Source: an uncultured Clostridium sp.
Lineage (GTDB): Bacteria; Bacillota; Clostridia; Clostridiales; Clostridiaceae
DNA: 44,973 nt
Direction: 5' to 3'
Assembly (NCBI GenBank): GCA_902785295.1
Contig: CACZYK010000013.1
Location: 1-44,973, forward strand
Part shown: piece by piece, positions 1-44,973 of the stretch
How positions within the stretch are numbered: position 1 is the stretch's first letter
Layout: each line of letters opens with the position of its first letter
Translations under genes and position numbers: made by a program
Notes under the pieces: generated by a model
Told to the model about the DNA's origin: nothing
The model's database searches: none
The model's input: the letters and a program-made list of their open reading frames with translations, nothing else

Positions 1-216
1 GTAAGTGCTGAACTTGAAAAATTTAACATAAATATCCTGAATGTTTCACAAACAATTATGGATAATTATTTTACAATGATGATGATGACTGACATTAAAG
101 ATGCTAATGTAAATTTTGATGCTATAAAGGCTGCACTTTCAGCAAAAGGTAAAGAATTAGGTGTTGATATTAAGATTCAAAGAGAAGATATCTTTAAATC
201 TATGCATTCACTATAA
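1..216 (+). CDS. ACT domain-containing protein, C-terminal part (5' end outside window)
   Basis: The window opens inside this gene; 71 codons are read in frame from base 1 to a TAA at 214-216. The visible residues (VSAELEKFNINILNVSQTIM, then a DNYFTMMMM strand and a terminal segment ending in SMHSL) match the second half of the small single-domain ACT proteins (about 90 residues, PF13740 type), which are usually encoded immediately upstream of a UPF0210 protein. That is what follows here: the next start lies 20 bases after the stop, behind TTTTTTAGGAGGAA, so the two are almost certainly one operon. ACT domains bind small ligands such as amino acids; a regulatory or partner role for the UPF0210 protein is an inference from the gene pairing. 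The N-terminal part is not visible. Confidence 0.85.
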   Translation, partial: VSAELEKFNINILNVSQTIMDNYFTMMMMTDIKDANVNFDAIKAALSAKGKELGVDIKIQREDIFKSMHSL

Positions 217-236
217 TTTTTTAGGAGGAATTTTTA

Positions 237-1604
237 ATGAGTTATAACATAAATGCCCAAAACGTTCTTGAAACTATAAAGATGATAGAGGAAGAAAAAT
301 TAGATATTAGAACAATAACTATGGGAATTTCTTTATTAGATTGTATAGATGCAGATGGAGATAAGGCAAGAGAAAAGATATATAATAAAATAATGACTTG
401 TGCTAAGGATTTAGTTAAAGTTGCAAAGGAAATTGAAAATGAATTTGGTATTCCAATAGTTAATAAAAGAGTTTCAGTTACTCCAATTTCTATAATTGGT
501 GGAGCTACTAATGAAGATAACTATGTTAAGTTTGCAGAAACTTTAGATAAGGCAGCAGAAGAACTTGGAATTGATTTTATTGGAGGATTTTCAGCGTTAG
601 TACAAAAAGGATGCACTAAAGGAGATAAAATACTTATAAAATCTATTCCAGAAGCTTTAGCAAAAACTAAAAAGGTATGTTCTTCTGTAAATGTAGGTTC
701 TTCTAAGTCAGGTATAAATATGAATGCAGTAAGAGACCTTGGAGTTATAATGAAAGAAACTGCAGAACTTACAAAGGAACAAAAAGGATTTGGATGTGCA
801 AAACTTGTTGTATTTGCAAATGCTGTAGAAGATAATCCATTTATGGCAGGTGCTTTCCATGGTGTTGGAGAAGCTGATGTTGTTATAAATGTTGGAGTTA
901 GTGGACCAGGAGTTGTAGAGAGAGCAATAGAAAAGGTTAGAGGAGAATCTTTTGATATTTTAGCAGAAACTATAAAGAAAACAGCCTTTAAGGTAACAAG
1001 AATGGGAGAATTAGTTGCTCAAGAAGCTTCAAAGAGATTAGGTGTTCCATTTGGAATAATCGATTTATCTTTAGCACCAACACCAGCAATAGGAGATTCT
1101 GTAGCACACATTTTAGAAGAAATGGGACTTGAAACAGTAGGAACTCATGGTACTACAGCAGCTCTTGCAATGTTGAATGATGCTGTTAAAAAAGGTGGAG
1201 TTATGGCATGTAGTCACGTTGGAGGACTAAGTGGTGCTTTCATTCCAGTTTCAGAAGATGCAGGAATGATAGATGCAGTTTTAAATAATTCATTAAACTT
1301 AGAAAAGCTTGAAGCTATGACATGTGTATGTTCAGTAGGTCTTGATATGATTGCAGTTCCAGGCGATACTCCAGCTTCTACTTTATCAGCTATGATAGCA
1401 GATGAAGCAGCTATTGGAGTTATTAATAATAAAACTACAGCAGTTAGAATTATTCCAGCTCCAGGTTGCAAGGTTGGAGATATGGTTGAATTTGGAGGAC
1501 TTTTAGGAAGAGCTCCTGTAATGAAAGTAAATGAAAATTCATCAGAAAAATTCATTGCAAGAGGTGGAAGAATTCCAGCACCAATACATTCCTTTAAAAA
1601 CTAA
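237..1604 (+). CDS. UPF0210 (DUF711/PFL-like family) protein
   Basis: A 455-residue protein of the UPF0210/DUF711 family (the type paired with an ACT-domain protein in streptococci and clostridia). It is full length for the family, starts at ATG behind AGGAGG, and shows the family's glycine-rich blocks, for example [14 protein letters not shown] near residue 223, [13 protein letters not shown] near 303 and [18 protein letters not shown] near 328. No signal peptide or membrane segment is visible, so it should be cytosolic. The family is structurally characterised but its reaction is not settled, so no function is assigned. It is in an operon with the upstream ACT protein and followed at once by a strong terminator. 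Confident on family, agnostic on activity. Confidence 0.9.
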
Positions 1605-1612
1605 TTAATACA

Positions 1613-1664
1613 TAAAAAAAGGACTGTTAATTATGAAAAAATCATTATTTACAGTCCTTTTTCT
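1613..1664 (+). terminator. Rho-independent terminator after UPF0210 gene
   Basis: Stem AAAGGACTGT / ACAGTCCTTT with a loop of about 24 bases, A-rich 5' side and a T run after the second arm. It begins 9 bases after the stop codon and closes the ACT-UPF0210 operon. The remaining 200 bases to the next promoter hold no recognisable gene. Confidence 0.85.
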
Positions 1665-1823
1665 ATAATAAATTGTATCAATTCCTAAATGTATATTTAT
1701 CTGTTTTAACTAAGGGAAATTTCTAAACTTATTTTTTCTATTAAACTTTATTATTTCCTTAATAAGTTATTCAAAATTTAATAACAAATATAATAAAATT
1801 ACTAAATTGTAATCTATTTATTT

Positions 1824-1852
1824 TTGAACTGTAATATAAGGTATGATATAAT
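1824..1852 (+). promoter_or_regulatory. Sigma-A type promoter for exodeoxyribonuclease III
   Basis: TTGAAC at 1824-1829, a 17-base spacer and a perfect TATAAT at 1847-1852. It sits about 30 bases before the start codon, so the leader is very short. Near-consensus by eye, with no overlapping dyad. Confidence 0.75.
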
Positions 1853-1881
1853 TTTTTATTATAAGTATGGAGGAAAAACTT

Positions 1882-2637
1882 ATGACGAAAATGATTTCAT
1901 GGAATGTAAATGGTTTGAGAGCTGTTTATGCAAAGGGGTTTGTAGATATTTTCAATAAAATTAATGCAGATATATTTTGTATTCAAGAAACTAAACTTCA
2001 AGAAGGACAAATAGATTTAAATCTTCCAGGATATGAAATGTATTGGAATTATGCAGAGAAAAAAGGATATTCAGGAACAGCTATATTTACAAGAATTAAA
2101 CCTATTTCAGTAAAAAAAGGGATAGGAATAGAGGAACATGATAAAGAAGGAAGAGTAATAACATTAGAATTTGAGGATTATTATTTAGTTACAGTATATA
2201 CTCCAAATTCTCAAACAGAACTTGCAAGACTAGATTATAGAATTAAATGGGAAGAGGATTTTAAGGCTTACCTAAAGAAACTTGAAGAAAAAAAGCCAGT
2301 TATTGTATGTGGAGATTTAAATGTAGCACATAAAGATATAGATTTAAAAAATCCTAAAACAAACAGAAAAAATGCAGGCTTTACAGATGAAGAAAGAGAA
2401 AAATTTTCAAAACTTCTTGACTCAGGATTTATAGATACTTTTAGATATTTTTATCCAACAGAAGAAGGAAAATATTCTTGGTGGTCTTATAGATTTAGTG
2501 CAAGAAAAAATAATGCTGGGTGGAGAATTGATTACTTTTTAGTATCTGAGTGCTTAAAAGATAGGTTAAAAAGTACTGATATTTTAAGTGATATTATGGG
2601 TTCAGACCATTGCCCAGTGGAACTTGTATTAGAATAA
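1882..2637 (+). CDS. xth: Exodeoxyribonuclease III
   Basis: A 251-residue AP endonuclease/3'-5' exonuclease of the EEP superfamily for base-excision repair. Visible motifs: SWNVNGLRA at the N terminus, the metal-binding QETKLQ near residue 36, TVYTPNSQ near 111, [13 protein letters not shown] near 145, WWSYR near 207, WRIDYFLVS near 220 and the catalytic GSDHCPV near the C terminus. These are all the expected catalytic blocks. An ATG at 1867 overlaps the GGAGG (1869-1873) and is rejected; ATG 1882 has an 8-base spacing. ATG 1891 is a possible alternative and would give the common MISWNVNG start. It has its own promoter upstream and is followed within 20 bases by two small hypothetical genes, probably read through. 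Confidence 0.95.
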
Positions 2638-2653
2638 AGTAGGAGGAAAATTA

Positions 2654-2968
2654 ATGTCTATAATTACAATAATATTAAATATAGCTTTAGTAGCACTATT
2701 TTTGCGAGAATTAATAGTTTTAAAAAAAGTTATATCTAAAAAAAGTACTTCTAGCATAATAGTTCATTTATTTGGAACTGGAGTTACAGGAGCAGTAGCA
2801 TACATAATAGCTTGTCTATCTTTTAATGTGAAGATAGATAATGAAAAAATGATAAAGGTAGTTTTTATATGTGCTTTTATTGCATTTTTCTTTTTAGGTT
2901 TAGATTCACTATTTATGGAGAAAGGTAAAAATGATAAAAATAAAGCTAGAAAAAAACAAAAAAGATGA
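2654..2968 (+). CDS. Small integral membrane protein of unknown function
   Basis: 104 residues with three hydrophobic segments (about residues 4-20, 35-57 and 71-88) and a strongly basic tail (KNDKNKARKKQKR) that should stay in the cytosol. The start at ATG 2654 follows GTAGGAGG with good spacing. It lies 16 bases after the exonuclease gene and overlaps the next gene by 38 bases in another frame, which supports a co-translated pair. I do not recognise a family. The basic tail may simply reflect the overlap with the start of the next gene, where both frames are constrained. Confidence 0.7.
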   Translation: MSIITIILNIALVALFLRELIVLKKVISKKSTSSIIVHLFGTGVTGAVAYIIACLSFNVKIDNEKMIKVVFICAFIAFFFLGLDSLFMEKGKNDKNKARKKQKR

Positions 2969-3350
2969 GCCAATATTTAAGCTTAATATAAAAGATGAAG
3001 AAATAGATAAATATAGATTTTTAAAAAGAGCTTTATTAGAAGGAAAGTCTATAAAAGGAAGATACAATTATGAAATTCCTATAAGGTTTTTTGAACCTAT
3101 TTTTAGAAATTTAAAGTCAAGTGAAATAAAATTTGACAAAAAATCTATTTTTCAGTATTTTGAATTTTCAGATGAATATGACGAGAAGTATTATTACAGA
3201 ACTGAGGTTAATGCAAAATACATGAAAAAGTGGAGAGAAGAAGGATGCCCTAATATTTATAAGATTGTAATTGATAAAGAAAATTATACTCTTACAAAGG
3301 AAATGGCATTTAAAAAACTTGAAAGAAATTTTTCTACTTTAAAGTTATAA
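2931..3350 (+). CDS. Hypothetical cytosolic protein, overlaps upstream gene
   Basis: 139 residues, highly charged, no membrane segment or signal peptide. The ATG at 2931 is preceded by GGAG at 2917-2920 inside the upstream gene, and no better start exists downstream, so the 38-base overlap looks genuine. The residues (FLKRALLEGKSIKGRYNYEI, FFEPIF, KYMKKWREEG) suggest a compact alpha/beta protein, but I do not recognise the family. It ends about 118 bases before the ABC-F start codon with no clear terminator between them. Confidence 0.7.
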   Translation: MIKIKLEKNKKDEPIFKLNIKDEEIDKYRFLKRALLEGKSIKGRYNYEIPIRFFEPIFRNLKSSEIKFDKKSIFQYFEFSDEYDEKYYYRTEVNAKYMKKWREEGCPNIYKIVIDKENYTLTKEMAFKKLERNFSTLKL

Positions 3351-3467
3351 AAATATTTACATATAAAGCATAAGCAAAAATAAAGAAGTTGTTGCATTAA
3401 GAAATATTAATATATAGTTATTAAGTTTCTTTAAGTGACAACTCTTTTTATCAAAGAGAGGATTGTT

Positions 3468-5378
3468 ATGAATTTAATTACATTAGAACATATAAGCAAA
3501 AGCTATAGTGAGAAAAATCTCTTAAAAGATGTTTCTCTTGGAATAAATGAAGGAGATAAGGTTGGACTTATTGGTGTAAATGGAGCAGGAAAATCTACTT
3601 TTTTAAAAATAGTAGCAGGTCTTGATGAATTTTATGATGGGACTGTTACTAAAGGAAAGAATGTAAGAATAGAATATCTTTCACAAAACCAGAATTTTAA
3701 AGAAGAGGCAACTATTTTAGAGCAGATATTCAGAGGAGAAACAAGAGAAATGAAAATCCTAAAGGAATATGAAGATTTAGTTGAAAAAATGTCATTAGGT
3801 GGAAGAGAAGAATTAAATGAAAGAATTTTAAAGCTTCAACAAGAAATAGATGACTTAAATTTATGGGCTTTAGAAAATGAAGCTAAAAGTATTTTAAATA
3901 AGCTTGGTATAAAAAATTATGATGAGAAAATAAAAAATCTTTCAGGAGGGCAAAAAAAGAGGGTAGCTCTTGCTTCAGCACTTATTTCTACTTGTGAATT
4001 ATTAATATTAGATGAACCTACAAACCATCTTGATTCAGAGTCAATAGAATGGCTTGAGGAATATTTAAATTCAAGAAAGGGTGCTCTTTTAATGATTACC
4101 CATGACAGATATTTTTTAGATAGAGTTACAAATAAAATTTTAGAGTTGGATAGAGGAACAATGTATTCCTATGAAGGAAATTATACTAGCTTTTTAGAAA
4201 AGAAAATGGAAAGATTACAGCTTGAGCAAGCTTTAGAAGATAAAAGACAGTCTTTAATAAGAAATGAACTTAAATGGGTAAGAAGAGGGGCAAAGGCTAG
4301 AACCACAAAGCAAAAGGCAAGACTTCAAAGATTTGATGAATTAGTAAATAGAGAATATGTAAAACCACAGGAAAATTTAGAAATATCTTTTATAGGAACA
4401 AGACTTGGAAAGAAAATAATAGAAATAGATAATATATCAAAGTCTTTTAAAGATAAAACACTTATAAAGGATTTTAGCTACATTTTTACTAAAACAGATA
4501 GAATTGGTATTGTAGGAGAAAATGGAGCCGGAAAAACTACTCTTATAAATATATTAAGAGGAAAACTTATGCCAGATTCAGGTTCAATAGAAGTAGGAGA
4601 AACAGTTAAAATAGGATGTTTTGCCCAAGATAATAGCAGTATGGACCCTAATATGAAGGCTATAGATTATATAAAAGAAGGTGGAGAGGTTATTCCAGTA
4701 GCTGATGGAAGCAAAATAACAGCATCTACTTTATGCGAAAGATTTCTTTTTGATGGAACTCTTCAATACTCTAAAATAGAAAAGCTTTCAGGAGGAGAAA
4801 GGAGAAGACTTCATCTTTTAAGAGTTTTAATGGAATCCCCTAATGTACTTTTATTAGATGAGCCTACAAATGACTTAGATATTAATACATTAACTATTTT
4901 AGAAGACTTTTTAGATAATTTTTTAGGGGTTGTTGTAGTTGTATCCCATGATAGATATTTTCTAGATAGAATATGTAATAAGATTTTCTCTTATGAAGGA
5001 AATGGTTTTATAAAACTTTATCATGGAAACTTTAGTGATTATCAGATTTCTAAGGTGGTTGAGGAAGTAGAAAAGGATGAAAAGAAAAAAGAAAAGAAAT
5101 CTGAAACACAAAGAGTGAAAAATAAAGATACAAGACCTAAATTTTCTTTTAAGGAAGCTAAGGAATATGAAACAATAGAAGAGGATATAACAAAGCTTGA
5201 AGAAAAGATATCACAATTAGAAGAAGAAATGGTTAAAAATTCATCAAGTTATGGAAAGCTTCAAGAGCTTGTAGAGGAGAAAGAAAAAACAGAAGAGGAA
5301 CTTTTATATAAATATGAGAGATATGAATATTTAGAGGATTTAGCCAAGAAAATAGAAGAATATAAAAAGAATAAGTAG
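3468..5378 (+). CDS. ABC-F family ATPase, Uup/YfmR type
   Basis: A 636-residue duplicated ABC protein without membrane segments. First cassette: Walker A GVNGAGKST (about 37-45), signature LSGGQKKR (about 158), Walker B ILDEPTNHLD (about 178). Second cassette: GENGAGKTT (about 350), LSGGERRR (about 440), LLDEPTNDLD (about 461). The inter-cassette linker (about 235-300) is rich in Arg/Lys (ELKWVRRGAKARTTKQKARL), typical of ABC-F proteins that act at the ribosome. Residues from about 525 form a charged C-terminal coiled coil, as in Uup and YfmR. ABC-F proteins bind the ribosomal E site and relieve stalled or idle states; antibiotic resistance is possible in some members but not indicated here. 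A GTG at 3435 is in frame, but ATG 3468 has AAAGAGAGG six bases ahead and gives the usual MNLITLEHIS start. Confidence 0.92.
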   Translation: MNLITLEHISKSYSEKNLLKDVSLGINEGDKVGLIGVNGAGKSTFLKIVAGLDEFYDGTVTKGKNVRIEYLSQNQNFKEEATILEQIFRGETREMKILKEYEDLVEKMSLGGREELNERILKLQQEIDDLNLWALENEAKSILNKLGIKNYDEKIKNLSGGQKKRVALASALISTCELLILDEPTNHLDSESIEWLEEYLNSRKGALLMITHDRYFLDRVTNKILELDRGTMYSYEGNYTSFLEKKMERLQLEQALEDKRQSLIRNELKWVRRGAKARTTKQKARLQRFDELVNREYVKPQENLEISFIGTRLGKKIIEIDNISKSFKDKTLIKDFSYIFTKTDRIGIVGENGAGKTTLINILRGKLMPDSGSIEVGETVKIGCFAQDNSSMDPNMKAIDYIKEGGEVIPVADGSKITASTLCERFLFDGTLQYSKIEKLSGGERRRLHLLRVLMESPNVLLLDEPTNDLDINTLTILEDFLDNFLGVVVVVSHDRYFLDRICNKIFSYEGNGFIKLYHGNFSDYQISKVVEEVEKDEKKKEKKSETQRVKNKDTRPKFSFKEAKEYETIEEDITKLEEKISQLEEEMVKNSSSYGKLQELVEEKEKTEEELLYKYERYEYLEDLAKKIEEYKKNK

Positions 5379-5427
5379 ATATTTATTTGAAAAATTATTA
5401 AATTTGCAAAAAATGTAAAATTAATAA

Positions 5428-5456
5428 TTGACTAAGTATTCTGAATATGGTAATTT
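5428..5456 (+). promoter_or_regulatory. Probable promoter for TIGR00266 gene
   Basis: TTGACT at 5428-5433, 17 bases, TAATTT at 5451-5456. Good -35 and spacing, mediocre -10. Placed 35 bases before the start codon. Confidence 0.5.
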
Positions 5457-5490
5457 GTAATTGGTAAGTATTTTAATGGGAGATGATAAT

Positions 5491-6171
5491 ATGAGATATG
5501 AGATTAAAGGAGCACCTCTTCCAGTTGTTGTGTGTGAGGTAGAAGCTAATGAAACATTAATTACAGAAAAAGGGTCTATGTGTTGGATGAGTCCTAATAT
5601 GAAAATGGAAACAACTACTAATGGGGGAATAGGAAAGGCTTTTGGAAGAATGCTTTCTGGAGAAGCAATGTTTCAAAATAGATATACAGCTCAAGGAAAA
5701 GAAGGAATGATAGCTTTTGCATCAAGCTTCCCAGGTGATATATTAGCATTTGAAATTTCACCAGGAAATGAAATGATAGTACAAAAATCAGGATTTTTAG
5801 CATCTGAGTCAAGTGTAAATCTTTCTGTACATTTTCAGAAAAAGATTGGAGCAGGATTCTTTGGAGGAGAAGGATTTATAATGCAGAAGTTGTCTGGAAA
5901 TGGAATAGCTTTTGTAGAGTTTGATGGACATATTGAAACTTATGAGTTAGGATATGGAGAATCTATGATAATAGATACAGGGTATTTAGCTGCAATGTCT
6001 GGAAGCTGTAGCATAGAAATAGAATCTGTACCAGGTATTAAAAATAAATTTTTAGGTGGGGAAGGTCTTTTTAATACAAAGGTAACAGGACCAGGAAAGA
6101 TATATCTTCAAACAATGCCTATAAGTTCAGTAGCAAGTTCAATAAGACCATTTATTCCAACAGGAAACTAA
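5491..6171 (+). CDS. TIGR00266 / AIM24 family protein
   Basis: 226 residues from ATG 5491, which follows GGGAG (5478-5482) at 8-base spacing; a TTG at 5461 would add ten unlikely residues. The protein is made of repeated beta-hairpin blocks with Gly-rich turns (EKGSMCWMSPNMKM, GEAMFQNRY, GFLASESSVNL, GEGFIMQKLSG, GYLAAMSGS, LGGEGLFNTKVTGPGKIYLQ), diagnostic of the AIM24/TIGR00266 beta-trefoil-like family. No signal peptide or membrane segment. The family is widespread and its bacterial role unsettled. Own promoter and own terminator, so it is monocistronic. Confidence 0.9.
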   Translation: MRYEIKGAPLPVVVCEVEANETLITEKGSMCWMSPNMKMETTTNGGIGKAFGRMLSGEAMFQNRYTAQGKEGMIAFASSFPGDILAFEISPGNEMIVQKSGFLASESSVNLSVHFQKKIGAGFFGGEGFIMQKLSGNGIAFVEFDGHIETYELGYGESMIIDTGYLAAMSGSCSIEIESVPGIKNKFLGGEGLFNTKVTGPGKIYLQTMPISSVASSIRPFIPTGN

Positions 6172-6205
6172 ATATATTGTTTAAATTTATATGAATGTAT
6201 TGATA

Positions 6206-6247
6206 AAATACTAGGAATATAATATTATATTTCTAGTATTTTTTTTA
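6206..6247 (+). terminator. Terminator after TIGR00266 gene
   Basis: AAATACTAG at 6207 pairs with CTAGTATTT before a run of eight or more T; the inner AT-rich part can extend the stem almost to a tight loop. Confidence 0.75.
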
Positions 6248-6304
6248 ATATTTTATTTAATTAAAAAATATTAAAAAACTTTGCTTAAAAGAGAGGAAAA
6301 TAAT

Positions 6305-6487
6305 ATGGAAGTAGTGATAACTGTTAAAGGGAAAAAAGAACCTTTAGTATTTAAGGGAGATAGAATAGATATTTTAGATTTTGAGATGGAAGGTATAAAA
6401 TATAAGCAAATTAGATATTTTAAAAAAGGTTTTTCAAAGTCTGAATATATAAATTCTAATCTTATAACTAAAATAAAAGAAAAATAA
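6305..6487 (+). CDS. Small hypothetical protein, 60 aa
   Basis: ATG 6305 follows GAGAGG (6291-6296) with 8-base spacing; a TTG at 6281 that overlaps the ribosome site is rejected. The product is short, basic and mostly predicted beta strand (EVVITVKGKKEPLVFKGDRI, then DILDFEMEG), reminiscent of small one-domain proteins that bind a ligand or partner. I do not recognise the family. It stands alone between two terminators. Confidence 0.6.
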   Translation: MEVVITVKGKKEPLVFKGDRIDILDFEMEGIKYKQIRYFKKGFSKSEYINSNLITKIKEK

Positions 6488-6492
6488 TAAGT

Positions 6493-6530
6493 AAAAGGTA
6501 TATTAATTTTTTTGTTTTAATATGCCTTTT
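6493..6530 (+). terminator. Terminator after 60-aa gene
   Basis: AAAAGGTATATTAA and TTAATATGCCTTTT pair with one G-T wobble, with a T-rich loop and T-rich 3' side. Begins just after the stop. Confidence 0.6.
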
Positions 6531-6606
6531 ATTCATGTTTAAACAAAAAAGTGGTTTACTATTTTAAAAAAATTAAAGCAATATTTATATAGATATTTAA
6601 AGTTTG

Positions 6607-6647
6607 ATGTAATATAGTTTATAATGTAATTATAAACTATATTACAT
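6607..6647 (+). promoter_or_regulatory. Perfect 18-bp inverted repeat upstream of pflB
   Basis: ATGTAATATAGTTTATAA at 6607-6624 is exactly mirrored by TTATAAACTATATTACAT at 6630-6647 around TGTAA. No T run follows, so it is not a standard terminator. It sits 142 bases before the pflB start in a 258-base AT-rich gap that holds no gene, and is a candidate operator or leader hairpin. It does not match the Rex consensus (TTGTTAA/TTAACAA). A weaker imperfect dyad (TAGTTTTTAAT / ATTTAAAAAACTA) follows near 6680-6707. Confidence 0.55.
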
Positions 6648-6788
6648 TATTAAGAATAGAGAGTTTATTAATAAAAAAATAGTTTTTAATAAATATTTAA
6701 AAAACTACTTGATAATAATTATTAAATAGTTTATATTATTCATATAGGTATTTATATTAACTTCAAATTTTAGGAGGGTCAAATTTTT

Positions 6789-9041
6789 ATGGAACAATTT
6801 GAACAATGGAATGGTTTTAAAGGAAAGCTTTGGAAAACAAGAATTAGTACAAGAGATTTCATACAAAACAACTACACACAATATGATGGTGATGAATCAT
6901 TCTTAGAAGGACCAACAGAAGCAACTGATAAGTTATGGGGGAAATTACAAGAACTACAAAAAGAGGAACGTGCAAAAGGTGGAGTATTAGATATGGATAC
7001 AGAAATTGTATCATCTATTACATCACATAAGCCAGGATATATAAGTGAAGAATTAAAAGACTTAGAAAAGGTTGTTGGACTTCAAACTGATAAGCCTTTA
7101 AAAAGAGCTTTCATGCCTTATGGTGGTATAAAAATGGCAGAACAAGCTTGTACAACATATGGATATACACCAGATCCTAAATTACATGAAATATTCACAA
7201 AATATCACAAAACTCATAACCAAGCAGTTTTTGATATTTACACTCCAGAAATAAAAAAGGCTCGTCACAATAAAATAGTTACAGGTCTTCCAGATACTTA
7301 TGGACGTGGACGTATAGTAGGTGATTACCGTAGAGTAGCTCTTTATGGAATAGATTTTTTAATAGAAAAGAAACAAGAAGATTTTGCTAATTGTGGAAGA
7401 GACGTAATGAGAGATGATGATTTCCGTTTACGTGAGGAAATAGCAGAACAAATAAAAGCATTAAAAGAAATGAAAGTAATGGCAGAAAGCTATGGATATG
7501 ATATATCAAAGCCAGCTAGTAATGCAAAGGAAGCTGTTCAATGGTTATACTTTGGATACTTATCTGCAATAAAGACTCAAAATGGAGCAGCAATGAGTGT
7601 TGGACGTGTATCAACTTTCTTAGATATATACATTCAAAGAGATTTGGAAAATGGAACAATAACAGAAGAAGAAGCTCAAGAATTAATTGACCATCTTGTT
7701 ATGAAGTGCAGAATGGTTAAATTTGCAAGAATACCTTCATACAATCAATTATTCTCAGGAGACCCAGTATGGGCAACACTTGAAGTAGCTGGATTAGGTA
7801 TGGATGGACGTTCAATGGTTACAAAGACAGATTATCGTTTCTTACATACATTAGAAAACATGGGACCTGCTCCAGAACCAAACTTAACAGTATTATATTC
7901 TTCAAGATTACCTGAAACATTTAAAAAGTATGCTGCTTACATTTCAGTTAAGACAAGTTCTATACAATATGAAAATGATGATGTTATGAGACCAATATGG
8001 GGTGATGACTATTCAATTTGCTGCTGTGTATCTGCTACTGAAACTGGTAAGGAAATGCAATTCTTTGGAGCTAGAGCAAACCTTGCAAAATGTTTATTAT
8101 ACGCTATAAATGGTGGAGTAGATTGTAAGACAAAGAACCAAGTAGGACCAGCTTATAAGCCTATAACTTCTGAATATCTTGATTATGATGAAGTAATGGA
8201 AAAATATGATACTATGATGGATTGGCTTGCAGGATTATATGTAAATTCTCTAAACATGATTCAATATATGCATGATAAGTACTACTATGAAGCTGCTGAA
8301 ATGGCACTTATAGATACTGATGTAAGACGTACATTTGCAACAGGAATAGCAGGATTCTCTCATGTAATAGATTCATTATCAGCTATTAAATATGCAAAGG
8401 TTAAGACAATTCGTGATGAAGACGGAATAGTTGTAGACTTTGAAACAACTGGAGACTTCCCAAGATACGGAAATGATGATGACCGTGCAGATGAAATAGG
8501 AGAATGGTTATTAAAGACATTCTTAGATAAGTTAAAGAAATGTTACACTTATCGTAATTCAGAACCAACAACTTCAATACTTACAATAACTTCAAACGTA
8601 GTTTATGGTAAGGCAACAGGAGCTCTTCCAGATGGACGTAAGGCAGGAGAACCATTATCTCCAGGAGCTAATCCAAGTTATGGTGCAGAACAAAATGGTT
8701 TATTAGCATCATTAAACTCAGTTGCTAAGCTTCCATATGAAGATGCATTAGATGGTATTTCTAATACTCAAACTATAAACCCAAGTGCATTAGGACATGA
8801 TGATAATGAACGTGTTAAGAATTTAGTTCAAGTTTTAGATGGATACTTTAACCAAGGAGCTCATCACCTTAACGTAAATGTATTTGGAATTGAAAAGTTA
8901 AAGGATGCTATGGAACATCCAGAAAAAGAAGAATATGCAAACTTTACAATTCGTGTATCTGGATATGCTGTTAAATTTATTGATTTAACTCGTGAACAAC
9001 AACTTGATGTTATTGCAAGAACTTGTCATGAAAGAATGTAA
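6789..9041 (+). CDS. pflB: Formate acetyltransferase (pyruvate formate-lyase)
   Basis: A 750-residue glycyl-radical enzyme that converts pyruvate and CoA to acetyl-CoA and formate in anaerobic metabolism. The active-site cysteine pair lies in [14 protein letters not shown] (Cys412-Cys413, with an extra Cys411), and the radical Gly725 sits in RVSGYAVKF near the C terminus. Length matches the family (about 740-760). The start follows TTTAGGAGGGTC. It uses CGT for many arginines (GGACGTGGACGT, TTCCGTTTACGT), unlike most neighbours which use AGA, a bias usual in highly expressed genes. The 3' end leads directly into the activase gene. Confidence 0.97.
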
Positions 9042-9048
9042 TAAATTT

Positions 9049-9801
9049 ATGAAGGGATATATTCATTCATTAGAAACATTTGGTTCTGTAGATGGACCAG
9101 GAATAAGATTTGTTATATTTGTACAAGGTTGTGGCATGAGATGTGAATTCTGCCACAATCCTGATACTTGGAATATGCAAAAAGGTCAAGAATTTACTCC
9201 AGATGAATTACTTGAAAAAGCTATAAGATATAAATCTTACTGGGGAAAAGATGGAGGAATTACTGTAAGTGGTGGAGAAGCCTTGATGCAGATAGACTTT
9301 TTAATTGATTTATTTAAAAAAGCAAAAGCACAAGGCATAAATACTACACTAGATACAAGTGGAAATCCATTTACTAGAGAAGAACCTTTTTTCACTAAGT
9401 TTAATGAACTTATGGAATATACAGACTTAATACTTCTTGATATAAAGCATATAAATGATGAAGAGCATATAAAGCTTACAGGACAAACTAATAAAAATAT
9501 TTTAGATATGGCAAAGTATCTTTCTGAAATTAAAAAGCCAGTTTGGATTAGACATGTATTAGTTCCAGAAAGAAATGACTATGATAATTATTTAATAGAG
9601 CTAGATAACTTTATTAAAGAATTAGATAATGTTCAAAGAGTTGAAGTTCTTCCATATCACACATTAGGAGTATATAAATGGCAAGAACTTGGCATTGAAA
9701 ATCGCCTTGAGAAAGAAGGTATTAATCCTCCTTCAAAAGAAAGAATAGAAAATGCCAATAATTTACTTCACGCTAAAGATTATACAGGATATTTAAAATA
9801 G
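9049..9801 (+). CDS. pflA: Pyruvate formate-lyase activating enzyme
   Basis: A 250-residue radical SAM enzyme that installs the glycyl radical on pyruvate formate-lyase. GRxxCxxxCxxC-type motif seen as QGCGMRCEFCHNPDTW (three Cys ligands of the [4Fe-4S] cluster), then TVSGGEALMQ (SAM-binding GGE) and TTLDTSGN. The start is uncertain: ATG 9049 gives the usual MKGYIHSLETFG N terminus but has no clear ribosome site, while ATG 9028 would overlap pflB by 14 bases and add seven residues. Translation is probably coupled to pflB termination (stop 9039-9041). Ends in a strong terminator. Confidence 0.95.
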   Translation: MKGYIHSLETFGSVDGPGIRFVIFVQGCGMRCEFCHNPDTWNMQKGQEFTPDELLEKAIRYKSYWGKDGGITVSGGEALMQIDFLIDLFKKAKAQGINTTLDTSGNPFTREEPFFTKFNELMEYTDLILLDIKHINDEEHIKLTGQTNKNILDMAKYLSEIKKPVWIRHVLVPERNDYDNYLIELDNFIKELDNVQRVEVLPYHTLGVYKWQELGIENRLEKEGINPPSKERIENANNLLHAKDYTGYLK

Positions 9802-9820
9802 AATACAATTTTTTATGAAT

Positions 9821-9862
9821 TAAAAAGCTACATTAGAGTTCTTTCTGATGTAGCTTTTTAAT
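9821..9862 (+). terminator. Terminator after pflA
   Basis: TAAAAAGCTACAT pairs with ATGTAGCTTTTTA around a loop of about 15 bases; T run included in the second arm. It abuts the ZIP remnant that follows. Confidence 0.85.
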
Positions 9863-9873
9863 ATTCTTAATAG

Positions 9874-10023
9874 TTGTTATCTTTTGTAGCAGATGCTATG
9901 ATTTATGTAGTGATTGAGGAACTAATTCTAGAATCATAATAAGGTGAACACTTTAATATTAAAATAATAGGAGTTAGTATTGTCTTTGTTATTATGATGA
10001 TATTAGATGTATCTTTAGGATAA
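9874..10023 (+). pseudogene. ZIP family metal transporter, C-terminal remnant
   Basis: Reading from TTG 9874 gives LLSFVADAMIYVVIEELI then LES, two consecutive in-frame stops (TAA TAA at 9937-9942), then GEHFNIKIIGVSIVFVIMMI and LDVSLG before the natural TAA at 10021. This is the unmistakable last stretch of a ZIP zinc/iron transporter: the penultimate helix with its EELIPE motif, the loop that usually reads SQEGEHSN, and a final helix ending in MMxLDVALG. The two stops fall exactly where the family has Gln-Glu, so CAA-GAA has become TAA-TAA. Everything upstream of the last ~50 codons is gone, replaced by the pflA terminator. Not functional. It lies 19 bases before the broken LysR gene. Confidence 0.8.
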
Positions 10024-10042
10024 TAAGTTAGGAGAGGAGAAA

Positions 10043-10898
10043 ATGACTTTACAACAGCTAAGATATATAATAGAAGTTGCAAATCAAGGTTCAATTAATG
10101 AAGCCGCAAAAAAACTTTTTATAACTCAGCCAAGTCTTTCAAATGCTATAAAAGATATTGAAAATGAGTTTGGAATAGAAATTTTTCAAAGAACTAATAA
10201 AGGAATAAATTTATCTCAAGATGGAGTAGAGTTTTTAAGTTATGCAAGACAGATTATAGAACAAGCAGAGCTTTTAGAAACAAGATACTTAAATAAAAAG
10301 CCTTCAAGAAAGCTTTTTTCAGTTTCTACTCAGCATTATGCTTTTGCAGTAAATGCTTTTGTTGATTTGCTAAAAGAAAAGAACTTACCAGAGTATGAAT
10401 TTACTTTAAGAGAAACAAGAACCTATGAAATAATAGAAGATGTTAAAAATTTTAAATAAGATTTTTAAAGAAAATAGTCTTATTTTTACAGAGCTTTTTA
10501 AAGCAAATCCGTATATTTTTGTAAGTCATAGAAATCCTTTAGCTAAGAAAAAATATGTTACATTAGAGGATTTAGAAGATTATCCTTATTTATCTTTTGA
10601 ACAAGGGGAATATAATTCTTTTCATTTTGCAGAAGAAATTTTAAGCACATTAATTCATAAAAAAAGTATACAAGTAAGTGATAGAGCAACTCTTTTTAAT
10701 TTACTTATAGGTCTTAATGGATACACAATATCTACTGGAATTTTAAGCTCAGACTTAAATGGAAATGATATTGTGTCTATTCCATTAAAGGTAGAAGAGG
10801 TTATAAAGGTTGGATGGATATGTCATAAAAGTGTAAACTTAAGCCCTATTGCAAAGAGATATGTAGAACTTTTACAGATAAATATAAATTTAAGTTAA
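10043..10898 (+). pseudogene. LysR-family transcriptional regulator, broken by an internal deletion
   Basis: ATG 10043 follows TTAGGAGAGGAG and encodes a normal LysR N terminus: winged HTH with MTLQQLRYIIEVANQGSINE and KKLFITQPSLSNAIKDIE, then the start of the effector domain (YEFTLRETRTYEIIEDV). The frame stops at 10457-10459. The rest of the effector domain continues in another frame from about 10455 (KIFKENSLIFTELFKANPYI ... VSDRATLFNLLIGLNGYTIS ... VGWICHKS) to the stop at 10898. The joint omits roughly 15 residues that LysR proteins have between the EIIEDVKN segment and the following block, so a small out-of-frame deletion is the likely lesion rather than a single-base error. The N-terminal 138 residues could still be made and bind DNA. 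Confidence 0.85.
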
Positions 10899-11019
10899 GT
10901 TTACCACATTTACAATAAGAATACTTTTAATGGTAAAATTATAAGTAATCAGTATTAAAAAAATTTAATATTTTTAGTTATATAAAACTAAAAAGTGAAT
11001 ATAATCTATTATAGAAAAG

Positions 11020-11048
11020 AAAAAAAGAAGGTTTAATCCTTCTTTTTT
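11020..11048 (-). terminator. Terminator of the DtxR-type regulator gene
   Basis: AAAAAAGAAGG and CCTTCTTTTTT flank a 6-base loop. On the minus strand the stem overlaps the last codons and stop of the regulator gene and is followed by a T run. It is nearly symmetric and could also stop + strand transcripts coming from the LysR remnant. Confidence 0.75.
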
Positions 11049-11398
11049 AATGCTTTAATTCTATCCATTGTTTCATCACTAATAACATGTTCAATTCGAC
11101 ATGCATCTTTAGTTGCGATTTCTTCAGGTACCCCTATACTTTTAAAGAAGTCTGATAAGATGATGTGGCGCTCATAAATTGTAGAAGCTACTTGATATCC
11201 TTTATCACTTAAAGCAATATAGCCTTTACTGTCAACGTTTATATAGCCATCCTCTTTTAATAAATTAATTGCACGAGATACACTTGGTTTAGAAAAATTT
11301 AGCTTTCTGGCAATATCTATTGAACGTACATCACTATTAGTTTTTGATAAAATATAAATAGTTTCTAAATACATCTCTCCAGATTCTTGTAAAATCAT
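11033..11398 (-). CDS. DtxR/IdeR-type metal-dependent repressor, short form
   Basis: 121 residues: an N-terminal winged helix (SIDIARKLNFSKPSVSRAIN) and the dimerisation/metal-binding domain, but no C-terminal SH3-like domain (DtxR and IdeR are about 226-230). Primary-site residues follow the iron-type pattern: EMYLETIY with Met9 where MntR has Asp8, and DACRIEHVISDE with Cys100, Glu103 and His104 matching DtxR Cys102-Glu105-His106. His78 matches DtxR His79. This favours Fe(II) over Mn(II) as corepressor. Ribosome site GAGGAAG (11406-11412). It diverges from the feo operon, whose control region carries TTAG/CTAA dyads of the DtxR-box kind, so it is the obvious candidate repressor of feo. That last link is inference. 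Confidence 0.9.
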   Translation of the reverse strand: MILQESGEMYLETIYILSKTNSDVRSIDIARKLNFSKPSVSRAINLLKEDGYINVDSKGYIALSDKGYQVASTIYERHIILSDFFKSIGVPEEIATKDACRIEHVISDETMDRIKALKKKD

Positions 11399-11536
11399 GT
11401 TATCACTTCCTCATAATATTCTATCATATAGTGCTTTGCAAATAAATTGAACTACTTAGCATTGAAATATCAAGATTCTTCTAATGATTGAAATTATAGA
11501 TGTTTTTGTTAAAGTCATAAATTTTTAGAAAGAATA

Positions 11537-11565
11537 TTGACATATATGGCAAATTGGAGTATATT
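11537..11565 (+). promoter_or_regulatory. Strong promoter of the feo operon
   Basis: TTGACA at 11537-11542, exactly 17 bases, TATATT at 11560-11565. The expected start point, about 11572, coincides with the first base of the palindrome described next. It lies in the 338-base gap between the DtxR-type gene and feoA. Confidence 0.8.
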
Positions 11566-11572
11566 TAACTTG

Positions 11573-11592
11573 AAGTTAGAGGTGTCTAACTT
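11573..11592 (+). promoter_or_regulatory. Palindromic operator at the feo start point
   Basis: AAGTTAGA GGTG TCTAACTT, a perfect 8-bp inverted repeat immediately after the -10 box and over the predicted transcription start. The GTTAG/CTAAC core is shared with the downstream tandem units and with the corynebacterial DtxR box (TTAGGTTAGSCTAACCTAA). Placement fits simple repression by the adjacent DtxR-type regulator when iron is plentiful. Confidence 0.65.
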
Positions 11593-11608
11593 AAATTTTT
11601 AAAGAAGG

Positions 11609-11722
11609 GTTAGCTTAGACTAATTAAGTTAGCTACAACTAATCAGATTAGTCACAGCTAATTAGATTAGCTTTTGCTAATAAAGTTAGCAGAAACTAAT
11701 CTAGTTAGCAAAGGATAATCAA
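11609..11722 (+). repeat. Six tandem 19-bp dyad units in the feo leader
   Basis: Six contiguous 19-base units, at 11609, 11628, 11647, 11666, 11685 and 11704, each of the form RTTAGY-N4-RCTAAT-N3 (unit 6 is degenerate: GTTAGC then GATAAT). Unit 4 is a perfect dyad, ATTAGC TTTT GCTAAT. The gaps between units are also dyads (ACTAAT CAG ATTAGT between 2 and 3; GCTAAT TAG ATTAGC between 3 and 4). TTAGC half-sites therefore alternate in orientation about every 9.5 bases for 114 bases, ending one base before the feoA ribosome site. The period equals the DtxR box length. They could be an operator lattice, or RNA hairpins in the 5' leader, or both. Confidence 0.85.
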
Positions 11723-11736
11723 GGGAGGAGATTATG

Positions 11737-11946
11737 ATGCCATTAACATATGCAAATATTGGTGAAGAAAATGTCATCAAGAGAATTGGTGGCGCAAATG
11801 AAACAAAACGTCATTTAGAAAATTTAGGCTTTGTGCCAGGAAGCAAAGTTAGTATCGTTAATAAAATGAATCAAAATGTTATTGTTAATATTAAAGATAC
11901 AAGAATTGCTATTTCTGAAGAACTTGCACAAAAGATTATGATTTAA
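11737..11946 (+). CDS. feoA: Ferrous iron transport protein FeoA (first copy)
   Basis: 69 residues, a small SH3-like FeoA protein (IKRIGGANETKRHLENLGFV then PGSKVSIVNK), full length for the family. FeoA proteins are cytosolic partners of FeoB; their exact role is not settled. Two ATGs occur at 11734 and 11737; the second is better spaced (8 bases) from GGAGG at 11724-11728. It is the first gene after the tandem-dyad leader and the first of two adjacent FeoA genes, 15 bases apart. Tandem FeoA genes before FeoB are common in clostridia. Confidence 0.92.
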   Translation: MPLTYANIGEENVIKRIGGANETKRHLENLGFVPGSKVSIVNKMNQNVIVNIKDTRIAISEELAQKIMI

Positions 11947-11961
11947 AGGGGGAATTTTTTC

Positions 11962-12180
11962 ATGAATTTAAAAGAAGTAAAAGTTGGAGATACTGTTAAA
12001 GTTGTAAAGTTAACTGGTCAAGGTGCTACTAAAAGAAGAATAATGGACATGGGTATTACTAAGGGCGTAGAAATATATGTAAGAAAAGTTGCACCACTTG
12101 GTGACCCTGTAGAAGTTACTGTAAGAGGATATGAATTATCTCTTAGGAAAGCAGATGCTGCTATGATTGAAGTTGAATAA
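11962..12180 (+). CDS. feoA: Ferrous iron transport protein FeoA (second copy)
   Basis: 72 residues, FeoA fold with the typical GQGATKRRIMDMGITKGVEI and RKVAPLGDPVEVTVRGYELS blocks; closer to the family consensus than the first copy. ATG 11962 follows AAAGGGGG. Divergent from its neighbour in sequence, so not a recent duplication. Operon with feoA1 upstream and feoB 58 bases downstream; that gap carries another TTAG dyad. Confidence 0.93.
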   Translation: MNLKEVKVGDTVKVVKLTGQGATKRRIMDMGITKGVEIYVRKVAPLGDPVEVTVRGYELSLRKADAAMIEVE

Positions 12181-12204
12181 AAAGACTTTAAATTTTATAT
12201 AAGA

Positions 12205-12220
12205 GTTAGCTTAGACTAAC
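12205..12220 (+). promoter_or_regulatory. Seventh feo dyad, just upstream of feoB
   Basis: GTTAGCTTAGACTAAC, a 5-bp inverted repeat whose first 15 bases are identical to unit 1 of the leader array. It sits 19 bases before the feoB start, directly ahead of AAAAAAAGGAGG. It may be an internal operator or a hairpin affecting feoB translation. Confidence 0.65.
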
Positions 12221-12238
12221 AAAAAAAGGAGGATAAAT

Positions 12239-14368
12239 ATGGCTATTAATATTGCGTTAGCAGGTAACCCAAATAGTGGGAAAACTACATTGTTTAATGT
12301 GTTAACTGGGTCTAATCAGTTTGTTGGAAACTGGCCAGGGGTAACGGTGGAAAAAAAAGAAGGAAAATATAAGGAAGATAAGGAGATTAAAATTACAGAT
12401 TTACCAGGAATTTATTCTTTATCTCCATATACACTTGAGGAAGTTGTATCACGTAAATATTTATTAGATGAAAAGGTAGATGTTATTTTAAATATTATTG
12501 ATGGTTCAAACTTAGAGCGTAACTTATATTTAACAACTCAATTATTAGAACTTGGAATTCCAGTTGTAGTTGCTGTAAATATGCTTGATGTAATTGAAAA
12601 ACGTGGAGATAAAATAGATTATAAGCGTCTTTCAAAGGAATTAAGATGTGATGTAGTTCCAATATCAGCTTTAAGAAATCAAGGAATTGATGAGCTTATG
12701 AATAAGGTAAAGAGTGCTACTAATTCTTCATACACTGTAAAAAGCATTTACAATAGACAAATAGGTGATGTTTTAAATCAATTAGAAGAATTTCTTCCAT
12801 CAAATATTGATTCAAGTAAAAAGTTATTTTATAGTGTAAAATTATTTGAACGTGATGATAAAATAATTCAATCACTAAATACTAAAATTGATGATGAATC
12901 AATAATTGCTAATTTAGAAAAGGAATTAGATGATGATAGTGAAAGTATTATTACAGATGCAAGATATTCATATATTTCAACAATAATTAAAGATTGTTAT
13001 AAGAAAGCAAATCGTGAAAGCTTAACAACATCAGATAAAATTGATAAGATTGTAACAAATCGTATATTAGCACTGCCAATATTTGCATTAGTTATGTTTA
13101 TAGTTTACTATGTGTCAGTTACAACAGTTGGAACAATAGTTACAGATTGGACTAATGATGTATTATTTGGTGAAATAATTCCCCCAGCAATTGAAAGCTT
13201 TTTAGAAGCAGTTAACTGTGCTGGATGGTTACAAAGCTTAATTCTTGATGGTATTGTAGCAGGTGTTGGTGCAGTACTTGGATTTGTACCACAGATGCTT
13301 GTATTATTTGCATTTTTAGCTATACTTGAAGATTGTGGATATATGGCCCGTGTAGCATTTATTATGGACCGTATTTTTAGAAAGTTTGGATTATCAGGAA
13401 AATCATTTATTCCAATGTTAATTGGTAGTGGATGTGGTGTTCCAGGAATTATGGCAAGCCGTACAATTGAAAGTGACCGTGACCGTAAGATGACAATTAT
13501 GACAACAACATTTATCCCTTGTGGAGCTAAACTTCCAATTATAGCACTTATTGCTGGTGCTTTATTTGATGGTGCTTCATGGGTAGCTCCAAGTGCTTAT
13601 TTCTTAGGTGTTTTTGCAATTGTTATTTCAGGTATTATATTAAAGAAAACAAAATTATTTATTGGTGACCCAGCTCCATTTGTTATGGAAATGCCATCAT
13701 ATCATGCACCTAGAGTAGTGAATGTTTTAAGAAGTATGTGGGAAAGAGGATTTAGCTTTATTAAGAAAGCTGGAACAGTTATATTGCTTTCAACAATTGT
13801 CATTTGGTTCTTACAATCATTTGGAGTTCAAGCTGGAAGCTTTGGTATGGTAGATGATATTAATGATAGTTTATTATCAACATTAGGAAAAGTAATTGCA
13901 TGGATATTTACTCCACTTGGATGGGGAGAATGGAAAGCAGCTGTTGCAAGTATTACAGGTTTAGTTGCTAAAGAAAATGTTGTAGCAACATTTGGACAAT
14001 TATATGGATTTGCTGAAGTAGCTGAAGATGGTTCAGAAATTTGGGGTACATTATCTGCAAGCTTTACAACAATATCTGCTTACTCATTCTTAGCATTTAA
14101 TTTATTATGTGCTCCTTGTTTTGCAGCAATAGGTGCAATAAAGAGAGAAATGAATAATGGTAAATGGACTGCTTTTGCAATTACTTATCAATGTGTATTT
14201 GCTTATGTTATTGCCTTAATTATTAACCAAATAGGTAACTTAATAGTTAATGGTACCTTTGGAGTTGGAACAGTTGTAGCAATACTATTAATTATAGCAT
14301 TAATTTACTTATTAGTTAGAAAACCAAAAGTATCAGACAAAGTAGAGGTCCAATATTCAGTTAGATAA
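12239..14368 (+). CDS. feoB: Ferrous iron transporter FeoB
   Basis: A 709-residue Fe(II) transporter with a cytosolic G domain and polytopic membrane domain. G domain: G1 GNPNSGKT (9-16), G3 DLPG (54-57), G4 NMLD (114-117), G5 SAL (143-145). The membrane part starts near residue 280 and shows the two gate repeats: IGSGCGVPGIMASRTI (about 397) and the conserved TTFIPCGAKLPI block, later FGQLYGF and LAFNLLCAPCFAAIGAIKRE. Length is normal for the Gram-positive type. Enriched in CGT arginine codons like pflB, suggesting strong expression under iron limitation. ATG follows AAAGGAGGATAAAT. Confidence 0.97.
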   Translation: MAINIALAGNPNSGKTTLFNVLTGSNQFVGNWPGVTVEKKEGKYKEDKEIKITDLPGIYSLSPYTLEEVVSRKYLLDEKVDVILNIIDGSNLERNLYLTTQLLELGIPVVVAVNMLDVIEKRGDKIDYKRLSKELRCDVVPISALRNQGIDELMNKVKSATNSSYTVKSIYNRQIGDVLNQLEEFLPSNIDSSKKLFYSVKLFERDDKIIQSLNTKIDDESIIANLEKELDDDSESIITDARYSYISTIIKDCYKKANRESLTTSDKIDKIVTNRILALPIFALVMFIVYYVSVTTVGTIVTDWTNDVLFGEIIPPAIESFLEAVNCAGWLQSLILDGIVAGVGAVLGFVPQMLVLFAFLAILEDCGYMARVAFIMDRIFRKFGLSGKSFIPMLIGSGCGVPGIMASRTIESDRDRKMTIMTTTFIPCGAKLPIIALIAGALFDGASWVAPSAYFLGVFAIVISGIILKKTKLFIGDPAPFVMEMPSYHAPRVVNVLRSMWERGFSFIKKAGTVILLSTIVIWFLQSFGVQAGSFGMVDDINDSLLSTLGKVIAWIFTPLGWGEWKAAVASITGLVAKENVVATFGQLYGFAEVAEDGSEIWGTLSASFTTISAYSFLAFNLLCAPCFAAIGAIKREMNNGKWTAFAITYQCVFAYVIALIINQIGNLIVNGTFGVGTVVAILLIIALIYLLVRKPKVSDKVEVQYSVR

Positions 14369-14388
14369 TAAAAGGAGATGAACACATA

Positions 14389-14592
14389 ATGAATTTATCA
14401 ACCTTTATCATATTAATTGTTTTAATTGCCATTGTAGCATTGATTATTAAATCCATGATAAAAGATAAGAAAAGTGGAAAGTCATCATGTGGTGGAAATT
14501 GTGGAGCCTGTGGGGCATGCTTGCATGGTTCATTATGTGATAACTCAAAACTACTATTTGTTAAAGATTCTAAAAAAGAGCAGCATAAATAA
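14389..14592 (+). CDS. FeoB-associated Cys-rich membrane protein
   Basis: 67 residues: one N-terminal membrane helix (about 4-22), a Lys-rich stop-transfer stretch, then a Cys cluster CGGNCGACGACLHGSLC. This matches the small FeoB-associated Cys-rich membrane proteins found after feoB in Firmicutes, proposed to fill the role of FeoC or to bind iron. 20 bases after feoB with its own AAAGGAG. The last codons form the first arm of a terminator. Confidence 0.88.
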   Translation: MNLSTFIILIVLIAIVALIIKSMIKDKKSGKSSCGGNCGACGACLHGSLCDNSKLLFVKDSKKEQHK

Positions 14593-14608
14593 GCTGCTCT
14601 TTTTTTAA
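14573..14608 (+). terminator. Terminator overlapping the end of the Cys-rich gene
   Basis: AAAAAAGAGCAG and CTGCTCTTTTTTT form a strong 9-bp or longer stem around a 10-base loop that contains the stop codon (14590-14592). It should end most feo transcripts, with some read-through into the next gene. Confidence 0.88.
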
Positions 14609-14646
14609 AACTTAAAAGTTATTTTTATTTTTACGGAGGAAAAATT

Positions 14647-15009
14647 ATGTCAACAATTATAATTTTAGCTATATTAATTGCAATATGTATATTTGCAATA
14701 ATAAATTCAAAAAAACACTTTAAAGGTGAAAGCGGATGCTGTGGAGGAGAGAGTGTAGAAAAAACTGAGAAAACTCTTAATTATATTGCAGATAAAAAAA
14801 AGATATTTATAAGTGGAATGCATTGTAAAAATTGTGCTAGAAAAATAGAAAGTGCTATAAATGATGTTAGTTACTTAGCATGTAAAGTAAACCTTAAAGA
14901 AAATTTGGCAATAGTTACTGGAAGTCAAACAATTAATGAAGAAGAAATAAAAAACATTATTGAAAAACTTGGGTATAAAGTAGTTAATAAAATTCAAGAA
15001 ACCAAATAG
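14647..15009 (+). CDS. Membrane-anchored heavy-metal-associated (HMA) domain protein
   Basis: 120 residues. Residues 3-20 form a membrane helix, followed by a short Cys patch GESGCCGGES (about 28-37), then from about residue 52 a complete HMA domain with metal site GMHCKNCARKIE. The first 40 residues resemble the upstream FeoB-associated Cys-rich peptide, so it looks like that peptide type joined to a CopZ-like metallochaperone domain. The HMA domain would face the cytosol if the helix is inserted N-out. Own ribosome site (ACGGAGGAAAAATT); partly isolated from feo by the terminator at 14573-14608. Which metal it carries, Cu or Fe, cannot be read from the sequence. Confidence 0.82.
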   Translation: MSTIIILAILIAICIFAIINSKKHFKGESGCCGGESVEKTEKTLNYIADKKKIFISGMHCKNCARKIESAINDVSYLACKVNLKENLAIVTGSQTINEEEIKNIIEKLGYKVVNKIQETK

Positions 15010-15016
15010 CTATAAT

Positions 15017-15043
15017 AAAAAACTATAGCAAGCTATAGTTTTT
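15017..15043 (+). terminator. Terminator after HMA-domain gene
   Basis: AAAAACTATAGC and GCTATAGTTTTT around AA; perfect 12-bp dyad beginning 7 bases after the stop. Confidence 0.85.
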
Positions 15044-15122
15044 AAGAGTTACACTATAAGTCTTTAAATATGGTATATTTTCCTTAAGAAATTTAGAACA
15101 TATTTTAAAGGAGAGATTAGCT

Positions 15123-17381
15123 ATGAAAACAGGGATAATAGGATATCCTAGAGTTGGGGAGTTAAGAGAGTTAAAATTTATAACTGAAAAATATTTCAGA
15201 AAAGAAGTTTCTTTAGAAGAACTTCAAAAAACTGCAAAAGATATAAGAGAAAAACAATGGAAACTTCAAAAAGAAAATGGAATTGATTTTATTTCTTCTA
15301 ATGATTTTTCTTTTTATGATGGAGTTTTAGATACAGCTTTTTTAATAAATGCAGTTTCTAAAGAATATAAAGACTTATCTTTAAGTAAAATAGATACATA
15401 TTTTGCAGCAGCAAGAGGTTATCAAGGAGAACAAGGTGATGTTAAAGCCTTATCTATGAGAAAATGGTTTAATACAAATTATCATTATATGGTACCAGTT
15501 TTAGATGATAATACTGTTTTAAAGCTTAATGATGATAAAATATTTAGTGAATTTAATGAAGCTTTAGCTTTAAGAATTAAAACAAAATCAGTTCTTGTAG
15601 GACCTTTTACTTTCTTAAAACTTGCAAAGTATAATGGAAAGAAAAATATTTTTGATTTTAAAGAAGACATTGTTAAAGTATATAAAGATATTTTAGAAAA
15701 GTTTAATGAAATAAATGGTGAATGGATTCAATTTGATGAACCTTCTCTTGTAACAGATTTAGAAGAAAGCGAAATAAATCTTTTTGTTTCAATTTATGAA
15801 GAACTTTTAAAGAGTAAAAAGAACTTAAAAATTCTTTTACAAACATATTTTGGAGATGTAAGAGATGGATATAAAAAAATAATTTCTTTAGACTTTGATG
15901 GAATAGGTCTTGACTTTGTAGAAGGCAAAGAAACTCTTAAATTAGTTAAGAAAAATGGTTTTCCAAAGGAAAAGTTACTTTTTGCAGGAGTAGTTAATGG
16001 TAAAAATATATGGAGAAATAATTATAAGAAAACTTTAAATATATTAGAAGAGTTAAAAGCTTTTGTAGAGCCAGAAAATATAGTTATAAATACAAGCTGT
16101 TCTCTTCTTCATGTACCATATACTTTAGAAAATGAAACTAAGCTTGAAGAAAAATATAAAAAACATTTCTCTTTTGCAAAGGAAAAGCTTAATGAATTAA
16201 ATGAACTTAAGAAAATTACAGAAGGAAAAGGTAAAGACTTATTAGAGAATAATATAAAACTATTTGAAGAAAGATTAGGTGAAAAATCTGATGTTTTAAA
16301 TAAAATAGATGAAAAGTTATTTACTCGTCTTCCAGAAAGAAAGGTAAGAAAAAATATTCAAAAGGAATTTTTAAATCTTCCAACTCTTCCAACAACAACA
16401 ATAGGCTCATTCCCTCAAACTAAGGAAATAAAGCTTTTAAGAAAATCTTATAGAAACAATGAAATATCAGAGGAAGAATATAAGAGTAAAATTAAAGAAA
16501 AAATTAAAGAAGTTATAAAGCTTCAAGAAGAAATAGGAATAGATGTACTTGTTCATGGAGAATATGAAAGAAATGACATGGTTGAATACTTTGGAGAAAA
16601 TTTAGAGGGATATCTATTTACAGAAAAGGCATGGGTACAATCTTATGGAACAAGATGTGTAAAACCACCAGTTATATGGAGTACAATAAAAAGAAAGAAA
16701 CCAATCACAGTAGAATATAGTAGCTTTGCACAAAGCCTTACAGATAAACCTGTAAAAGGAATGCTTACAGGGCCTGTAACAATTTTAAACTGGTCATTCC
16801 CAAGAGAAGATGTTTCTTTAGAAGAAATGGCATATGAAATAGCTTTAGCAATTCGTGAAGAGGTTTTAGACTTAGAAAGCTTTGGAATAAATGTTATTCA
16901 AATTGATGAAGCAGCTTTAAAAGAAAAGCTTCCTTTAAGAAAAGAAGATTGGTATAAAGAATATTTAGATTGGGCAATAAAAGCTTTTAACTTAGTACAT
17001 TCAGGAGTAAAAGAAACAACTCAAATTCATACCCATATGTGTTATAGTGAATTTGAAAATATCATTAAAGATATAGACAATATGGATGCAGATGTAATTT
17101 CTTTTGAGGCATCAAGGTCTAATTTATCAATAATAGATGCCCTTAATAAAAACAACTTTGAAACAGAAGTAGGACCAGGAGTGTATGATATTCACTCTCC
17201 AAGAGTTCCTTCAGTAGAAGAAATAGTAGAGGCATTAAATAAAATGCTTAAGAAGATACCAAAAGAAAACCTATGGGTTAATCCAGACTGTGGATTAAAA
17301 ACAAGAGGAGAAAAAGAAACAAATGCAAGCTTAAAGAATATGGTAGAGGCTACTAAAATAGTTAGAAAACAAATACAATAA
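15123..17381 (+). CDS. metE: Cobalamin-independent methionine synthase
   Basis: A 752-residue 5-methyltetrahydropteroyltriglutamate-homocysteine methyltransferase, the last step of methionine synthesis. Two-barrel protein: N-terminal half from GYPRVGELRELKF, C-terminal catalytic barrel from PTTTIGSFPQTKE near residue 420. Zinc ligands are seen in IHTHMCYSEF (His638, Cys640) and NPDCGLKTRG (Cys723). Full length. Ribosome site AAAGGAGAG. The 113-base leader after the preceding terminator is too short for, and shows no sign of, a T-box or SAM riboswitch. Monocistronic. Confidence 0.97.
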   Translation: MKTGIIGYPRVGELRELKFITEKYFRKEVSLEELQKTAKDIREKQWKLQKENGIDFISSNDFSFYDGVLDTAFLINAVSKEYKDLSLSKIDTYFAAARGYQGEQGDVKALSMRKWFNTNYHYMVPVLDDNTVLKLNDDKIFSEFNEALALRIKTKSVLVGPFTFLKLAKYNGKKNIFDFKEDIVKVYKDILEKFNEINGEWIQFDEPSLVTDLEESEINLFVSIYEELLKSKKNLKILLQTYFGDVRDGYKKIISLDFDGIGLDFVEGKETLKLVKKNGFPKEKLLFAGVVNGKNIWRNNYKKTLNILEELKAFVEPENIVINTSCSLLHVPYTLENETKLEEKYKKHFSFAKEKLNELNELKKITEGKGKDLLENNIKLFEERLGEKSDVLNKIDEKLFTRLPERKVRKNIQKEFLNLPTLPTTTIGSFPQTKEIKLLRKSYRNNEISEEEYKSKIKEKIKEVIKLQEEIGIDVLVHGEYERNDMVEYFGENLEGYLFTEKAWVQSYGTRCVKPPVIWSTIKRKKPITVEYSSFAQSLTDKPVKGMLTGPVTILNWSFPREDVSLEEMAYEIALAIREEVLDLESFGINVIQIDEAALKEKLPLRKEDWYKEYLDWAIKAFNLVHSGVKETTQIHTHMCYSEFENIIKDIDNMDADVISFEASRSNLSIIDALNKNNFETEVGPGVYDIHSPRVPSVEEIVEALNKMLKKIPKENLWVNPDCGLKTRGEKETNASLKNMVEATKIVRKQIQ

Positions 17382-17405
17382 GAAATATATAATAAAGAAA
17401 AGGTA

Positions 17406-17453
17406 TAAAAAAGAGCCTAAAATTAAAAAAATTTAGTTTGAGTTCTTTTTTAT
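17406..17453 (+). terminator. Terminator after metE
   Basis: AAAAAAGAGCCTAAA pairs imperfectly with TTTAGTTTGAGTTCTTTTTT; mismatches in the middle, but a good 3' T run. Moderate support. Confidence 0.55.
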
Positions 17454-17466
17454 ATCTAAAAATATA

Positions 17467-17495
17467 TTGACAAAATAAAAAAATAATTATAATAT
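17467..17495 (+). promoter_or_regulatory. Promoter of the MarR-family gene
   Basis: TTGACA at 17467-17472, 17 bases, TAATAT at 17490-17495. The predicted start, about 17502, is the first base of the palindromic operator. Confidence 0.75.
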
Positions 17496-17501
17496 AAAAA
17501 T

Positions 17502-17522
17502 ATACTTCGAGATACGAACTAT
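17502..17522 (+). promoter_or_regulatory. Operator at the marR promoter
   Basis: ATACTTCG AGATA CGAACTAT, an inverted repeat with one mismatch. It differs by a single base from the operator upstream of the ATPase operon (18069-18089), spacer included. Position over the transcription start fits autorepression by the MarR protein. Confidence 0.75.
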
Positions 17523-17537
17523 TTTAAAGGAGATAAA

Positions 17538-18038
17538 ATGAATAAAGAAAATAATTTTGATTTTGAAACAATAGTATTTAAAGTTGTAGATGAGGTAAAG
17601 AGTTTATTATCTCCAGAAAAATGGAATAGTGAGCTTTTAGATTGTTCTAAAAATGAAGTGTTGGCTTTATTTTATATTTACAGGATGAAAAGCACTAATA
17701 TGGGAAGTATTGCAGAGTATATAAATGCTCCACTAAATACACTAACAGGAGTTATAGCAAGACTTGAAAGGAAAAATCTTATTTTAAGACAGAGAGATAC
17801 TCAAGATAAGAGGATTGTAAAGATAACATTGACTGAAAAAGGAAAAAGTTTATTTGATAACTTTTTAGAAGAGGTAAAACATTATTTTACTGATATTTAT
17901 GATGAGCTTTCAAATGAAGAAAAATCTGCTTTGATAACTATTGCTATAAAAGCTTTTGGTATATTAAAAAGAAGTAATGAAGAGAAGAATAAAGAAGAAA
18001 AAGAATTTAAAAAAGTAAGGCGTATAAAAATAGAATAG
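17538..18038 (+). CDS. MarR-family transcriptional regulator
   Basis: 166 residues: winged-helix core with MGSIAEYINAPLNTLTGVIA (recognition helix, about 55-74), the wing RDTQDKRIVKITLTEKG (about 88-104), flanking dimerisation helices, and a charged C-terminal tail (EEKNKEEKEFKKVRRIKIE) longer than usual. Cys35 in LLDCSKNEV is the only cysteine, so a redox-sensing role is conceivable but unsupported. Ribosome site AAAGGAG. The identical palindromes at its own promoter and ahead of the Get3/ArsA-like genes indicate that it regulates itself and them. Confidence 0.9.
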   Translation: MNKENNFDFETIVFKVVDEVKSLLSPEKWNSELLDCSKNEVLALFYIYRMKSTNMGSIAEYINAPLNTLTGVIARLERKNLILRQRDTQDKRIVKITLTEKGKSLFDNFLEEVKHYFTDIYDELSNEEKSALITIAIKAFGILKRSNEEKNKEEKEFKKVRRIKIE

Positions 18039-18062
18039 CTTGGGAGACTAAGTTATTTTTTT
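18034..18062 (+). terminator. Weak terminator overlapping the marR stop
   Basis: AATAGCTT and AAGTTATT (one G-U pair in RNA) around GGGAGACT, followed by five T. The stop codon lies in the first arm. It suggests that the downstream ATPase genes have their own start or rely on partial read-through. Confidence 0.5.
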
Positions 18063-18067
18063 AGAAA

Positions 18068-18090
18068 AATACTTCGAGATACGAAGTATT
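18068..18090 (+). promoter_or_regulatory. Operator upstream of the ATPase operon
   Basis: AATACTTCG AGATA CGAAGTATT, a perfect 9-bp inverted repeat, 19 bases before the first ATPase start codon. It is a near copy of the site at the marR promoter. I could not find a convincing -35/-10 pair around it, so it may act on an unusual promoter or as a roadblock. Confidence 0.75.
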
Positions 18091-18109
18091 TTATGAAGGA
18101 GGAATTTTT

Positions 18110-19276
18110 ATGGGAAGAATAATAATTTTTACAGGAAAAGGTGGAGTGGGAAAAACAAGTATAGCATCAGCTCATGCTTTAAAAGCATCTCAAAATGGTA
18201 TGAAAACCTTAATTGTAAGTACAGATATGGCACATAATCTAAAAGATATATTTATGAAAGATATAGGTAAAGAATATAGTGAAATAGCTAATAATCTTTA
18301 TGCTTTAGAGATAGACCCAAATCATGAAATGAATAATAATTATGGAAATATGTTTAAAGCTTTTAAAAATATGATGCCAGAAACTTCATTAGAAAATGAA
18401 AATTTATTAGAGGATATGGTGGTATTTCCAGGCATAGAGGAATTATTTTCACTTATAAAGATTAAGGAAATATATGAGAAAAATATTTTTGATTTAATAG
18501 TAGTAGATTGTGCACCAACTGGTGAAACTTTATCTCTTCTAAAATTTCCAGAATTACTTTCATGGTACATAGAAAAGCTTTTTCCTATAGGAAAAGTGGC
18601 ACTTAAGGTTTTAAGACCAATATCAAAAGTTGCTTTAAAAATAGAAATGCCAGATAAACATGCATTAAATGATATTGAAAAATTATATGTAAATCTTTGC
18701 GAATTACAAAGTTTATTAAAAAATAGAAATATATGTAGTATAAGACTTGTAACTATACCAGAAAAAATGGTAGTTGAAGAAACCAAAAGAAATTATATGT
18801 ATCTAAATTTATATAATTTTAATGTAGATGGAATTTATATTAATAGAGTAATGCCAGCTGAAATAGAAAATAATTTTTTTGATGAATGGAAGAAGATACA
18901 AGGAGAATATATAGAAAAACTTAAAGAAGTTTTCTTAGATATGCCTACCTATAAGGTTAGGTGGTATGAAATTGATATAAATGGTTTTGAAGGACTTCAA
19001 AGAATAATTAATGATTCTTTAGAAGATGAAAATATATTTAATGTCTTAAAAATTAATTCTAATGAAACTTTCAAAAAACTTGAAAATGGGTATTCTTTGA
19101 CTTTAAAGATACCTTTTGCAGAAAAAAATGATTTTGATTTGTTTGAGTCTTCTAATGAAATAATAATTAAAATAGGAAATTTTAAAAGAAATATCCCTTT
19201 ACCAGATGTTGTAAGAAAATATTCAATCTCAAATGCAAAATTTGAAAATGGAGAATTAAATATTATATTTAGTTAA
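18110..19276 (+). CDS. Get3/ArsA-like ATPase with C-terminal HSP20-like domain (first copy)
   Basis: 388 residues. Deviant P loop GKGGVGKT (9-16), switch I STDMAHNLKD (about 42), switch II DCAPTGET (133-140): the ArsA/Get3 branch of SIMIBI ATPases. From about residue 325 a beta-rich tail (YSLTLKIPFAEKNDFDLFES ... FENGELNIIF) matches the ArsA_HSP20 domain. It lacks the zinc CxxC of eukaryotic Get3, I see no obvious arsenite Cys triad, and no arsB, arsC or arsR is nearby, so arsenic export is unlikely. Family members bind hydrophobic clients such as tail-anchored proteins; the client here is unknown. Preceded by the MarR-type operator and AAGGAGGAATTTTT. Confidence 0.88.
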   Translation: MGRIIIFTGKGGVGKTSIASAHALKASQNGMKTLIVSTDMAHNLKDIFMKDIGKEYSEIANNLYALEIDPNHEMNNNYGNMFKAFKNMMPETSLENENLLEDMVVFPGIEELFSLIKIKEIYEKNIFDLIVVDCAPTGETLSLLKFPELLSWYIEKLFPIGKVALKVLRPISKVALKIEMPDKHALNDIEKLYVNLCELQSLLKNRNICSIRLVTIPEKMVVEETKRNYMYLNLYNFNVDGIYINRVMPAEIENNFFDEWKKIQGEYIEKLKEVFLDMPTYKVRWYEIDINGFEGLQRIINDSLEDENIFNVLKINSNETFKKLENGYSLTLKIPFAEKNDFDLFESSNEIIIKIGNFKRNIPLPDVVRKYSISNAKFENGELNIIFS

Positions 19277-19338
19277 ATACAACATTTTATTATTCAAAGT
19301 AAAAAGCAAATTAAATATAAATAATAGGAGGAAATAAC

Positions 19339-19557
19339 ATGAATAAAAAGCTTATTAAAGATATTATAAAGTTAAAAAAGATGGAATATGAAATTTTTAA
19401 GGAATTAATGCCAGAAAGTATTACAAACAAAATAGAAAAAGTTGAAAAAGAAGTTTTGAGTTTAGGCACAGATATAGTACTAGATTTGATAAAAGATAAC
19501 AAATATGAAGCTAAAGAAAATAAGGAAGTTAAAAAAGTAGGAGTAGATTTTAAGTAG
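19339..19557 (+). CDS. Small protein between two Get3/ArsA-like ATPases
   Basis: 72 residues, Lys/Glu-rich, probably helical: KKLIKDIIKLKKMEYEIFKE then LMPESITNKIEKVEKEVLSL, ending in a disordered basic tail. No membrane segment, so it is not itself a tail-anchored protein. ATG 19339 follows AATAGGAGG, and the stop is 12 bases before the second ATPase gene, which begins behind GAGGTGAAATGGT; clearly the same operon. I do not recognise the family. A helical adaptor or client for the flanking ATPases is a reasonable guess only. Confidence 0.72.
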   Translation: MNKKLIKDIIKLKKMEYEIFKELMPESITNKIEKVEKEVLSLGTDIVLDLIKDNKYEAKENKEVKKVGVDFK

Positions 19558-19569
19558 AGGTGAAATGGT

Positions 19570-20730
19570 ATGAGAATTATACTATATACAGGAAAAGGTG
19601 GAGTAGGAAAGACAAGCATTTCAGCAGCCACAGCATGTAAAATAGCAGATTTAGGTAAAAAGGTTCTTATTATGAGTACTGATGAAGCACATAGTTTAAG
19701 TGATTCCTTTGGAGTAAAACTTGGAAATGAAGAAAGAGAAATAAGAGAAAATCTTTATGGAATGGAAATAGATGTTGTTAAAGAAAATGAAATAAAGTGG
19801 GGAGGATTAAAGGATTATATAAAAAAACTTCTATCAATTAAGTCAGAGCAAACAATAGAAAGTGATGAATTATTAGTATTTCCAGGGTTTGAAGAGCTTT
19901 TAGCATTAATAAAGATTAAAGAAATAAAAGATTCAAATAAATATGATGTGCTTATAGTTGATTGTGCACCAACAGGAGAAACAATGTCTTTATTAAAGTT
20001 TCCAGATTTATTTAGATGGTGGATGGAAAAATTTTTCCCACTTAAAAGAAAAGGAGCAAAAATAGCAAAACCAATAGTTGAGAAGACAATGAAAGTACCT
20101 ATGCCTGATAATGAAATATTTGATGAAATAGAAGAGCTTTATGAAAAAATAGATGAACTTCATAAAATTATGATGGATAAAGATAATGTAAGCATAAGAA
20201 TAGTTACAACAGCTGAAAAAATAGTGGTAAAAGAAGCAAAGAGAAGTTTTTCTTACCTTCATCTTTTTGATTACAATATAGATGGAGTTATTATAAATAA
20301 GATTTTTTCAGAAGAATCTACAGTAGGATATTTTGAAAAATGGATTAATATACAAAAAGAAAGTATTGAAGAAATAGAGAATAGTTTTAAAGATATTCCA
20401 ATTTTTAAGTGTGAGTTAATGAAAAAGGAACTTAGAGAATATGATGTTTTAAAAGAAGCTTCAGATAAAATATATAATGATATAGATCCTTCAAAAGTAC
20501 TATTTAACAAGAAGATATTTTCATTAGAAAAAGAAGAAGATGGTTATAAATTCATAATTGATATACCTTTTGTAGATAAAAATGAATTAGAACTTTTGCA
20601 AAATGGTGATGAACTTACAGTTTCAATAAAAAATGAAAAAAGAATATTTTCTCTTCCTCAAAAACTTCAATCAAAAGAAATTATAAAAGCAAAGTATGAA
20701 AATGAATCTTTAAATATTTATTTTAAGTAA
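19570..20730 (+). CDS. Get3/ArsA-like ATPase with C-terminal HSP20-like domain (second copy)
   Basis: 386 residues, parallel to the first copy throughout: GKGGVGKT (9-16), TDEAHSLSD, LVFPGFEELLALIKIKEI, switch II DCAPTGET (131-138), and a C-terminal beta domain (YKFIIDIPFVDKNELELLQN, ending KYENESLNIYFK). The paralogues are clearly diverged in the middle (for example PLKRKGAKIAKP against PIGKVALKVLRP), so the duplication is old. Two such subunits suggest a heterodimer, since Get3 works as a dimer. The last 31 bases of the reading frame region recur exactly 1310 bases downstream. Ends in a terminator. Confidence 0.88.
   Translation: MRIILYTGKGGVGKTSISAATACKIADLGKKVLIMSTDEAHSLSDSFGVKLGNEEREIRENLYGMEIDVVKENEIKWGGLKDYIKKLLSIKSEQTIESDELLVFPGFEELLALIKIKEIKDSNKYDVLIVDCAPTGETMSLLKFPDLFRWWMEKFFPLKRKGAKIAKPIVEKTMKVPMPDNEIFDEIEELYEKIDELHKIMMDKDNVSIRIVTTAEKIVVKEAKRSFSYLHLFDYNIDGVIINKIFSEESTVGYFEKWINIQKESIEEIENSFKDIPIFKCELMKKELREYDVLKEASDKIYNDIDPSKVLFNKKIFSLEKEEDGYKFIIDIPFVDKNELELLQNGDELTVSIKNEKRIFSLPQKLQSKEIIKAKYENESLNIYFK
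20695..20725 (+). repeat. 31-bp direct repeat, copy 1 (inside ATPase gene 3' end)
   Basis: From TATGAAAATGAATCTTTAAA onward, 31 bases identical to 22005-22035. Encodes the C-terminal YENESLNIYF of the second ATPase. Confidence 0.9.
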
Positions 20731-20738
20731 AAAATATT

Positions 20739-20781
20739 AAAAAAAGAACCTAAAGCAAAGAAAAATTTAGGCTCTTTTTTT
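20739..20781 (+). terminator. Terminator after the ATPase operon
   Basis: AAAAAAAGAACCTAAA and TTTAGGCTCTTTTTTT pair with one mismatch; 11-base loop and long T run. Confidence 0.75.
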
Positions 20782-20843
20782 ATTTTAAGTGAAAATTAGA
20801 CAAAATTTATTTTAATTTTAGAAATCTTTAAGGAGGGGTAGTT

Positions 20844-22003
20844 ATGAAAAGATTTGTATGTACAGTATGTGGTTATGTTTATGAAGGAGAAGAACCACCT
20901 AAGGAATGTCCAATTTGTAAGCAACCAGCATCTAAATTTCGTGAAGAAGATATTGATTTAGATAAGGAAAATAGTAATATTAGTAGTTCCTCTAATAAAA
21001 ATAATGTAACAGATTTAAGTTATGATAATAATTTTTATAGAATTGATAAGTCATGTAGATACATGGAAGAAATTCATCAAATGGCTGTTAGTGGAAAATC
21101 TATTGGAGGTTCTATGGGAACTACCATGCCTATGCCTAATTGGGATGATATTCTTATATTAGGAGCACAATTAAATCCACCACCTCTTAATGAAGAAGAT
21201 AATGTTGAAACTATGACAGTTATTGGGAAAAACGCAAAGCGTCCTATGATTTTACAAAATCCAGTTTATATATCACATATGTCATTTGGTGCTTTATCAA
21301 AGGAAATAAAAATTGCATTAGCAAAAGGCTCTAGCATGGCAAAGACTGCAATGTGTAGTGGTGAAGGTGGAATTTTACCTGAGGAAAGAGAAAATTCATA
21401 TAAATATATATTTGAATATATTCCTAATAAATATAGTGTAACCGATGAAATAAGATAGCAGCAGGAAAAATAGAAAGAGACTTAGAATATTGTGTTTATG
21501 CAGAGCCAGATTTTATTACTATTGATGGTAGAGGTGGTGCTACAGGTTCAAGTCCACTTTTATTAAGGGAAGCAACTACAGTTCCTACAATATATGCATT
21601 ATATCGTGCAAGAGAATATCTTGATTCTGTTCATTCAGATATATCCTTAGTCATAACTGGAGGACTTAGAGTTTCTGCAGATTTTGCAAAGGCATTAGCA
21701 ATGGGAGCTGATGCAATAGCAGTAGCTTCAGCAGGACTTATTGCTGCTGCATGTCAACAATATCGTATTTGTGGTACAGGTAATTGTCCTGTGGGAATAG
21801 CAACTCAAAATCCAAAGTTACGTGAAAGATTAAAAATTGATATATCAGCACAAAGGGTTTATAATTATCTTAATGTTTCATTAGAAGAATTAAAAACATT
21901 TGCAAGAATTACTGGACACTCTTCTATACATGAATTATGTGTTGATGATTTAATTACTTTAAATCATGAAATATCAGAATATACAAATATTAAGCATGCA
22001 TAA
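20844..22003 (+). pseudogene. Rubredoxin-like/FMN-binding glutamate synthase family protein, broken by internal deletion
   Basis: ATG 20844 (after AAGGAGGGG) starts a rubredoxin-like domain (CTVCGYVYEGEEPPKECPIC) joined to a glutamate-synthase-type FMN domain (NPVYISHMSFGALSKEIKIA, TAMCSGEGGILPEE). The frame runs into TAG at 21456. The rest of the same domain resumes in another frame at 21452 (KIAAGKIERDLEYCVYAEPD, ITIDGRGGATGSSP, GGLRVSADFAKAL, the 3Fe-4S motif CQQYRICGTGNCPVGIATQ) to the stop at 22001. Compared with family members as I remember them, about 75-80 residues (the GMGGHLPGEKV region) are missing at the joint, so an out-of-frame deletion removed part of the FMN/substrate site. 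Non-functional as read. It lies between the two 31-bp repeats. Confidence 0.87.
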
Positions 22004-22004
22004 A

Positions 22005-22035
22005 TATGAAAATGAATCTTTAAATATTTATTTTA
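22005..22035 (+). repeat. 31-bp direct repeat, copy 2 (after the glutamate synthase remnant)
   Basis: Identical to 20695-20725 and starting one base after the remnant's stop codon. In frame with a preceding AAA it reads KYENESLNIYF then Thr and stop, i.e. the C-terminal tail of the ATPase without the rest of the gene. Confidence 0.9.
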
Positions 22036-22065
22036 CTTAAATATAAAGATTATTTTAACTAATAA

Positions 22066-22074
22066 TGTTATAAT
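22066..22074 (+). promoter_or_regulatory. Extended -10 promoter element for alpha-amylase
   Basis: TGTTATAAT, a perfect TATAAT with the TGn extension, 51 bases before the start codon. No good -35 at 17 bases, which an extended -10 can tolerate. Confidence 0.5.
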
Positions 22075-22124
22075 ACAAGGAGTATAAATTTTTATTATAA
22101 ATGTGTATAAAAGGAGTTTAGAAT

Positions 22125-23567
22125 ATGAATAACAAGACAATGATTCAATATTTTGAATGGTATCTTCCTTGTGATAAAACATTATGGAGAAAGGTTAAAA
22201 AAGAAGCAGGATATCTGTCTAATTTAGGAATAACTTCAGTATGGCTTCCACCAGCTTATAAAGGTGCAGGAGGAGTAACTGATGTTGGATATTCTGTATA
22301 TGATTTATTTGACCTTGGAGAATTTAGTCAAAAAGGAACTGTTGAAACAAAATATGGTTCAAAGGATGAGTATATTGAAGCTATAGATGAGCTTCATAAC
22401 AATAATATAGAAGTTTTAGCAGATATAGTTCTTAATCATAGAACAGGAGCAGATGGAATTGAAAAAACATATGCAGTAAAAGATGATAACAACGATAGAA
22501 CAAAAACTATAGGTGAACTTCGTAAAGTTGAAGTATGGACAAAGTTTGATTTCTGGGGACGTAATGGAAGATATTCTAACTTTAAGTGGAACTGGACAAA
22601 TTTCCATGGAACTGATTATGATGTTTTGCATAGAGAAAGTGGAATATTTAGATTCATAGGAAAAGAATGGAATGAAGATGTAGATGATGAATTAGGAAAC
22701 TATGATTATCTATTAGGTTCAGATGTAGATTTTAGTGATGAAGAAGTAGTAAATGAGTTAGATTATTGGGGAAAATGGTATGTTAAAACAACTAAAGTAG
22801 ATGGTTTTAGATTAGATGCAGTAAAACATATAAGCTTTTCTTTCTATAAAAATTGGCTTAAAAAATTAAGAGAAGAAACAGGAAAAGAATTATTTTCAGT
22901 AGGAGAATACTGGAGCAATGATTTAAAAAAGCTTAATAATTATCTTGAAGCTACAAATAACTCAACATCTTTATTTGATGTTCCTCTTCATTTTAATTTT
23001 TATAATGCATCTATAAGTGATAGTAGATATGACTTAAGAGAACTTTTAAAGGATACATTAGTTGAGGACAAGCCAGATTTAGCAGTAACTTTTGTAGATA
23101 ACCATGATAGTCAATATGGACAATCTTTAGAAAGCTGGGTTAGAGAATGGTTTAAGCCTATAGCTTATGGAATAATACTTTTAAGAGAAAAAGGATATCC
23201 ATGTGTATTCTATGGAGATTTATATGGTATTGAATGTCAAAATATAAAAAAGGTTTCTTCAATAGAAGATTTAATTGCTTTAAGAAGAGATTATGCTTAT
23301 GGCAGAGAAAACTCATACTTTGATAATGAAGATGTAGTAGGTTTTACTAGAGAAGGTGATGAAGAGCATACAAATTCAGGTTTAGTTGCAATATTTACTA
23401 ATTGCGATAATGAAGGAGAAAAAGAAATATATGTAGGAGAAAAATTTGCAGGGGCTACATTCTATGACTATTTAGGGCATGTTGATGAAAAAGTAAGAAT
23501 TAATGAAAAAGGATATGGATTGTTTAAAGTAAAAGCAAAATCAATTTCTGTATATATAAAAGAATAA
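22125..23567 (+). CDS. Cytoplasmic alpha-amylase (GH13)
   Basis: A 480-residue GH13 enzyme that cuts alpha-1,4-glucans. Conserved regions: ADIVLNHR (region I, about 101-108), GFRLDAVKHI with nucleophile Asp231, GEYW with acid/base Glu261, and FVDNHDSQ with Asp328. No signal peptide: it begins MNNKTMIQYFEWYLP, as in intracellular amylases of the GH13_5 type, so it probably acts on glycogen or imported maltodextrins. Own extended -10 promoter, ribosome site AAAAGGAG, own terminator. Length normal (about 480-495). Confidence 0.95.
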   Translation: MNNKTMIQYFEWYLPCDKTLWRKVKKEAGYLSNLGITSVWLPPAYKGAGGVTDVGYSVYDLFDLGEFSQKGTVETKYGSKDEYIEAIDELHNNNIEVLADIVLNHRTGADGIEKTYAVKDDNNDRTKTIGELRKVEVWTKFDFWGRNGRYSNFKWNWTNFHGTDYDVLHRESGIFRFIGKEWNEDVDDELGNYDYLLGSDVDFSDEEVVNELDYWGKWYVKTTKVDGFRLDAVKHISFSFYKNWLKKLREETGKELFSVGEYWSNDLKKLNNYLEATNNSTSLFDVPLHFNFYNASISDSRYDLRELLKDTLVEDKPDLAVTFVDNHDSQYGQSLESWVREWFKPIAYGIILLREKGYPCVFYGDLYGIECQNIKKVSSIEDLIALRRDYAYGRENSYFDNEDVVGFTREGDEEHTNSGLVAIFTNCDNEGEKEIYVGEKFAGATFYDYLGHVDEKVRINEKGYGLFKVKAKSISVYIKE

Positions 23568-23575
23568 TTATCTAT

Positions 23576-23628
23576 AAAGAAGAAATGAATAGAACTAGTT
23601 ATGAAGTTCTTTCATTTCTTCTTTTTCT
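23576..23628 (+). terminator. Terminator after alpha-amylase
   Basis: GAAGAAATGAATAGAACT pairs with AGTTCTTTCATTTCTTC, long stem with one mismatch, loop of about 7 bases, T-rich tail. Confidence 0.88.
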
Positions 23629-23703
23629 TTTATTTTATTTCATGTTGAAACATGAATAATAACTTTTCTAAAAAAATAAAGTAATGACTGAACAAATAAT
23701 TTA

Positions 23704-23733
23704 TAACCATCAAGAGGAAATTCTTGGTGGTTA
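23704..23733 (+). other. Orphan hairpin in the 422-base gap before the biosynthetic operon
   Basis: TAACCATCAAGA and TCTTGGTGGTTA pair with one wobble around GGAAAT. A T-rich stretch follows (TTAATTTTAT). No gene ends here, so it is a second insulating terminator or the trace of a lost gene. The rest of 23568-23989 is AT-rich and holds only the direct repeats and promoter listed below. Confidence 0.55.
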
Positions 23734-23787
23734 ATTTTATATCTAAAAAAAGCATTTATGAATAAAAATAATTAAATATAATAAAAA

Positions 23788-23826
23788 TTTAACTAAATTT
23801 GCAATTGTTTTTAACTAAATTTGTAA
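23788..23826 (+). promoter_or_regulatory. Direct repeats upstream of the biosynthetic operon promoter
   Basis: TTTAACTAAATTTG at 23788-23801 and again at 23810-23823, exact over 14 bases (17 with one change), 22 bases apart, i.e. two helical turns. The first copy is also part of the dyad AAATTTA AC TAAATTT. They end 18 bases before a candidate -35 box, the place where an activator such as an OmpR-type response regulator would bind. Confidence 0.5.
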
Positions 23827-23841
23827 GAAATTAATAATATA

Positions 23842-23870
23842 TTGAAAATTATACTTAAAAGTGATATTTT
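23842..23870 (+). promoter_or_regulatory. Candidate promoter of the biosynthetic operon
   Basis: TTGAAA at 23842-23847, 17 bases, TATTTT at 23865-23870. Leader of about 115 bases to the first start codon. Weak -10, consistent with need for activation. No other plausible promoter was seen between here and 39.8 kb. Confidence 0.45.
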
Positions 23871-23989
23871 AATAGATGATAAATGATAATTTTTTTCAAT
23901 TAAGATATTGATAAAGAAAAGTTTATATAAAAATAAAAAGGTGGTTTTATAGCTAAACATTAAAGATGAGTAAAAAGGAGGAAATCTTT

Positions 23990-24688
23990 ATGTATATAGA
24001 AGTAAAAGAAATTAAAAAAAGTTATGGAGAAGGAGGAAGCTTTGTACAAGTATTGGATGGAATTTCTACCAATTTAGAAAAAGGGAATATGTGTGTAATT
24101 TTAGGACCATCAGGTTCTGGAAAATCTACTTTTTTAAATGCTATAGGAGGTTTAGATACTGTAGATAGTGGTTCAATTAAAATAGATGGAAAAGAAATTA
24201 CAGGATTAAATTCAGATAGTTTATCAGATTATCGTAGAGATTATTTAGGATTTGTATTTCAATTTTATAATCTAATTCCTAATCTTACAGTTAAAGAAAA
24301 TATAGAAGTGTGCAGTTTTCTTACGAAAAATCCATTAGATATGGATGAACTCTTAAAAACTCTAGGACTTATGGAACATAGAAATAAGTTCCCAGCACAA
24401 CTTTCTGGAGGTCAACAGCAACGTTGTGCTATAGCAAGAGCACTTATAAAAAATCCTAAACTTCTTTTATGTGATGAACCAACAGGAGCTTTAGATTCAA
24501 AAACTTCAAAAGAAATTCTTATATTATTAGAAGAAATTAATAAAAAATATGGTACTACCATGATGATTGTTACTCACAATGATGCAATAAAAGATATGGT
24601 ACATAAAGTTATAAAGATAAAAGATGGAGAAATTTATAAAGAATATGAAAATAAAACAAGAATATTAGCAGCAGATCTAGAATGGTAA
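23990..24688 (+). CDS. ABC transporter ATP-binding protein (MacB/LolD type)
   Basis: 232 residues: Walker A GPSGSGKST (about 39-47), Q loop FQFYNLIPNLTVKENI, signature LSGGQQQRCAIARAL, Walker B LLLCDEPTGALD, H loop VTHN. The FYNLxPxLT segment is typical of ATPases that pair with FtsX/MacB-type permeases, as encoded next. ATG 23990 with GGAGG eight bases ahead is chosen over ATG 23966. First gene of the eight-gene operon; probably exports or gives immunity to the lipopeptide product. Confidence 0.93.
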   Translation: MYIEVKEIKKSYGEGGSFVQVLDGISTNLEKGNMCVILGPSGSGKSTFLNAIGGLDTVDSGSIKIDGKEITGLNSDSLSDYRRDYLGFVFQFYNLIPNLTVKENIEVCSFLTKNPLDMDELLKTLGLMEHRNKFPAQLSGGQQQRCAIARALIKNPKLLLCDEPTGALDSKTSKEILILLEEINKKYGTTMMIVTHNDAIKDMVHKVIKIKDGEIYKEYENKTRILAADLEW

Positions 24689-24714
24689 TTAATAAAACAA
24701 TAAGGGGATAAGCT

Positions 24715-27306
24715 ATGCAGAAATTATTATTAAGACGTACAATAAGAGAATTAAAAGCAAATTTATTTCGTTATTTTGCTTTATTTTTATTAATAGCCTT
24801 ATCTATGTTTATGGTAGTAGGCTTAGTAGGTGCAGCAGAAAGTATTATTTACAATGTTAATAATATAGACTCAAAAAATAATCTAGAGGATGGAGAATTT
24901 GGAGTTTTTGTACCATTAGAGAAAGAAATAGTAAATGAACTTGAAGAAAAAGGGGTAAAACTAGAAGAAGTATTTTCTCAAGATTTTACTATGGAAGATA
25001 AATCAGTACTTCGTCTTATGAAAAATAGAGAAAAAATAAATCTTATAGAATTGTCAGAAGGAAATATTGCAAAAAAAGATGATGAAATAACAATAGAAAG
25101 AATTTATGCTACTGCTCATAAATATAAAGTTGGAGATATTATAGAAATTGGAGGTGAAAAATTTAATATAACTGGTATTGTAACAACACCAGATTATAAT
25201 AATTGTTTGAAAAATAGCAGTGATACATCTTCAGATGGAAAATTTTTTGGAACAGCTTTTGTAACAGAAAATGGATATGAAAAACTTTTTGCTAATGGAG
25301 AATCTGATCAAAGTGAAGAATATATTTATAGTTATATATTGCCTAAAAATATGAATCATAATGAACTAAAGGATTTTTTATTAGAAAAAAAACTTAAAGC
25401 AGAAGATATACAAAATGAATATATAGATGAAATAACTGAAGAGGCGGAAAAAGAAAAGTCAGAAATAACAAATAAGGTACAAAGTCTTGTAAATGGAATA
25501 GATGAATTAAAAAATGGAATGACCACTCTTACTAATGAAAATGAAAATATTCAACAAGCAACAAATTCATTAACAGAAGTTTTATCTAATATACCTAATG
25601 GAAATGAATATTTATATGGTATTACAAAATATTTAAATGGTACAGAAGAAATAAATAAAGGAATTCAAAAATTATCAGATGGTACAAAAGAACTTAAAGA
25701 TAAAACAGATGAAATATTAGAGGAAAATTTTTCAACTGAAATTGAAAATCTTACTAGTTTTGTTAAAGCAGAAGATAATCCAAGAATAAAAGCTTCAAAT
25801 GATGATGTAGAAATCAATATAACATTAGGCTTAGTAGTTGGTGTAATAGTATTAATTTTACTTACTTATGTAATATCAGTTTTTGTGGTTCATACAATTG
25901 AAAAAGAAAGCTCTATAATTGGAGCACTTTATGCATTAGGAGTAAAAAGAAAACAATTAATACTTCATTATACCTTATTGCCAGTAATTGTATGCTTATT
26001 TGGAGGTATTGTAGGAACTTTTATTGGATATTCAAATATGTCATTTTCTATTTATATAAATGATAGTTATAGATATTTTTCTATTCCTGAAATAAGCGCA
26101 ATATATAAAACATATTTACTTATATATGGTATTGTTATACCACCATTAGTTGCTATGATTGTAAATTGTCTTATTATTAGAAGTAAGTTAAATAAAACTG
26201 CCCTTTCTCTTCTTAGAAAAGAAACAAAAAAATTAAAAACAAATTCAATGATAATTAAAGGAAAAGGATTTGTTAGAACATTTCAAATACGTCAATTTTT
26301 AAGAGAAAAAAGAAGTTGCTTTGCAATTTTATTTGGAATGTTTGTTTCTTTATTAATACTTATAATTGGAATGAATACCTATGTAGTTTGTATAAATATG
26401 CAAAAAGAAAATAAAGAAGATGTAAAGTATGAGTATATGTATCAGTATAAATACCCAACTAAAACTCCACCAAATGGAGGCAGTGAAGCTTATGTGGAAG
26501 GGTTAAAAAAAGAAATTTTAGGCTATAATACTGAAGTTAATATTATTGGTTTAACAAAAGATAATTCATTTTTTCCTAAAATAAAAAGTGATAGTAAAAA
26601 TGAAATTAGTATTTCTACAGCAGTTGCTTCTAAGTATGGATTAAAAGTGGGAGATGAACTTTCATTAAATGATGAAATAAACGAAAGAATATATGGCTTT
26701 AAGATAAAAGAGATTGTTCCTTATTCTGTTGGTTTATGTGTTTTTATGAATATTGATAGTATGAGAGAATTATTTGAAAAAGATGAGGATTACTATAATG
26801 TAATTTATTCAGACCATAAGTTAGATATTGATTCAAATAGATTATATAATATACAAACTAAAGATGATGCTAGTAAAAGTGCTGATATTTTTATGGATAT
26901 GATGTGGAGTACTATTATAATGTTAATAGCAATGTCTATTCTAGTCTTTATTATTGTTATGTATCAGATGATAAAAGTAATGATAGAACGTTCCTCTTTC
27001 TCTATTTCTCTTATGAAAATATTTGGATATAGAGAAAAAGAAGTAAGAGCATTATATTTAGATGGAAATTTTATAATTGTATTAATAGGAACAATTATAT
27101 TATTGCCAATTGGAAAGTTATTTATAGATGCTATTTATCCATTTTTTGTAGCAAATATTTCTTGTGGAATTGATATGACATGGAAAATATCATTATATGT
27201 TGTTGTATTTATAGGAGTAATAGTATGTTATTTATTAATAAGTGCTATGTTAATGAAACAATTAAGGAAATTAACACCAGCAGATGTTTTAAAAGATAGA
27301 GAGTAA
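24715..27306 (+). CDS. ABC transporter permease, FtsX family, with large extracellular domain
   Basis: 863 residues. An N-terminal membrane helix (about 18-42) is followed by some 320 residues outside the membrane, including a helical region (about 240-345, SEITNKVQSLVNGIDELKNG and similar) likely to form a coiled coil. Three helices lie at about 365-490 (first FtsX domain), then another helix near 535 and a second soluble domain, and three final helices from about 735 (second FtsX domain, ending TPADVLKDRE). This is the duplicated FtsX permease architecture used for mechanotransmission or export rather than import. 26 bases after the ATPase gene; ribosome site AAGGGGAT. Probable exporter or resistance pump for the encoded metabolite. 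Confidence 0.9.
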   Translation: MQKLLLRRTIRELKANLFRYFALFLLIALSMFMVVGLVGAAESIIYNVNNIDSKNNLEDGEFGVFVPLEKEIVNELEEKGVKLEEVFSQDFTMEDKSVLRLMKNREKINLIELSEGNIAKKDDEITIERIYATAHKYKVGDIIEIGGEKFNITGIVTTPDYNNCLKNSSDTSSDGKFFGTAFVTENGYEKLFANGESDQSEEYIYSYILPKNMNHNELKDFLLEKKLKAEDIQNEYIDEITEEAEKEKSEITNKVQSLVNGIDELKNGMTTLTNENENIQQATNSLTEVLSNIPNGNEYLYGITKYLNGTEEINKGIQKLSDGTKELKDKTDEILEENFSTEIENLTSFVKAEDNPRIKASNDDVEINITLGLVVGVIVLILLTYVISVFVVHTIEKESSIIGALYALGVKRKQLILHYTLLPVIVCLFGGIVGTFIGYSNMSFSIYINDSYRYFSIPEISAIYKTYLLIYGIVIPPLVAMIVNCLIIRSKLNKTALSLLRKETKKLKTNSMIIKGKGFVRTFQIRQFLREKRSCFAILFGMFVSLLILIIGMNTYVVCINMQKENKEDVKYEYMYQYKYPTKTPPNGGSEAYVEGLKKEILGYNTEVNIIGLTKDNSFFPKIKSDSKNEISISTAVASKYGLKVGDELSLNDEINERIYGFKIKEIVPYSVGLCVFMNIDSMRELFEKDEDYYNVIYSDHKLDIDSNRLYNIQTKDDASKSADIFMDMMWSTIIMLIAMSILVFIIVMYQMIKVMIERSSFSISLMKIFGYREKEVRALYLDGNFIIVLIGTIILLPIGKLFIDAIYPFFVANISCGIDMTWKISLYVVVFIGVIVCYLLISAMLMKQLRKLTPADVLKDRE

Positions 27307-27326
27307 ATAAAAAGGAGATTTATATT

Positions 27327-29738
27327 TTGAAAAGTATTGTTGAATTTTTGAAAAAAAATGATACCTTAACAAAAGGTATAACTTTTGTGAATAATGCAAA
27401 TGAAGAATATTTTATGAGTTATCATGAGTTTATAGAAAAGGCAACTAAAGTTCTTGGATTTTTACAATCTAAAGGAATTAAAGAAAATGATGAAATAGTA
27501 TTTCAACTAGAAGATACAAGAAGTTTTCTTCTTTTCTTTTGGGCTTGTGTAATGGGGAAAATAATACCTGTTCCAGTTTTAGTAGGAAATAATGATGAAC
27601 ATAAAAGAAAAATTATAAAGATTTGGGAAAGGTTAAAAAAACCTTATATTGTAGTTGCAGAAAAAAATTTAGAAGTTCTTAGTAAAGAATTTAAAAGATT
27701 AGAACCAGATAGTAAAATTACAAAGGAATTTTCAGAAAGAAATATAATAGCAGAAAAAGCTCTTGAAAGTGAAATAGAAGGTAATATTATAGAAGCAAAT
27801 GAAGATGATTTATGTTTTATTCAATTTTCATCAGGTTCTACAGGAGATCCTAAAGGTGTAATGCTTACTCATAAAAACTTAATTACAAATACAGAAGATA
27901 TTATTAAGTTTTCAGGATTGAGAGAAGATGACACTATACTAAATTGGATGCCTCTTACACATGATATGGGACTTATAGGTTGTCATCTCTCAGTAACAAG
28001 AGTGGGAATGAGTCAAGTTATAATGCCTACAACTCTTTTTGCTAGACATCCACTTCTTTGGTTAAGCATTATAGACAGTAAAAAAATAACTGTATCTTGT
28101 TCGCCTAACTTTGGATATAAGTTAATTTTAAAGTATTGGGAAAGAAAGAAAAAAAGAGAAAAAAATATTAACTATGATTTATCTTCATTAAGACTTTTAT
28201 TTAATGGTGCAGAACCTATTTCTTATGAATTAGAAATGGAGTTTTTAAATGAATTTTCAAAATATAATCTTAATAAAAATTGTATGATGAATGTATATGG
28301 TCTTGCAGAAGCAAGTCTTGCTGTATCTTTTCCAAAGCCAGGGGAAGATATAATTGTTTATAATGTTGAAAGAGAAAGTTTAAAAGTAGGAAAGACTGCT
28401 ATTTTTACAGAAGAAAATATAAATTCAGTTAAGCTTGTAGATTTGGGAAAGGCAATTGGTAATCTAAAACTTAAAATTGTTGATGATGCGGGTAAAGAAT
28501 TGCCAGAAAAAACTACAGGATATGTTTTGATAAAGGGAGATAATGTAACTAAAGGATATTATCAAAATGAAAAAGCAACACAAAATACTATAAGTAAAGA
28601 TGGTTGGTTAAAAACAGGAGATGTAGGCTTTATTATAAATTCAAGATTAGTTATAACAGGAAGAGCTAAGGATATCATATTTGTAAATGGACAAAATTAT
28701 TATCCTCCTGACATTGAGAAAATTTGTGAAAACATAGATAAAATAGAATTAAATACAGTAGCAGCTTCTGGAGTAAGACTAAAGTCTAATGAAAGAGATT
28801 ATATAGCTATATTTATACTTTTTCGTGGTTCAATTGATGAATTTGTAGATATTTATATTAAAGTAAAGAGAACCCTTCAAAGAGTTTTAGGAATAGATGT
28901 AGATTATGTAGTTCCAGTTTTAAAAATTCCTAAAACTACTAGTGGAAAAATTCAAAGATTTACTTTAGCTAAAAAATTGGAAAATGGTGAGTATAATGAA
29001 ATTATAGATGAAATTGAAGAGAAGCTAAAATTAAAGAAACAAATTATGATTGAAAAAGTAAAAGAAAAAAAGTTTAAAAATGCGACGGAAGAAAGAATTT
29101 TTGAACTTTGTGCAGAATATGTTGACATGACAGATGCAAATGTATCAGATAATTTTTCTAATTTAGGTTTTACTTCTATGACATTAGTTAGACTTATGGA
29201 AGATATAAAAAGTGAGTTTGATAAAAAAATTATGATATCAGATCTTTTTGCATATTCAACAATAGAAAAATTAGCAGAATTTATAGAAAATGAAAATCAA
29301 TTAATAATAAGAAAAAATATATTTAAAAAAGAATTTATAAATAATAATGAAACAGAAGAAGTTCCCTTAGAATTTGAGATGGAAATTTCTAAGAATAATG
29401 AAGACATAATAATAAAGAAATTTTTAGACAAAGCATTAGAAAATAATAAGCTAGCTATTATTTATAAAGAAAATAATAACTTTTTAGAATGTTTTCAAGT
29501 TTCAAATGAGGAAAAAATTTTTATTGAAAGATTTTCTTTAGAAAGTCTTAATAGAGCAAAATTTTCTTATTATGAAAATGGATTTAGTGTATTAATTGTA
29601 GAGGGCTATAAAACAAGTGGAATGGAAGATTATTTTGATATTATTATTGAAATAATAGAAGCTAGATATGGAAAGATAATTGTATTTTCATTTTATAATG
29701 AAAAATTAAAAGCTTATTCATTATGTAAAAAGTTATAA
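27327..29738 (+). CDS. Fatty acyl-AMP ligase fused to an acyl carrier protein, with C-terminal extension
   Basis: 803 residues. Residues about 1-565 are an adenylating enzyme: ATP loop FIQFSSGSTGDPKGVMLTHK (about 164-183), then WMPLTHDMGLIG, CSPNFGYKL and YGLAEASLAVSFP, a pattern typical of FAALs that feed fatty acids to PKS/NRPS lines; KTTSGKIQR ends the domain. An ACP follows with its phosphopantetheine Ser617 in GFTSMTLVRLM. From about residue 655 a 145-residue tail has no family I recognise. Start is TTG 27327, set by AAAGGAG at 27311-27317 with 9-base spacing. It should activate a free fatty acid as acyl-AMP and load the ACP, starting the assembly line. Acyl-CoA synthetase activity is a less likely alternative. 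Confidence 0.88.
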   Translation: MKSIVEFLKKNDTLTKGITFVNNANEEYFMSYHEFIEKATKVLGFLQSKGIKENDEIVFQLEDTRSFLLFFWACVMGKIIPVPVLVGNNDEHKRKIIKIWERLKKPYIVVAEKNLEVLSKEFKRLEPDSKITKEFSERNIIAEKALESEIEGNIIEANEDDLCFIQFSSGSTGDPKGVMLTHKNLITNTEDIIKFSGLREDDTILNWMPLTHDMGLIGCHLSVTRVGMSQVIMPTTLFARHPLLWLSIIDSKKITVSCSPNFGYKLILKYWERKKKREKNINYDLSSLRLLFNGAEPISYELEMEFLNEFSKYNLNKNCMMNVYGLAEASLAVSFPKPGEDIIVYNVERESLKVGKTAIFTEENINSVKLVDLGKAIGNLKLKIVDDAGKELPEKTTGYVLIKGDNVTKGYYQNEKATQNTISKDGWLKTGDVGFIINSRLVITGRAKDIIFVNGQNYYPPDIEKICENIDKIELNTVAASGVRLKSNERDYIAIFILFRGSIDEFVDIYIKVKRTLQRVLGIDVDYVVPVLKIPKTTSGKIQRFTLAKKLENGEYNEIIDEIEEKLKLKKQIMIEKVKEKKFKNATEERIFELCAEYVDMTDANVSDNFSNLGFTSMTLVRLMEDIKSEFDKKIMISDLFAYSTIEKLAEFIENENQLIIRKNIFKKEFINNNETEEVPLEFEMEISKNNEDIIIKKFLDKALENNKLAIIYKENNNFLECFQVSNEEKIFIERFSLESLNRAKFSYYENGFSVLIVEGYKTSGMEDYFDIIIEIIEARYGKIIVFSFYNEKLKAYSLCKKL

Positions 29739-29751
29739 AGAGGAGAAGTTT

Positions 29752-30888
29752 ATGAGTTATGGTATTTTATTTACAGGGCAAGGGTCACAATTTTCTGAGA
29801 TGGCAAGAGAACTAATAGAAAAATATCCATTAGCAGCTGATATATTTAAAATAGCAGATAGTATTTTAGGATATTCCATTACTGATATATGCACAAAAGA
29901 AGAACTTTTCAAAGAAATGGAAAAAACAAATATAGCACAACCAGCTATATTTGTTTTAGAGTATGCTTTATATTCAGTTATGATGGAATTTTTAAAAGAT
30001 AAAGACTATATGCCATCTTTTATTGCAGGACATAGTCTTGGAGAATATACAGCTTTAGCTGCAGGAGGTGTTATGAGTTTTAAAGATACTCTTAAGCTAG
30101 TTAGTAAGCGTGGAACTTTTATGAGTGAATCGGCAGAAAAAAATAAAAGTACTATGATAGCTGTTACAAGCATTTCAAAGGAAATTTTCTTTTATATTGA
30201 AGAATATATTAAAAAAAATAATAATATTTTTTTAGCTTGTGAAAATAGTGAAAGACAAAAAGTTTATTCTTTAAAGGAAGACACGAAAGAAGATTTTATA
30301 AATTTTGTAGAAGAGCATAAAGGAAAAGCAAAGGTTCTTTCAGTAGAAGGAGGCTTTCATAGTCCTTATATGAAAAGTGCAGCAGAAAAATTAAATAGTG
30401 AGCTTAGAAAATGTTCTTTTTTAGAACCAAAGTGTAATATATATTCAAATACTTTAGGACGCATTTATAAATCTTCTGAAGAAATTAAAGAAGTATTACC
30501 AAAACATATTATAGAATGTGTTAAATGGGAAACTATAATGAAAAAAATAGAAAAATCTTCAACAAACTTAATTATAGAAATAGGACCTAGACCAATTTTA
30601 TTAAAGGAAATAAAAAAAGATATTTCTAATATAGAAATTTTACATTTAGGAGCAAATACTAATATTGTTCATGTTACTAAAAAAGTTAAGGATGAAATTC
30701 AAAATGATTATAAGGACAATATCAAAAAAATGTTGAGAAATATTGTATGTAGTAAAAGTGATGGAAAAGTAGAAACTTTAAAAAAACGTGAAGAGGCTTA
30801 TGAGTTATTTATGAATATGATATATAAAGATAATATTACTGCTGATAAGTTAGCTATTGCTAACAATATATATAATGAACTTTTTTAA
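29752..30888 (+). CDS. Stand-alone malonyl-type acyltransferase (FabD-like, trans-acting)
   Basis: 378 residues. Starts FTGQGSQFSEMA; nucleophile Ser95 in GHSLGEY, carboxylate-binding Arg120 in SKRGTFM, catalytic His203 in GGFHSPYM. The conserved Arg indicates a dicarboxylic acyl-CoA such as malonyl-CoA. About 75 residues beyond the FabD core (after IGPRPILLKEIK) form a Lys-rich tail of unknown role. The KS protein next door has no acyltransferase domain, so this enzyme must load its ACP in trans. 13 bases after the preceding gene, ribosome site GAGGAGAAG. Confidence 0.92.
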   Translation: MSYGILFTGQGSQFSEMARELIEKYPLAADIFKIADSILGYSITDICTKEELFKEMEKTNIAQPAIFVLEYALYSVMMEFLKDKDYMPSFIAGHSLGEYTALAAGGVMSFKDTLKLVSKRGTFMSESAEKNKSTMIAVTSISKEIFFYIEEYIKKNNNIFLACENSERQKVYSLKEDTKEDFINFVEEHKGKAKVLSVEGGFHSPYMKSAAEKLNSELRKCSFLEPKCNIYSNTLGRIYKSSEEIKEVLPKHIIECVKWETIMKKIEKSSTNLIIEIGPRPILLKEIKKDISNIEILHLGANTNIVHVTKKVKDEIQNDYKDNIKKMLRNIVCSKSDGKVETLKKREEAYELFMNMIYKDNITADKLAIANNIYNELF

Positions 30889-30924
30889 AAGAATAAGAAA
30901 CTTTTACATTTAGGAGATGAAGTG

Positions 30925-33900
30925 ATGAAATCTATTAATAATAAAGACATTGCCATAATAGGAATGGCTACTAATTTTCCAAGGTCTAAAAATCTAAAGG
31001 AATATTGGAATGTACTTAAAAATGGAGTAGATTGTATAAGGGAATTCCCTAAAAATAGAAAAAAAGATATAGAAGATTATATAAATTTTTTAGGGAAAGA
31101 AGATGAAGGATTTATTAAAGCAGGATTTTTAGAAAATATAGATATGTTTGATAATAAATTTTTTAACCTTACACCAAAAGAAGCTGTACTTATGTCTCCA
31201 GTACAAAGAATGTTTCTTGAAATAGCATATAAAGGCTTTTATGATGCTGGATATAATAAAGAAAAACTAAATGGAAGTAAAACCGGAGTCTATGTAGGTT
31301 ATATAGGTGATTATGAAGGATATATTTATAGAAATATGCTTCAAAATCTTACAGACGATTTTTCATCTATTGCTATGAGTGGAAATTTATCTTCTATTAT
31401 TTCTGGAAGAGTAAGTTATAGCTTTAATCTTAAGGGACCAAGCATTCTTATTGACACTGCATGTTCATCGTCCCTTGTTGCACTTCATAATGGATGTAGA
31501 GATATACATGATGGAATTTGTGATATGGCTTTAGTAGGAGGAATAAAAATTTGTATGCTTCCAACTAATTCATCAGAAAAGATAGGAATAGAAGCTATGG
31601 ATGGAAAAACAAAAGCTTTTGATGAAAAGGCAGATGGAACAGGAATAGGAGAAGGAGCTGGTGCTATAGTTATAAAATCACTTTCAAAGGCTGAAAGAGA
31701 CGGAGATTATATATATGCAGTAATAAAAGGAAGTGCCATAAATCAAGATGGAGCTTCAGTTGGTATGACAGCTCCAAATCCATCTGCTCAAAGGGATGTG
31801 TATTTACAGGCTTGGAAAAATGCTAGAATTAATCCAGAAGATATTTCTTATATAGAAGCTCATGGAACAGGAACAAAACTTGGAGATCCAATAGAAATAG
31901 ATGGACTTACACAAGCCTTTAGAAAATATACAGATAAAACTCAATTCTGTGCAATAGGTTCTGTTAAAACTAATATAGGTCACCTTTATGAAGCTTCAGG
32001 TATTGCTTCTATAATAAAAACAGTATTGGCACTTAATTTTGGAAAAATACCACCTAGTTTACATTTTGATATGCCAAATCATAAAATAGATTTTATTCAT
32101 TCTCCTTTTTATGTTGCTGGAGAGATAAGGGATTGGCAAAATAATGGGAAAACAAAACTAGCTGGAGTATCCGCATTTGGTTTTAGTGGAACAAATTGTC
32201 ATGTTGTCCTTGAAGAATATAATGGGAAAGCTAAACCTTATATGGAAAGTATAGAAGAAAGACTTGAGAAAAGCACTGAAGAAATATTTGATAATAAGAG
32301 ATATTGGTTTAAAACTAAATATATTTTATCTGGTAGTGAAAGAAAAAATGTTGTTACAAATAAAAAAGAAGATTTTAAGCTCATAGGAAAAGAAATATTT
32401 TCAGAATATGAAGAAAAAATAGGAAAACTATGGAGTAAGCATATGGGATATACAGAAATTAATATCTCTGACAATTTTTTTGAGCTTGGGGGAGATTCTA
32501 TAATAGCTACTAAAATAGTTTGTGATATACAAAAAGAAATATCTAGTGGAATTAAAAATTCAGATATATTTTCTTTTCCTACAATAGAATCATTATCTAA
32601 ACATTTAGAAAGCTTTCAAGGAAATAATAAGACAGAAATAGAAATCCTTCCTAAGAAGTCTTATTACAAGGCTTCTGCTGAACAACAAAGACTTTATATT
32701 GTTTATCAAATTGAAAATAAAGATGGAACATATAATATGCCATTTGTAGCAGAATTCAATAAAAAAATAGATAAAGATAAAGTTGAAAAATCAGTAAATG
32801 CAATAATTCAAAGACATGAAACTCTTAGAACAGGATTTTTTGAAAAAAATGGAGTTATATATCAAGAAATTAAAGAATTCCCTAATTGGAAGCTAGATTA
32901 TGAAAGTATAAGAGAAAATGATTTACAAAAGAAAATAAAAGAATGCCAAAAAAGTTTTGATTTAGGTGTTCCTCCTCTTATTAGGGTTAAACTTTTTGAT
33001 ACTGAGAAAAGAAGTGTAATTTTTGTAGATATGCATCACATAATTTCTGATGGTACATCAATGGGAATATTTATAAAAGAGCTTATGGTTTATTTTAATG
33101 GAGGAAATATGGAACCATTAACTGTTCAGTATAAAGACTTTTCAGTATGGCAAGAGAAATATTTAAAAAGTGAGACAGTAAAAAAACAAGAAACTTTTTG
33201 GAAATCTATATTTAAAGATGGAATACCTGTATTGTATTTACCAGAGGATTTTAAGAGACCTTCGATAAGAACAACAAAAGGAGGTTCATATTCCTTTAAA
33301 GAGTCAGAAAGAGTTAGAAATTTAGTTGAAGCTTTAGCAAAAAAGAAGGAATGTACACCATTTATTATACTTTTATCAGCTTATTATATAATGCTTCATA
33401 AACTTAGTAAACAAAGTAGTATAGTAGTGGGTTCACCTGTTTCAGGAAGAATACACTATCAATCTATACCTATGATAGGAATGTTTGTAAATATGATACC
33501 TTTTAAAGTAGATATTGATAAAGAGGACACAATGCTTCAATTTATAGAAAAAATGAAAGGTGTAGTTTATAAAGCTTATGAAAATCAAGAATGTCAATTT
33601 GAAACAATAGCTTCTCTTAATGTGAAAAATAGACCAGAAGGACGTAATCCTGTTATGGATGTACTTTTTGCTTATCAAAATATGGAGCTTCCAGAACTTG
33701 TATTAGATAACGATAAAGCTAAGACATATAATATAAATTCTGATTCAAAGTATGATTTGATGCTTGAAATTTATAATGAAGATAAAGGCTACAATCTTAG
33801 ATTTGAATATTATAGCGAAATTTTTAAGGAAGATACTATAAAAGAGTTTGCAAAGTTGTATAGTGATATACTTAATAAATTTATTGAAAATGAAAATACA

Positions 33901-33972
33901 ACTATTAAAGAAATTTGTATTGATAAAGAAAATAATAAAATAAATGATATTTCTATTGATTTTAATTTTTAA
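30925..33972 (+). CDS. Hybrid PKS-NRPS protein: ketosynthase - carrier - condensation domain
   Basis: 1015 residues from ATG 30925, eight bases after AGGAG (a GTG just before it is rejected). Ketosynthase about 8-430: Cys180 in DTACSSSL, His313 in EAHGTGT, His353 in KTNIGH; triad intact, so it condenses. No AT, KR, DH or ER domain. Carrier about 490-560 with Ser525 in LGGDSI. Condensation domain from about 575 with HHxxxDG seen as MHHIISDG (His705, Asp709), plus EQQRLYIVYQ, RHETLRTGFF, GSPVSGR and GMFVNMIPF, an LCL-like set. Expected role: extend the FAAL-loaded fatty acyl chain by one malonyl unit, keep the beta-keto group, and pass the chain to the amino acid on the next protein. Confidence 0.93.
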   Translation: MKSINNKDIAIIGMATNFPRSKNLKEYWNVLKNGVDCIREFPKNRKKDIEDYINFLGKEDEGFIKAGFLENIDMFDNKFFNLTPKEAVLMSPVQRMFLEIAYKGFYDAGYNKEKLNGSKTGVYVGYIGDYEGYIYRNMLQNLTDDFSSIAMSGNLSSIISGRVSYSFNLKGPSILIDTACSSSLVALHNGCRDIHDGICDMALVGGIKICMLPTNSSEKIGIEAMDGKTKAFDEKADGTGIGEGAGAIVIKSLSKAERDGDYIYAVIKGSAINQDGASVGMTAPNPSAQRDVYLQAWKNARINPEDISYIEAHGTGTKLGDPIEIDGLTQAFRKYTDKTQFCAIGSVKTNIGHLYEASGIASIIKTVLALNFGKIPPSLHFDMPNHKIDFIHSPFYVAGEIRDWQNNGKTKLAGVSAFGFSGTNCHVVLEEYNGKAKPYMESIEERLEKSTEEIFDNKRYWFKTKYILSGSERKNVVTNKKEDFKLIGKEIFSEYEEKIGKLWSKHMGYTEINISDNFFELGGDSIIATKIVCDIQKEISSGIKNSDIFSFPTIESLSKHLESFQGNNKTEIEILPKKSYYKASAEQQRLYIVYQIENKDGTYNMPFVAEFNKKIDKDKVEKSVNAIIQRHETLRTGFFEKNGVIYQEIKEFPNWKLDYESIRENDLQKKIKECQKSFDLGVPPLIRVKLFDTEKRSVIFVDMHHIISDGTSMGIFIKELMVYFNGGNMEPLTVQYKDFSVWQEKYLKSETVKKQETFWKSIFKDGIPVLYLPEDFKRPSIRTTKGGSYSFKESERVRNLVEALAKKKECTPFIILLSAYYIMLHKLSKQSSIVVGSPVSGRIHYQSIPMIGMFVNMIPFKVDIDKEDTMLQFIEKMKGVVYKAYENQECQFETIASLNVKNRPEGRNPVMDVLFAYQNMELPELVLDNDKAKTYNINSDSKYDLMLEIYNEDKGYNLRFEYYSEIFKEDTIKEFAKLYSDILNKFIENENTTIKEICIDKENNKINDISIDFNF

Positions 33973-33990
33973 AAGGAGTTTAGAAGAGTA

Positions 33991-36900
33991 ATGGCAGAAA
34001 ATTTAAAGAGTTTTGAAGAATATTGGAGTACTATTTTTCAAGAGGATAGTAACATAAATAGAGAAGGATTTTTTATAACAGAACCTAATGAAAATTATAT
34101 AAAAAAGACTTATGAAATAGAAAAAAAATATTATGAAACACTTTCAAAAATATCAAATTCAAATAATGTAGCTTTATATATAGTTTTAACTTCTGGTATA
34201 TCTTATCTTTTAGGAAGGTATACAAATTCTTCAAAAATTGTTCTTGGAATAGCTAATTTTTCAAATAAAGATGTTACAGAATCTAATAAAATAATACCAA
34301 TAGTTTTTAATATTTATGAAAATTATTCATTAAAAGAATGGATAAATTATACGAAATCTACGATATTAGAAGGACAAAAACATACAGAAGAAAATATTAA
34401 AGCCTTCATGGAAAAAAATGGACTGTGTTATGAGCAATTTATAAAAACAGTAATTTCTCTAAATGAAGAAGGTAGTTTTAATACAAAAGCAATAGGAGAA
34501 AAGGGTAGTGATAGTTTTACATTCTACATTGAAAATGGAGTCTTTAAATTAGAGATTTCTTGTGCTGAAAGTATTAAAAATGAAATGGACTATCTTATAA
34601 AGAATATATTTTTATATTTTGAAGCACTTAAAAATGACTTAGATAAAAGCTTAGAAGATATAAATATTATAAATAATGAAGAAATTTTAAAATTAGAAGA
34701 CTTTAATAAAACAGATTGTAATTATGATTTCTCTAAAGGTTATTGTGAATTATTTAAACTTCAATGTGAAAAGACACCTAAAAATATAGCTATAGTAGAA
34801 AATGAAAAAAGTATAACTTATGAAGAACTTGATATGAAGTCTAGTCAAATTGCAAGTTATCTTAAAAAAAGAGCTAATGTAAAAGCTAATGATTTTGTAG
34901 CAGTATTGTATCCAAATTCAATACAGCAAGTTGTTATAAGTTTGGCTATTGCAAAGAGTGGTGGAGGAATTATTCCCTTAGATATAGATTTACCTAAAGA
35001 GAGAATTAAATTTATTTTAAAAGATGCTAATGCAAAAATTCTTGTTTTTCCTTCAAATAAAATAAAGCTAGCTCAAGAGATTTTATGGGAATGTGATTGT
35101 ATAGAGAGAATATTTTGTGCAGATAGCTTTAATGTAGAAAATGAAAAAGAAGAAGAAAATAATATGTATATGGATAAAAGCCTTTGGGAGTATGTAGGGG
35201 ATAACTCTAAAGATGACATAACTCTTGGAGGATGGTCAAGTAGCTATACAGGAGAATATTTTTCAACAGAAGAAATGCAAGAATATAGTGAAAATGTATT
35301 TAAAAAATTAAGACCTCTTCTTACAGGCAATGAAAAAGTATTAGAAGTAGGCTGTGGTTCAGGACTTACAATGTTTCCATTATCAGTTTATGCAAAGGAA
35401 TATCATGCTATTGATTTATCAGAAAGTACAATTAAAAAAAATAAAGAAAAAGCAAAAAAACAAGGTCTTAATAATATAACATTAAGTAATTATGCAGCTC
35501 ATGATGTAAAAAAAATAAATGAAGATAACTTTGATTTAATTATAATGAATAGTGTTGTTCAATGCTTTAATGGACACAACTATTTAAAAAATGTATTAAG
35601 AACTGTTGTTGGAATGATGAAAGATATAGGATATATATTTATTGGCGATATTATGGATTTAGATAAGAAAAAAGAATTTGAAATATCTCTTAAAGAATAT
35701 AAAAAGAAAAATCCTAAAGCAAATACCAAAACAGATTTAAGTGAAGAACTTTTCTTAAGCAAGGAATTTTTTGATAATATTCCATTTATTATAGAAGGTG
35801 CTACAGAAGTTAAAATAACTCCTAAAATATATACAATAGAAAATGAACTTACATTATATAGATATGATGTTTTAATTAAGATTGATAAAATAAGTAAAGA
35901 AAAGATAGGAAAACAAACAAAGTTTTTAGAGAGCTTAAAAGAAGTAGAAACATATGGAAATTCTTATTTAGAAACTTTTGATGATGGTTCACTAGATGAT
36001 TCAGCAATAGGTATTTATACATCAGGAACTACTGGAAATCCTAAAGGGGTTGTGTTATCTAAAAAATCTATTTTAAACCTTTGTTTTTATTCTGAAGAAG
36101 TTTTTAAAATTACTGAAAATGATAGAAGAGCTAAAAATGCAACTTTTTCATTTGATGCAGCCATATGGGAAGTATATCCTTTCCTTTTAAAAGGTGCTTC
36201 TATATATATAATAGATAAATCTATAAAATTAGATTTAGTTGCAATTAATGAATTTTTTGAAAAGAATAAAATAACAATAGCATTTTTTACAACCCAGGTT
36301 GCAGAACAATTTATGAAACTTAAAAATACATCTTTAAGATATCTTATAGCAGGCGGAGAAAAATTAAGAAGATTTTATAAAAATGGTAATTATAAAATGA
36401 TGAATGTTTATGGACCAACAGAGACAACAGTGGTAGCAACTAATTATATAGTGACAGAAGATATTGATAACATTCCAATAGGAAAACCCTTTCCTAATGT
36501 AAAATGTTATATTGTAGATTCTAAGGAAAGAATACAACCTTTAGGAGGTAGAGGAGAAATTTATATAGGAGGTTTAGGGGTTGGAAAGAAATATATTAAC
36601 CTTAATGAACTTACTAAAGAAAGATTTGTAACCTTTAAAGGAAATAGAATTTATAAAAGTGGTGATTATGGATATTATAAATGTGACGGAAATATAATGT
36701 TTTTTGGAAGACGTGATGGTCAAGTAAAAATTAATGGATTTAGAATAGAAGTTAGTGAAATAGAAAAACATATATTAAGCCTTGATATTATAAAAGAAGC
36801 TGTTGTTTTAGATTTTAGTGATGACGAGGGAAATAAATATTTATGTTGTTATTATGTAGCAAAAAAAGAATTTTCAAAAGATGAACTTTCAGAGTATCTT

Positions 36901-38544
36901 TCAGAGGTTCTTCCTAATTATATGATTCCAGCATATTTTGTAAGACTTGAAAAAATACCTTACACAATAAATGGAAAACTTATAAGAAAAAATCTTCCAA
37001 ATCCTAAAGTAGGATTATCAGGAGGAAATAAAGTAAAACCTACAAATCATAAAGAAGAAAAAATACTTGATATTTGGAAGAAAGTTTTGGGAATTAAAGA
37101 TATTGGCATTGAAGATGATTTCTTTGAACTTGGTGGAAATTCTATAAAAGCAATAAAAGTAGTATCTGCTATGTCAGAAGATTTTCGTGTGGATATAAAT
37201 AAAATATTTAATTATACAACTATAAAATCTTTAGCTGAAAATGTAGAATATGTTCAAGGATATTTTCAAAAACTTAAAGAAGCAGTTATAGAGGATCAAA
37301 CGAAAGGAATAAATGAATATGATAAGAAAAAAATTGATGAAAAGTATAAAAGATATCTAAATGCAATACCAGAATATTTAAATAAAGATGTTAAATATAA
37401 TGTTGAAAAGTATAAAAATATACTTCTTCTTGGAGGAACTGGATTTTTAGGAAGTCATATATTATATTATTTAATAAAAAATACACCTGTTAATATAACA
37501 ATTATTTCAAGGGGGAAGGACAATAAAGAAGCTTTAAACCATGTATTAGAGATCTTAAATTATTATTTTGAGGATATAACCAAGGAAGATTTATCAAAGC
37601 TAACCATACTAAAAGGGGAAATATCAAAGGAAAAATTTAATATTTCAAAGGAAAGATATAAAGAACTTTGTGAGAACATAGATGGAATTATAAATGCAGC
37701 AGCTAATGTTCATCATTATGGAGATTATAATGAATTTTATGGAATAAATACAGAAGTATTAGAGATACTTACTGATTTTGCACAAACAGGAAAAAGAAAA
37801 GATATACATCACATATCAACAGTAGGAATAGCAACAGGAGCAGTTGAAGGACGCAAAGATTTAATTTTTACAGAAGAGGATTTTGATGTAAATCAGAATA
37901 TTGATAATTATTATGCTAAGACAAAGTTCTTAGGGGAAAAAGTTCTTTATGAGGCAAGAAAAAAAGGTATAAATGCGAATATATATCGTATGGGAAACCT
38001 TGTTGGAAGAGCTGCAGATGGGTTTTTTCAAAAAAATATGAAAGAAAATGGTTTTTATAAAATTATTAAAGCTATGATATCGATCGGAATTGTTCCTAAA
38101 ATAACTAAAAAAAATACTGATTTAACATTTATAGATAATGCTGCTGAAGCTGTAGTACGTCTTGCATTTGCTGATAACATTACAAATGATACTTTCCATA
38201 TACAAAATACAAATTTAGTAAGTATAAATCAGCTAGGAGAATATTTAAAAGAAATAGGATTAAATATTAATTTAATGGAATATAAAGAATATCTTAATTT
38301 CCTTTTTGATAATCATAATGAGAAAGCCTATTCTGAAGATATACAAACAATACTTTTACATACTCATCTTGAAGAAAATATAAAGCTTTCAAGATTTAAA
38401 GTAATATGTGATAAAACAGAAAAAATGCTTGAAAAATGTGGATTTAAATGGACAATACCAGATATAGATAAATTTTCAATGCTTATTAAGTGTGGTATAG
38501 AAAGAGGCTTTTTAAATAAGGGGGATCTAAGAGATGGTTTTTAA
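33991..38544 (+). CDS. NRPS: half condensation domain - adenylation domain split by a methyltransferase - PCP - thioester reductase
   Basis: 1517 residues. About 1-230 resembles only the C-terminal half of a condensation domain, without HHxxxDG. The adenylation domain starts near 245 (ITYEELDMKSSQIASYL, GGGIIPLDIDLPKERI), is interrupted at about 395-640 by a SAM methyltransferase (VLEVGCGSGLT at 449) and resumes with A3 TSGTTGNPKGV at about 673, then FDAAIWE, YGPTETT, SGDYGYY, GRRDGQVKINGFRIE, and A10 Lys in INGK at about 990. By-eye specificity code DAWFIGVVVK, close to a known leucine code. PCP Ser1051 in LGGNSI. Reductase from 1145: GGTGFLGSH, and YxxxK at Tyr1308/Lys1312, so the product leaves as aldehyde or alcohol. 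18 bases after the PKS gene. Confidence 0.92.
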   Translation: MAENLKSFEEYWSTIFQEDSNINREGFFITEPNENYIKKTYEIEKKYYETLSKISNSNNVALYIVLTSGISYLLGRYTNSSKIVLGIANFSNKDVTESNKIIPIVFNIYENYSLKEWINYTKSTILEGQKHTEENIKAFMEKNGLCYEQFIKTVISLNEEGSFNTKAIGEKGSDSFTFYIENGVFKLEISCAESIKNEMDYLIKNIFLYFEALKNDLDKSLEDINIINNEEILKLEDFNKTDCNYDFSKGYCELFKLQCEKTPKNIAIVENEKSITYEELDMKSSQIASYLKKRANVKANDFVAVLYPNSIQQVVISLAIAKSGGGIIPLDIDLPKERIKFILKDANAKILVFPSNKIKLAQEILWECDCIERIFCADSFNVENEKEEENNMYMDKSLWEYVGDNSKDDITLGGWSSSYTGEYFSTEEMQEYSENVFKKLRPLLTGNEKVLEVGCGSGLTMFPLSVYAKEYHAIDLSESTIKKNKEKAKKQGLNNITLSNYAAHDVKKINEDNFDLIIMNSVVQCFNGHNYLKNVLRTVVGMMKDIGYIFIGDIMDLDKKKEFEISLKEYKKKNPKANTKTDLSEELFLSKEFFDNIPFIIEGATEVKITPKIYTIENELTLYRYDVLIKIDKISKEKIGKQTKFLESLKEVETYGNSYLETFDDGSLDDSAIGIYTSGTTGNPKGVVLSKKSILNLCFYSEEVFKITENDRRAKNATFSFDAAIWEVYPFLLKGASIYIIDKSIKLDLVAINEFFEKNKITIAFFTTQVAEQFMKLKNTSLRYLIAGGEKLRRFYKNGNYKMMNVYGPTETTVVATNYIVTEDIDNIPIGKPFPNVKCYIVDSKERIQPLGGRGEIYIGGLGVGKKYINLNELTKERFVTFKGNRIYKSGDYGYYKCDGNIMFFGRRDGQVKINGFRIEVSEIEKHILSLDIIKEAVVLDFSDDEGNKYLCCYYVAKKEFSKDELSEYLSEVLPNYMIPAYFVRLEKIPYTINGKLIRKNLPNPKVGLSGGNKVKPTNHKEEKILDIWKKVLGIKDIGIEDDFFELGGNSIKAIKVVSAMSEDFRVDINKIFNYTTIKSLAENVEYVQGYFQKLKEAVIEDQTKGINEYDKKKIDEKYKRYLNAIPEYLNKDVKYNVEKYKNILLLGGTGFLGSHILYYLIKNTPVNITIISRGKDNKEALNHVLEILNYYFEDITKEDLSKLTILKGEISKEKFNISKERYKELCENIDGIINAAANVHHYGDYNEFYGINTEVLEILTDFAQTGKRKDIHHISTVGIATGAVEGRKDLIFTEEDFDVNQNIDNYYAKTKFLGEKVLYEARKKGINANIYRMGNLVGRAADGFFQKNMKENGFYKIIKAMISIGIVPKITKKNTDLTFIDNAAEAVVRLAFADNITNDTFHIQNTNLVSINQLGEYLKEIGLNINLMEYKEYLNFLFDNHNEKAYSEDIQTILLHTHLEENIKLSRFKVICDKTEKMLEKCGFKWTIPDIDKFSMLIKCGIERGFLNKGDLRDGF

Positions 38545-39076
38545 AGGATTAGAATTAACAGATCATGTTATAAAAGAAAAATATGTTTTTGAAGAAACAA
38601 GTAATGATAATGGAGGAAAAAGACTTGTATATAAATGCTATATGGAGCCTACAGAAAAAGCAATTTCTCCAGTACATGTTCATACCATTTCTGATGAAAA
38701 GTTTGAAATTTTAGAAGGAGAGATAACCATAAAAATAAATGGCAAAGAAAAGATATTTAAAAAAGGTGATAAAATAAATATAACAAGAGGAACAGCACAT
38801 ACAGGATATAATAGTGGAAATAAAGAAGCTATTGTAAGATGTATAGTTGAACCTGCCTATTCTATGGAGGATTATATATACACAACTGTAAGACTTTCAA
38901 ATATGGGAAAAACAAATAAGAAAGACCTTCCTAATCCATTTATGATTGCAGCTATGGGATATAAATATAAAGAGCAAGCTTATATGCCATATTTTATTCC
39001 TTTACAGAAACTATATTTCTCCACTATAGGATTTGTAGTGGCAAATATATATAAGCTATTAAAAATAGAGTTTTAA
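38534..39076 (+). CDS. Cupin-domain protein of the biosynthetic operon
   Basis: 180 residues: a single cupin barrel with metal-binding pattern HVH (His48, His50), Glu55 and His89, and Gly-rich turns (LEGEITIKINGKEKIFKKGD). Residues after about 110 form a separate aromatic tail with a hydrophobic end (YFSTIGFVVANIYKLL). It overlaps the NRPS gene by 11 bases, so translation is coupled. Cupins of this size act as small-molecule enzymes (isomerases, cyclases, oxygenases) or sensors. In an anaerobe an oxygenase is unlikely; a role in tailoring or cyclising the released aldehyde is possible but unproven. Confidence 0.85.
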   Translation: MVFKGLELTDHVIKEKYVFEETSNDNGGKRLVYKCYMEPTEKAISPVHVHTISDEKFEILEGEITIKINGKEKIFKKGDKINITRGTAHTGYNSGNKEAIVRCIVEPAYSMEDYIYTTVRLSNMGKTNKKDLPNPFMIAAMGYKYKEQAYMPYFIPLQKLYFSTIGFVVANIYKLLKIEF

Positions 39077-39124
39077 TTGTATTTTTTAATAAAAAACATA
39101 TTCAAAGTATAAGGTAGAATAAAA

Positions 39125-39793
39125 ATGAATGTTGCTATTTTAAAAATATTAGATTTTTATCAAGTAGATATAGATAAAATGATAAAATATATATCAGAAG
39201 AAAAAAAGAAAAAAATTAATGGTTTTTACAAAATAGAAGACAAAGTAAGAGGAATATATAGTGAATTATTAATAAGAAAGATGATTATGGAAGAGTTAAA
39301 TATTGAGAATAAGGAAATATTTTTTAAAACTAATAAATATGGAAAGCCATATTTAAAAGGATTTAAAGATATATTTTTTAATATATCTCATTCAGGTCAA
39401 TATGTTGTATGTTGTTTAGATAGTAATCCAGTTGGAATAGATATAGAAAAAATTAGTACAATAGATTTTGAAGGTATAGCAAAGGAATTCTTTACTTTTA
39501 AAGAGCAAGAGTATATTTTAAAAGAGAATAAGTTGGAAGAAAGAATTAATAGGTTTTATGAAATTTGGACTTTTAAAGAAAGTTTTATAAAATGTATAGG
39601 AACTGGTCTTTATATGCCATTAAATAGTTTTTCTATTTGTTTTGATGAAGAAAATAAACCAGTTGTTGATATTAATAAATATTCATTAAAAAGAATAGAA
39701 GTGGATAAAAACTATAAAATGAGTATATGCTCCCAAAATAATAATCTATCTTATAATATAGAATATATTTCATCAAAAGAATTAAAAATATGA
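39125..39793 (+). CDS. 4'-phosphopantetheinyl transferase, Sfp type
   Basis: 222 residues that activate carrier proteins with the CoA-derived phosphopantetheine arm. Motifs: FNISHSGQYVVC (about 89-100), GIDIE with Mg-binding Asp106 and Glu108, and WTFKESFIK with Trp148, Lys151 and Glu152. Sfp-like length, so broad carrier specificity. Last gene of the operon, 48 bases after the cupin, followed by a terminator. It should serve the three carriers encoded upstream. Ribosome site is weak (AAGGTAG). Confidence 0.95.
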   Translation: MNVAILKILDFYQVDIDKMIKYISEEKKKKINGFYKIEDKVRGIYSELLIRKMIMEELNIENKEIFFKTNKYGKPYLKGFKDIFFNISHSGQYVVCCLDSNPVGIDIEKISTIDFEGIAKEFFTFKEQEYILKENKLEERINRFYEIWTFKESFIKCIGTGLYMPLNSFSICFDEENKPVVDINKYSLKRIEVDKNYKMSICSQNNNLSYNIEYISSKELKI

Positions 39794-39801
39794 ATAAATA
39801 A

Positions 39802-39842
39802 AAAGTATCTCTATGAAATTTTTTATAGAGATATTTTTTTTT
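39802..39842 (+). terminator. Terminator of the biosynthetic operon
   Basis: TATCTCTAT and ATAGAGATA around a loop of about 10 bases, followed by nine T. Nine bases after the transferase stop; no other terminator was seen inside the operon. Confidence 0.88.
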
Positions 39843-39861
39843 AGTAAAGTCAAGAAAAATT

Positions 39862-39870
39862 TGTTATAAT
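39862..39870 (+). promoter_or_regulatory. Extended -10 promoter element of xpaC-telA
   Basis: TGTTATAAT, perfect TATAAT with TGn extension, about 45 bases before the start codon; no recognisable -35. Confidence 0.5.
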
Positions 39871-39914
39871 AAATATAAATAAAATAAATAACTAGTTAAG
39901 GGAGGGATTTAGTT

Positions 39915-41099
39915 TTGGATAATTTTTCTGAGATAGAAGATTTAATTAATAAAAAAGTTCAAACAGCTATGAATTCTATAAATGTTGCCAAAGATAAAGT
40001 GAAAAATAGTGGAGCTAATGATATCTTAAATGGTGTATTATCAGGAGTAAAAAATGGAGTTGAACTTGCTTCAAAAAAGATTGAAAATGCTAAATTAGAA
40101 GAAATGAGAAAAAGAGAAAATTTAATAGATAAAATAAAAAAAGAAGAAATAAGCTTATATATATCTAAAAAGCCTAAAGGAAGAATTTCATCAGTAATCT
40201 TAAAAATAATAGGAATTACAGGAATGATTTTTAATTCTTTAATATTTTTATTTTATATTGTAGGAGTTTCTATTTCAAAATCAAGTCCAACATTTGGAAT
40301 AATAGTATTTTTAATATTTTTTATGATAAATATGATAATATTATTATGTGGTTCAGGTAAAAGTGAAAGAATTAAAAGATTTAAAAAATATGTTAGATGT
40401 TTAGATGGAAAAGCATATTGTAGAATTGATAAATTAAGTGAGTCAGTTAATAAAGATAATAAATTTGTTGTCAAAGATTTAAAGAAAATGATGGAACTTG
40501 ATATGTTTAAAAAAGGACATATAGATGAGGAAGAAACTTATTTTATATTAAGCGACAAAATATATAATGATTATGTTATGATGCAAGAATCATATAAAAA
40601 GCGTAAAGAGGAAGAAGAACAAAAGAAAAAAGAGCAAAGTATAGAAAAGGATAATACAGAAGAAAGTAAATATGATAATACAATAAAGCGTGGAGAAGAA
40701 TATATTAGTCAAATTCAAGATGCTAATAACTATATAAAAGATGAAAATATGTCTTTAAAGCTTACTAAACTTGAAGAAATTTTAAGAGAAATATTTAAAA
40801 ACATAAAAGAAAATCCAGAAAATATTTCATATGTAAGAAAGACAATAGAGCATTATCTTCCTATGACAATAAAGTTAGTTAATTCATACATAGAGCTAAG
40901 TAATCAAAGTATTCAAGGGGAGAATATAAAAAATGCTAAAAAAGAAATTGAAGAAAGTATAGACCTTATAAATAAAGCTTTTGAAGCCTTATTGAATGAT
41001 TTATTTGAAGAGGTAGCAATGGATATTTCAACAGATATTTCAGCATTAAAAACATTATTTACTCAAGATGGGTTAACTGAGGAAGAAATTAAAAAATAA
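39915..41099 (+). CDS. xpaC: XpaC-family (5-bromo-4-chloroindolyl phosphate hydrolysis) protein
   Basis: 394 residues. Amphipathic helical N terminus, two membrane helices (about 94-118 and 122-142), a conserved cytosolic block (LDGKAYCRIDKLSES ... FVVKDLKKMMELDMFKKGHI, FILSDKIYNDYV) typical of XpaC, then a long charged helical region (about 215-394) including YLPMTIKLVNSYIEL. Start is TTG 39915, fixed by GGAGGG at 39901-39906 with 8-base spacing. Followed at 24 bases by telA, the same order as xpaC-yaaN in Bacillus subtilis. The actual function of XpaC is not established. Confidence 0.85.
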   Translation: MDNFSEIEDLINKKVQTAMNSINVAKDKVKNSGANDILNGVLSGVKNGVELASKKIENAKLEEMRKRENLIDKIKKEEISLYISKKPKGRISSVILKIIGITGMIFNSLIFLFYIVGVSISKSSPTFGIIVFLIFFMINMIILLCGSGKSERIKRFKKYVRCLDGKAYCRIDKLSESVNKDNKFVVKDLKKMMELDMFKKGHIDEEETYFILSDKIYNDYVMMQESYKKRKEEEEQKKKEQSIEKDNTEESKYDNTIKRGEEYISQIQDANNYIKDENMSLKLTKLEEILREIFKNIKENPENISYVRKTIEHYLPMTIKLVNSYIELSNQSIQGENIKNAKKEIEESIDLINKAFEALLNDLFEEVAMDISTDISALKTLFTQDGLTEEEIKK

Positions 41100-41123
41100 C
41101 ATATAAATTTGGAGGATAAAAAA

Positions 41124-42266
41124 ATGAATGATGAATTTAAAGATTTTGATTTAACACCAACATTATCATTTGATGTGGTGCCAAATGAAAATATAAATTT
41201 AGTTAAAGAAAAGAAGGAAGAACCACCTAAAGAAGAAGAAATTCAATTAAGTGAAGAAGAGAAAAAAATGGTTGAGGCTTTTGTAGATAAAATAGACTTA
41301 ACGAATTCAAATTCTGTACTTCAATATGGTTCAGGAGCTCAAAAGAAGATAGCAGATTTCTCTGGAGTAGCTTTAAATAATGTTAAAAGCAAAGATTTAG
41401 GCGAAGTAGGAGATATGCTTTCTAGTGTAGTAGTACAGCTTAAAGATTTTGAAAATACAGAAGAGAAAAAGGGAGGAATATTTGGTTTCTTTAAAAAGCA
41501 AGCACAAAAAATTGATGATATGAAAGTTAAATATGCTAAGGTTGAAGACAACATAAATAAGATATGTACTTCTCTTGAAAAACATCAAATACAGCTTTTA
41601 AAAGATATTGCAATGCTTGATAAAATGTATGAAGTAAACCTAGCTTATTTTAAAGAATTAAATATGTACATTTTAGCTGGTAAAAAGAAACTTGAAAAAG
41701 CAAGAAATGGAGAACTTAAAAGGTTAAATGATTTAGCTATTTCAACTGGACGAACAGAAGATGCCCAAAGAGCAAATGATTTTGCTAGTCTTTGTGATAG
41801 ATTTGAAAAGAAAATTCATGATTTAGAATTAACAAAAATGGTCTCTCTTCAAATGGCTCCACAAATAAGGCTTATACAAAATAATGATTCAATAATGTCT
41901 GAAAAGATACAATCAACACTTGTAAATACAATTCCTCTTTGGAAAAGTCAAATAGTTCTTGCTTTAGGAGTTGCTCATTCAACAAATGCCATAAAGGCTC
42001 AAAATGAGGTAACAGATATGACAAATGAACTTTTAAGAAAAAATGCTGAAACATTAAAAATGTCAAGTATAGAAACAGCAAAAGCAGCTGAACGAGGAAT
42101 AGTTGATATAGAAACTCTTAAAACAACAAATGAAGCATTAATTTCTACCTTAGATGAAGTTATGACAATACAAAATCAAGGTCGTGAAAAACGTAAGGAA
42201 GCAGAAAATGAATTAAGAGGTATAGAAGAACAACTTAAAAATAAGCTTTTAGAATTAAGAAAGTAA
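41124..42266 (+). CDS. telA: TelA-family toxic anion resistance protein
   Basis: 380 residues, soluble, almost wholly helical, with a Glu/Lys-rich N-terminal linker. Family blocks: LQYGSGAQKKIADFSGVAL, the GGIFGFFKKQAQKIDDMKVK loop, LDKMYEVNLAYFKELNMYIL, VSLQMAPQIRLIQNNDSIM, and IPLWKSQIVLALGV. TelA proteins were first linked to tellurite resistance, but their biochemical role is unclear. ATG 41124 has GGAGG eight bases ahead; the upstream in-frame TTG at 41109 overlaps that site and is rejected. Cotranscribed with xpaC. Confidence 0.93.
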   Translation: MNDEFKDFDLTPTLSFDVVPNENINLVKEKKEEPPKEEEIQLSEEEKKMVEAFVDKIDLTNSNSVLQYGSGAQKKIADFSGVALNNVKSKDLGEVGDMLSSVVVQLKDFENTEEKKGGIFGFFKKQAQKIDDMKVKYAKVEDNINKICTSLEKHQIQLLKDIAMLDKMYEVNLAYFKELNMYILAGKKKLEKARNGELKRLNDLAISTGRTEDAQRANDFASLCDRFEKKIHDLELTKMVSLQMAPQIRLIQNNDSIMSEKIQSTLVNTIPLWKSQIVLALGVAHSTNAIKAQNEVTDMTNELLRKNAETLKMSSIETAKAAERGIVDIETLKTTNEALISTLDEVMTIQNQGREKRKEAENELRGIEEQLKNKLLELRK

Positions 42267-42324
42267 AAATATATAAAACTTAGTGGGTAAAATATTATAA
42301 GTTAAAAAGGAGGCTTAGAAAATT

Positions 42325-42399
42325 ATGTCTGTAGAAATCATATATGCATAGCAAAGGCTATTGCAGAATTTAGATAAAAAATACTAAAATAGCCTTTGC
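42325..42399 (+). other. Orphan ribosome site, 8-codon mini-ORF and 12-bp stem-loop
   Basis: AAAAAGGAGG (42304-42313) is followed by ATG at 42325 and a TAG at 42349: Met-Ser-Val-Glu-Ile-Ile-Tyr-Ala. The stop codon's last base begins GCAAAGGCTATT, which pairs perfectly with AATAGCCTTTGC (42388-42399) over a 25-base loop. No T run follows. It may be the leader peptide and attenuator of the downstream CD3324-type gene, an imperfect terminator for telA, or the stump of a deleted gene. Confidence 0.45.
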
Positions 42400-42433
42400 A
42401 TTCCTAAAAAAAATTTATATTTAGGAGATGCGT

Positions 42434-42721
42434 ATGAATTACAAAAAGGCTGAAGATGTACTTCCAAAAGAAATTTTATCTTTAATTCAGGATTATATAG
42501 ATGGAGAATGCATTTATATTCCAAGGAAAAAAGAAAACAGAAAATCTTGGGGAGAAAAAACATCAATAAAAGAAGAATTAAAAGTTAGAAATGAAAATAT
42601 TTTTAAAGATTATGAAAGTGGAATTTCAATAAAAACTCTTTCAATAAAATATTTTTTATCAGAAAAAAGCATTCAAAGAATCGTTTTACAAATAAAAAAA
42701 GAAAAATTTCATATAGTATAA
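42434..42721 (+). CDS. CD3324-type small HTH-containing protein
   Basis: 95 residues beginning MNYKKAEDVLPKEILSLIQD, then CIYIPRKKENRKSWGEKTSI, and a C-terminal helix-turn-helix-like segment (FKDYESGISIKTLSIKYFLS, SEKSIQRIV). This is the layout of the CD3324 family of clostridia, related in its HTH to Mor-type activators. Function unknown; DNA binding is likely from the HTH. ATG 42434 is preferred to ATG 42428 on spacing from TTAGGAG. Preceded by the mini-ORF/hairpin and followed by a strong terminator. Confidence 0.85.
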   Translation: MNYKKAEDVLPKEILSLIQDYIDGECIYIPRKKENRKSWGEKTSIKEELKVRNENIFKDYESGISIKTLSIKYFLSEKSIQRIVLQIKKEKFHIV

Positions 42722-42729
42722 AGTTATTT

Positions 42730-42772
42730 AAGGCAGATTAATTTGTTATTTTAATTTAATCTGCCTTTTTTA
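42730..42772 (+). terminator. Terminator after CD3324-type gene
   Basis: AAGGCAGATTAA and TTTAATCTGCCTT with an AT-rich loop, then TTTTT. Confidence 0.88.
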
Positions 42773-42892
42773 TTTTATAGGAAATTTTATCATTTTTTAA
42801 GTTAAAGATAACTTGCCAAGCTAATACTAATTAACACTTTTTTATTTAGGAAAAATTTTTAAGGTTGAGTAAAGTTATAAAGAAAAATTATA

Positions 42893-42982
42893 ATGAATTT
42901 AGGAGATGGCAATATTGTAGCTCAACATTATTATGAAAAAAATAATTTTCAAAAAGAAAGAATTACAAGAAGCTTTTTTTAG
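42893..42982 (+). pseudogene. Possible C-terminal remnant of a GNAT acetyltransferase (29 codons)
   Basis: ATG 42893 opens 29 codons, MNLGDGNIVAQHYYEKNNFQ then KERITRSFF and stop. The pattern of a short turn, then xxAQxxYEKNxFxKE, is the typical last strand-helix of GNAT acetyltransferases. No ribosome site at suitable spacing. It overlaps the stretch just upstream of the intact GNAT gene, so a truncated neighbour of the same class is plausible. Short, hence tentative. Confidence 0.35.
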
Positions 42983-43007
42983 ATTTATAAATAAGGAGAA
43001 TAAAAAG

Positions 43008-43886
43008 ATGGAATTAATAAAAATAAATAATGAGGAATATGAATTTGTAAAAGATTATAGAAATGATGAAGAATTAAGAAAGGAATATAATAATTTAACA
43101 GAAGAAACCTTCTGTTTTAATTTTGAAAACTGGTATAAAAGTGGATATTGGAATGAAAAGCATATTCCTTATTCACTAAGAATTAATAATAAAATAGTAT
43201 CTAATGTATCAGTAAATTTATTTGAATTTATTATGGAAGGAGAATTAAAAAAGGCAATTCAAATAGGTACTGTTATGACTGAAAAAAATTATAGAAAAAA
43301 AGGTTTAAATAAATATATTATGGAAAGAATATTAAAAGAATGGGAAAACAAATGTGATTTTATTTATCTTTTTGGAAGTGATTCAGTTTTAAATTATTAT
43401 CCTAAGTTTGGGTTTAAAGAAGGTAAGGAATATAGATGTTCTAAAAAAGTTAGCTATAAAGAAAATAATTATAAAGTAAGAAAGTTAAATATGAAGGATA
43501 ATATAGATAGAAATCTTTTATATGATAAAGCAAAAGAAGGAAATAAATTTTCTAAAGTTTCAGTTAAAGGTAATGAAGATTTAACAATGTTTTATTGTAT
43601 TGGTTTTATGGAAAATAATATTTATTATATTGAAGAATTTGATGCTATCATAGTAGCTGAATATGAAGGTGAAAATTTATATATACAAGAAATATATGGA
43701 GGATATAATTTAAACAGTATAATTGAAGCTTTATTAAGAAAAGAAACTAAAAAAGTTATATTTGGATTTACTCCTTTAGAAGAATGTCATATTGAACCTT
43801 TAAAAGAAGAGGATTGTACTTTATTTATAAAAGGAAACATACAATATTCAGAAAAATTTATGTTCCCAGTTTTATCTCATACATAA
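43008..43886 (+). CDS. GNAT-family N-acetyltransferase
   Basis: 292 residues. The acetyl-CoA binding region is seen at about 92-120 (IGTVMTEKNYRKKGLNKYIM, where R-K-K-G-L is the Q/RxxGxG/A loop) and the terminal GNAT strand-helix at about 125-150 (YLFGSDSVLNYYPKFGFKEG). About 140 further residues follow (after KKVSYKENN) and look like a second, degenerate GNAT-like or SCP2-like half. Substrate unknown. ATG 43008 is set by AAGGAG at 42993-42998; the longer frame from 42933 has no ribosome site and its extra residues overlap the GNAT remnant. Confidence 0.82.
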   Translation: MELIKINNEEYEFVKDYRNDEELRKEYNNLTEETFCFNFENWYKSGYWNEKHIPYSLRINNKIVSNVSVNLFEFIMEGELKKAIQIGTVMTEKNYRKKGLNKYIMERILKEWENKCDFIYLFGSDSVLNYYPKFGFKEGKEYRCSKKVSYKENNYKVRKLNMKDNIDRNLLYDKAKEGNKFSKVSVKGNEDLTMFYCIGFMENNIYYIEEFDAIIVAEYEGENLYIQEIYGGYNLNSIIEALLRKETKKVIFGFTPLEECHIEPLKEEDCTLFIKGNIQYSEKFMFPVLSHT

Positions 43887-44051
43887 TGTGAAGGAATGAT
43901 TTTTAAAAGTAAAGTTTTAAGAAGAGCATGGTAAAAAGAAAATTTTAAAAGTATTCAACATAGATTATAGTTTTAAGAAAAAATTAAAAGTGGCTATAGC
44001 AATGTAAATACTATATAATAAAAATAGAAAATATTTATACAAGTGTTTTAA

Positions 44052-44973
44052 ACAGGACTTATTACAGAAACAGAAGAATCTCTTTTGAATAGTTTTAATA
44101 ATGCATGTATAAGAGGTATTAATAGATTTATAAATAGTTACAACATAGATATGAAGTTAAATACAAAGGGATATCCTTCTGACATATTTGCAAACTTTTT
44201 AAATGAAGTTGAATTTAAAATAGATAAACCTATATATGTAATAATAGATGAATATGACCATTTTGCAAATGAACTTTTAAGTTTTAAAACAGAATTATTT
44301 TCGAGTATTGTAAGTAAAACAGGATTTATAAGAAAATGGTATGAAGTTTTAAAAATAGGAACAGAATCTATAGTAAGTAGAATATTTGCAACAGGAGTAA
44401 GTCCAATAACTTTAGATAGCCTTACCTCTGGCTTTAATATATCAACTGATCTAACAAGATATGCAAAATTCAATGCAATGATGGGCTTTACAGAGGATGA
44501 AGTAAGAAGCCTCATAAAAAGAACAGTACAAAATAAAAAGAAAATAGATAAAATTATAAAAGAAATGAAAGTAAACTATAATGGATATTTATTTTCAGAA
44601 GATGGTAAAGAAACTTTGTTTAATAGTGATATGGTTCTTTATTATTTAAAAAGTCTTGAGGAAACAAAAAATGCACCTAAGGAACTTATAGATAAAAATA
44701 TAGCAAGTGATTATGCAAAGCTTGGAAATATGTTTAAGCTTAAAAATAGAAATGAAAATTATAAAATATTAGAGGATATTTTAAAAGGTGAAGAAATAAC
44801 AGCACGAATTACAAGTCAATTTAATTTAGAGAGAAGATTTAATGATGAAGATTTTAAATCACTTTTGTTTTACTTAGGTCTTCTTACAATAAAAGGTGAA
44901 GATTTTGGAGATGCTATCTTAGATACTCCAAATAATATTATAAGAGAACTATACTTTGATTTTTATGCAAAAA
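44052..44973 (+). pseudogene. AAA-ATPase-like / PD-(D/E)XK nuclease family protein (PF09820/DUF1703), 5' truncated; 3' end outside window
   Basis: An open frame begins after TAA 44049-44051 and runs to the end of the window. It has no start codon with a ribosome site at its head; the first ATG (44151) is internal to conserved sequence. Residues match the middle of the AAA-ATPase-like proteins common in clostridia and Bacteroidetes: KPIYVIIDEYDHFANELLSF (Walker B region), SRIFATGVSPITLDSLTSGF, MMGFTEDEVRSLI, YNGYLFSEDG, LFNSDMVLYYL, then the start of the nuclease-like C-terminal half. The expected N terminus with the Walker A motif (FGKT type) is absent, and the 165 bases before 44052 do not encode it. 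So the gene has lost its 5' third. The 3' end cannot be judged. Confidence 0.75.

Follow-up and report, generated by a model that had tools for sequence, protein, structure and literature searches.

The locus at 23990-39793 of the window (the whole 44,973-nucleotide stretch that was analysed, from an uncultured Clostridium sp.) consists of eight open reading frames on the + strand. In order, these encode an ABC ATPase, an FtsX permease, a FAAL-ACP protein, a discrete acyltransferase (AT), a KS-ACP-C protein, an NRPS (half-C/A(MT)A/PCP/R), a cupin and an Sfp-type phosphopantetheinyl transferase (PPTase), exactly as the initial annotation had listed them (Table 1). Successive stop-to-start gaps are 26, 20, 13, 33 and 18 bases, followed by an overlap of 11 bases and a gap of 48. 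The terminator downstream of the PPTase gene folds at -18 kcal/mol (z -5.45), and none of 200 shuffles is equally good. Reading frames and terminator fold together bear out the compact operon that had been described, with gaps of 13-48 bases or overlaps and a terminator at its end; Pfam domains do the same for its own PPTase and exporter. This terminator is absent from the list of a simple scan requiring three G-C pairs. The same scan lists a terminator-like hairpin at 23704-23733, between an upstream amylase gene and the operon. The longest ATPase frame begins at 23966, but the sequence AAGGAGG lies just upstream of the ATG at 23990, which is therefore the preferred start. A promoter scan gave fewer hits (99) than shuffled sequence does on average (118), and for this reason no promoter is claimed.

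Table 1. Genes, domains and signals of the operon
Feature	Position	Strand	Basis
ABC exporter ATPase (LolD/MacB-like)	23990..24688	+	PF00005; ribosome-binding site before ATG
FtsX-type permease, 863 aa	24715..27306	+	PF02687
FAAL-like starter ligase, ACP and C-terminal extension	27327..29738	+	PF00501, PF00550
Discrete acyltransferase, FabD-like	29752..30888	+	PF00698; GHSLGEY and GGFHS
Ketosynthase domain of 30922-33972 gene	30943..32238	+	PF00109/PF02801; DTACSSS, EAHGTGT, NIGH
ACP of 30922-33972 gene	32419..32607	+	PF00550; GGDS
Complete condensation domain of 30922-33972 gene	32662..33921	+	PF00668; HHIISDG
Half-C, start of 33991-38544 NRPS gene	33991..34674	+	model and fold matches
Adenylation domain, first part (a1-a2)	34696..35142	+	Pfam, alignment
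Methyltransferase inserted between a2 and a3	35143..35886	+	Pfam, profile match
Adenylation domain, rest (a3-a10), code DAWFIGVVVK	35995..37005	+	code from alignment
PCP	37057..37239	+	PF00550; GGNS
Terminal thioester reductase domain	37417..38451	+	PF07993; T1277/Y1308/K1312 kept
Cupin	38534..39076	+	PF07883
Sfp-type phosphopantetheinyl transferase	39125..39793	+	PF01648, PF22624
Intrinsic terminator	about 39800..39843	+	folding energy vs shuffles

Seven further copies of the operon were compared, four clostridial and three from Paenibacillus, and their accessory genes vary. The gene set is more than a chance association: the four synthase proteins are found as a group in six other loci, with identities of 25-66%. 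The operon is a family spread over clostridia and Paenibacillus and is not private to the window genome. Among 206 Clostridiaceae genomes, three, counting that of the window, have full-length matches to the NRPS (one more is cut by a contig end), in line with the rarity in clostridia stated by the initial annotation. When the NRPS alignment was run against the class, 7 of 391 genomes exceeded the threshold; the whole length is covered only in the window, and the other genomes match either from half-C to PCP or from A to R. In a plasmid collection the NRPS query matched 75 records, none with a single place covering 80% of the query.

The FAAL-ACP protein carries its ACP at residues ~590-653, and its C-terminal extension of ~150 aa has no Pfam match. 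An insertion after the NVYGLAEA motif is a mark of FAALs, and the starter ligase has one: residues ~338-375 are aligned throughout in the FAAL structures 3pbk and 3kxw and fall in gaps in McyG (4r0m). The best NCBIfam match of the ligase, NF006624, scores 363.8 bits, under the 600-bit cut-off, and the enzyme is consequently filed as FAAL-like only. McyG is the best solved-structure match by score, and on that account the starter may be of aryl type. The KS module has no AT of its own and a discrete AT lies in the cluster, the arrangement of a trans-AT PKS. A stretch of ~150 aa between KS and ACP, docking-like by eye in copy L033, is missing in the window. The KS proteins of the window and L041 are 1016 and 1023 aa long, as against 1171-1206 aa in five others.

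The KS protein ends in a complete condensation domain, and the half-C of the initial annotation is indeed present where the NRPS begins. Motif, model and fold matches redefine this half-C as a condensation-domain C-terminal lobe on its own, lacking the active motif. Its Pfam match is weak (18.5 bits against a cut-off of 30.6) and is confirmed by fold. Judged by these features it is non-catalytic and probably a scaffold. The same half-C is common to all seven complete operon copies, and this argues against local decay. The missing catalytic lobe and the sporadic distribution could also be read as signs of an operon decayed or silent in the window strain; this seems very improbable, given the shared half-C and the eight whole frames. 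Loss of key catalytic residues, named in the initial annotation as evidence against its reading, was looked for, and all checked motifs are intact. Pfam domains and motifs likewise support the claim that parts for an acyl starter, a C2 extension, one amino acid, methylation and reductive release are all in place.

In the NRPS protein, PF00501 is found in two pieces around methyltransferase models, followed by PF00550 and PF07993; the A domain is interrupted in the a2-a3 manner. Codes were read from the alignment: that of the window (Table 1) differs at two positions from DAWFLGNVVK, which we take to be a Leu code and which six copies carry, and the remaining copy, MAG L041, has DAWLIGAVVK. Of 61 methyltransferase domains found, 53 distinct ones remain after leaving out four with too little sequence behind the methyltransferase, the second domain of L075 (code unreadable) and L049, L070 and L077, which duplicate the contigs L035, L037 and L038. 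The exact Leu code occurs in 18 of these 53 A domains; by their specificity codes, 35 presumably specify residues without a side-chain nucleophile and nine residues with one, nine being unassignable. The best solved match of the methyltransferase profile is 5wmm, presumably the TioS M domain (E 9.5e-28, aligned over positions 28-248 of 250). According to the available text of PMC11355689, TioS M domains are N-methylases, and TioN and MarQ, which like the window protein have their methyltransferase between a2 and a3, are both S-methylases of the side chain. The nearness of 5wmm is thus weak evidence for N-methylation, as the named a2-a3 methylases are S-type and the comparison contained no S-methylase sequence.

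The position of the insertion between a2 and a3 together with the leucine-like codes makes N-methylation of the amino acid likely. TioN acts on Cys (PMC11355689, available text), in contrast to the leucine-like codes here. A TioN-type S-methylating subtype was considered and rejected, since it requires a Cys-type code. It is rather improbable that the methyltransferase acts on the inter-carbonyl carbon, an oxygen or the side chain and leaves the amide nitrogen free. The S-methylating a2-a3 insertions of PMC11355689 and the nine relatives with nucleophile-type codes would fit such a site, but all eight operon copies have Leu or near-Leu codes and the profile alignment to the 5wmm M domain runs over the span given above. 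A quick tree was built from 54 rows of the MT-A part; in it, the rows of the eight operon copies require three label changes, at least two of them forced by well-supported branches, and none of 500 shuffles is as low as three. The operon copies do not form a single clade in this tree. The half-C-A(MT) protein of L052 falls among them; its locus has no FAAL, AT or KS matches, and it was rejected as an operon copy.

The terminal R domain scores 144.6 bits against PF07993 (cut-off 20.1) and 175.9 bits against TIGR01746 (E 1.3e-51), the latter below the 213.35-bit cut-off. T1277, Y1308, K1312 and the nucleotide-binding GxxGxxG are kept in all eight copies. As the reductase triad is intact, the domain is predicted to release the product reductively. 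In fungal PKS-NRPS tetramate pathways the terminal domain is of the Dieckmann type (PMC7421883, available text); with the triad and the nucleotide-binding motif kept, Dieckmann closure to a tetramic acid is scarcely to be expected here. The argument from the triad is not decisive, because the available part of that source reports that no residue marking Dieckmann domains was found.

Among known systems, the aureusimine synthetase AusA resembles the NRPS in being a Firmicute NRPS with an R domain, and its model NF047350 is the best NCBIfam match (558.8 bits, far below the 2500-bit cut-off). AusA serves a dipeptide pyrazinone pathway that is not known to involve a FAAL or a KS. We know of no FAAL-ACP, discrete AT or cupin in fungal PKS-NRPS pyrrolinone pathways, which differ further in using fungal hybrid megasynthases. 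They share the conversion of a beta-keto amide aldehyde to a pyrrolinone, and the fungal clusters keep an alpha/beta-hydrolase gene (PMC7421883, available text), as do four of the eight copies here. The reductive release of the initial annotation stands, and two close bacterial precedents can be added. In the mutanoclumpin (mcg) cluster of Streptococcus mutans, a predicted FAAL start, ketide (malonyl) extension, a terminal amino acid and an R domain lead through an aldehyde and aldol condensation to a five-membered lactam, with PPTase and transporters in the cluster; mcg-homologous clusters in Clostridium are also reported (PMC12403116, available text). Mcg differs in having several modules, with Phe and Glu and with Ser specified by the last one, and a methyltransferase that likely acts on a carboxylate (PMC12403116, available text); the words cupin and hydrolase are absent from its main text. 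Identity with mcg was rejected, as the window has just a single amino-acid module, the code of which is leucine-like, and no Ser-specific terminal A domain. Malleicyprol BurF likewise uses a fatty acid and malonyl, has a C domain that accepts a beta-ketoacyl chain, and shows reductive release and Knoevenagel-type closure, but it links an alpha-hydroxy acid through an ester bond to give a butenolide; its last module (C, NEX domain, T, Red) has no A domain and is loaded by BurJ/BurH (PMC12304814, available text). Streptococcus clusters in the available part of PMC6694145 are of pyrazinone and tetramic acid types, unlike the window operon. The initial annotation knew of no pathway described with precisely this set; the literature searched, which covers few subscription papers, does not contradict it and yielded no described product of the operon. 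The relatives in other clostridia and Paenibacillus show that the pathway is real and shared.

From these parts we infer the following route. The FAAL-like domain is predicted to adenylate a fatty (or related) acid and to load it on the first ACP. The discrete AT would charge the second ACP with malonyl, after which the KS would make a beta-ketoacyl chain, the keto group of which would stay because KR and DH are absent from the operon. The A domain would select a leucine-type aliphatic amino acid and load the PCP, on which the inserted methyltransferase would N-methylate it. The complete C domain would join chain and amino acid, the C-lobe of the NRPS only holding the A domain or aiding docking of the two proteins, and the R domain would release an aldehyde using NAD(P)H. 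Attack on this aldehyde by the acidic carbon that the two carbonyls flank (aldol/Knoevenagel) would then give a 3-acyl-1-methyl-5-alkyl-3-pyrrolin-2-one, for which the ABC pair is the predicted exporter. A beta-ketoacyl N-methyl-leucine-type aldehyde closing to a 3-acyl-N-methyl-pyrrolinone is the best explanation of the operon, and our confidence in it is moderate.

The same line might end in an open product, either an N-(beta-ketoacyl)-N-methyl amino aldehyde, such as a protease-inhibitor-like lipo-aldehyde, or, if a further reduction follows, as is conceivable here, the alcohol. The thioester reductase type of the R domain (PF07993, with TIGR01746 below cut-off), the lack of a hydrolase in the window operon and the PanE-like reductases adjoining two other copies would suit this outcome, which we consider unlikely but worth keeping in view: on chemical grounds an aldehyde next to a beta-keto amide would be expected to cyclize readily, and mutanoclumpin ring compounds persisted after every accessory gene disruption (PMC12403116, available text).

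The pathway is compact and complete in itself, belongs to an anaerobe, has a predictable product mass and can also be studied in the relatives Paenibacillus typhae CGMCC 1.11012 and Paenibacillus sp. S150. For a ring product with N-Me-Leu the calculated [M+H]+ is 280.2271 with a C8 starter, 308.2584 with C10, 336.2897 with C12 and 364.3210 with C14; the open aldehyde would lie 18.0106 higher, the alcohol 20.0262 higher and a product lacking the methyl 14.0157 lower. More tentatively, the operon could represent an unnamed Firmicute pathway that yields N-methyl 3-acyl-pyrrolinone lipids from a minimal set of parts. In it, an a2-a3 methyltransferase would act on the backbone nitrogen, docking and support of the A domain would fall to a C-lobe alone, and a cupin working without O2 would bring about the ring closure for which some relatives employ an alpha/beta-hydrolase. 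If so, backbone-N action would set it apart from the a2-a3 methylases TioN and MarQ (PMC11355689, available text). The operon offers a clean test of whether such methyltransferases can act on backbone nitrogen, and of whether cupin or hydrolase genes beside bacterial reductive PKS-NRPS lines drive ring closure.

The cupin may steer ring closure or a later tautomer, probably without O2, as the host is an anaerobe. The case for such a role is weakened by mutanoclumpin, whose ring formed with no need of an accessory enzyme (PMC12403116, available text). The HxH, E and H residues of the cupin are kept in six copies. A fold search matched generic cupins only (quercetinases, putative sugar-phosphate isomerases, polyketide cupins) and gave no usable function. 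In the genome sets searched, high-scoring cupins are confined to operon carriers: 2 of 204 Clostridiaceae and, in the genus of P. typhae, 2 of 100 genomes, the latter set also giving four weaker matches (E about 1e-21). An alpha/beta-hydrolase directly follows the NRPS or cupin in L033, L034, L062 and L079 (assigned with Pfam in L033 and L079). By reading frames and Pfam there is none among the eight genes of the window operon, and L033 and L034 have no cupin; hence neither is strictly needed in the family. The PanE-like reductases lie near the operon in L041 and L035 and may carry out further reduction there.

The initial annotation proposed eight genes in a particular order, and both the genes and their order were borne out by ORF calling and domain searches. 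The gaps, in operon order, are 26, 20, 13, 33 and 18 bases, followed by an 11-base overlap and a gap of 48 bases. The ATPase gene most likely starts at 23990, with a putative ribosome-binding site directly before that ATG, and a terminator is found downstream of the PPTase gene by computed folding (z -5.45). The G+C content of the operon region (24-29% in 2-kb windows) is similar to that of the remaining window, which is one entire contig of a 3.2 Mb assembly in 151 contigs. In this host genome the NRPS has no second match of its kind at E 1e-80, and PF01648 matches, besides the Sfp-type PPTase, only a 141-aa frame that is AcpS-like in size.

The comparison covered seven further operon copies (tabulated; L numbers denote loci and G numbers genomes, and L049 is on the same contig as L035). 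The four synthase proteins of L041 share 45-66% identity with those of the window. In L069 and L079 FtsX is upstream of FAAL-ACP, and both loci start within FtsX. A hydrolase gene follows the cupin gene in L062 and L079, and the PPTase of L069 is on the opposite strand. No cupin match was found in L033 and L034 within the stretch of locus examined. PanE/ApbA-like reductase genes are found close to the exporter genes in L041 and L035, and are absent from the window operon.

Gene order in the operon copies, and other features of the window and related loci
Locus	Source	Coordinates	Genes or feature
L041	Clostridiales MAG C.6_2		HlyD-like, FAAL-ACP, AT, KS-ACP-C, NRPS, cupin, ATPase, FtsX, PanE-like, Sfp
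L033, L034	G125, G126		HlyD-like (by eye), ATPase, FtsX, FAAL-ACP, AT, KS-ACP-C, NRPS, alpha/beta-hydrolase
L035/L049	Clostridium sp. C8-1-8		NRPS (broken off by contig end), cupin, ATPase, FtsX, PanE-like (by eye)
L062, L069, L079	Paenibacillus sp. 2.1, P. typhae, Paenibacillus sp. S150		FAAL-ACP, AT, KS-ACP-C, NRPS, cupin
L041		16976-17899	PanE/ApbA-like reductase (Pfam)
L035		8553-9500	PanE/ApbA-like reductase (by eye)
L052	Paenibacillaceae strain CAVE-418	8723-11977	1084-aa half-C-A(MT)A protein, leucine-type code
L043	Acetivibrio mesophilus	8801-20744	large NRPS-PKS line
L083	Ruminiclostridium papyrosolvens	6242-18200	large NRPS-PKS line
Window		10043-10459 / 10440-10898	LysR-type regulator in overlapping ORFs (HTH part, substrate-binding part)
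Window		18110-20730	tandem ArsA-type ATPase genes, HSP20-like domain in each
Window		20844-21458 + 21701-22003	rubredoxin plus glutamate-synthase-like gene

The functions assigned to all parts of the operon are predictions from sequence and predicted folds. The FAAL-like domain of the starter protein has the insertion present in 3pbk and 3kxw and absent from McyG. The ACP retains its serine. At the C-terminus, the starter proteins of the window and L041 both extend for ~150 aa that no Pfam model matches. The window AT carries GHSLGEY and GGFHS, and by motif rules we take it to be of malonyl type; the second motif differs among the copies, being VPSHS in L033 and L034, GAFHS in L062 and APFHC in L069 and L079. 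The KS protein contains the KS motifs DTACSSS, EAHGTGT and NIGH, an ACP with GGDS and a full C domain with HHIISDG. Its counterparts in L033, L034, L062, L069 and L079 are 155-190 aa longer; in that of L033 the surplus falls between KS and ACP and appears AT-docking-like on visual reading. The NRPS consists of a half-C (model built from 5 sequences), an MT-split A domain, a PCP with GGNS and an R domain with GGTGFLG and T1277/Y1308/K1312. The cupin HxH, E and H residues are kept in all six aligned copies; the cupin model was built from 6 sequences.

The methyltransferase (METHYLTRANSFERASE) sits between motifs a2 and a3 of the A domain (a3 is YTSGTTGNPKG, residues 676-686), and its best match among solved structures is 5wmm (E 9.5e-28), a TioS M domain. 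To read the codes, the ten positions of the Stachelhaus scheme, in which codes carry assigned meanings, were located by alignment with FDxxxW, GG and NxYGPTE as anchors, rather than with a trained predictor. The window has DAWFIGVVVK and L041 has DAWLIGAVVK; the remaining six copies share DAWFLGNVVK, which we take to be a leucine code. Since a leucine-type side chain offers nothing to methylate, the nitrogen is the likely target. DAWFLGNVVK occurs exactly in 18 of 53 distinct A domains of the same MT family, a sample that is biased because part of the loci were gathered with two peptide patterns (taxa: Clostridia, Paenibacillaceae, Aminicenantes, Acidobacteriota, Fulvivirga and one myxococcal MAG). 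By the usual code meanings, with near-matches like the window's counted, the side chain lacks a nucleophile in 35 of the 53 and carries one in 9 (Thr, Cys, Tyr and Asp types), which leaves 9 unassigned. In a quick MT-A tree the operon copies were not all gathered in one clade. L043 and L083 have their NRPS-PKS line in common, with two a2-a3 methyltransferase modules apiece, whose codes we take to be Phe-like and Cys-like. The match to the L052 protein stops before the R domain; this protein is encoded close to a PPTase and an ABC ATPase, and FAAL, AT and KS matches are absent from the locus. The a2-a3 methylases named in the accessible part of PMC11355689 are S-methylating cases only.

The operon contains no beta-keto reduction, and therefore the C domain should couple a beta-ketoacyl chain to the N-methyl amino acid. 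The R domain would then release an N-(beta-ketoacyl)-N-methyl-aminoaldehyde, whose acidic CH2 could attack the aldehyde to give a five-membered ring. The mutanoclumpin and malleicyprol lines are two described bacterial examples in which rings are closed from intermediates like that proposed here. For mutanoclumpin, labelling supported an aldol condensation to the five-membered lactam, and products were still made by accessory-gene mutants (PMC12403116). For malleicyprol, substrate mimics gave trapped aldehydes and synthesis showed Knoevenagel-type closure to be feasible (PMC12304814). An alpha/beta-hydrolase is found in 4 of the 8 present copies (PF12146 in both tested) and a cupin in 6, the two together in two. 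Every copy has one or both, L035 and L049 excepted as partly seen, and it is chiefly this pattern that suggests that the cupin and hydrolase may act on the released aldehyde or the ring. In fungal pyrrolinone clusters, too, an alpha/beta-hydrolase is retained, and it is the presumed Knoevenagel enzyme (PMC7421883).

Some NRPS match at E 1e-80 occurs in 30 of 206 Clostridiaceae genomes. Among these 206 the match is full-length in the window, G125 and G126, and in G106 it extends as far as the contig end; in a class-wide sample of 391 genomes it is full-length in the window alone. Strong cupin matches were found in 2 of 204 Clostridiaceae and, among 100 genomes from the genus of P. typhae, in 2 (with four weaker matches besides); all four genomes with a strong match carry the operon. 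Within the sets searched, a strong cupin match goes with the operon. Clusters like mcg, the mutanoclumpin cluster of Streptococcus mutans, are reported in Clostridium genomes (PMC12403116) and may include the present operon. Full-text searches of the open literature gave no recognisable description of the operon or its product. Every part of the operon belongs to a known kind; what is unusual is their combination, together with the start with a C-lobe, the pairing of an a2-a3 methylase with a leucine-type code, and the presence of a cupin.

Elsewhere in the window, the apparent split of the LysR-type regulator into two ORFs represents a frameshift or an assembly error. The rubredoxin plus glutamate-synthase-like gene is seemingly broken, with a stop at 21458 and the C-terminal part in another ORF.
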